The notes beneath the pieces were generated by a model that was given only the letters and a program-made list of their open reading frames with translations, did no database searches and had not been told where the DNA came from. The position numbers were made by a program, and so were the translations under genes. A DNA stretch of 35,736 nucleotides from Lachnospiraceae bacterium (GTDB lineage Bacteria; Bacillota; Clostridia; Lachnospirales; Lachnospiraceae). The stretch spans positions 1-35,736 of the forward strand of contig JAFUFL010000055.1 of assembly GCA_017469935.1 (NCBI GenBank). The letters are read 5' to 3'. Positions 1 to 35,736 of the stretch are shown here, piece by piece. Positions within the stretch are counted from its first letter, which is position 1; every line of letters begins with the position of its first letter.

Positions 1-25
1 CGTCATAGGAAACTCGAAGTAGCTT

Positions 26-3000
26 TCACTTCGTAGTCATATCCTTAATCGACGAAGGGTCAGTCTCAAGGCCGTATTTCAGGAAGATGTACAACGTGTC
101 TGTGCTCGGCTCTATTTTACTGTACATGCCGTCGTAAGAAGCATCAATATCTGACTTGATTTCCTTGCCCTTTCCTCCGGAAAGATCAATCTTGTAGAAC
201 TTCAGGCAGGTATTCTGTGCAGCATCATCGCCCGATCCCGCATCGCCGTCCGGCTCCGCATCCTCTCCAGGCACCGCATCCTCATCTTCTTCTCCGCTCT
301 CTTCCTCAGTCGTCCAATATTCGCCGCCTACCGCGTAAAGCGTGTCACCGAGCGCACAAATTCCTATTGAGCCGGACGGCATTTCAACCTCCAGCTTTTC
401 CCAGAAATCGCCGTAGGGCTCATAGCGCCACAGGCAGTGTTCCTCTGTAGTTCTCTCCCCGGACTCGGACTGTTTGATCAGCGTTCCGTGCAGGTACAAT
501 CTGTCTTTGAGCACTGCCAGCTGATTGGCACTTGACGACGCATCAATATGAAACCCTTCCGGCCAGGAGCAGGGCGACCACCGGTCCTGTTCAATGTCGT
601 AGCTCCACAGGCTCTGCGGAATTCTGTACTTTGCAGAAACAGCGAAGGCGTATATCTTTCCGCCGCAGGCCGCGATGGAATCGTAGATCCGGTCGCATTC
701 ATTGTCTATAAAAGCCTGCTCGCGCAAGGGCAGAGAATGTGTTTTCTCGAAGAGTCTGCGGCCTTCCGCTGTCTCCGAAGATGTGGTGAACACTGCCCGT
801 GACACTGCGCCGTCGGCGTTTGTCACCCTGACCACATGGGATCCGTTGGGAATACCGCTCAGATTCACCTGGATTCTGCCGTCCTCCCATGTGATGGCTT
901 CGATCTCCTTGTCATCGACAGCGACCGTTCCCGCGGTGCCAAAATACCACCCTTCCACCGTCAGATTCCCATCCTCCTGTGCGGATGCCTTCGAGATGAG
1001 AGGCGCTTTCACTGTGAATTCTGTCTTCTCGTGCAGGTTGACCCTGCCTCCCGTGCGGCACAGGGACGAGAGCCCGTCATCATAATCGACACTGGCCATA
1101 AGCTTGGCCGCGCGCTCGCGGGCCTCTTCCTCCAGCTGCTGCTCCGTCAGTGTCGAGCTCTCGGGCTCCTGCGCGGCGATCACGCCAAGGCATCCCGTCA
1201 CCTCGGGCGCCGCCATCGACGTGCCCGAAAAAATCGCGTAGCTTCCGGCAAAGGCTTTATCACTGCCGACAGCTACGTTGTCAACATACAGATTCGTCTG
1301 CCCCGTGACTTCTGTCTGTCTGGCGTCACCGGTCACCATACCGATTCCGATCCTGGCGATCACATATTTCTGCTCTCCGTTTTCCCACTCATAGATGCCT
1401 TCGATCATACCGGGATCTCTGTAGTCTGCAAAACCTGTGTAATTCAGCTCATTTCGCTCCTCCTGCGTCATGTCCTGTCCAAGAAGTTTATGCGCCTCAT
1501 TGGAAGCCTCTATATACCCTTGAATGTTGTAGCTGAGCACCGACCACTGACACTGATAGATTGTGTAGAAGGCGCTGCTTCCCCATCCCTTCTTGAGAGC
1601 GGATACGCAGGCGCTGTCGATCTCGACCGGATTTCCTTCTTTATCACTGCAGGTGATCGAATCGATTCCGCCGGAGGGCTTAAAGGCGTCGCTCATCGCT
1701 GTTTTGACACTGATCCAGCGGGCGTCCTGCGCTGACGTTACCGGAATGGCCATATAGGCATACCCGTTTATCGCGCTGAAGCCGCCGTGAGGCTTCTGCT
1801 CCTCTTTGGGGAGCGATGACAGCGGCAGCGCCATTGAACGCCTGTCGTCAAATCCGCATTTGTCGCTGATCGTCCCGATCTGATGTGCTTCCGGATCCAG
1901 GGCCGGATTGGCGTCAAAAAAGAGCACGCCGGCAGTATCCGAATCAAACCTCTCGATTCCGGAAAGAAGGCTTTCTTCCTCCGAAACCTCAGGGTAAAAT
2001 CTCACATTATTGCTGTAAGAGTATACATCGCCGCCCGATTCGATCTGAACGGCCTCCGGCACCGATGAGAGAATGGATCCGCCGGGCGCAAAAACATCCA
2101 CGCTGTCCTGCCCCCAGCAGGAAAAGTCCGTCATCGTGCCGTCTGCCGAAGAGGCGCCCACGACGATCGCGTAGGGACTGCGGGACTGACTTCCCAGATC
2201 GATGGACTCATCCAGGTCCAGATACCTGTTTCCCGAGGCGATCACGGTGTTGACGCCTTTTCTTCCCAGCTCTTCGATCACAGTGCTGAGCGCAAACTGC
2301 GGCTGCGCCGTTCCCCAGGAACAGTTGACCGCCTTGAGATTGACCTCCTGTGCGGCGTCTATGAGAAACCGGAATCCCTTCAATACGTATTTCATATCCT
2401 GCTCACTGCCGGCGCCTCCAAACACGTTCACAGAGAAGATTTTTACGCCGTGCGCGATACCGGACACGCCCTTTCCGTCCCAGTTTGCGGCGATAATGCC
2501 TGCCACATGGGTACCGTGGGAGTCCACCGCCTTCTGCTCCGTGAGCGGTCTCTGGTCTCCGCTGGCGTTATAACCGTATTTTCCGCAGCCGTATTTTGCC
2601 TGCTGCTCCGGGGTAAACTCGTAGAGCACGCCCTGCAGGTCCGGGTGGTCCGTGTCGATTCCCGTATCCATGATGCAGATCGTGCCGGACGCATTGGCGG
2701 GCGCGTTCTCGTTCCTGTGCCCTTCCTTCCATCCGGGAACGCCGAGACTGTACCCTCCTGTCGGAGAGAGCGGCGTCGTATAAATGTCCGAAGTGTCCGC
2801 CAGTTCCCACTGCATCGCACTGAGGTCAGAAAGAGCGGGCTCTTCCTGCTGCGGCTGAGCCGGTTCTTCCGTAGGAGCGTGCTCGGTATCCGCACTCGTT
2901 CCGACAGCAGCGTCCTCCACTGCGGAATCCTGTTCCTCCGACGAGGTCTCCTGCTCCTCCGCTCCGGTTCCCTCTGTTTCCTCGGCGGCATAGGCCAGGT

Positions 3001-3505
3001 AGTTCGGCTCTGCCGAGATCACATCACTGTCTGCATAGAGCTCCTGAAGGAGCTCCCCGGTAGTCCTTTCGGGATCGCTGACCTGCCAGATTGAAAAACC
3101 GTCCCCTTCCTCCTTAGTCATGCGCTGCTGCGCCAGCTCTGCGGAGAGTGAACCGTTCTTCTTTTCTGTTTCAATGGCGTCCTTCACAGAACCTGCCCCC
3201 AGCTGCAGCAAAAGCTCCCCGGTCCCGGATACGGCGGGCTGCTCAGTACCCCTGACAACCGCAATTGCCTCCCCTTCGCGGTAGTTCCCGCAAGAGAGCA
3301 TTTCCCTGATCGCCCGGGACAGAAGTTCGCTCTTGGTCTGATCGTCCGCATACAGTGCCGACGACTGTACAGCCGGCTCGGTCCCCACTGCTACAGTTAC
3401 AGGAGAAGCCGAAGCGGCCGTGCCCGCTGCATTTGCGGAAATGACCGCCGAAAGTCCCAGTCCGGCCGCTGTAAAACCTGCCAAAAGTCTTGTATATATC
3501 TTCAT
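26..3505 (-). CDS. Secreted multidomain subtilisin-like serine protease (S8) with Kelch-like C-terminus
   Basis: A 1159-residue exported peptidase. The start is the ATG at 3505 because it opens directly on a signal peptide (MKIYTRLLAG then a hydrophobic stretch ending ANA); GAGAGG lies about 13 nt upstream. A propeptide-like region runs to about residue 190, then an acidic Glu/Pro/Gln-rich linker. The S8 triad is visible: Asp280 in IMDTGID, His330 in DSHGTHVAG and Ser763 in FSGTSMAAPE; VIASGN supplies the oxyanion Asn. His and Ser are about 430 residues apart, far more than in ordinary subtilisins, so a large domain is inserted in the catalytic domain. After the protease come an IPT/TIG-like segment (APLISKASAQ...NGSHVVRV) and Kelch-like blades (GGKIYAFAV, DTLYAVGG) broken by an Asp/Glu-rich insert. 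The stop falls inside what looks like a blade, so the propeller may be cut short. No cell-wall anchor is visible. The substrate is unknown. Confidence 0.9.
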   Translation of the reverse strand: MKIYTRLLAGFTAAGLGLSAVISANAAGTAASASPVTVAVGTEPAVQSSALYADDQTKSELLSRAIREMLSCGNYREGEAIAVVRGTEQPAVSGTGELLLQLGAGSVKDAIETEKKNGSLSAELAQQRMTKEEGDGFSIWQVSDPERTTGELLQELYADSDVISAEPNYLAYAAEETEGTGAEEQETSSEEQDSAVEDAAVGTSADTEHAPTEEPAQPQQEEPALSDLSAMQWELADTSDIYTTPLSPTGGYSLGVPGWKEGHRNENAPANASGTICIMDTGIDTDHPDLQGVLYEFTPEQQAKYGCGKYGYNASGDQRPLTEQKAVDSHGTHVAGIIAANWDGKGVSGIAHGVKIFSVNVFGGAGSEQDMKYVLKGFRFLIDAAQEVNLKAVNCSWGTAQPQFALSTVIEELGRKGVNTVIASGNRYLDLDESIDLGSQSRSPYAIVVGASSADGTMTDFSCWGQDSVDVFAPGGSILSSVPEAVQIESGGDVYSYSNNVRFYPEVSEEESLLSGIERFDSDTAGVLFFDANPALDPEAHQIGTISDKCGFDDRRSMALPLSSLPKEEQKPHGGFSAINGYAYMAIPVTSAQDARWISVKTAMSDAFKPSGGIDSITCSDKEGNPVEIDSACVSALKKGWGSSAFYTIYQCQWSVLSYNIQGYIEASNEAHKLLGQDMTQEERNELNYTGFADYRDPGMIEGIYEWENGEQKYVIARIGIGMVTGDARQTEVTGQTNLYVDNVAVGSDKAFAGSYAIFSGTSMAAPEVTGCLGVIAAQEPESSTLTEQQLEEEARERAAKLMASVDYDDGLSSLCRTGGRVNLHEKTEFTVKAPLISKASAQEDGNLTVEGWYFGTAGTVAVDDKEIEAITWEDGRIQVNLSGIPNGSHVVRVTNADGAVSRAVFTTSSETAEGRRLFEKTHSLPLREQAFIDNECDRIYDSIAACGGKIYAFAVSAKYRIPQSLWSYDIEQDRWSPCSWPEGFHIDASSSANQLAVLKDRLYLHGTLIKQSESGERTTEEHCLWRYEPYGDFWEKLEVEMPSGSIGICALGDTLYAVGGEYWTTEEESGEEDEDAVPGEDAEPDGDAGSGDDAAQNTCLKFYKIDLSGGKGKEIKSDIDASYDGMYSKIEPSTDTLYIFLKYGLETDPSSIKDMTTK

Positions 3506-3540
3506 TTTCGATTCTCTGCCTCTCTGATGATGTCCCTTTG

Positions 3541-3579
3541 TTATATGATGCACACGCGTGCGGAAAGGAAGGTGCTGCC
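3541..3579 (+). repeat. Dispersed ~35-bp repeat, copy 1
   Basis: A 25-base block starting GATGCACACGCGTGCGG, followed by one varying base and TGCTGCC, recurs in the opposite orientation at 27443-27476. A looser TTAT match lies just upstream in both copies. Here it sits in the 5' leader of the S8 protease gene. It contains an ACGCGT palindrome and an AAAGGAAGG stretch that could act as a ribosome binding site, but no gene follows it on this strand. Confidence 0.7.
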
Positions 3580-3606
3580 TTACAGACAGCCCGCGCGCGT
3601 CGCAGC

Positions 3607-3623
3607 GGCTCGCTCTGCGAGCC
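3607..3623. other. Hairpin in the S8 protease leader
   Basis: A perfect 7-bp stem (GGCTCGC/GCGAGCC) with a 3-nt loop between the two divergent promoters. No U-run follows on either strand, so it is probably leader structure and not a terminator. Confidence 0.5.
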
Positions 3624-3646
3624 TTAAATCTATCCGTTCCATTGTC

Positions 3647-3674
3647 ATTATACTAAAACATTCGGTATTAACAA
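3647..3674 (-). promoter_or_regulatory. Sigma-A-type promoter for the S8 protease
   Basis: On the minus strand, TTGTTA, a 16-nt spacer and TATAAT. It would give a leader of about 135 nt that includes the hairpin at 3607-3623 and the dispersed repeat. Confidence 0.55.
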
Positions 3675-3685
3675 ATGACATCCAC

Positions 3686-3715
3686 GGGACATTTCACTGC
3701 CGTGTGATGTATAAT
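3686..3715 (+). promoter_or_regulatory. Sigma-A-type promoter for the zinc-ribbon gene
   Basis: GGGACA, an 18-nt spacer and a consensus TATAAT at 3710-3715, directed at the gene starting at 3805. It diverges from the protease promoter 12 bp away. Confidence 0.5.
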
Positions 3716-3804
3716 GGAATGGTTACAGGACGGATCCTCCCGGGTGCGGGAATCCTTTCGGATAACATTTCGGATAACACTTAAGCTAACTACGGAGGCT
3801 ATAT

Positions 3805-4377
3805 ATGGCAGAAGAATTCAAACTCGGTCCGGAAGAAGAAGTAGTTCTCAGAGTCGGCAAGATCGGCTATGGCGGAGGGCCTCATATCCTCTCCATGTTC
3901 AACAACAATGAACTGATCCTGACAAACAGGAACCTCATCCTTCTGAAAAAGAATATGTTCGGAAAGACAGAGGAGACCAAATATTTTCCGCTGGCGGATA
4001 TCCGGATGGTGGACGGAAGGCCTCAGGTCCGCAAGAGCAACCCTGAGCATATGGTCCACACGCTGGACGTCTACTTTAGTTCCGGCATGGAGAGCTTCGA
4101 ATTTGAATGGGAGCACGAGATCGATGACTGGGTAAATAACATCGTCTCGGTCATGACCGGAGTGCCCGTTCAGAAGAAGTCAGATATGGAAATGCTGCAG
4201 GAAGCCGCGGCTTTTGCGGAATCCATGGCTGAACCGATCGAGAAGATCCAGGGGCTCTTTGGCATCAAGTCCGACAGGCCCGTCTCCTGCAAGTGTCCTT
4301 CCTGCGGTGCTGCGCTGAGCGGGATCAAGGGAGAGACGACCAAGTGCCCCTATTGTGGGACTTTCTATACCTTCTGA
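3805..4377 (+). CDS. PH-like domain protein with C-terminal zinc ribbon
   Basis: 190 residues; the start ATG follows CGGAGG by 8 nt. Residues about 15-115 read as a bacterial PH-like beta domain (NELILTNRNLILLKKNMFG, ...FPLADIRMVDG..., ending in a helix EIDDWVNNIVSVMTG), a pattern common in small Firmicute proteins of unknown role. A helical linker follows (about 125-160). The C-terminus is a zinc ribbon: CPSCGAAL, 12 residues, CPYCG. There is no signal peptide or membrane segment, so it is cytosolic. The gene stands alone between its promoter and a strong terminator. Function is unknown; the PH-like domain suggests protein or lipid binding, and the ribbon suggests a structural metal site. 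Confidence 0.85.
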   Translation: MAEEFKLGPEEEVVLRVGKIGYGGGPHILSMFNNNELILTNRNLILLKKNMFGKTEETKYFPLADIRMVDGRPQVRKSNPEHMVHTLDVYFSSGMESFEFEWEHEIDDWVNNIVSVMTGVPVQKKSDMEMLQEAAAFAESMAEPIEKIQGLFGIKSDRPVSCKCPSCGAALSGIKGETTKCPYCGTFYTF

Positions 4378-4449
4378 TTATTTCTGCAAACAAAAAGAAT
4401 ATGAAATCCGATTCAAGGCTCGCAGCGTGGGCTGAGTTTCTGTATGCAA

Positions 4450-4490
4450 CAAGGGTCTGTCGCATTGCGACAGACCCTTGCTTTATTGTT
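4450..4490 (+). terminator. Intrinsic terminator after the zinc-ribbon gene
   Basis: A perfect 14-bp stem (4450-4463 with 4467-4480), a 3-nt loop ATT, then CTTTATTGTT. Confidence 0.85.
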
Positions 4491-4512
4491 AGGCGATTTA
4501 GTAATCCGCCTT

Positions 4513-5036
4513 TCACGCCCCTTTCTGCGCCTGATTCGAAATATCCCAGGTTTTGATCCGGATCCCTTTGGCCCGGCGCCACTTGACAATGAACCTCTGC
4601 GCGAACATAGGAAGCCTCTCGTTGGCAGAAGCCTTGGCCTGAAAGAGCCTCTTTCCGTCGTCCGGATGATTTCTCAGAAACCGGAGGACCTGCAGGATCT
4701 GCCGGTCCGTCAGGTTCTCGATCCCTTCCACTCCGTATCTCATGGGCACGCGGTCAATGGCCGCGCACAGGTAGAACTCGATCATGGACTCCGTGTATTC
4801 ATCGAACTGCAGAAATGCCGGATTGTAGGCATAGATGCTCTTCAGCCGCCCCAGTACGGCGTCGCAGGCCTGCTCCGGTTGTAACTGTCATCGATCAATC
4901 TTTTGCCGCACTTTCCGCAATAGCATTCCCCAGTGCTGGCCGACCTGACTATAAAGCCACTGCTCACAGATCCCGTATCCCTGCCGGTTCTCTTTGTCTC
5001 CGTTTCTGCCCCCCTTTCCTCAGCGGGCGTTAAGCC
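4513..5036 (-). pseudogene. Frameshifted gene with zinc-ribbon segment, unknown function
   Basis: Two minus-strand frames appear to be parts of one former protein. The upstream frame (about 5036-4875) encodes an acidic and basic stretch, then CYCGKCGKRLIDDSYNR, a clear CxCxxC metal-binding knuckle. The downstream frame (about 4893-4513) reads PEQACDAVLGRLKSIYAYN... to WRRAKGIRIKTWDISNQAQ. Neither has a credible ribosome binding site and ATG of its own, and the two join near 4880 by a one-base frame change. The region begins within 20 bp of the end of the next gene upstream (5020-5418), so the two were probably one operon. I do not recognise the family. A sequencing indel is the alternative to a true frameshift. 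Confidence 0.5.
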
Positions 5037-5418
5037 CCTCGATGCAAGTCACGTAACAAGCGAAATCTCCGATCTTCTTCCGGTGTTCCTTCTCATCGCC
5101 CAGCTCTTCGCGCCAGGATGTGTTCTCCCCCTTGGACGCCAGATAGCGGGCCAAAATATTGAGATGCAGGATCACCCCGTTGTGGCAGGCCGTCCGGTTT
5201 GCATCCGTTTCCATCTTCTCCTCCCGCGACAGCAGATTCCACCCTGCCCGTATGCCGGCATATTTGGCTGCGGCCTTCAGAAAATCGCCCAGGATCTCCC
5301 TATCGTCCTCGTTTTCCGGATCAACGGCGCTGCAGATTCCTGCGTAGAGCTCGGCAGCTTTCTCCATTGTGATCGAGTCTCGCTCTCCCAGATAGTTTTC
5401 GTAAGTATACATTACCAC
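5020..5418 (-). CDS. Hypothetical protein, accessory-island type
   Basis: About 130 residues, soluble and helical. The Shine-Dalgarno AGGAGG lies 5 nt before a GTG at 5418 and 11 nt before an ATG at 5412, so either may start it. The C-terminal half has the pattern RTACHNGVILHLNILARYL ... WREELGDEKEHRKKIGDFACYV, with Cys/His, Trp and Arg...FAC positions that look conserved. It loosely recalls DUF3232-type proteins of clostridial mobile elements, but I cannot confirm this. The frameshifted zinc-ribbon gene follows directly, and the region up to tRNA-Pro carries other accessory genes. No function is assigned. Confidence 0.65.
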   Translation of the reverse strand: MVMYTYENYLGERDSITMEKAAELYAGICSAVDPENEDDREILGDFLKAAAKYAGIRAGWNLLSREEKMETDANRTACHNGVILHLNILARYLASKGENTSWREELGDEKEHRKKIGDFACYVTCIEGLNAR

Positions 5419-5555
5419 TGATCCCTCCTTTTATAATTCAACTGATGGTGTAACCGCAGGCCGCTGCGCCGCACAGGACTACAGGCAGCCTGCAAGGCAG
5501 CCTCTGCCTTTTCCGCCTGCATGTAACCGCGGACGCCGCCCCGCAAGGCATCGTC

Positions 5556-6137
5556 TTACTTCTCGAGGCTGTAGGATTTTACAAATCTGTGCTTCCCGTC
5601 CTTGTACTCATACACGCGGATCTCGCAGTTCTTCGCGCGCTCCCAGCGAAGCCCGTCCGGCGCCTCGTCCAGATAGCCGCACAGCGCGCGCATGATCCCG
5701 CCGTGGCAGGCGACCAGCACGTTCTCGTAATCGTGCGTCTCAAGCTCCCGCAGGAACGAGGACGCGCGCTCTTTCATCGAGTCAATGCTCTCCACCGTGG
5801 CGGGCACCGGGAAAATCTTCGGGAACAGCCAATAGCTGATCATAGGAAGCCCCATCAGATAATACTTGCTCTTCTCATACTTGCCAAAATCCGTCTCGAT
5901 CAGACGGTCATCCACGATGACCTCGCTGATATCGACATTCCCTATAATAGAACCTGTAAGTTTTGCGCGCTGAAGGGGACTTGAATAGACGGCGTCAAAA
6001 TGGACGTCGCCGATATTTTGGCGAGATCGCTTCGCCTGCGCGATTCCCTTTTTGTTGAGCGGTGCATCCGTCCGTCCCTGCATTCTCTTGGCGTAATTGA
6101 GATCCGTCTGCCCGTGGCGGGCTATCCATATTTTCAT
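5556..6137 (-). CDS. Histidine phosphatase superfamily (phosphoglycerate mutase-like)
   Basis: 193 residues, the normal length for a single-domain member. The catalytic RHGQT box is at residues 7-11 (RHGQTDLNYAKRMQGRTDAPLN), with SSPLQRAKLT and a family-typical acid in LIETDFGKYE. The second catalytic His lies in VACHGGIMRAL. The chemistry is dephosphorylation through a phosphohistidine; such proteins act on sugar phosphates, nucleotides or cobalamin intermediates, and nothing here decides which. GGAAGGG lies about 9 nt before the ATG. It has no operon partner, being flanked upstream by a terminator-like hairpin and the tRNA promoter region. Confidence 0.88.
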   Translation of the reverse strand: MKIWIARHGQTDLNYAKRMQGRTDAPLNKKGIAQAKRSRQNIGDVHFDAVYSSPLQRAKLTGSIIGNVDISEVIVDDRLIETDFGKYEKSKYYLMGLPMISYWLFPKIFPVPATVESIDSMKERASSFLRELETHDYENVLVACHGGIMRALCGYLDEAPDGLRWERAKNCEIRVYEYKDGKHRFVKSYSLEK

Positions 6138-6255
6138 GTTGTAAATTCCCTTCCATTAACTGACAATAAAACTCCGGCTGCCTGTTAAGGCTCGCGGTGT
6201 GAACCGATAGTCACATTATACTACGTATACTAGACAAATATGTTACGTTTTAAAA

Positions 6256-6279
6256 AGCCCCGCAGAATGCAGCAGGGCT
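6256..6279 (-). terminator. Terminator-like hairpin upstream of the phosphatase
   Basis: Read on the minus strand, AGCCCTGC...GCGGGGCT followed by TTTTTAAAA. One mismatch in the stem. It would stop transcripts coming leftward from the integrase remnant before they reach the phosphatase gene. Confidence 0.5.
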
Positions 6280-6296
6280 CAATAAGAAAATAGTAC

Positions 6297-6325
6297 TTGA
6301 CTTTCATTCTCATATTAGGTATCAT
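6297..6325 (+). promoter_or_regulatory. Promoter of tRNA-Pro
   Basis: TTGACT, a 17-nt spacer and TATCAT, ending 15 bp before the mature tRNA 5' end. Confidence 0.65.
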
Positions 6326-6340
6326 AGTTTTTGCTTATTA

Positions 6341-6414
6341 CGAGGCGTGGCTCAGTTTGGTAGAGCGCTGCGTTCGGGACGCAGAGGTCGTGGGTTCGAA
6401 TCCCGTCGCCTCGA
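6341..6414 (+). tRNA. tRNA-Pro (anticodon CGG)
   Basis: A complete cloverleaf of 74 nt. The acceptor arms are CGAGGCG/CGCCTCG with discriminator A; the D-arm is GCTC...GAGC; the anticodon stem CTGCG/CGCAG encloses TTCGGGA, giving CGG, which reads CCG codons; the T-arm is GTGGG-TTCGAAT-CCCGT. CCA is not encoded (ACTA follows). A promoter and a terminator frame it as a single-gene unit. An integrase remnant begins about 110 bp downstream, as expected of an integration site. Confidence 0.97.
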
Positions 6415-6429
6415 CTACTTGGCAGGGGC

Positions 6430-6480
6430 AACCCCTTGAAAATGCTTTGTTTAAGGCGTTTTCAGGGGGTTCTTTTTTGT
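6430..6480 (+). terminator. Terminator of tRNA-Pro
   Basis: AACCCC-T-TGAAAA pairs with TTTTCA-G-GGGGTT (arms 6430-6442 and 6459-6471) around a 16-nt loop and is followed by CTTTTTTG. Confidence 0.85.
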
Positions 6481-6522
6481 TAGCATATGAGGGCTGATTG
6501 AAGTTCACATGTGGGTTCACAA

Positions 6523-6915
6523 TCATTTCGTCAAGGCAGCTAGTTCTCCTATTTCTCCAAGCTGTTTTGAGCGCTCTGCAGCTCTTCTCCTCGATCGGAA
6601 ATAATGCTGTTCCGTTGTGCTGATGGTTGTGTGCCCCATTTGATCTAGTATTGTCTGCTCATCGACATTATTCTCTCGCAGTATAGACGCGTAAGTCTTA
6701 CGTATTTTGTGCGGAGGTTTGTATGTAATGCCAATTTCTTCGCAGATTTCCTTCATCCTACGTCTAAGCTGTTGAGAGCGAATGCGATTGCCGACATACC
6801 TTGTCTTCCACCGTCCGGGTTCCTGCGGAAAGAGCCAACCTCCATCATATCTTTTTGCAATTTCTACGATTTCTTTTGACTCGTTTGCCCCAATAGTAAA
6901 ATCGTAGCCACAACC
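6523..6915 (-). pseudogene. Tyrosine recombinase (integrase) C-terminal remnant
   Basis: An open frame of about 130 codons with no start; a TAG interrupts it at the upstream end near 6915. It encodes the C-terminal half of a phage or ICE-type tyrosine integrase: WLFPQEPGRWKTRYVGNRIRSQQLRRRMKEICEEIGI, then HKIRKTYASIL (the H-x-x-R box), MGHTTISTTEQHY with the GH pair and the catalytic Tyr, then a basic tail. The N-terminal arm-binding and core-binding regions and the first catalytic Arg are missing. Its place beside the 3' end of tRNA-Pro fits a decayed integrative element whose body has been deleted. It cannot be active. Confidence 0.85.
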
Positions 6916-6952
6916 CTATTTCTGCCGAGCCGTGGATATGTTTGCGCGGACA

Positions 6953-7005
6953 ATAAAAAAGAGTTTCCATCACCCGAAGAGGGATCTCTTCCTGGTGACG
7001 GAAAC
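6953..7005 (-). terminator. Strong minus-strand terminator
   Basis: On the minus strand, a 43-nt hairpin (6963-7005) with outer arms GTTTCC/GGAAAC, a middle TCACC/GGTGA helix and an inner GAAGAG/CTCTTC helix, followed by CTCTTTTTTATTG. It would end transcripts coming from the CPBP gene or from the repeat region at 7100-7276. Confidence 0.65.
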
Positions 7006-7103
7006 CCATGCTAAAGCACGAAAAACGGCTTATTCCCCATATCTTGTGGTCTTATTGCTCTTCCGATACCACATTATGTGTTGGTAGACACACGGTCTCG
7101 ACG

Positions 7104-7143
7104 TGGCACGAGGAAATGAAACTACTATTTCATACGTGCGCCA
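7104..7143. other. Structured inverted repeat in the island remnant
   Basis: TGGCACG pairs imperfectly with CGTGCGCCA, and an inner ATGAAA/TTTCAT helix closes a CTACTA loop. It is adjacent to the IS21-like repeats and may be part of the same element. Confidence 0.45.
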
Positions 7144-7149
7144 GTAAGC

Positions 7150-7277
7150 GGGAACTTGTCTACTGATTGCTGCCTGTTCGCAAAAACGCGGCCAGGAACA
7201 TATCAACATTTTGCCTGTTCGTCAGGAACATATCAACCGATTTTTGGCGCTTGTCCGTTATCGGGAACATGTCGACA
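7150..7277 (-). mobile_element. Solo IS21-like terminal region (four internal repeats)
   Basis: Four copies of a 14-nt motif, consensus GGGAACATRTCRAC on the plus strand, begin at 7150, 7194, 7224 and 7263. Read on the minus strand the last copy starts TGTCGACATGTTCCC. A TG-starting end followed by several internal repeats of this kind is typical of IS21-family termini, where the transposase binds. No istA or istB reading frame is present, so this would be a solo end or deletion remnant. The family call is by resemblance only. The whole interval 6916-7288 has no gene. Confidence 0.4.
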
Positions 7278-7288
7278 AGCTGGAAGAT

Positions 7289-8008
7289 TTAGCGGCCTGA
7301 AATCTTCTTTGCTTTGGTCAGCCACAGGGCATAAATCGCTTCCGCAACCAGCAGAACAACAAAGAGGATCAACTGTGGCGCGGATGACGAGGCGGGCTGC
7401 TCAACGAACAGGCTGTTTGTAAAATCGATCAGGAAGTGGGCGACAATGACCTGCAGGATGCTGTTGTTCTTGAGATAAACGGCAGCGAAAACCATGCCGA
7501 CCACAAAAGAGTATGCCATCTGTACTGAAACGCTGACGACATCGAGGCCGACCAGATTGGTCAGGTGCGCTGCGGCGAACAAAGCAGCGGAAATGAACAA
7601 GCATGGAAGCGCACCGGTTCCCTTTTTTTTCAGGTTATAGATCAGAATGCCCCGGAAAAGGACTTCCTCAAAGATGGCCGGCGCCGACGCAGTGACCAAA
7701 GCCTCGATTACGAAATTTCTTCCTCCGAACACCATCCCGGAACTGAAATTGTAAAAGAGATTCCACGCGGCAAACAGCAGGGCCGGAATGACCGCAGGAA
7801 GGTTCTTAAAAGGCCGGCCGCGTGTAAACGCTCTATTATAAATCACAATCAGCGCCGCGCCGATCAGAACCCTGCCGACCGAGGAACTCAGCGCGGGGTG
7901 CACATTGAGAATCGCACCCACCAGCGAAAAGACCCCGGCGGCAAGGAATGCCGCGATGACCAGAACGATCTCAAACAAGACCGGATGTCTTTCTCCAAAC
8001 TGAAACAT
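7289..8008 (-). CDS. CPBP-family intramembrane metalloprotease
   Basis: 239 residues from the ATG at 8008, chosen because GTAGGAGA lies 8 nt upstream and the first residues (MFQFGERHPVLFE) lead straight into a membrane segment; longer frames read into the intergenic hairpin. It has about seven hydrophobic segments. The CPBP (Abi/CAAX-protease) motifs are present in order: EEVLFRG (EExxxR), FAAAHLTN (FxxxH), and HFLIDFTN (HxxxD/N). Members are glutamate-type intramembrane proteases involved in prenyl-protein processing, bacteriocin immunity or membrane signalling; none of those roles is indicated by the neighbours. A PrsW-type protease lies just upstream but has its own terminator. Confidence 0.9.
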   Translation of the reverse strand: MFQFGERHPVLFEIVLVIAAFLAAGVFSLVGAILNVHPALSSSVGRVLIGAALIVIYNRAFTRGRPFKNLPAVIPALLFAAWNLFYNFSSGMVFGGRNFVIEALVTASAPAIFEEVLFRGILIYNLKKKGTGALPCLFISAALFAAAHLTNLVGLDVVSVSVQMAYSFVVGMVFAAVYLKNNSILQVIVAHFLIDFTNSLFVEQPASSSAPQLILFVVLLVAEAIYALWLTKAKKISGR

Positions 8009-8094
8009 GGTACTTTCTCCTACACACATGGAATGATTCTTTGTCCGTCTCTCCCCGGCAAATCCCGATTGTATATCCCTCAATAAGTATAGCA

Positions 8095-8126
8095 TAAAGA
8101 AAGGCCCGCTGGAATACCAACGGGTC
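8095..8126 (-). terminator. Terminator after the PrsW-type gene
   Basis: On the minus strand, GACCCGTTGG-TATT-CCAGCGGGCC (one mismatch, one G-U pair) followed by TTTCTTTATG. It separates the two intramembrane protease genes. Confidence 0.65.
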
Positions 8127-8263
8127 TGAACATTTGAATGGTGGAGCGTAGCGGCACGGCGGCACGCCATCGCCTTTTCATCTAATCACTCATCTACTCA
8201 CATTCCCATAATCCTTTTGTTTCAGTTTACTCTTCTTTATTGCTTCCCATGTGTTCAGCTCTG

Positions 8264-9025
8264 CTATTGCTGTTGCAGCAGCTCCTGTTTGTCGCCGTTC
8301 CTGCTCCATGCACCGATTTTCCTGAGGAACAGGATCAATGCGATGAGGGTTCCTATCATAGCCGCAATGGCACCGATCACCATCGGGATAAGATAGTTGT
8401 AGTATGGCAGGTTTGACAGCTGATCCGCAGTTAAGCCCGCCAGATCTTTAGTGCTGCCGACAACCGACATGAGCCCTATGATAAACATGTCGAATGCGGT
8501 GTGGACCAGAATAGGTACTGCCAGTGACAGCACGTGAAACTTGAACTGTCCTGTGACACGGGCTTTGCCGTAATAATATCCCATGATTCCCTGGAACAGG
8601 ATATGGCCCGGCAGGATCGCCCGGACAATAGTTCCGGCACCTTCAAACAAATAAGTTACATCCTCCAGAAGAGTGAATCCGATACCAACCGCGATCGCTG
8701 CTATGATCACATCCAGCCAGCAGACAACTTCCCTGTTCTTCCTTATTGCAAGACGGAAGACGATGTATTTGATGATCTCCTCGGTCAGCGACGCAGTGAT
8801 CAGCGCCGTCAGAAAACCGCTGATGATCGGGTTCATACCATAGAATGTATCCTCCTGAATAGGCAGTACCAGTGTCAGGCAGAAGAACAGGATCACTCCC
8901 AATGCACCGAATAATACGAACTTGATGACCGCTTTCCTGGAATAAGGTTCTCCGGTCTTTTTCTTGAGTACCCAGGCCAGAATCAGAAAACACACAGCGA
9001 ACTGGGCAAGTGCTGCAAAAATCAT
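8264..9025 (-). CDS. PrsW-family intramembrane metalloprotease
   Basis: 253 residues with about seven or eight membrane segments. The family signatures are TEEIIKYIVFR (the EExxK/R box), a conserved acid in GIGFTLLEDVTYLF, LPGHILFQGIMGYYYGKA with the metal-ligand His, and VPILVHTAFDMF with the last His and Asp. PrsW in Bacillus makes the first cut in an anti-sigma factor; many clostridial homologues have no known target, and no sigma/anti-sigma pair is visible here. GGAGG lies 7 nt before the ATG. The ATG overlaps the stop of a short decayed frame as ATGA, so the present ribosome binding site lies inside that remnant. Confidence 0.88.
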   Translation of the reverse strand: MIFAALAQFAVCFLILAWVLKKKTGEPYSRKAVIKFVLFGALGVILFFCLTLVLPIQEDTFYGMNPIISGFLTALITASLTEEIIKYIVFRLAIRKNREVVCWLDVIIAAIAVGIGFTLLEDVTYLFEGAGTIVRAILPGHILFQGIMGYYYGKARVTGQFKFHVLSLAVPILVHTAFDMFIIGLMSVVGSTKDLAGLTADQLSNLPYYNYLIPMVIGAIAAMIGTLIALILFLRKIGAWSRNGDKQELLQQQ

Positions 9026-9170
9026 TTTTTATCCTCCATAATAAAAGGTATAAGACCATCAGCTATGTTAGCCAAGGAATCCAGTGTAAAATACCCTGAG
9101 CCTCTGTCATATTTGTTGCTTTCCTTCAGCGCAGGGACAAGAAAATTTGTTGCTTGTCGGCGTCCCCCTT
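9022..9170 (-). pseudogene. N-terminal remnant of a PLD/helicase-type gene
   Basis: A short frame encodes ATNFLVPALKESNKYDRG, then SGYFTLDSLANIADGLIPF, then ends as MEDKK-stop. The pattern LIPALKxSxxYDRGxGYFxxxSLxxIAxGL is the opening of phospholipase-D-like nuclease/helicase proteins found in defence and DNA-processing loci (family knowledge). Only about 45 residues survive. The downstream end runs into the ribosome binding site of the PrsW-type gene and the upstream end into the phosphatase pseudogene. It is a deletion scar and not a working gene. Confidence 0.5.
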
Positions 9171-9182
9171 CTTGTAATGGGG

Positions 9183-9885
9183 TCAGTCTTCCCTTCTCCC
9201 AAGATACTTTAGGCACAGCATCGTCACGTCATCGAACTGCGGCGCTCCGTCCGCAAACGCATCGACCGCCTCCCGCATATGTGCAATAACCTCCTTCGGC
9301 TGTGTGTCCCGGTTCCGATTCAGTGTGCTCACGAGGCGGTCCTCGCCGAACATCTCCATGGCGTTGTTGGTCGCCTCCGGCACACCGTCCGTATAGACGA
9401 AAAGACTGTCGCCGGGGTGGAGCTCGAACTCCCGCACTGTATATTTTGCCATCTTACTGATTCCGAGCGCCATATTATGCCTGTACCTGAGCACTTCATA
9501 CTCTCCGCCCGCGCGCTTCATGACCGGGTTTTCGTGCCCCGCGTTGCAGGCCTTGCCGCGTCCGGTGGAAATCTCGATCACTGCCAGCCTCATCGGCAGC
9601 ATATTTACCTGAATATCCGATGCCAGCCTGAGCTCCTCATCCAGCCTGTCCAGCTCGGAGATCATGGAGACAATGTCCCGCATCTCGTTCCCGGCCTCCC
9701 GGTTATCCATCACACCCCTTAGAAATTCGAAACTATTTTCATCCGCCGTCTTGATCCGGCTGCGGGCCGTGATCCCGACCTGGTCCTCCGGATGCTGCGC
9801 ATTATACCGCTCGACTCCCTCTGTCACGAGCGAAGCCAGGTACTGCAGCGTGGAGCGGCTGTCCGTCTTGGAAAAAAGCAAAAAC
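9183..9885 (-). pseudogene. SpoIIE/PP2C-type phosphatase with the catalytic core deleted
   Basis: The open frame joins two parts of a stage II sporulation E-type serine phosphatase. The first part (FSKTDSRSTLQYLASLVTEG ... AGNEMRDIVSMISELDR..., then ELRLASDIQVNMLP) is the lead-in that normally precedes the PP2C domain. It joins MRLAVIEISTGRGKACNAGH directly, which is the second half of that domain, then HPGDSLFVYTDGVPEA and QFDDVTML. The usual DVGGDFYD and DVSGKG segments, which carry metal-binding Asp residues, are absent: a deletion of very roughly 90-100 residues. The 5' end is also missing, since the frame enters from the upstream MscS gene without a start site. Most likely non-functional. 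Confidence 0.75.
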
Positions 9886-12879
9886 TTAGGACATTTTTGA
9901 CGTATCCGCTTTATTAACTGCGGCGTCTCCCAGATTGATGGTGATATTGGACTGGGCGTACTGCAAAAGTTTCCGCTCGGCCATGGACTGCAGAGCCCGG
10001 TTAATGTCAAACCTTATGGCCATCATGTGCTCTTCCGCTCCTTCCGCGGAGATGCTGACGATCATTTTATCCTCATTGAATTCATTGATACCGTTAAATC
10101 TCGGTCCGCTTATGATATAGGGGTTTTTCTGCGCGACCAGAGGCAGTTCCTCGTCAAACAGCTTTGTAAGTTCATCGATGGACATAGTGACGGGCAGGCT
10201 GATCCTGACCACGCACACGGATGTCTGTTTGCTGAAATTGATCACGCTTCCGATCTCATGGTTGCTTATGGTCTTGACATCTTTGCTACCGCTAACGACC
10301 TTTGTAGAGCGGACGCCAATCTCCGTAACCTTTCCTTTGAAGTCTCCGATCTGAACGATGTCACCTACGTAGTAGGTTCTCTCAAAGACAATACTCAGTC
10401 CGGCCAGTATATCCGCCACGATGTCTTTGGCCCCCAGCGAGATGGCCAGTGACAAAAGACCGATCGAAGCCAGCAGCGTTGCCGTGTCGACGCCCAAAAA
10501 GCTCAGTGAGACGCAGACCGCCCCGATAAACATGGCGTAATTGAGGAAACTGCGGACCAGTTTGAATACTGTCTCTCCCCTCAGATCTGTCACACTGACC
10601 AGCATGAGGGTGATCACCTTTACAATCAGGTAGGCCAGATACTCAACGCAGAAGGTCACCAGCACGGCGATCACGGAGAAGAGGTTGATACCCTTGGTCC
10701 AGTTCCCTCTTATAACGAAGGTAAGTACAGAGTGCCTGGCGAGCGGCAGATTCCCATAGGAGACAAGAATCATGACCACCAGCAGGATACCGGTCAGAAT
10801 CTGCATGATCGTCTTGGCCTTGTTCTCCGGCAGCATATCGCGCCACGTGACAGCCAGCGAATCCATGGAAGGCGCTCTCTGCGCGATCTTCTGCATATAC
10901 TCCTCAGACGTTTCTTCCATCCGGAGTGCATAGCGCTCATAGTTTTCTTCGGTGTACTCCTTAAGCGCATATTTTGCCGTGATCACACTTCCGAACAGGA
11001 AGAGCCCGCCGGAAACAAGAGCAAGCAGCAGTCCGAGCCTTGACATATCGGTTGCGTCCATCATGTAAAAATACATGCTGCCGCCGACTTCTCCGGTGAT
11101 GCCGAAATACCACTCGTCATCCATGAAATAATAATTCATATAGCGGTCTTTCAGCCCCCTGGGGTCAATTCCCAGGCTCTCCATATTTGCCCCTTCATAA
11201 GCCTTCCTGCTGCAGGAGACAATTCTGTGCGTCTCGGGATCGATCTCCATGATCACCCGGTCCCGCGACTGCATTCTCTGGTAGATCTGTTCCTTGATCT
11301 GCGCTGTAATCTCCTCCTTTTCCTCTTCCGCAGAGGATCCCAAGGCAGGCAGCGCGATCAGAAGAGCGCCATAGGTGCCTTCTTTACCGGGTACATCATA
11401 GCGGATTCCGACAAAGCTGCGCGTATCCCCGGTGATCATGTCCTTTTCAGGCTCATGTACAATAGAGGAAACTCCTCTCAGAAGCCTTCTGAAATCATGT
11501 AAAGGATCGGTCTCATCTTCCGGCAGGATAAAGCCTGTATAATCCCTGCTGCAGGCAATCTCTGCCCCGTTTTCATCATAGAGCATCAGATAGTCTGCGG
11601 AAATCGCGTCCGAGATCTCGGCAAGTCTGTTTTTGTTTAGAAACGCGGGATCCTCTGTGAGCATGGAAGAGACAGTTTCTCCCAGGCCCAAATATCTTTC
11701 CGTGTCCAGTTCGCCCAGAGCCAGCCTGACACCTCTCCCATCCTCGATCTGCTCCTCCAGCATATCCAGTACATTACTGCCGATCCTGTTTTCGTGGTAC
11801 ATATACTGCACCATGACCGTGGTAAATGCAAACAGAGTAACCACCAGCGTTGACATGATCGTAAGCCTGGTCGTGCGTCTCTTAACCACTTCAGGGCTGT
11901 ACTTCACCCTGTGTTTCTCATCCAGGCGTTCCCTTCTGACCAGCCACTGTACGGAATAACACCATGTGATCAGCCCTGCCAGCATAATAGTGGCAAAGAG
12001 GACTTGCCAGATGATATCGCCCAGAATTGCCATCTTCTCGTTTTCCACGGAGTTGCAGCATATGGCCGTATAGCCGGTATTTTCTATTTCGATGGGGAAA
12101 CAGACAAATTCTTTGCCGCTGCCGATCTGCAGCGTGAAGTGTTCTTTACTCAGTTCTTCCCGGGAGATTCCCATTTCTTCCAGCGTGCTGTATTTTGAAA
12201 AGCCCTTTGTCTTGTAAAGGATAGAATCGCCCTCTTTTTCCGGATCGGAAGACGGGACTATAAGCAGTTCAATATCGTTCACGTTCTGAACCGCCTCCGT
12301 CAGCCTGACCGCAGAAATGCGGGATCTGATATAGTCGTCATACTCCGAGACGGATGTCCATCTGACAAAATACCATTCTCCCGAAATGCGGCCGCTGGTC
12401 AGAAGCACCTGGTTCTCAGGTGCGCTCTTTTCCTCCGCATCTGCGGATCCGCTATCTGCCGCCATTTCTGTCCGTGTCTGCTGATACTCGCCGGTCACCA
12501 TGTCCGCCGTAAGCGCAGGAAATAAGCCGTCCGCTCCCGGCGGCAGCTCCACTTTCCCGTCATGAACACGGACAACCATGCTGTTCTCCCAAAGGCGGTT
12601 TCCCGAAAACTCCCCGCCCGAAATCTGCGGTGCAAGCCTTATGGCCGCCAGCCTGACCCGGGCGTTTTCGTCCTCGCAGAAGCCTCTGCCGACCTCGTCC
12701 GCTGATCTGCCGTATCCCTCGATCATGCCGCGGACAGATTCCGTCTTGTTCACACTGTCCGCCATGACCAGTTCCCGGTTATAATGCTGTTCTACGCCAA
12801 GCATTACCGCCGTATAGGCGACCAGAAATATGATCGCAATCGCTATCGTTTGTTTCAGTCTTTTAACCGGATCCTTCAT
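9886..12879 (-). CDS. Very large MscS-type mechanosensitive channel with sensor-like N-terminal half
   Basis: 997 residues, over three times the length of E. coli MscS. A membrane anchor at residues 10-28 is followed by an extracytoplasmic region (about 30-280), a membrane segment near 285-310, another segment near 340-365, a second extracytoplasmic region (about 370-610; YLMLYDENGAEIACSRDYTG..., RIVSCSRKAYEG) that reads like a double-CACHE ligand sensor, then a run of membrane segments. The MscS core is at about 785-900: a Gly/Ala/Ser-rich TM3 (LLASIGLLSLAISLGAKDIVADILAGLSIVFE) and the beta domain (YYVGDIVQIGDFKGKVTEIGVRSTKV). The start at 12879 has a weak AAAGAGA site. It likely opens under membrane tension, perhaps modulated by a ligand (inference). 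A defective phosphatase gene follows. Confidence 0.9.
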   Translation of the reverse strand: MKDPVKRLKQTIAIAIIFLVAYTAVMLGVEQHYNRELVMADSVNKTESVRGMIEGYGRSADEVGRGFCEDENARVRLAAIRLAPQISGGEFSGNRLWENSMVVRVHDGKVELPPGADGLFPALTADMVTGEYQQTRTEMAADSGSADAEEKSAPENQVLLTSGRISGEWYFVRWTSVSEYDDYIRSRISAVRLTEAVQNVNDIELLIVPSSDPEKEGDSILYKTKGFSKYSTLEEMGISREELSKEHFTLQIGSGKEFVCFPIEIENTGYTAICCNSVENEKMAILGDIIWQVLFATIMLAGLITWCYSVQWLVRRERLDEKHRVKYSPEVVKRRTTRLTIMSTLVVTLFAFTTVMVQYMYHENRIGSNVLDMLEEQIEDGRGVRLALGELDTERYLGLGETVSSMLTEDPAFLNKNRLAEISDAISADYLMLYDENGAEIACSRDYTGFILPEDETDPLHDFRRLLRGVSSIVHEPEKDMITGDTRSFVGIRYDVPGKEGTYGALLIALPALGSSAEEEKEEITAQIKEQIYQRMQSRDRVIMEIDPETHRIVSCSRKAYEGANMESLGIDPRGLKDRYMNYYFMDDEWYFGITGEVGGSMYFYMMDATDMSRLGLLLALVSGGLFLFGSVITAKYALKEYTEENYERYALRMEETSEEYMQKIAQRAPSMDSLAVTWRDMLPENKAKTIMQILTGILLVVMILVSYGNLPLARHSVLTFVIRGNWTKGINLFSVIAVLVTFCVEYLAYLIVKVITLMLVSVTDLRGETVFKLVRSFLNYAMFIGAVCVSLSFLGVDTATLLASIGLLSLAISLGAKDIVADILAGLSIVFERTYYVGDIVQIGDFKGKVTEIGVRSTKVVSGSKDVKTISNHEIGSVINFSKQTSVCVVRISLPVTMSIDELTKLFDEELPLVAQKNPYIISGPRFNGINEFNEDKMIVSISAEGAEEHMMAIRFDINRALQSMAERKLLQYAQSNITINLGDAAVNKADTSKMS

Positions 12880-12943
12880 ACTATCTCTTTCTACAGCAGG
12901 GTCAGACCCTGTTACATTAGCGTATGCGTAGGCGGTGGGTAGT

Positions 12944-13354
12944 TCACAAATCTCCTTTTGCGCCTGCGTCTTCCGCTTTCTTCTCTGCCCTTTTAAGAAA
13001 CTTCTCGTTCTCCACGATAAAGCGGCAGTGCGTCCCTTTGGCGACTACTCCGGCTTCATCATAGGCCGCAACAGAAAATGTGAGCTTTCTCCTGTCAATC
13101 TCTATAAGCTCTGTCTCACAGCGCACCTTCATACCGACAGGCGTCGCTGAGATATGCTCGATCTGCAGCTGTGTGCCCACGGTTCCCTGCCCCGGCTCCA
13201 AATGCGCCGCAACACTTCTCCAGGCAGTTTCCTCTGCCAGCGCGACAACTGCGGGCGTCGCAAATACCGGTAGTTCTCCGCTTCCCATAGCCTGAGCGGT
13301 CAATTCCTTTGTGACAACTTGTTCTCTATTTCCTTTGATTCCTGTAGTAAGCAC
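12944..13354 (-). CDS. Hot-dog-fold thioesterase, FlK-like
   Basis: 136 residues from a GTG at 13354; GGAGA lies 5 nt before it, and the protein then begins VLTTGIKGNREQVVTKELTA, where related proteins begin. Longer frames have no ribosome binding site. It has the features of the fluoroacetyl-CoA thioesterase-like family: MGSGELPVFATPAVVALAEETAWRSV with the T..EE..A helix, and GTQLQIEHISATPVGMKVRCETELIEIDRRKLTFSVAAYDE. In family members a Thr, Glu and His act on the thioester. These proteins hydrolyse or bind acyl-CoA; the true substrate is unknown and fluoroacetyl-CoA is unlikely to be general. The C-terminal tail is Lys-rich. It precedes the MscS gene. Confidence 0.82.
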   Translation of the reverse strand: MLTTGIKGNREQVVTKELTAQAMGSGELPVFATPAVVALAEETAWRSVAAHLEPGQGTVGTQLQIEHISATPVGMKVRCETELIEIDRRKLTFSVAAYDEAGVVAKGTHCRFIVENEKFLKRAEKKAEDAGAKGDL

Positions 13355-13450
13355 TGCTTTCTCCAATCCGGAGCAGCTGAGGCGGCTCCTTATTTTTCTG
13401 TCTGCTATTGTAGCAGTGAATTGGAGCCAGGGCAATCTTGCGGTACCGCT

Positions 13451-13852
13451 TCAGCCGATGATGGCTTTTGTAAACTCCGCTGCCGCTTTTAAATCTTCGC
13501 TGTCAGGCTTTCCTCTGTGAATGCCCTTAAACTCACCTTTGCAGTGGAATTCGCGCTGCTCCATTGGAATACCGACCTTATCCGCCTCAGCCTTGACCTT
13601 TTTCCACGTGGAATTCAGCATGGCAGCCGAGCCGAAGTTTACGATCTTTCCCACCTTATCCTTTGACAGTGACCGGATAAACTTTCTCACTTCCGGATCG
13701 ATGCTGAAAGCGTAATAGGAATTTCCGAGGAAAAGAATATCTACCGGCTCTTCGATCGGCGAACTCAGCGGCAGCGCTTCCACTCCTGCCGCCTTGGCTA
13801 CAGCCTCTGCAAGGCGCTCAGTATTTCCGGTCCTTGTCTCCGTTGATCTCAT
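13451..13852 (-). CDS. Flavodoxin-like protein, first strand missing
   Basis: 133 residues. The FMN phosphate loop TRTGNTERLAEAVAKAA is at residues 7-23, followed by DILFLGNSYYAFSIDPEVRKFIRSL and VNFGSAAMLNSTWKKVKAEADKVG, all typical of clostridial flavodoxin-domain electron carriers of the small 'flavodoxin family protein' type. The hydrophobic first beta strand that normally precedes the loop (of type KIAVVYYS) is replaced by MRSTE, and the ATG lies inside the 3' end of the upstream CmpB-like gene (35-nt overlap). Either the start was lost by a deletion that joined the two genes, or the protein works with a shortened strand. Its role, if active, is electron transfer. Confidence 0.65.
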   Translation of the reverse strand: MRSTETRTGNTERLAEAVAKAAGVEALPLSSPIEEPVDILFLGNSYYAFSIDPEVRKFIRSLSKDKVGKIVNFGSAAMLNSTWKKVKAEADKVGIPMEQREFHCKGEFKGIHRGKPDSEDLKAAAEFTKAIIG

Positions 13853-14744
13853 CAGAAAGGCGCTTCCAAAGCTCCCCGTATCTCATGTGTTTGGAATCCG
13901 GAAACGCCCGCAGAAGACGCCTTGGCCCGAACACTTCCCCGGAAGTAAGCTGCCTGTGGAGGCGTTCTTCCAGATTTCTCCTGTATTCCTCCCGTTCTCT
14001 CCGCCGCTCCTGTGTCCGGCTCCGGAGTTCTCTCTGCCGCTCCTGCGCGAAGTCCCGCAGCTCCGCCCTGGCAAGCGCCGCCTGCACCCTGTTCTCGTCC
14101 ATTTTTTGCTGCGTCTGCAGTGCACTTTCCCCCAGCACGCCGCTCATCGAATCGCTGACGGTCCGCATGGATGCTCGGAGCTCGTCAAGCTGTGCCAGCC
14201 TCTTATTGAGGCCGACCATGATCGATACCGTAACAGCCAGATCCGCGGCAAATACCATATAGAAGGCTGCCAGCACTGCCCATCCCACACGCATCGGGAC
14301 CGTGTCCACAGTCAGCCTCTGCGTGATCGGATGGATGAAATCGATCATGATGAGCGTTCCTGTCCCCCATAGCAGGCTCATCTGCAGGCACACATATCCT
14401 CCGATATTGAACGGCCTGTCTGAATAATCCCACCATCGGGTGTGAAAGAGATGAAATAAGCTCCATCCGGCGATCAGCTCGACCAGAGACGCCAGCACCA
14501 TTCCCGCAAGAAACAGCGGTATAAATCGGATCTGTCCCATCCTCTCGAGAGGCAGCAGATCGACCACCCGGCAGATTGCCAGCATTCCAAACCCATAGAC
14601 CGGACAGACCGGTCCGTTCAGAAAACCTCTGTTGGCAACTTTCCCTGTCTTCACTGTACAGTAGACCACTTCCACGCACCATCCAAGGACCGAGTAAACG
14701 GCAAAATACCACAGAATTCTGTATATTTCCGACGCTGCTGTCAT
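13818..14744 (-). CDS. CmpB/ABC-type IV family membrane protein
   Basis: 308 residues from the ATG at 14744 (MTAASEIYRILW), chosen because AAAGGAGAAG lies directly upstream. Residues 8-190 match the putative ABC-transporter type IV (CmpB) family: an ILWYFAVYSVLGWCVEVVYC opening, NRGFLNGPVCPVYGFGML, ELIAGWSLFHLFHTRWWDYSDRPFNIGGYVCLQMSLLWG. There are five or six membrane segments. The C-terminal 110 residues are a charged, probably coiled-coil cytosolic tail (ELRDFAQERQRELRSRTQ...). Function is unproven; no ATPase or substrate-binding gene is adjacent. The stop overlaps the start of the flavodoxin-like gene. Confidence 0.82.
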   Translation of the reverse strand: MTAASEIYRILWYFAVYSVLGWCVEVVYCTVKTGKVANRGFLNGPVCPVYGFGMLAICRVVDLLPLERMGQIRFIPLFLAGMVLASLVELIAGWSLFHLFHTRWWDYSDRPFNIGGYVCLQMSLLWGTGTLIMIDFIHPITQRLTVDTVPMRVGWAVLAAFYMVFAADLAVTVSIMVGLNKRLAQLDELRASMRTVSDSMSGVLGESALQTQQKMDENRVQAALARAELRDFAQERQRELRSRTQERRREREEYRRNLEERLHRQLTSGEVFGPRRLLRAFPDSKHMRYGELWKRLSDEINGDKDRKY

Positions 14745-14862
14745 TCTTCTCCTTTCCGTTCTCAATACCGCTTTATGCGGATCACTTCGGGTTCGATGAA
14801 AGGAAAGCTGCGGAGAGGACAGTTTCCCGCAGCCTTTCCAATACTTATTGCGATTCTTTATG

Positions 14863-14891
14863 AGTATACTACCATATGACGTATCTGTCGC
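14863..14891 (-). promoter_or_regulatory. Promoter for the CmpB-like gene
   Basis: On the minus strand, GCGACA, a 17-nt spacer and TATACT, about 120 bp upstream of the start codon. Confidence 0.4.
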
Positions 14892-15009
14892 TGCAGGCTT
14901 GATGCGCCCTGCGAAGAATATCCGAACGGCAGAGTCCGCATAGAACGGAAAGACAGCTGGACAATAAGGAGAACAGACTACGCTCTTTGAAGGACTCTGT
15001 CGAAGCTTT
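14892..15009. other. Gene-free interval before an orphan terminator
   Basis: Between the CmpB-like promoter and the terminator at 15010 I see no gene of normal length, only a 13-codon ATG frame without a good ribosome binding site and an AAGGAGAA followed by no start. It may encode a short RNA ending at the terminator, or be the tail of a deleted plus-strand gene. The rest of the gap to 15149 holds the amidohydrolase leader. Confidence 0.3.
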
Positions 15010-15038
15010 AAAACGGCCCGTTTCGGGCCGTTTTCTTT
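15010..15038 (+). terminator. Orphan intrinsic terminator
   Basis: An 11-bp stem AAAACGGCCCG/CGGGCCGTTTT with a TTT loop and trailing CTTT. On the minus strand the A-tail also gives a U-run, so it may work both ways. No plus-strand gene lies directly upstream. Confidence 0.8.
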
Positions 15039-15149
15039 GCGGTAATCGTGTGTTATTATTTAAGTAACCGGCGACATGCTCGTGACACCGATTTTGGTTG
15101 GAAAAGCTGTCAGCAGAACCAACCTGCTCACATTATGGAGGGCGTAAAA

Positions 15150-16949
15150 ATGAAAGTTGATAAGATCATTAAAAACGCAAAAATCTTTACTTCGGACAAG
15201 GATCATATTCTGGCCAGCGCGCTTGTTGTGAAGGATGGAAAGTTCGTCTACGTTGGCGATGAAAGCGGACTTTCGGAGTATGAGGGAGAGACTGAGGATC
15301 TAAACGGAAAATTCATCATGCCCGGCATCATCGACAGCCATGTTCATGTTACCATGGGCGCCGGCTACGAATTGGTGGGCACCTTTGGGACGATTATTAA
15401 ATGTGACAGCAAACAGGAAGCCTTGGATTTTATTGTGGACGATATGAAGAAAAATCCCGGGAAGGATCGCTACTGCTATATTCTCGACAAAAAGCATCTG
15501 AAGGGTAAGGACCTCACAAAAGAAGATCTGGACGCGATCTGTCCGGATGGAGAACTGCAGATTCAGGAAGCGCAGATGCACAGCATCTGGGTGAATTCCA
15601 ATATCTTAAAGAAGCATGGCATTACCGACGAGACCAAAGATCCGGTGCCCGGTTTAAGCTTTTATGTGCGTAAGGATGGGCATATCACCGGAGAAATGAG
15701 TGAGGGCGCGACAGAGCTGCCGGTCATCCTGGACAGAGCAATGAACAAGTCGGATGCGGAGATTGACGCGGCGATTCAGCGCTGGATTGATTTCTGCATC
15801 AGTGTCGGTGTGACAGCAGTTTTTGACGCCGGTATTCCGGGATATCCTGAATTTCATGAGCATGTCTACTCCCGCCTTCGGGCTCTGGATGAGCAGGGAA
15901 AGCTGCCCATCTATGTCGATGGCTGCTATGTAATCTCTGCCGCCTGGGAGGCGGAAGAAGGCATACGGCAGCTTAAGCGCATGCAAAAGGAATACAATAC
16001 GGAGCACCTGAAAGTTCATACCCTGAAGCTCTTCATGGACGGCACCTTAAAGCTCCATTCCGGAGCCATGGTTACGCCCTATGCGGATACCGGTGAACTG
16101 GGATGCACTGCTATGAATCTGGAAGAAACTGTGGCGCTTCTGAAAGAGCTGAATAAGGAAGGTCTGGATTTTCATACACATACCGTCGGTGAAGCTTCCT
16201 CACGCCTGGTGCTGGATGCCGTGGAGCAGGTCAGAAAAGAGCTCGGGGACGATTTCCGTATCCGAGTCGTCAGTGCCCACCTCCAAATCCAGGATACCGC
16301 AGATCTGACCCGCTTTGCGCCTTTGGGAGTGATTGCCAATTTTACGCCCTGGTGGCACTGCGATGATGTCGAGGTGTATAAGAGGCTCTTTGGCGAGGAA
16401 CGCGGGAAAAAGCTGTATCGCTGCAAATCCGTCTGGGACAGCGGGGCTTTGGTTTCCTGGTCCAGCGATAATATTGTGTACGGTGATTTTTCAACCTGGA
16501 GCCCCTACCTTGGCATGGAGGTCGGAATGACGCGTTTCATTTCCGATAAGACAAAGACTATGAATGTTGAGCGCTTCGATTATATTTTCCCTCCTTTGGA
16601 CGAGAGAATGGGAATTGAAGAAATGATACTGGGATATACGATTAACGGCGCAAAGCAGCTCGGCATCGAAAAGACAAAGGGTTCCATCGAGGCCGGTAAG
16701 GATGCAGACTATCTGGTATTCGATACCGACCTGCTCACGGCGGATCCTGACGGCTTAAGCAATATCCTGCCGGTTGACGTATTTTATTCCGGGCAGAAAA
16801 TGCATTATAATCCCTTCAACCCGGACGATCAGAGCAAAGAGGAATCGGTATTTAAAGGCCGGCCCGCTCCTTATTTTGCCATGGAAGAAATGTGGATGAA
16901 GCTCATGGAGGAAATGTGGAAAGAGTTCACTGACGAAGGCCTCGATTGA
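15150..16949 (+). CDS. Amidohydrolase family protein (YtcJ-like)
   Basis: 599 residues from the ATG at 15150, with GGAGG 8 nt upstream (TATGGAGGGCGTAAAA). It is a metal-dependent amidohydrolase of the large YtcJ-type group: a small N-terminal beta domain (KIIKNAKIFTSDKDHILASALVVKDGKFVYVGDE), then the metal-binding GIIDSHVHV at about residue 60, HTHTVGE near 345, VSAHLQ near 375, SWSSDN near 440, and a C-terminal GSIEAGKDADYLVFDTDL that completes the beta domain. The usual reaction is hydrolysis of an amide or related C-N bond in a small molecule; the substrate is unknown. There is no signal peptide, so it is cytosolic. It is a single-gene unit followed by a strong terminator. Confidence 0.9.
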   Translation: MKVDKIIKNAKIFTSDKDHILASALVVKDGKFVYVGDESGLSEYEGETEDLNGKFIMPGIIDSHVHVTMGAGYELVGTFGTIIKCDSKQEALDFIVDDMKKNPGKDRYCYILDKKHLKGKDLTKEDLDAICPDGELQIQEAQMHSIWVNSNILKKHGITDETKDPVPGLSFYVRKDGHITGEMSEGATELPVILDRAMNKSDAEIDAAIQRWIDFCISVGVTAVFDAGIPGYPEFHEHVYSRLRALDEQGKLPIYVDGCYVISAAWEAEEGIRQLKRMQKEYNTEHLKVHTLKLFMDGTLKLHSGAMVTPYADTGELGCTAMNLEETVALLKELNKEGLDFHTHTVGEASSRLVLDAVEQVRKELGDDFRIRVVSAHLQIQDTADLTRFAPLGVIANFTPWWHCDDVEVYKRLFGEERGKKLYRCKSVWDSGALVSWSSDNIVYGDFSTWSPYLGMEVGMTRFISDKTKTMNVERFDYIFPPLDERMGIEEMILGYTINGAKQLGIEKTKGSIEAGKDADYLVFDTDLLTADPDGLSNILPVDVFYSGQKMHYNPFNPDDQSKEESVFKGRPAPYFAMEEMWMKLMEEMWKEFTDEGLD

Positions 16950-16985
16950 GACGATTCTCACTGACAGTATGGCGTTGAAATTCTT

Positions 16986-17027
16986 CGGCAGGAAAGGTTG
17001 AAACCTTTCCTGCCGCTTTACTTTTTC
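16986..17027 (+). terminator. Terminator after the amidohydrolase
   Basis: A 14-bp perfect stem in 16986-17015 (CGGCAGGAAAGGTT and its complement) followed by CTTTACTTTTTC. Confidence 0.9.
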
Positions 17028-17065
17028 GCTTTTGTCGGGTCATCTTGTCCCTGTCAATTAATTGC

Positions 17066-17096
17066 GACAAATCTAAAGTCCGAGTTTAGATTTGTC
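17066..17096. promoter_or_regulatory. Perfect 12-bp inverted repeat upstream of the AEC gene
   Basis: GACAAATCTAAA and TTTAGATTTGTC separated by 7 nt, 130 bp before the transporter start. There is no U-run after it, so it could be an operator or a leader structure. Confidence 0.45.
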
Positions 17097-17223
17097 TGCA
17101 ATAAAGCAGACTCGAGATTTTTGTGACAAAGGCAGGTATGTTTTCTTCCGTACAAAGGAAAACTGTTGTATTATATATGCTTGGTTCCCGACAATACTTG
17201 TCATTAAGAAACGGATAAAAGAA

Positions 17224-18162
17224 ATGGAATATAGTATTGTACTACTAAGTAAACTGACATCTATGATGATCATGGCCGCCGTGGGATATGCGCTTGTAAA
17301 ACTCCGCGTGCTCCGGGAAGAAGACAGCAAGGTCCTCACAGCGCTGCTCGTATATGCGCTGCAGCCCTGCCTGATCTTTCGCAGCCTGCAGATCGACCTG
17401 ACGCCGGAGCGGGCCACGGGCTTTGCCGCCGCCGTTGTATTCGCCTTCAGCTGCATGACCATTGCTGCGATTGCCGCCAACATACTGCGTAAGCCCTTTC
17501 ACCTGGACCCTGTGGATATGTGCACGCTGATGTTTGCCAATGTCGGAAATCTGGTCCTCCCTGTGATCGCCATGATGCTCGGCGATGAAATGACCTTCTA
17601 CTGCGCAGGTTTCCAGATGCCCTTCAACCTGTTCGTATGGGTCTACGGATACATTCTCATGAGCGGCAAAAAAGACATTCCCATCCGCAAGATCGTGTTC
17701 AACCCTAACCTGATCTCCTTGTTTCTGGGTATGATCTTCCTCTTTGCCGGCATCAAGGTACCTGCCGTGATCGATACGGCGATGGAAGGACTGCAGAATA
17801 TGGTCGCCGGCGCCTCCATGATGCTGGTCGGCATTGTTATCGCCGGCAGCAATCTGCGGGAGATCTTTGCCAATAAGCGTTCCTACCTGATCTCAGCGGG
17901 GAGGTTGATCTTCATTCCGATCCTTACGATCCTGCTCTTATATGCCACCGGTTTTCTTGCCCGCTACCCTCAGTACCGGCCGGTTCTCATGGTTGTCATG
18001 CTCGCCGCTGCGGCGCCGGCAGCCAGTTCTGTCATCCAGCTGTCTGTACTGACCGGACGTGATGCCGCCAAGGCCGGCACCTACAACGTCATGTCCACGC
18101 TGTTGTGTGTCGTGACCATGCCTCTGATCATATACATTTATCAGCTGTTCTTTCCCATGTGA
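17224..18162 (+). CDS. AEC-family (auxin efflux carrier-type) transporter
   Basis: 312 residues from the ATG at 17224 (MEYSIVLLSKLTSMMIMAAVGYALVKLRVL), where the family normally begins; upstream the frame is not membrane-like. The ribosome binding site is weak (GAAACGGATAAAAGAA). About ten membrane segments in two five-helix halves. Family-like features: a first helix ending GYxLxKxxxL, then ALLVYALQPCLIFRSLQ in the crossover helix, FANVGNLVLPVIAMMLG, and the second repeat with GASMMLVGIVIAGSNL and AAAAPAASSVIQLS. Bacterial members move small carboxylates such as malate or malonate; the substrate is not evident here. It may supply or export acids for neighbouring metabolism, but no operon partner is present. 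Confidence 0.88.
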   Translation: MEYSIVLLSKLTSMMIMAAVGYALVKLRVLREEDSKVLTALLVYALQPCLIFRSLQIDLTPERATGFAAAVVFAFSCMTIAAIAANILRKPFHLDPVDMCTLMFANVGNLVLPVIAMMLGDEMTFYCAGFQMPFNLFVWVYGYILMSGKKDIPIRKIVFNPNLISLFLGMIFLFAGIKVPAVIDTAMEGLQNMVAGASMMLVGIVIAGSNLREIFANKRSYLISAGRLIFIPILTILLLYATGFLARYPQYRPVLMVVMLAAAAPAASSVIQLSVLTGRDAAKAGTYNVMSTLLCVVTMPLIIYIYQLFFPM

Positions 18163-18214
18163 AATGCAATGAATAACAAACGGGCCGGCCGCTCCTTCCT
18201 CTGAATGTCGGCAC

Positions 18215-18242
18215 TTGTGATTTCCCCTGCATAGTTTATAAT
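18215..18242 (+). promoter_or_regulatory. Promoter of the flavin reductase-like gene
   Basis: TTGTGA, a 16-nt spacer and a consensus TATAAT, 57 bp before the start codon. Confidence 0.6.
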
Positions 18243-18299
18243 TTTAAGGAAGGCAGAAAGCCCTGATAATCCATTACACAAGAGAAAAGGAAACAAGGT

Positions 18300-18866
18300 A
18301 TGAGACACAATCTTAAGATTACAGAAGGAATTTTCCCGATGCCGGTACTGATGGTCGCGACCTACAATGAGGATGGAAGCGTCAATGTAATGAATGCCGC
18401 ATGGGGGACCATGCAGGAGAGAGATACGGTAGCGCTGAACCTGACCGAATCTCATAAGACGGTGAAGAACATAAAGGCCAGAGGCGCCTTTACCGTGAGC
18501 ATCGCGGACGCGGCCCATGTGGTGGAAGCGGACTATTTTGGCGTCGAGAGCGGCAACAAGGTCACTGACAAGTTCGCCCGCAGCGGCTTGACCGCCTCCA
18601 AAGCGCAGAACGTGGATGCTCCCGTTATCAACGAGTTCCCGCTGTGCCTGGAATGCAAGTTCATCGAATACCAGGATTCGGAATATGGATGCGGCGTGAT
18701 CGGCAAGGTCGTAAACGTCACCGCGGACGAGAGCGTCATGAAGGATGGTAAGGTCGACATGTCTCTGGTGAATGCCATCGCCTTCGACCCCTATACGCAC
18801 GGCTATTACAGGGTCTCGGAAAGGGTCGGTGAGGCGTTCAAGGACGGCCTGGCGCTGAAGAAATGA
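18300..18866 (+). CDS. Flavin reductase-like FMN-binding protein
   Basis: 188 residues, the usual size. The split-barrel flavin reductase pattern is visible: an N-terminal MPVLMVATYNEDGSVNVMNAAWGTM, then VALNLTESHKTVKNIKARGAFTVSIADAAHVVEADYFGVESGNKVTDKF, which carries the FMN phosphate and ring contacts, and PLCLECKFIEY ... GVIGKVVNVTADESVMKDGKVD. Clostridial members of this group are small FMN proteins that pass electrons or serve as NAD(P)H:flavin reductases; the partner is unknown. AAAAGGAAACAAGGT precedes the ATG. It has its own promoter and ends before a large bidirectional hairpin. Confidence 0.88.
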   Translation: MRHNLKITEGIFPMPVLMVATYNEDGSVNVMNAAWGTMQERDTVALNLTESHKTVKNIKARGAFTVSIADAAHVVEADYFGVESGNKVTDKFARSGLTASKAQNVDAPVINEFPLCLECKFIEYQDSEYGCGVIGKVVNVTADESVMKDGKVDMSLVNAIAFDPYTHGYYRVSERVGEAFKDGLALKK

Positions 18867-18921
18867 TGCGCTGCAGAAGTTGGTTTTCGAAGAATCTGAT
18901 TTATAAAGAATTTGGTTTATG

Positions 18922-18966
18922 AGCAAACGGGGCGTCGCATTTGAAAATGCGACGCCCCGCTTGCTA
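18922..18966 (+). terminator. Long terminator hairpin between convergent genes
   Basis: A core stem GGGGCGTCGCATTT/AAATGCGACGCCCC around GA (18929-18958), extended outward by AGCAAAC and CGCTTGCT. It is long and nearly symmetrical, so it can serve both strands; no long U-run follows. Confidence 0.65.
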
Positions 18967-19021
18967 TGCTTTCTCCCGGGTTGCGGCCCTTTTGGGCATA
19001 AACTCATTATTTTGGAGTTTC

Positions 19022-19199
19022 ATCTCCCAATTACTTACTTGATAGCCGTGCCATGAGCAACAATTGGAAGATACTTTTTCCATATAGTATTGCTATGCCC
19101 AAATCTATGGAAAAAACCTTCTTGTTTTAATCAGAAGACGTTGTTTTTTGAAAGTCTTTGGGAGATGCTTTTTCAAATATAGCTGATTGTGCCTAAACC
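19022..19199. repeat. Degenerate tandem repeats in the convergent intergenic region
   Basis: Two imperfect units starting at 19064 (TTGGAAGATACTTTTTC) and 19158 (TTGGGAGATGCTTTTTC), about 40 nt each and 94 nt apart, both followed by an ATATAG...TG..TATGCC-like segment. A third weaker match (CTTGATAGCCGTGCC) lies near 19038. The interval 18867-19205 is AT-rich compared with its surroundings and has no gene. Confidence 0.4.
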
Positions 19200-19205
19200 C
19201 CCGTG

Positions 19206-20915
19206 TTATCTGGCCTTCTCAAACAGATCATACAGCAGTTCCTTCGTCATGGAACCGGTCTGGTTGTACACGATCTCACCCTTCCTGTTCAGTATCACCG
19301 TGTGCGGCAGTATGGACGGCGACGCGCCGGCCAGACCGTAGAGGTAATCGTCCATGGAGTCGATCGCGCACGGCAGCGTGATCTCCTTCTTCTTCAGGAA
19401 CTCCGGGACGTCTTCGAGCGGGTCGGAGGCGTGTATGATGAGCATCGCGGCATCCCCGTTATGAGTTGCCAGGAAATCCTGAAAGATCGGGAGCTCCTGC
19501 ACGCAGGGGCCGCAATAGGTCGCCCACATGTTGATGATGACGACCTTTCCGCGCTGGTCCGAGAGGCGGAAGGAGGAGCCGTCGATCAGCTCCGCTGTAA
19601 AGTCGGCCATCTGCTCTCCGATCGCGATGCCGACCGGCGCCGTGCTGGCATAAGGATCGCCCGCCGCTGCCGGCTGTGTATCCGCTGTCTGCGTTTCCGC
19701 CGGCTGTGCGTCTGCCGACTGCGAATCTGCTGCCTGCGCGTCTGTCGTCTGCGCATCTGTCGCCTGCCCGTCAGCCGACTGCGTATCTGCTGTCTGCACA
19801 TCTTCCGCCTGCGCATTTGCCGCCTGTGTATCGGCCGTCTGCGCTTCCGCCTTCCGGACGGAAGGATCCAGGAAATTAAACCACACCAGGGTAAAACACA
19901 GCACGGCGAGGGCTGCTCCCCACGCGGTCCTGCCATATTTTGACCGCTTCTGTGCGGAATCCGGCTGATCGTCCGCGCATCCGCCGGCGGGAGCGATGAT
20001 CGTATGCGTGCCGGCCCTGAGAGACAACGCGTTCTGACTGCAGGAGGAAATGCACCTGCCGCAGTTAATGCACTCGTGATCTCCTACGTGGCGGATGTCC
20101 ATCTGGCAATTGCGCACGCAGGCGCCGCAGGAGTTGCAGCGGTTCTCGTCCACCTTCACGCCGACCAGCGCCAGCTTGTTGAACATGCCGTAGATGGCGC
20201 CGAGGGGGCATATAAAGCGGCAGAAAGAGCGATAGCAGAAAACACTGGCCAGGCCGATGATCAGCATGATCACGAATTTGCGCGTGAAAAGGATCTTCAG
20301 CATGGCGAAATAGCTCGCGTTGCCCGGATTCGACAGAAGACCGATGGCTCCTTCGAAGGTGCCCGCCGGGCATATGTATTTGCAGAAGCCCGGCACTGCC
20401 AGGTCGTGGCGGATCCCGTACCACATCGGAATCGCGACGACAAAAACTGCCAGGATCACATATTTGAGATAAGAGAGCGCTCTGGTAATTCCGCTCTTCC
20501 TGATCTTGGGCGTCGGGATCTTGTGGAGGAGCTCCTGGATCAGTCCCAGCGGACAGAGCCATCCGCAGATGGTCCTTCCCAGGGAGAGCCCGAAGATCAT
20601 GATGATGCCCAGAACATACCAGCCGGCGCGGTGGCCGGAATAGGCGAGCGCGTTCTGTATGGAGCCTAAGGGACAGGCTCCGACGGCCCCCGGGCAGGAA
20701 TAGCAGTTAAAGCCGGGGACACAGACAGCCTTTGTCTTGCCCTGGAAGATCTCCCCGTCGATAAATCCCCGCAGGTGCGCGTTGTATAAGAGCGCGCTGT
20801 AAAGCTGTATGAGTTTTCTCTTGGAAGGACGGAGGTTTTCCCACCAGGTCCCTGCCTTTGCATTCACATTTGCATTTAGATTTGCATTGTTATTTGTATT
20901 ATCCAAGGCCGACAC
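19206..20915 (-). CDS. Membrane 4Fe-4S ferredoxin fused to TlpA-like thioredoxin
   Basis: 569 residues. The N-terminal half (to about 345) is a NapH/YccM-type membrane ferredoxin: CVPGFNCYSCPGAVGACPLG, GRTICGWLCPLGLIQ, CKYICPAGTFEG and CYRSFCRFICPLGAIYG boxes between membrane helices, then two 4Fe-4S motifs (CNSCGACVRNC, CINCGRCISSC). A last membrane helix (GAALAVLCFTLVWFNF) leads to a linker of 11 pentapeptides of type TADTQ, and then an extracytoplasmic TlpA/ResA-like domain with WATYCGPC near residue 465. It likely carries electrons across the membrane to reduce extracytoplasmic disulfides or an oxidant (inference). The start overlaps the CXXC membrane gene upstream by 17 nt, indicating one operon. 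The N-terminal 20 residues are Asn-rich. Confidence 0.92.
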   Translation of the reverse strand: MSALDNTNNNANLNANVNAKAGTWWENLRPSKRKLIQLYSALLYNAHLRGFIDGEIFQGKTKAVCVPGFNCYSCPGAVGACPLGSIQNALAYSGHRAGWYVLGIIMIFGLSLGRTICGWLCPLGLIQELLHKIPTPKIRKSGITRALSYLKYVILAVFVVAIPMWYGIRHDLAVPGFCKYICPAGTFEGAIGLLSNPGNASYFAMLKILFTRKFVIMLIIGLASVFCYRSFCRFICPLGAIYGMFNKLALVGVKVDENRCNSCGACVRNCQMDIRHVGDHECINCGRCISSCSQNALSLRAGTHTIIAPAGGCADDQPDSAQKRSKYGRTAWGAALAVLCFTLVWFNFLDPSVRKAEAQTADTQAANAQAEDVQTADTQSADGQATDAQTTDAQAADSQSADAQPAETQTADTQPAAAGDPYASTAPVGIAIGEQMADFTAELIDGSSFRLSDQRGKVVIINMWATYCGPCVQELPIFQDFLATHNGDAAMLIIHASDPLEDVPEFLKKKEITLPCAIDSMDDYLYGLAGASPSILPHTVILNRKGEIVYNQTGSMTKELLYDLFEKAR

Positions 20916-21708
20916 ACTCCGTACATATTCTGATCGCTTTTACGAGAACGTCTTTCATACTGCCATTGAAAATTCCCATGACTATAAACAGAATCGCGGC
21001 GACCATCAGGATCCGCCGCGCAAGGACCCGTCTCTTCGCTGTCTCAGGCGCCGTATTGTAGATCCCCGCGTCTGCCCTGACCGCTTCCGGATCCTTGACG
21101 ATCCCTGCATCTTTCTCTGTTTTGGCTCTGGCCTGTGCGGCCTCCGTCTCGCGCTGCATGCTCTTCTCCCGCAGGAGCGTGGTAACGATCAGGCACAGCA
21201 GAGCGGCAATCGCCCAAGGAGCCGTAAAGCGGACCAGTGCGATCAGACTTTGGTCCAGACCTTCCGGGTCGGTCTGCGCGAAATGCGCGCCATTTGTCAC
21301 ATAGAGCAGGATCGGGATCATGCAGACGGCAAAGCCGGCCCAGCCGGCGATCAGAAGCTTTTTCTGAAGATCGCGCTCCCGGGTCATCTCTTCGGAAGGT
21401 TCCCGGACTCGGGCGCACACGAGATTTCTCGAAAGCTCCGCGTCCTGCACGGGCTTTTCCGCCTCCTCGTCTTTTATGCCCTTCACAAGACCTGTGACCG
21501 TCATTACGAGAGAGACGCAGAGAAAAGGAAGGGCCGTCAGGAGAATTCTTCCCGCCTTCTCCCTCGTGTAGATCCAGTCCGTGGGGTGCCCGGCGGCCTG
21601 CCATGCGCTTCCTTCGATGTAAGTCCGCACGGTAAGTACGGACAGCACTGCGGCGATCAGAATGCACAGCAGTGCCTGGATGATCAAAAATATTCGCCTC
21701 TTAGTCAT
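20899..21708 (-). CDS. Membrane protein with CD1871A-type CXXC C-terminus
   Basis: 269 residues from the ATG at 21708, with AAGGAG 7 nt upstream. It has an N-terminal membrane segment (IFLIIQALLCILIAAVLSVL), a second near 60-80, further segments near 130 and 170, a charged loop, and a final helix VAAILFIVMGIFNG. The extreme C-terminus, KDVLVKAIRICTECVGLG, matches the small CD1871A-family proteins whose hallmark is a CxxC just before the end. In relatives that peptide is encoded alone beside a ferredoxin-TlpA gene; here it is attached to a larger membrane domain. The 17-nt overlap with the ferredoxin-TlpA gene supports joint function, probably passing electrons or thiols between the two proteins (inference). 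Confidence 0.8.
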   Translation of the reverse strand: MTKRRIFLIIQALLCILIAAVLSVLTVRTYIEGSAWQAAGHPTDWIYTREKAGRILLTALPFLCVSLVMTVTGLVKGIKDEEAEKPVQDAELSRNLVCARVREPSEEMTRERDLQKKLLIAGWAGFAVCMIPILLYVTNGAHFAQTDPEGLDQSLIALVRFTAPWAIAALLCLIVTTLLREKSMQRETEAAQARAKTEKDAGIVKDPEAVRADAGIYNTAPETAKRRVLARRILMVAAILFIVMGIFNGSMKDVLVKAIRICTECVGLG

Positions 21709-21760
21709 ATCAGTACTCCTTATCAACATTGCCGGATACTACTATTATAGCAACATTTTG

Positions 21761-21914
21761 TGTCATGGGGACGTATCTGCTGACACATTTTGTCTGGACG
21801 TGACATAGGGAAGGGGCCCTGGCGCATTTGGGATTGTGCCACAATCCCAAATGTGCCAGGGCCCCTCCCCCGTGTCACGCCACAGAATGTGTCAGCAGAT
21901 ACGTCCCCGTGACA
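21761..21914. repeat. Nested palindrome, copy A of a hairpin family
   Basis: Outer arms 21761-21789 and 21886-21914 are 29 nt with one mismatch (core GGGGACGTATCTGCTGACAC). Nested inside, 21812-21838 and 21840-21866 form a second 27-bp arm pair (core GGGGCCCTGG...GGGATTGTG). The outer arm is nearly identical to the palindrome at 23203-23273. It lies between the KamA-like stop and the CXXC membrane gene, where it could also stop transcription. Confidence 0.85.
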
Positions 21915-21923
21915 CACCACACA

Positions 21924-23072
21924 TCACAGCCAGGCCTGCCTCTCGTCCAGGTCACGAATGAAGATTCTTCCCAGATCCTTCGGATCTTTTGCCTGATTGT
22001 ATTTAAAAATCATGCGGGTTGCGGAAGATTTCTCAATTTCAGAGCGATTATCAGGATCCTTTCCTCTCTTACTGTCAGGGACCGGCCCAATCAGCTCCAT
22101 TTTGCCGGTCGGATGAGACATGGCAAAGCGGAAACTCTTAGCCTGCCCGTCAACCTTGCCGCGGGCGGACTCGACAATACGCCAGCCCTCAAGGAGCGGA
22201 ACCTGGAACTGTGTGCCGACGCCGGTGACGGGCCTGCATTGGAATATATAGTAGGGAACTGCGCCGATCGAGACCAGCCTCCGCAGAAGATTGGCCAGTA
22301 TCTGCGGGTCATCATTGATGCCGCGAAGAAGTACCGTCTGATTGCGTACAACAATACCTGCCTCGCGAAGCAGACGCACGGCCTCTCGAGATTGTTCCGT
22401 AATTTCATTTGGATGATTAAAATGCGTGATAACGAAGATTTGTTTCTGTTGATTGTACCTGCGAAGAATGTCGATCAGTTCGGTATCTTCCGTAATACGC
22501 GACGGGAATGTTACCGGCGTTCGTGTTCCGAAGCGAATGAAATCAAGATGTGGTATGGGTGCCAGTAATTCCAGATAATATCGAATGGCGTCGTTCGACA
22601 GCAGAAAAGAGTCTCCTCCCGAGAGCAGCACATTGTTTACTTCCGGGTGCGACGCTATGTAATCGGCAGCTGCCTGCGGATCAATCGCGGTCTCCTTCTG
22701 CTCGTCCAGCCCGACCAGCCGCTTTCTGAAGCAGTGCCTGCAGTACATGGCGCACTCATGCGTTGTAAGGACGAGCACCGTCTCCCGGTACTTGTGCTGT
22801 AGCCCCGGCAGCTTGGTATTACTCCCCTCGCCGCTTGTGTCAAAGCTTCCTGACAGATCGTTTTCACTGATCGTCGGCACACACAGGCGATAAATGGGAT
22901 CCTCCTCATAATGCTCCCAGTCGACAAGCGAGAGATAGTAGCGGGTGACCCGCATCGGATACTTGGCCAAAATATTGTCCAACTGCCTCTCTTCTTCCGC
23001 GCTGAGCGGTCTGTACTCGCGAAGCTGCGCGGCTGTCGTGATGTTTTCCTGTAACTGTTGTTTCCATGTCAT
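21924..23072 (-). CDS. KamA-family radical SAM protein
   Basis: 382 residues from the ATG at 23072, with AGGAGG 7 nt upstream; longer frames read through the palindrome. The radical SAM cluster motif is CAMYCRHC (Cys107, Cys111, Cys114) in a TTHECAMYCRHCFRKR context typical of lysine 2,3-aminomutase relatives, followed by NNVLLSGGDSFLLSND, FGTRTPVTFP, VITHFNHPNEIT and NQTVLLRGINDD. The YYIFQCRPVTG segment is where KamA/EpmB proteins bind PLP and substrate. The C-terminus (RMIFKYNQAKDPKDLGRIFIRDLDERQAWL) is unlike the zinc domain of lysine 2,3-aminomutase. The substrate may be a free amino acid or a protein lysine; no efp or lysine-fermentation gene is adjacent. It has its own promoter and is bracketed by related palindromes. 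Confidence 0.85.
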   Translation of the reverse strand: MTWKQQLQENITTAAQLREYRPLSAEEERQLDNILAKYPMRVTRYYLSLVDWEHYEEDPIYRLCVPTISENDLSGSFDTSGEGSNTKLPGLQHKYRETVLVLTTHECAMYCRHCFRKRLVGLDEQKETAIDPQAAADYIASHPEVNNVLLSGGDSFLLSNDAIRYYLELLAPIPHLDFIRFGTRTPVTFPSRITEDTELIDILRRYNQQKQIFVITHFNHPNEITEQSREAVRLLREAGIVVRNQTVLLRGINDDPQILANLLRRLVSIGAVPYYIFQCRPVTGVGTQFQVPLLEGWRIVESARGKVDGQAKSFRFAMSHPTGKMELIGPVPDSKRGKDPDNRSEIEKSSATRMIFKYNQAKDPKDLGRIFIRDLDERQAWL

Positions 23073-23143
23073 TGTAAACCTCCTCAAATCTGTTGTTTGC
23101 TGCTGCCTATAGTTTCTTCCTCCTTTTTTTAAGATATGTTCTA

Positions 23144-23173
23144 ATTTTAGTGTATTAGTGTTCGGTATTTCAA
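23144..23173 (-). promoter_or_regulatory. Promoter of the KamA-like gene
   Basis: On the minus strand, TTGAAA, an 18-nt spacer and TAAAAT, 72 bp before the start. The palindrome at 23203-23273 lies just upstream. Confidence 0.5.
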
Positions 23174-23202
23174 TATACAATCTGTCCGTATTGTCTTCAG
23201 GT

Positions 23203-23273
23203 TGTGTCACGGGGACGTATCTACTGACACATTTTGCCCCAAAATGTGTCAGTAGATACGTCCCCGTGACACA
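23203..23273. repeat. Perfect 71-bp palindrome, copy B of the hairpin family
   Basis: Arms of 34 nt (23203-23236 and 23240-23273) are perfectly complementary around a 3-nt CCC loop; the core is GGGGACGTATCTACTGACAC. It differs from the outer arm of copy A at one core base (A for G). A further GTGACACAACCCG fragment follows at about 23286-23301. It lies between the divergent KamA-like and Gfo/Idh genes; that 313-bp gap holds no gene. Confidence 0.9.
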
Positions 23274-23385
23274 AAACCCGAACCCGTGACACAACCCGAA
23301 ATAATGGCGCAAACGACGAACTGTATGCTAAACTACGATTAACCGGAAACTGCAAACATAGGATGAGATTCATAAGGAGTACTGT

Positions 23386-24363
23386 ATGAAATGGGGAATT
23401 CTGGCGGCAGGAACGATCGCCGCTAAATTTGCACGAACTGTAAACGCTATGACCGGTGAAGGGGAGACTCTCGTCGCCATTGGCTCTCGAAATATCGAAA
23501 AGGCCAAGGGCTTTGCCGACGAACACGGCATCCCCAAGGCGTACGGTTCCTACGAGGAGCTGACGGCGGATCCCGAAGTGGAGGCCATCTACATCGCCAC
23601 GCCCAACAACCTGCATTATGAAAACGCCCTTCTGTGCCTTGGCGCCGGCAAGCATGTCCTCTGCGAAAAGCCTTTCACCACGAATGCAGAAGATGCTCAG
23701 GCGCTGTACGCATTGGCGGAGGAAAAAGGGCTCTTTATCATGGAGGCCTTCTGGATCCGCTTCCTGCCTCTCTATGAAAAGCTTCTGGAGATCATCCGTT
23801 CAGAGAAGTACGGAAAACTCCGCCACGCCCGCTGCGACTACGGTTTTATAGCACAGGGCGCGCGCCGCGAGCGCAAGTTTAAGTCCGAGCTGGGCGGCGG
23901 AGCTCTGCTTGATATCGGAATTTACAATCTGGGCTTCCTGCACATGATCATGGGAGAGTCCCCGGAATCCTTCACCTCAGAGGTGCATTTCAATGAGTTC
24001 GGAACCGACGACTTCAGCGTCCTGCAGCTAACCTATCCGGGCGGCCGCACGGCACACGCCCTGCAGACCATCGGCATGCAGATTGACAGACAAGGGGCAC
24101 TCTATTTTGACAAAGCTTCCGTGTATCTGCCCGACTTCCAGGGCGCATTTTCCATGACGGTCCAGCCGGTGGGCGGTGAGACCTACACGGTGGAGTGCCC
24201 GCCCGACGTCAACGGATTCGAGTATGAGATCCGGGAGGCCTCCCGGTGCGTGAAGAACGGAATGTCGCACAGCGATATCTTCCGGCCCGAGGACAGCGTC
24301 GCAGTGCTTGCGCTTATGGACGAGATCAGAAGTTCCTGGGATATGCGGTTTGCATTTGAGTGA
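23386..24363 (+). CDS. Gfo/Idh/MocA-family oxidoreductase
   Basis: 325 residues. The N-terminal Rossmann fold starts MKWGILAAGTIAAKFARTV, a G-x-A-G-x-I variant of the nucleotide loop, with VAIGSRNIEKAKGFADEHG binding the cofactor. Then come YIATPNNLHYENALLCLGAGKHVLCEKPFTTN, where CEKP carries the conserved Lys, and FIMEAFWIRFLPLYEKL. The C-terminal sheet domain includes GGGALLDIGIYNLGFLHMIMG, whose D-I-G-x-Y is the catalytic-site pattern. It uses NAD(P) on a sugar or sugar-like substrate, resembling dihydrodiol dehydrogenase-type members. AAGGAG precedes the ATG by 7 nt. The stop is 17 bp before the start of the GH3 gene, so a joint sugar-catabolic role is likely. Confidence 0.93.
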   Translation: MKWGILAAGTIAAKFARTVNAMTGEGETLVAIGSRNIEKAKGFADEHGIPKAYGSYEELTADPEVEAIYIATPNNLHYENALLCLGAGKHVLCEKPFTTNAEDAQALYALAEEKGLFIMEAFWIRFLPLYEKLLEIIRSEKYGKLRHARCDYGFIAQGARRERKFKSELGGGALLDIGIYNLGFLHMIMGESPESFTSEVHFNEFGTDDFSVLQLTYPGGRTAHALQTIGMQIDRQGALYFDKASVYLPDFQGAFSMTVQPVGGETYTVECPPDVNGFEYEIREASRCVKNGMSHSDIFRPEDSVAVLALMDEIRSSWDMRFAFE

Positions 24364-24380
24364 TGCAGGAGAATAAAAAG

Positions 24381-26888
24381 ATGGGCAAAGCCAAACCTCA
24401 TGAAATCAAGAATATCAAGCGCCTGCGCCGCCACCTGGGAGAATGCACCGTCCTGCTCAAAAAAGACGGCTCATTCCCCTTGGAAAAGCCAGGGACCATC
24501 GCGGCCTACGGAAGCGGCGTCCGCCACACCGTCAAAGGAGGCACAGGCTCCGGGGAAGTCAACTCCCGCTATTTTGTCACTGTAGAGAGAGGTCTCACAA
24601 AGGCGGGTTTCACCATTGTAAGCGGCGGCTGGCTCGATGAATACGACCGCATCCGTGATGACAATAAAGCCGCTTTCTACAAAGCCATCAAAGCCAAGGC
24701 CAAAAAAGAGAAGACCAATGTCATCGCCGCCAGCATGGGCGCTGTCATTCTGGAGCCCGAGTATGAACTTCCGCTCAGTTACGGCGCGGACGCCGCCATC
24801 TATGTGGTCGGCCGCAACTCCGGCGAAGGAAATGACCGTCTGGACGTGAGGGGCGACTATCGCCTCACGGACACGGAAGTGCGCGACATACTGGCTCTCA
24901 ACAGCCGGTACGAGCGCTTCATGCTCGTCATTAACGCCGGCGGTCCGGTAGACCTCTCCGAGGTCATGGAAGTCCGCAATATTCTGGTCCTCTCCCAGCT
25001 CGGCGTAGAGACCGGGCTCGCGCTGGCCGCTCTTCTGCTCGGAAAACTCTGCCCTTCCGGCAGGCTCACCACGACCTGGGCGCCCTGCAAGGACTACGGC
25101 ATCACGAGCTTCGGGGAGAAGGATGACACGCTCTATTCGGAGGGGGTCTTTGTCGGCTATCGCTATTTTGACAAGGCAGGCACAAAACCCGCCTTTCCCT
25201 TCGGCTACGGGCTCTCCTACACGGAATTTGCCCATTCGTTCACGGAGATCGCAGCCGACGGTCCCGTAGTGCGGCTTACCGCCCGCGTGGAGAACACCGG
25301 TAAGTTCCGGGGCAGAGAAGTCCTGCAGGCCTACCTCTCCTCTCCCGCCGGCAAAATAGAGAAGGCCCCCAAGTCCCTCGCCGGCTTCGCCAAGACAGCC
25401 GCCCTTGCGCCGGGCGAGAGCGAAATTGTCACCCTTTCCTGGGATCTGCGCGACATGAGCAGTTTCGATGAGGCGCGCGCTTCCTATGTGTTGGAGGCCG
25501 GCCGCTATCTCGTTCATCTGGGGACAAGCAGCGCAGACACCGCTGTGGTCGCGGCTCTGGAACTGGACGAAGAATGCGTTGTGCGCAAGGTAAAGAACTG
25601 TCTTGCCGGGAAAGCAGCGGAAAAGGATGTTTCGGGAGACGCTTCCGCCGAATCCGCTTATTCCGTCGCGAGTGAAGTGCGCTCTGAATCAGCGGATCCC
25701 GCCACTCCCGGTGCACTCTCAGAATCCTCTGATTCAGCCAAGAGTGACAGGCTGCCTCTGATCCGCATGGATCTGAGCGCCTGCGAGACCGAAATCATCG
25801 ACTATGCCCGGTCCTCCTTCGAGGATCCTGTTCTCGACAATATGAGCGACGAAGAGCTGGCCTATCTGAATATGGGCGGCTTCAATCCCAAGGGCGGCAT
25901 TCTCAGTGTCATCGGAGACGCCTCCGGCCGCGTGGCCGGCGCTGCCGGCGAGAGCACTTCCGCGCTCGAAGAGAAGGGCATCGGCTGCATCGTCGTCGCG
26001 GACGGACCTGCGGGCCTTCGCCTTGCGCGGCACTACTACAAGGACAAAAAAGGAATTCACGCCATCGGATCCACCATGCCCGAGACGATGCTGGAGCTTC
26101 TTCCGTGGCCTGTCTCCTTGCTGATAAACTTAACTTCCAGGCCTCCCTTCGGCGCCCGAATATACGAGCAGTACACCACCGCTCTTCCCATCGGGACAGC
26201 CATCGCCCAGAGCTGGAATCCGGAGTTTGCCCGCCTCTGCGGCGACATTGTCGGAAGTGAAATGGAGATCTTCGGCGTGGACCTCTGGCTGGCGCCCGCC
26301 CTCAATATTCACCGAAGCGTTCTGTGTGGCCGCAACTTCGAGTACTTCTCAGAGGATCCTCTGATCTCCGGCAGATTCGCGGCAGCCCTGACCCGAGGCG
26401 TGCAGTCTCACAAAGGCAAAGGCGTCACCATCAAGCACTACGCCGCCAATAACCAGGAGACCAACCGCTACGGCAACAGCTCCAATGCCTCGGAGCGCGC
26501 CCTCAGGGAAATCTACCTGCGCGGCTTCGAGATCTGCATAAAGGAGAGCCGTCCGCTTGCCGTCATGACCTCCTATAACCTCATAAACGGCGTTCATACC
26601 TCTGAGAGTGTTGAGCTCTGTCAGGATATCCTGCGCAGCGAATTCGGGTTTAAGGGTCTTTTGATGACGGACTGGATCGTCGGAGGCGACTTCCTGAGCG
26701 GCGGCGGCAAATACGGCGCTCCGTCTGCGCCGCGCGTCGCGGCTTCCGGACACACGCTTTTCATGCCGGGAAGCAAGAAGGATTATGAAGAGCTTATACA
26801 GGGAATAAAAGACGGAATCATCTCCCGGGAGGAGCTTAAGTGGAATGCCCACTGGCTGCTGGAGACGCTTAAGATCACGCACGGCTGA
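24381..26888 (+). CDS. Circularly permuted glycoside hydrolase family 3 enzyme
   Basis: 835 residues. The start is the ATG at 24381, 9 nt after AGGAG; two earlier in-frame starts overlap the upstream stop without a site. The domain order is swapped: the GH3 C-terminal sandwich comes first (GTIAAYGSG, GADAAIYVVGRNSGEGNDR, LNSRYERFMLVINAGGPVDLS, TTTWAPCKDY), then a fibronectin III-like domain (FGYGLSYTEFAHSF ... ARVENTGKFRGREVLQAYLSSP), then a Ser-rich linker, then the catalytic barrel (GIGCIVVADGPAGLRLARHY, PIGTAIAQSWNPEFARLCGDIVGSEM, CGRNFEYFSEDP, GVTIKHYAANNQETNR). The nucleophile is Asp764 in LLMTDW. This order is known for some rumen-bacterial beta-glucosidases. There is no signal peptide, so it acts on imported oligosaccharides or glycosides. 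Specificity is not readable. Confidence 0.93.
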   Translation: MGKAKPHEIKNIKRLRRHLGECTVLLKKDGSFPLEKPGTIAAYGSGVRHTVKGGTGSGEVNSRYFVTVERGLTKAGFTIVSGGWLDEYDRIRDDNKAAFYKAIKAKAKKEKTNVIAASMGAVILEPEYELPLSYGADAAIYVVGRNSGEGNDRLDVRGDYRLTDTEVRDILALNSRYERFMLVINAGGPVDLSEVMEVRNILVLSQLGVETGLALAALLLGKLCPSGRLTTTWAPCKDYGITSFGEKDDTLYSEGVFVGYRYFDKAGTKPAFPFGYGLSYTEFAHSFTEIAADGPVVRLTARVENTGKFRGREVLQAYLSSPAGKIEKAPKSLAGFAKTAALAPGESEIVTLSWDLRDMSSFDEARASYVLEAGRYLVHLGTSSADTAVVAALELDEECVVRKVKNCLAGKAAEKDVSGDASAESAYSVASEVRSESADPATPGALSESSDSAKSDRLPLIRMDLSACETEIIDYARSSFEDPVLDNMSDEELAYLNMGGFNPKGGILSVIGDASGRVAGAAGESTSALEEKGIGCIVVADGPAGLRLARHYYKDKKGIHAIGSTMPETMLELLPWPVSLLINLTSRPPFGARIYEQYTTALPIGTAIAQSWNPEFARLCGDIVGSEMEIFGVDLWLAPALNIHRSVLCGRNFEYFSEDPLISGRFAAALTRGVQSHKGKGVTIKHYAANNQETNRYGNSSNASERALREIYLRGFEICIKESRPLAVMTSYNLINGVHTSESVELCQDILRSEFGFKGLLMTDWIVGGDFLSGGGKYGAPSAPRVAASGHTLFMPGSKKDYEELIQGIKDGIISREELKWNAHWLLETLKITHG

Positions 26889-26914
26889 GACAGAAGACCA
26901 AACGCACAAGAAAA

Positions 26915-26950
26915 GCTCGTCGCATCCAAAGCGGATGCGACGAGCCTTAA
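26915..26950 (+). terminator. Bidirectional terminator between GH3 and DUF1269-like genes
   Basis: A perfect 13-bp stem GCTCGTCGCATCC/GGATGCGACGAGC with loop AAAGC. The minus-strand side is followed by TTTTCTTG, the plus-strand side by CTTAAAT, so it serves the convergent minus gene best. Confidence 0.8.
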
Positions 26951-26967
26951 ATAACTGATAACTGCTG

Positions 26968-27441
26968 TTATGCATTCTCAGAAGTTGTATCTTTAACTTC
27001 CTCTTTGAGCTTTTCGAAATCAGCCTTGATCTTTTCTCTGGTCTCCTCAATCTTTCCTTCATAGCCCTTCAGTCTTGCCTGGCGCAGCTCTTTGACAGCG
27101 AGACGAGCCTCTTCTGCCTTCATGTCCTGCGCTTCGTCCACTTCACGGGAGATCGCAGCGGCGTCATAACGGGCAATCTCTACTGTGAATTTGCTCAGGC
27201 ACGCATCTATAGCGCTCTCATCCTTCTCGTCTGTAAGGGCAATCAGGGCAACTTCTCCGTCTACTAATTTGGAAGCGACCATCTCTAAAAGAGCAGCGTC
27301 ATCCAGGGAATCCAGTGCGCCTGCAGTGCCGCCGACCATGGCGCCGTAGGAGCCCATCAGGAGCACGCCGATCGGTCCGCCGAGAATGCCGAGCAGTCCG
27401 CCGAGCAGTCCGCCGACCGCTGCGCCGCATGCGGGCTGCAT
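26968..27441 (-). CDS. DUF1269-like membrane-associated protein, possibly N-terminally truncated
   Basis: 157 residues from the ATG at 27441, with AAAGGAAG about 9 nt upstream. A Gly-rich hydrophobic hairpin (AAVGGLLGGLLGILGGPIGVLLMGSYGAMVGGTAGALD) is followed by DDAALLEMVASKLVDGEVALIALTDEKDESAIDACLSKF, the pattern of DUF1269 proteins. A long charged coiled coil ends it (EEARLAVKELRQARLKGYEGKIEETREKIKADFEKLKEEV). Family members normally have about 50-60 residues before the Gly-rich part; here the protein opens on it, directly after a dispersed repeat that supplies the ribosome binding site. So the gene may be a truncated but re-started copy. Function is unknown. Confidence 0.7.
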   Translation of the reverse strand: MQPACGAAVGGLLGGLLGILGGPIGVLLMGSYGAMVGGTAGALDSLDDAALLEMVASKLVDGEVALIALTDEKDESAIDACLSKFTVEIARYDAAAISREVDEAQDMKAEEARLAVKELRQARLKGYEGKIEETREKIKADFEKLKEEVKDTTSENA

Positions 27442-27442
27442 T

Positions 27443-27476
27443 TGGCAGCATCTTCCTTTCCGCACGCGTGTGCATC
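27443..27476 (-). repeat. Dispersed ~35-bp repeat, copy 2
   Basis: On the minus strand it reads GATGCACACGCGTGCGG... and matches copy 1 at 3541-3579 over 25 consecutive bases plus TGCTGCC. It ends 1 bp before the ATG of the DUF1269-like gene and contains that gene's ribosome binding site. Confidence 0.7.
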
Positions 27477-27565
27477 GAATAACTCACAGTAGGGGATTGT
27501 CTCCCGCCACTGAGTAAGTTTGTTGCTTCCCACCGCCTGTAGGGGGATATCCCCCTGTGTTATTC
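27477..27565 (-). other. Possible folded leader element before the repeat
   Basis: On the minus strand GAATAAC-ACAG-GGGGAT near 27565 can pair with ATCCCC-TA-CTGT-GA-GTTATTC ending at 27477, closing an element of about 90 nt. A GGGGGATATCCCCC palindrome at 27542-27555 competes with this pairing. It abuts the dispersed repeat and may be one end of the same element. Confidence 0.35.
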
Positions 27566-27571
27566 CTATTC

Positions 27572-27757
27572 TCAATCCGACTTCAGTACGCGGTAAAACA
27601 CGATGCCCACAGCCAGCAGGACCAGTCCTGCCGCAAGGCAGGCCGGTGCCGCGAAGGCCCCAAGCCCTGCATCTCCGAGATAAAGTCCGCCAATCAGAAA
27701 AAACACACTGACCAGCATCGCAAGAAGACCGATTATGCGGCAGGTATTCTTACTCAT
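27572..27757 (-). CDS. Small two-helix membrane peptide, last gene of the transporter operon
   Basis: 61 residues: a basic start MSKNTCR, a helix IIGLLAMLVSVFFLIGGLYLG, a short loop, a helix PACLAAGLVLLAVGIVFYRVL, and a KSD tail. Its ATG overlaps the stop of the ABC gene before it as ATGA, so it is translationally coupled and very likely made with the transporter. It resembles no family I can name. Size, topology and coupling suggest an accessory or stabilising subunit of the ABC complex (inference). Confidence 0.75.
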   Translation of the reverse strand: MSKNTCRIIGLLAMLVSVFFLIGGLYLGDAGLGAFAAPACLAAGLVLLAVGIVFYRVLKSD

Positions 27758-29505
27758 GCGCTCACCTCCCTGTTCCAGCTGCTCATCTCTTTCTGCAGCT
27801 CCACCATGCGCCGGTACATGCCGTTCTTCTCCATGAGTTCCTCATGACTGCCCTGCTCGGCAATCCTGCCGTGCTCCAGGACCAGAATCCTGTCCGCCCC
27901 CCGAATGGTGTTCATCCTGTGGGCAATGGCCAGAACCGTCTTATCCCGGCACAGTTCACTCATGGCTTGCTGAATATAATGCTCATTGTCCGCATCGACG
28001 CTGGCGGTCGCCTCATCGAGAAGGATGATCGGCGCGTCCTTTAAGATACAGCGGGCGATGGAGATCCGCTGGGCTTCGCCGCCCGAGAGACTGGCACCGC
28101 CTTCTCCCACGATGGTATCAAAACCGTAAGGCAGACTCATGATAAAGTCGTAGCATCGCGCCTTCTTTGCAGCCGACACGACGTCCTCATAAGAGGCATC
28201 CGGCCGCCCCATGGCGATGTTGTTGTAGATCGTATCCTCGAACAGGTAGACCTTCTGAAAGACCATGCTGATCTGCGCCATCAGAGTCTCCATGGGCAGA
28301 TTTCGGATATCGACACCCCGCAGGCAAATTTGTCCTTTCTGAACATCCCAGAACCGGGCCAGAAGATTGGCGACGGTCGTTTTGCCGCTGCCCGACTCGC
28401 CGACCAGGGCGATCATCTGCCCTCTGTCCGCAGTGAACGAAATGTCGTGCAGGATTTCCTCCTCGCCGTAGGAAAAATACACGTGAGAAAACTCGATTTC
28501 GTGCCGCGCTGTTTCAGGCATTCCCTCTGCACCTTCCATGGCCAGCGTCTTTTCCGCAAATACCGCTTCCAATCGGTCCAGGCAGTTCTCCATGATAGTC
28601 AGCCGGGAGTTCTGCTGAAAGAGGTGTTTAAAGGGCGCAAAAATACTCAGCAGAAAGAGCATGACGCCCACAAAGCCGGCGGCGTCCAACTGCCCTTTTT
28701 CGCAAAGCCATACAGCAAATACAAGGGTCGCCGCAGTTCCCAGCGCATAGACGATCTGCAGCGCTCTCTCCCAGGGCGTATGCTGCCGTTCGAAGGTCAG
28801 GTTGGCCTCGCGGCTCCTCGCAAAGCTTTTCCGCAGCTCGCCCGCGCTCTCGCCGGTAAGCCCAAAGCTCTTAGAGACCCCCAGCCCCTCCGTGTACTCG
28901 ATCACGGCACCAGTCAGGTCCTCAATGGCCAGCTGCCTTGCTGCAGAGTTTCTCATAGACTCGCGGTTCATCGGATAGGCGATCAGAATCGCAGCCAGCA
29001 CCGTGCCGAGGGCTGCCGCTCCCAGAACAGGGTGAAGAGTGTACAGAAACGCCGTCAGTACCATCTGAGAAAAGAGATCACTCACCACTTCCGCCACGAT
29101 GTTCATGCTGTTTTCTTCAATAAAGACCATGTCTGCCGACAGAATGGAGCTGATTCGCCCCAGGTTGTCCGCCGTAAAATAGCCCATGGGAAGCCTTCGA
29201 AGGTGAGCGGCAAATTCTTTGCGCTTTTGGGCGAACACTTCATAGCCTGTGGCCGACTGGAAGCGGTCTGACAGATTCTGGAAAATCGTCCCCAGAGCCA
29301 GAAAGCACAGTAGCAGTGCCGCCGACAGGCAGCACGTGCGCACGTCCGCCGTACCTTCCATCAGCCTTCTGAGCAGCCAGACCGCAGTAAAGATCGGTGC
29401 GTTCTGACAGATGGATTTCAGGAAAGAAAAGAGATAGGCAGTCCGGATCCTCGCGGCGTACTTCCCGCCGCAGAAGACCAGAATGCGGTGTACCATTTTG
29501 ATCAT
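27754..29505 (-). CDS. ABC half-transporter (exporter fold), second subunit
   Basis: 583 residues from the ATG at 29505, which overlaps the previous stop as ATGA and follows GGAGGGGAG. An N-terminal six-helix type-IV ABC domain (residues about 15-300) precedes an ATPase with Walker A GESGSGKTT, Q-loop MVFQKVYLFEDT, signature LSGGEAQR, Walker B IILLDEATASVD and switch His in IAHRMN. All catalytic residues look intact. It should pair with the half-transporter part of the preceding 1080-residue protein. Exporter-fold pairs can export, or import metallophores, as YbtPQ and IrtAB do (family knowledge). The coupling to ECF genes makes an uptake role plausible. Confidence 0.9.
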   Translation of the reverse strand: MIKMVHRILVFCGGKYAARIRTAYLFSFLKSICQNAPIFTAVWLLRRLMEGTADVRTCCLSAALLLCFLALGTIFQNLSDRFQSATGYEVFAQKRKEFAAHLRRLPMGYFTADNLGRISSILSADMVFIEENSMNIVAEVVSDLFSQMVLTAFLYTLHPVLGAAALGTVLAAILIAYPMNRESMRNSAARQLAIEDLTGAVIEYTEGLGVSKSFGLTGESAGELRKSFARSREANLTFERQHTPWERALQIVYALGTAATLVFAVWLCEKGQLDAAGFVGVMLFLLSIFAPFKHLFQQNSRLTIMENCLDRLEAVFAEKTLAMEGAEGMPETARHEIEFSHVYFSYGEEEILHDISFTADRGQMIALVGESGSGKTTVANLLARFWDVQKGQICLRGVDIRNLPMETLMAQISMVFQKVYLFEDTIYNNIAMGRPDASYEDVVSAAKKARCYDFIMSLPYGFDTIVGEGGASLSGGEAQRISIARCILKDAPIILLDEATASVDADNEHYIQQAMSELCRDKTVLAIAHRMNTIRGADRILVLEHGRIAEQGSHEELMEKNGMYRRMVELQKEMSSWNREVSA

Positions 29506-32500
29506 GCGCTCTCCCCTCCTTTCAAGAGCCAGCCGCTGCTCTCCATTGAGGCAGCCCACAGCCTGCGATAGTCCGGGCTCGTCTCCAGAAGCTCCTCATG
29601 ACTGCCCTCGGCCGCGACCTTTCCCTTTCTCAGGACGATGATCTTATCGGCCGACGCGATAGAACTGAGTTTGTGAGCGATGACCAGCACTGTTTTGTTC
29701 CTGATGATGCCCGCGATGGCCTCGTTCATCTTCTGCTCATTCTCCGGGTCAATGAAGGCCGTGGCTTCATCGAGCACAATGATGGGCGCGTCCTTCAGCA
29801 AAACTCTGGCGAAGGCAATCCTCTGGCGCTGCCCGCCGGAGAGCTTGCTTCCGGCCAGACCCGCCGGCGTATCATACCCTTGAGGCAAGCCGAGAATAAA
29901 CTCCTCGCACTGCGCCTTTCGAGCCGCCTCCCGCACTTCTTCATCGGATGCCTGCGGATTGCCGACACGAATATTCTCCAAGATGCTCTTATTGAACAGA
30001 AACAGCTCCTGGGAGACGTAGGCCACCTCACGATTCAGGGCGTCCGGTGTCATGGCGCGCAGGTTCTGCCCTCCGATGCAGATTTCTCCGGCACTCACGT
30101 CGTAGTAATGGCTCAGCAGCCTTGCGATGGTGCTCTTTCCGCTGCCGGACTCTCCCACGAGCGCCGTCATTTTTCCCTCTTCCGCCACGAACGAGACTCC
30201 CCTGAGCACTTCGTCGCTCTTATAGGCAAAGCGCACCTCTTTAAAGCGGACGCTGTGATCCGCCCCTTCGAACTCTGCCGTGCCGCATTTGAGGGGCGCC
30301 CTGTCCAGCGCCTTTTCCAGGGCCTGGATCTTGAAGTTGACCTGTGGAATAGCCCCAATCAGCGCCAGGGTCCTCATGAACATGGGACCGATGGCAAAAC
30401 TCAGACAAAGGGCCAGTACGTATCGTCCTAAAGGCATATGGCCACTCACCACCATCAACGCGCCGAAGGGCAGGGAGTAGAGGACCACATTGGAAAACAG
30501 GCTTCCGTACAGGGCCATCCAAGGCCAGCAGACTTTGTACCAGGCCAGCGCGAAGTCCCTGTATCCGTCTGCGGACTCCTCGAAGTGCCTGCCCGATTCG
30601 CCCTCTCTGCCGAATACGCGCACAACCTCCATGCCTGCTACGTATTCAATAATGGTATTATTGAGGCGCTTTGCGGCGGCAAAATAGCTTCCCATGCGGT
30701 CCATTCCCACGGCAACCATCTGACCGGACGCACTGAAGCCAAAGCATAAAAGGATCACGGTCAGAAGGGCCATCTGCCAGTCCACTGCAACAAGAAGCAG
30801 CAGCACTGCCGACGGAACCGTCAGATTGGCGATTCCCTCCGGAATCACGTGCGCCAGCATCAGTTCGATGGATTCGATGTCGTCGGTGAACAATTTTTTG
30901 ACAGCGCCCGTACCGAGATCCTGCACATTGCCAAGAGGCTGCTTCTCCAGCTTCTCCTGCAGGCTGATCCTCAGGTTTTCCAAGGTGTGATAGGCGGCGC
31001 GATGGCTGAATTGCAGCCCCACCGTATAGGTGACGGCGTAGAGCACGCTGAAGACCAGGACGCTCGCTATGGCGGGCAACGCCGCCCGAAGGCTGATTGT
31101 CCCCTCTGCAAGGATCCGGTCGATCAGCGTATAAACGCCAAAATATGGCACGGCGCTGCACAGTGCCCCTATGATCATGAATGCCACGGCGAGATATGTG
31201 TATTTTTTCCACTGTCCTGCGTACTGCAGAATTTTGCCGAACATGCCCAGTTTCTCTCTTTTCCGGGAGGTGCTCTCTTCGCTCTCCGAGAGGAAATACC
31301 AGCGCATGCGGGCCGCACCTTCCTCATTAAGGGGATAAAAGCCCAGAATCCTTCCGTTCTCCACGTGAAGAATGTGGGTGCAGCACTGCAAGATCAACTC
31401 CGGATCATGGGTGATGATGACCGAGGTGACCTTGTCCTGCATCTGCCGCAGAAGCGATGCGAAGCGCTCCATGCCGCCCCGGTCCAGACCCGATGTCGGC
31501 TCGTCGTAAAAGATAATCTCCTTCCCCGCGCAGATCGCGGAGGCTATGGCCACGCGCTGCTTCTGGCCGCCGGACAGAGAGGCCGGGTGGCGGTCCGTCA
31601 CATCTCCCAATCCCAGCCCTTCCAGCACCTGCTTTGCTTCCTCCGGGGAGGCCGAAGCCCCCAGCATGACTTCCTCCATCACGCTGTCGGAGAAGAGCTG
31701 CCGGTTCACATCCTGCATGACAAGAAAGCTCCGCCTCGCCCGCTCCTTTTCTGTCAGATAGGTGCCGTCAAAAGCCACGCTGCCGCTGCAGGGGATCACG
31801 CCGCACAGCGACTCTGTCAAAGTAGACTTGCCGCAGCCGTTGTCGCCGATCATGGCGATGATGCTGTGAGCCGGAAAGCTCAGGCGATCCACATCCAGAA
31901 TCTGGTGATTTCCGCGGTTGCAGCCAAGGTCCACCGTCTCCAGAACCGGCTTCCCGCCGTGGGGAATCTCCCCGATCAGGGGACTCTTCATCAGCCTGTG
32001 CAGGTCCGTGCAGCGAAGGCCCAGGGCGGACAGCTCCTCGTCGGAGAGTTTCCCGAGTTCCTGTGCCGTAAAGCTCTTTGTGACGATCCCGTCATCCAGG
32101 TAAACAAAGCGGTCCGCCAGGTCCATCAGGTAGTAGAGCCTGTGCTCGGAGACCACGATGGTCTTGCCCGCCTCTTTGATGCGGCGGAGCGTCTCGTGAA
32201 GCCGGGTGATCGCTTTTTTGTCCAGGTTGGAGGAAGGCTCGTCGAGCACAAAGACTTCCGGCCGGGCCGTATAGACGCTGCCGCAGGCGATCTGCTGCTT
32301 CTCGCCGCCCGAGAGTTCGAAGATATTGCGTCCGAGGAGGGCGGAGAGTTTCATGTCCTCCACTGTCCTGTCCAGGCGCCGGCGGATCTCCTCGCGCTCC
32401 ATGCCGAAGTTTTCGCAGCCGAAAACAAGCTCTCCCGTGGTGTCCACGTTGAAGAACTGGCTCTTGGGGTTCTGAAAGACGCTGCCCACCAGCCTGCTGG

Positions 32501-32744
32501 TCTCAGAGAGGGGCGCAGTGGACACGCAGACATCGTCCACCCACACTTCCCCTTCCATCTCTCCGGGATAAAAGTGTGGCGCCAGGCCGTTGATCAGCCT
32601 CGTGAGCGTGGTCTTCCCGCAGCCGGAAGGGCCGCAGAGCACCAGAACCTGACCGGACGGGATCTGCAGAGAAATATTGTCAACGCCTTCGCCCGTGCCC
32701 TGTTCTCCTCCGTAGTGGAAACTGACATTTTTGAATTCGATCAT
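29502..32744 (-). CDS. Triple-ATPase fusion: tandem ECF ATPases joined to an ABC half-transporter
   Basis: 1080 residues in one uninterrupted frame. Part 1 (about 1-235) is a CbiO/EcfA-type ATPase: Walker A GPSGCGKTT at 38-46, signature LSGGEKQQ, Walker B VFVLDEPSSNLD. Part 2 (about 265-475) is another: GDNGCGKST, LSGGQKQR, IIFYDEPTSGLD. After a charged linker (SESEESTSRKREKLG), Met501 opens a complete exporter-fold half-transporter: six membrane helices (about 515-790), then an ATPase with GESGSGKST, LSGGQRQR and IIVLDEATAFIDPE. The ECF pair and the exporter are normally separate proteins. No stop lies between them; a weak internal start at Met501 (GAGAGAAACTGGGC upstream) might also yield a free half-transporter. 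ATGA overlaps occur at both ends. Confidence 0.9.
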   Translation of the reverse strand: MIEFKNVSFHYGGEQGTGEGVDNISLQIPSGQVLVLCGPSGCGKTTLTRLINGLAPHFYPGEMEGEVWVDDVCVSTAPLSETSRLVGSVFQNPKSQFFNVDTTGELVFGCENFGMEREEIRRRLDRTVEDMKLSALLGRNIFELSGGEKQQIACGSVYTARPEVFVLDEPSSNLDKKAITRLHETLRRIKEAGKTIVVSEHRLYYLMDLADRFVYLDDGIVTKSFTAQELGKLSDEELSALGLRCTDLHRLMKSPLIGEIPHGGKPVLETVDLGCNRGNHQILDVDRLSFPAHSIIAMIGDNGCGKSTLTESLCGVIPCSGSVAFDGTYLTEKERARRSFLVMQDVNRQLFSDSVMEEVMLGASASPEEAKQVLEGLGLGDVTDRHPASLSGGQKQRVAIASAICAGKEIIFYDEPTSGLDRGGMERFASLLRQMQDKVTSVIITHDPELILQCCTHILHVENGRILGFYPLNEEGAARMRWYFLSESEESTSRKREKLGMFGKILQYAGQWKKYTYLAVAFMIIGALCSAVPYFGVYTLIDRILAEGTISLRAALPAIASVLVFSVLYAVTYTVGLQFSHRAAYHTLENLRISLQEKLEKQPLGNVQDLGTGAVKKLFTDDIESIELMLAHVIPEGIANLTVPSAVLLLLVAVDWQMALLTVILLCFGFSASGQMVAVGMDRMGSYFAAAKRLNNTIIEYVAGMEVVRVFGREGESGRHFEESADGYRDFALAWYKVCWPWMALYGSLFSNVVLYSLPFGALMVVSGHMPLGRYVLALCLSFAIGPMFMRTLALIGAIPQVNFKIQALEKALDRAPLKCGTAEFEGADHSVRFKEVRFAYKSDEVLRGVSFVAEEGKMTALVGESGSGKSTIARLLSHYYDVSAGEICIGGQNLRAMTPDALNREVAYVSQELFLFNKSILENIRVGNPQASDEEVREAARKAQCEEFILGLPQGYDTPAGLAGSKLSGGQRQRIAFARVLLKDAPIIVLDEATAFIDPENEQKMNEAIAGIIRNKTVLVIAHKLSSIASADKIIVLRKGKVAAEGSHEELLETSPDYRRLWAASMESSGWLLKGGESA

Positions 32745-33493
32745 AGGCCTGCCGCCCCCTTCGTTGAAACCCGTAGTATTATAACTGCCGCCAGAACAGC
32801 GAAAACAGCCATCGCAATGTAGTCCGCCGCGCGGAGCTTCATTTCTTCATAGGAGCTGCGCTTTACGTCAATGTCCATGCCCCTGGCCAGCGCCGCGGCC
32901 GCCAGTTCTTCCATGACGCCCACCGTTGAGAACAAAAGCGGCACCAGTACATACTCGATCGATCTCCACGGGTGTCTCAGCACAGAGCCGAAGCTCAAAG
33001 AGATTCCCCGGAAAGCCATGGCTTTCCGGATGCCGTTCCACTCGTCCTGCACGGTGGGAATAAAGCGGAACAGCACCGCGATGGGAATCACGACCCGAAC
33101 CGGAAGGTGCATGGCCGACAATGCCGACAGGAACTGGCTGATGCGCGTGGTCTGCACGATGAGCAGGATACTGAGGATGGTCGGCAAAGCGTAGAGAATA
33201 AGCGTTGTCACGACCGACACGATGAGCACAACCGCCGGAGCCGGGCTTCCGCCCCTGTCCACCGCCTCCTTGACATAGAGGGCCACCGAAAAGAGGAGGA
33301 ATGCCTTCAAGGCCGTCCAAGGCTTGCCGCTCAGGGCTAAAACAGCGCAGATTGCTCCCGTAAAGAGCAAAATATAGATACCGCTGTAGGTGTACATGCT
33401 GGTCAGGCCGCATGACAGAAATATAAACAGTTTTGTTCGAGGATCAAAGCGCACCAGGGCCTTTGAATCGTCTCCGTAAAGAATGGTATCCAT
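32741..33493 (-). CDS. ECF transporter transmembrane subunit EcfT
   Basis: 250 residues with five or six membrane helices. The family opening (SKALVRFDPRTKLFIFLSC) and the two cytosolic coupling-helix motifs are visible: RKAMAFRGISLSFGS and AALARGMDIDV, variants of the Ala-Arg-Gly signature that docks on the EcfA ATPases. It links the substrate-binding S subunit to the ATPases encoded next. Its stop overlaps the next start as ATGA, and only 3 nt separate it from the S gene before it. Its own ribosome binding site is poor, so translation probably depends on read-through from the S gene. Confidence 0.92.
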   Translation of the reverse strand: MDTILYGDDSKALVRFDPRTKLFIFLSCGLTSMYTYSGIYILLFTGAICAVLALSGKPWTALKAFLLFSVALYVKEAVDRGGSPAPAVVLIVSVVTTLILYALPTILSILLIVQTTRISQFLSALSAMHLPVRVVIPIAVLFRFIPTVQDEWNGIRKAMAFRGISLSFGSVLRHPWRSIEYVLVPLLFSTVGVMEELAAAALARGMDIDVKRSSYEEMKLRAADYIAMAVFAVLAAVIILRVSTKGAAGL

Positions 33494-33496
33494 AGC

Positions 33497-34111
33497 TTAA
33501 ATAATGTTTGCCTTTTCAAAGTGCTTGTTAATGAGCTTCGAGGCGATGAAGACGCCGATCGCCGCGCCGGCCAGAGCCAGTCCGATCTGAATGAAAGCCA
33601 GTCCGTTCACGGCATATTTTGCCAATTCATCGGCAAACTCCTGTCCGTAAAAGCTGACGGAGCGCGCCATAAATTCATCTCTGTGGAAATAGAGCATGGT
33701 ATAAGGGCAGACCATGTTCAGATTGAAAGCGAGGAAGGAAAGCAGGTACATCTTTCTCGACTTATAATTTCCCGCCTTGATGATCAGTTCTGCCGCAAGG
33801 GCGGCGGCAATGGCCAGAACCATGCCCAGAATATTGCCGGAGCAGGCGACCAAGGCGAACAAAACGCCAAGGATCAGGGCCGCGCCGAACTTGTGCACCT
33901 TCAGGACGCACAGTTCATAGACGGTTGCGCAGACGACGCCGACGGTGAAAGGTGCCACGATGTACAGGATCGGGATCGCGCTGGTCCCCAGGACTACGAT
34001 CAGCATCAGCACGATATAGACGGCGCCGAAGGCGCCGGCGTAGATGAGATCCCTGGTGCGCATCTTCTTGTCGTCGTTCTGTGTCGTTTGGTTGATTTCT
34101 TTCTTTGCCAT
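33497..34111 (-). CDS. ECF transporter S subunit, MptE/Trep_Strep-like
   Basis: 204 residues, six hydrophobic segments, no ATPase or signal sequence. AAGGAGAAAAAAC precedes the ATG. The pattern MRTRDLIYAGAFGAVYIVLMLIVVLG ... VAPFTVGVVCATVYELCVLKVHKFGAALILGVLFALV ... NYKSRKMYLLSFLAFNLNMVCPYTMLYFHRDEFM resembles the MptE/Trep_Strep family of substrate-capture subunits found in streptococci, treponemes and clostridia; the ligand of that family is not established. It is the first gene of the operon and defines its substrate. The leader carries an inverted repeat with TetR-like half-sites. Confidence 0.82.
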   Translation of the reverse strand: MAKKEINQTTQNDDKKMRTRDLIYAGAFGAVYIVLMLIVVLGTSAIPILYIVAPFTVGVVCATVYELCVLKVHKFGAALILGVLFALVACSGNILGMVLAIAAALAAELIIKAGNYKSRKMYLLSFLAFNLNMVCPYTMLYFHRDEFMARSVSFYGQEFADELAKYAVNGLAFIQIGLALAGAAIGVFIASKLINKHFEKANII

Positions 34112-34191
34112 GTTTTTTCTCCTTTTTTGCTGAATAAGTTACGATAGTTTATAAAAGCGGCCTGCGCCGGTTTTATTCTGCTCTGCTGCAG

Positions 34192-34221
34192 CATAACAGT
34201 TTCCGAAAAATGTTATGTAAA
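34192..34221 (-). promoter_or_regulatory. Operon promoter overlapped by spaced ATAACA/TGTTAT repeat
   Basis: On the minus strand, TTTACA, a 17-nt spacer and TGTTAT (34216-34221 to 34193-34198). An inverted repeat CATAACA-12 nt-TGTTATG (34192-34217) covers the -10 box and the edge of the -35 box. The half-sites match the palindrome in the tetR-like promoter at 34918-34931. Confidence 0.6.
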
Positions 34222-34248
34222 AAGCCTGGCCGAACCGGCCAGGCTTTC
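34216..34248 (-). terminator. Terminator of the TetR-family gene
   Basis: A 12-bp stem AAAGCCTGGCCG/CGGCCAGGCTTT with loop AAC (34222-34248), then TTTTTACAT on the minus strand. The stem begins at the stop codon, and the U-run merges into the -35 box of the operon promoter. Confidence 0.85.
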
Positions 34249-34885
34249 AGACTTCCCTATTTACTTCTTTTGCATTTGCTTTTTCACTTCTCATTGTCTC
34301 ACCATCTATTGTTCTTAGCAGCGCGTGGAATCCGGCTTCCGAGAAAATCGTCAGCTGTGTGATCAGTCTTTTGACCTCTTCCATGGTATAGCCCCCGTAG
34401 ATCAGTTCCATATACTCCTCAAACTTCATGCGCAGGATGATCCGGACGAGCGCCGGGTCGACGGGTTTTCCCGCATAGCGGTCGAAGACCTCCTGATAGC
34501 TGGGATAAAAAATATCCCGGATCAGATGTTCCTTGAATCCCTCATATTTTGTTCCCCTGGAGCAGTTAAAGAGCAGACGGAATTCATCCTTGTGGGCGAC
34601 AGCATAGGTAATGGAGCGCAGCTCATTTTCAACGCCGGTCGTGAGGTCGGACAGCTCCTGCGCGATCACTTCCCGGTACATGACCCCGAATCCGCTGAGC
34701 ATGGGCTCCACCAGGGCCTCAAACAGTTCCTCTTTTCCGGAAAAGTGTGTGTAAAAAGCGCCCGTGGTGAGACCGGCATTTTTGCAGATGGTCCTGAGGG
34801 ATGCTTTTTCAAACCCTTGCTCCAGGAACTGTTCTTTGCCGCTTTGCAAAAGCAGTTGCCTTGTATTATCTGACGTGAGCATCAT
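34247..34885 (-). CDS. TetR/AcrR-family transcriptional regulator
   Basis: 212 residues. The N-terminal helix-turn-helix is classic: LLLQSGKEQFLEQGFEKASLRTICKNAGLTTGAFYTHFSGKEELFEALV (about residues 10-58). The C-terminal ligand domain is all-helical (DEFRLLFNCSRGTKYEGFKEHLIRDIF...), unlike any I can match to a ligand. GGAG lies 7 nt before the ATG. It probably represses itself and the ECF/ABC operon downstream: its own promoter contains a perfect palindrome and the operon promoter has the same half-sites. The inducer is likely related to the transported substrate (inference). Confidence 0.92.
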   Translation of the reverse strand: MMLTSDNTRQLLLQSGKEQFLEQGFEKASLRTICKNAGLTTGAFYTHFSGKEELFEALVEPMLSGFGVMYREVIAQELSDLTTGVENELRSITYAVAHKDEFRLLFNCSRGTKYEGFKEHLIRDIFYPSYQEVFDRYAGKPVDPALVRIILRMKFEEYMELIYGGYTMEEVKRLITQLTIFSEAGFHALLRTIDGETMRSEKANAKEVNREV

Positions 34886-34914
34886 TAATATCTCCGGTTA
34901 GTTCTGGCTTACTT

Positions 34915-34943
34915 AAAATAACACGTGTTATCGGGAAAGTCAA
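34915..34943 (-). promoter_or_regulatory. Promoter and palindromic operator of the TetR-family gene
   Basis: On the minus strand, TTGACT, a 17-nt spacer and TATTTT. The perfect 14-bp palindrome ATAACACGTGTTAT (34918-34931) covers the spacer and -10 box, the usual place for an autorepressor. Confidence 0.7.
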
Positions 34944-35587
34944 TTGCATTGCTGCTTGTAATAATGGCGGGGTTTTTGTGTTATTTCTGTGTCCCCGTTT
35001 GCATTTACAGATCCCCTATGCTACACTTCTCATGGCACTCGGAACAGCACCGTTCCACTGTCCACATCCCCGTCATCATCGGATCCATCGTTCTGGGCCC
35101 TGCTGCAGGCGCATTCTTAGGCGCCGTATTCGGGATCTGCTCCATGATCAGCAATACGCAGGCACCCACGCTTTTATCATTTGCATTTTCCCCGTTCCTG
35201 AGTACAACCGGCCTTGTCGGCGTCATTAAGGCTCTCTGGATCAGCATCGGCTGCCGCGTCATGATCGGCGTAGTTTCCGGCTGGCTCTCCATCGCGCTGA
35301 AGAACATCAATGTTCCTACCGCTGTGCGCCTTGCCATCACCGGCTTTGTCGGTTCCATGACCAACACCGTATTCGTCATGGGCAGCATCTATCTGCTCTT
35401 CGCGCAGCAGTACGCTGAGGTCAAGAACGTGGGAATGGAGGCCGTCTTCGGCCTGGTAATGGGAACTGTTGCCGCTTCCGGCGTTCCGGAGGCCATCGCC
35501 GCGGCGATCCTGGTCACCGCCATCACCGGTGGACTGATGAAGTCCGGCGTGCTTCGCCCGACGACGGCCGTTACGGGTTCTGTCTGA
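34925..35587 (+). pseudogene. ECF transporter S subunit lacking a proper N-terminus
   Basis: The open frame is 220 codons. From about residue 44 it reads as an ECF S subunit: TVHIPVIIGSIVLGPAAGAFLGAVFGICSMISN, then RVMIGVVSGWLSIALKN, FVGSMTNTVFVMGSIYLLFA and VPEAIAAAILVTAITGGLMKSG, with five membrane segments. The first 43 residues (CYFCVPVCIYRSPMLHFSWHSEQ) do not look like the expected first helix, the only far-upstream start is a GTG inside the TetR operator, and no ribosome binding site is seen before any candidate start. I infer a 5' deletion or frameshift that fused the gene to the tetR-like promoter region. It might once have shared the EcfT and ATPases of the nearby operon. Confidence 0.55.
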
Positions 35588-35713
35588 GCTGTTCCGGCAG
35601 CTTTTAAGGATAAGGCTCGCCAGGCGAGCGGGAGCATCCTGACTACAACTTCATACTGCTCATTCCGGAGCGGGTTGGTGCTGACCCTGCGCATATCGGA
35701 ATCAGGTGTTCAG

Positions 35714-35736
35714 GGACTGTGGGGATTTCACAGTCC
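35714..35736 (+). other. Hairpin at the window edge
   Basis: GGACTGTG and CACAGTCC around GGGATTT end exactly at the window edge, so whether a U-run follows cannot be seen. A GCTCGCC/GGCGAGC hairpin lies near 35609-35624. Nothing else is recognised after 35587. Confidence 0.4.

Follow-up and report, generated by a model that had tools for sequence, protein, structure and literature searches.

An uninterrupted 1080-codon frame in the window, that is, in the whole 35,736-nucleotide stretch of DNA analysed here, joins two ECF-type ATPases to one half of a type IV ABC transporter in a single polypeptide. Tandem arrangements of an ECF transporter and a type IV pair are already known in unfused form, and it is the three-ATPase chain that is unusual; no description of such a fusion was found in the open-licence literature searched. 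The earlier note on this DNA knew of no standard family with this order. The fusion is indeed unusual, but the unfused ECF and type IV pair is a known kind of operon (eqbHIJ with eqbKL, siaDE with siaFGH), and to that extent the claim is qualified.

The fusion gene and its gene run

The fusion gene is part of a run located entirely on the minus strand, in the order TetR, hairpin, S, EcfT, fusion, ABC2:

34247..34885, minus strand: TetR-family regulator, 212 aa
34221..34247, minus strand: terminator-like hairpin after TetR, with 12-base perfect arms, a 3-base loop and a T run
33497..34111, minus strand: S component, 204 aa, Trep_Strep/MptD family (Pfam, NCBIfam, fold match)
32741..33493, minus strand: EcfT, 250 aa (Pfam CbiQ), with a 4-base overlap with the fusion gene
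29502..32744, minus strand: fusion gene EcfA-EcfA'-ABC1, 1080 aa, ATG start, uninterrupted frame
27754..29505, minus strand: ABC2, second type IV half-transporter, 583 aa, with a 4-base overlap with the fusion gene

The fusion protein is divided as follows:

residues 1-253: EcfA
residues ~266-485: EcfA'
residues ~486-500: linker
residues 501-1070: ABC1, type IV ABC half-transporter

The fusion frame runs on the minus strand, which the earlier note did not specify, from 32744 to 29502 with no internal stop, and the predicted mass of its product is 118.5 kDa. Pfam recognises three ABC_tran domains and one ABC_membrane domain, and the protein carries Walker A motifs at 38, 300 and 864, LSGG signatures at 144, 390 and 968 and Walker B motifs at 164, 410 and 988. 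An AlphaFold2 model (16-row alignment, mean pLDDT 73.8, pTM 0.49) includes EcfA from residue 2, EcfA' at 266-485 and an NBD at 832-1069 and, together with Pfam, gives ABC1 six long helices between 501 and 812 followed by one ATPase. The intact frame, Pfam and the model bear out the earlier note's description of three ATPase domains and six helices in one frame, and the motif positions agree with its statement that all Walker A, signature and Walker B motifs are intact. A helix occupies residues 474-485 of the model, and pLDDT is below 50 at residues 488-500. With a pTM of 0.49 the packing of the domains is unreliable, which counts against the tethered machine proposed below. Foldseek with the whole model returned generic ABC chains, with TM below 0.4 among the 50 matches listed. 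The NCBIfam CydD model matched the whole fusion (469 against a cut-off of 435) and was set aside because this score adds up three ATPase stretches.

The fourth ATPase of the run, in ABC2, has intact Walker A, LSGG signature and Walker B motifs like the three of the fusion, and both ABC1 and ABC2 include Walker A, LSGG, the Walker B Glu and the switch His. EcfA and EcfA' are two EcfA-type ATPases with intact motifs. Taken alone, EcfAA' has ECF ATPases as its best NCBIfam matches, but at 272.4 against 330 and 257.9 against 315 bits these fall below the curated cut-offs, which counts against the reading proposed below. EcfT matches Pfam CbiQ (57.8 bits against a cut-off of 25), and is below the cut-off of the NCBIfam CbiQ equivalog (27.5 against 111.8). 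Ala-Arg-Gly-type motifs are a hallmark of EcfT, and the sequence contains ARG and FRG. The S component is above the Trep_Strep cut-off in both Pfam and NCBIfam, where the model is named ECF S component. Its predicted structure (pLDDT 84.9) has the ECF S component 5edl as best PDB fold match, with probability 1.00 but an E value of 0.02 and no match below 0.001, while a PDB search with its sequence gave nothing significant (5edl, E 0.29). PF09605 was matched in none of the 14 control genomes. With S, EcfT, EcfAA', ABC1 and ABC2 all present, the run supplies what an ECF transporter consists of, together with the two halves of a type IV transporter.

From its position, TetR is the likely regulator of the S-T-fusion-ABC2 run, and a TetR 70-75% identical to that of the window precedes the run in four other loci (L058, L059, L060, L066). 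The hairpin which follows it has a folding energy of -23.8 kcal/mol (z -4.68); a consensus terminator scan gave no terminator, this hairpin included. Just past TetR and divergent from it, the window carries a further ECF S component, from a different family (PF12822, 42.5 against 30.7 bits; 34925-35584, plus strand), which might share the ECF module of the fusion. On the other side of the run, a family 3 glycoside hydrolase (24360-26888, plus strand) has its C-terminal domain (30-287) and an Fn3-like domain (320-391) ahead of its N-terminal domain (587-828).

Distribution, origin and conservation of the fusion

A contig scan yielded 188 stretches that were confirmed; the best 80 of them, corresponding to 79 loci, were kept. 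The fusion occurs as one frame in 15 of these 79 loci (L058-L070, L078, L079; L077 was left out of the count), always preceded by S and T genes and followed by ABC2, the ABC2 of L063 being cut by a contig end. The fused records include those labelled Butyrivibrio hungatei XBD2006, Butyrivibrio sp. LB2008 and Treponema bryantii B25 (B. hungatei and T. bryantii being isolates), together with MAGs labelled Lachnospiraceae, Oscillospiraceae, Spirochaetales and Eggerthellaceae, labels which may be wrong for MAGs. Among 61 genomes searched whole (E 1e-120), the fusion was present in three: the window's own (G000), G025, whose protein is that of L058, and G057, a single-contig genome from another family. 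The same architecture, which the earlier note had proposed to look for in other genomes, is therefore found elsewhere.

Within the window's genus the fusion is present in 2 of 37 genomes; one further genome (G009) has a split version and the remaining 34 gave no match at E 1e-120. An order-wide sample of 392 genomes included 12 with a near-full-length match, five fused (G000, G057, G425, G316, G270) and seven split, not counting a second place in G305. Across the class (391 genomes), there were four near-full-length matches besides G000 and all four were split. In the phylum-wide sample (398 genomes) a full-length match at E 1e-200 occurred in the window's own genome only. The fusion is a conserved minority form and split neighbouring genes are commoner.

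The window's genome is in 111 contigs. An assembly artefact is spoken against by recurrence of the frame in independent assemblies, in isolates and in the single-contig G057. The earlier note had considered that a missed stop or frameshift might lie at the junction, or that close relatives might always have two genes: the independent assemblies contain no such interruption, and one close relative (G009) is split while fused relatives exist.

Several observations were made around these loci. Three plasmid records matched at E 1e-100, the best of which (Subdoligranulum) is in two pieces. A broken relative in Ruminococcus flavefaciens XPD3002 (L077:8010-11122) has a 643-aa frame composed of EcfAA' and the start of the membrane part, followed by a 394-aa frame which matches ABC2 from residue 179, as if the intervening stretch had been lost. 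In Treponema bryantii and Spirochaetales (L078:1203-19227, L079:6661-19276), the fusion run has another ECF/ABC cluster as its neighbour on the opposite strand. Ten flanking genes chosen for Pfam analysis proved to be of mixed kinds. Those near some fusion runs include a DUF6110 protein accompanied by a P-type ATPase, a flavodoxin alongside a DUF3793 protein, and alpha/beta hydrolases (L061:13283-15853; L067:13238-14453; L058:13896-14681; L061:5788-6546; L069:12274-13140), and are possibly metal-related.

Where the genes are split, they are only 0-18 bases apart in 17 of 22 pairs, and in four loci (L023, L056, L071, L072) a single in-frame stop alone parts EcfAA' from the ABC gene. Trees were built from 55 chosen rows for EcfAA' (19 fused, 20 split, 16 other) and from 63 chosen rows for ABC1, after L013, L021, L050 and L051 had been dropped as identical or at least 98.8% identical to L058, L067, L049 and L049, respectively. 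In the EcfAA' tree, 17 fused rows form a clade (99/96), L024 is adjacent (100/99) and L025 is placed apart from them; the test does not reject one clade for all 19 fused rows (p 0.183), which counts against recurrence. In the ABC1 tree the same 17 rows group together (93/81, not starred), and the ABC halves of L024 and L025 come from other parts of the tree. Here a single fused clade is rejected, with p-AU 7.5e-06 for all 19 rows and 1.49e-05 for the 18 that remain without L025. Since the fusions are not one clade on the ABC side, either there were two or three separate fusion events or a fused chain later swapped its ABC half. L024 and L025 are long branches and their exact places in the trees are thus unsure.

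Purifying selection acts on the linker as it does on the domains. Residues Y470, P471, L472, G476, F484 and R496 do not vary among the 16 fused proteins, and the pN/pS of the linker in comparisons with four close relatives (0.10-0.19) is within or near the range of the four domains (0.09-0.19). The covalent 1:1 link of ECF ATPases to an ABC half put forward in the earlier note is supported.

Met501 was ruled out as a conserved internal start because Met is present in only 8 of the 16 fused proteins; with GTG in L064 and L070, the position is ATG or GTG in 10 of 16. A Shine-Dalgarno-like motif precedes it in L059 and L064 only, by a test that is weak since the annotated start in the window is also without such a motif. 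ATG480 is found in the window and its four close relatives (Met480 in 5 of 16), with AAGG or GAGG upstream, AAGG in the case of the window. In L063, the sole candidate start in the region searched is a GTG at 466. The fused family as a whole does not conserve an internal start; in the window itself a minor shorter product may be made.

Relatives of the two transporter parts

Kinship to YbtPQ and IrtAB was judged from search scores of single-half chains in lists comprising the best 60 of 128, 65, 229 and 224 PDB matches. Double-length chains (P-glycoprotein and others) lead these lists because the scores of both their halves sum, and they were set aside as nearest relatives. With its profile, ABC1 scores 412.9 bits against YbtP (6p6i_A, which we take to be YbtP, the record itself saying only ABC transporter), 367.2 against YbtQ, 348.7 against IrtA, 312.7 against Sav1866 and 308.2 against TM0288 (best 60 of 224 matches). 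A single-sequence search gave the same leaders at 300.7, 279.5 and 277.4, followed by ABCB9 at 221.8 (best 60 of 65 matches). By sequence score, the chains nearest to ABC1 among the single-half solved structures in the matches listed are those of the siderophore importers YbtP/YbtQ and IrtA. The ABC2 profile leaves importers and exporters unseparated, with Sav1866 at 397.0, YbtQ at 378.7 and MsbA at 377.0 (best 60 of 229 matches). The description of ABC1 as an exporter-fold half, made in the earlier note, is right for the fold, but its nearest single-half solved structures among the matches listed are siderophore importers.

Heterodimeric exporters of the TM287/288 type have one degenerate ATPase site. 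Unlike these, neither ABC1 nor ABC2 includes a non-consensus site. YbtPQ and IrtAB are also heterodimeric type IV transporters and provide the single-half chains nearest to ABC1 among the matches listed, but have neither an ECF module nor an N-terminal EcfAA'; IrtA chains carry ~300 extra residues ahead of the matched part (6tej_A: 355-891 of 908). Ordinary ECF importers, with tandem or separate EcfA and EcfA', share S, T and the two EcfA-type ATPases with the run, but their EcfA/EcfA' chain does not run on into a second transporter as that of the window does.

Two streptococcal loci resemble the run in gene content and in published identities, as far as the excerpts drawn on here describe them. 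In Streptococcus equi, the ECF-like eqbHIJ genes are needed for most equibactin-dependent 55Fe uptake and stand beside two permease-ATPase proteins, EqbK and EqbL, which are 28-30% identical to YbtP/YbtQ; according to the same excerpts, deletion of eqbKL did not prevent the iron phenotype, for which the pair is dispensable, and medium from the mutant was twofold less active, which the authors interpreted as possible efflux (PMC3672683). Unlike the window, this locus has separate genes, a DtxR-like regulator and siderophore synthesis genes (PMC3672683, in the part consulted). In Streptococcus pyogenes, the ABC proteins SiaD and SiaE occur with SiaF, SiaG and SiaH (ECF S, T and A) in an MtsR-regulated iron locus, again a pair of ABC proteins together with the ECF parts S, T and A but as separate genes, under MtsR and next to haem uptake genes (PMC6593403, likewise in part). 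The window's genome has a second, unfused system in the same order as siaDE with siaFGH, TetR-ABC-ABC-S-T-AA', on contig C13 (L020, G000:C13:1-13000; 3048-10011, plus strand).

Other relatives of the ABC pair (for example L082, L084, L117) have no ECF module detected within the locus stretch, where divergent S or T genes may be missed. Such pairs indicate that the two ABC halves can be a complete transporter, which counts against a joint machine.

Possible roles of the tether

The best reading, which we hold tentatively and as somewhat short of probable, is that of an ECF transporter tethered to a YbtPQ-like transporter. The run would encode a four-protein membrane machine in which one polypeptide provides three of the four ATPases. 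EcfA and EcfA' would work as in other ECF importers, docking on EcfT and driving the S component; ABC1, from its adjacency and sequence, would pair with ABC2 as a YbtPQ-like type IV transporter; and the short linker, to judge from the model, would hold the two transporters close together at a 1:1 ratio. By analogy with the eqb and sia loci, both parts would most likely handle the same kind of ligand, probably a siderophore-like metal chelate or a tetrapyrrole. The regulator upstream of the run is TetR and not an iron regulator, and no siderophore genes were found among the 15 window proteins scanned; both count against a metal chelate. The tethered reading is favoured by the fused loci (15 of 79), the conservation of the linker, the recurrence of the joint or exchange of its partner, the kinship of ABC1, the unfused iron and haem precedents and the fold match of the S component. 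The eqbKL genetics (PMC3672683, in the excerpts), the ABC2 scores and TetR upstream count against it.

A near-neutral operon fusion, in which a stop codon was lost between co-translated neighbours and the tether fixes only the dosage of two independent transporters, is possible but somewhat unlikely. The short distances between split genes and the lone stops speak for it, as do the rarity of the fused form (5 of 392 genomes in the order sample; in the phylum sample 1 of 398, full-length at E 1e-200, the window's own) and the ABC pairs with no detected ECF module. It accounts less well for linker residues invariant across labelled phyla with a pN/pS of 0.10-0.19, and for a joint that recurred or exchanged partners.

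We consider rather unlikely a coupled relay, in which a single ligand would serve both the ECF module and the type IV heterodimer and one ATPase pair would, through its state, gate the other; if true, it would be a mixed type III/type IV ABC supercomplex with four ATPases in a fixed ratio. The earlier note had suggested that substrate could be handed over or one half could gate the other; in S. equi the ABC pair was dispensable for the iron phenotype (PMC3672683, in the excerpts).

Less likely still is an import-export loop: the loaded ligand would enter through the ECF part, and the type IV pair would expel it once emptied, or remove a toxic excess. Efflux pumps are commonly under TetR-family control, and TetR stands upstream of the run; ABC2 scores about equally against YbtQ, Sav1866 and MsbA (best 60 of 229 matches), and the weaker activity of eqbKL mutant medium was read as possible efflux (PMC3672683, in the excerpts). 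Nonetheless, ABC1 is nearer to YbtP/YbtQ and IrtA than to exporters among the matches listed, and all four ATPase sites are intact.

That EcfAA' and ABC1 are wholly or partly separate products, through an internal start or cleavage, or that the frame is an assembly error, is very improbable: the window's ATG480 after AAGG, the start codons at 501, the motifs in L059 and L064 and the 111 contigs speak for it, but Met480 and Met501 are each confined to part of the family, L063 offers just its GTG, and the same frame turns up in other, independent assemblies as well as in isolates and the single-contig G057.

Streptococcal iron and haem loci, and many of the gut-type bacteria examined, have an ECF importer next to a YbtPQ-like pair. 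What the natural fusion adds is not a new chemistry but a system in which the cooperation of the two transporters can be tested: it is a single protein with which the co-assembly can be purified, imaged or cut. Distant bacteria, across labelled phyla, keep the same fusion, with ABC halves drawn from more than one part of the tree; this suggests that the two machines belong with each other.
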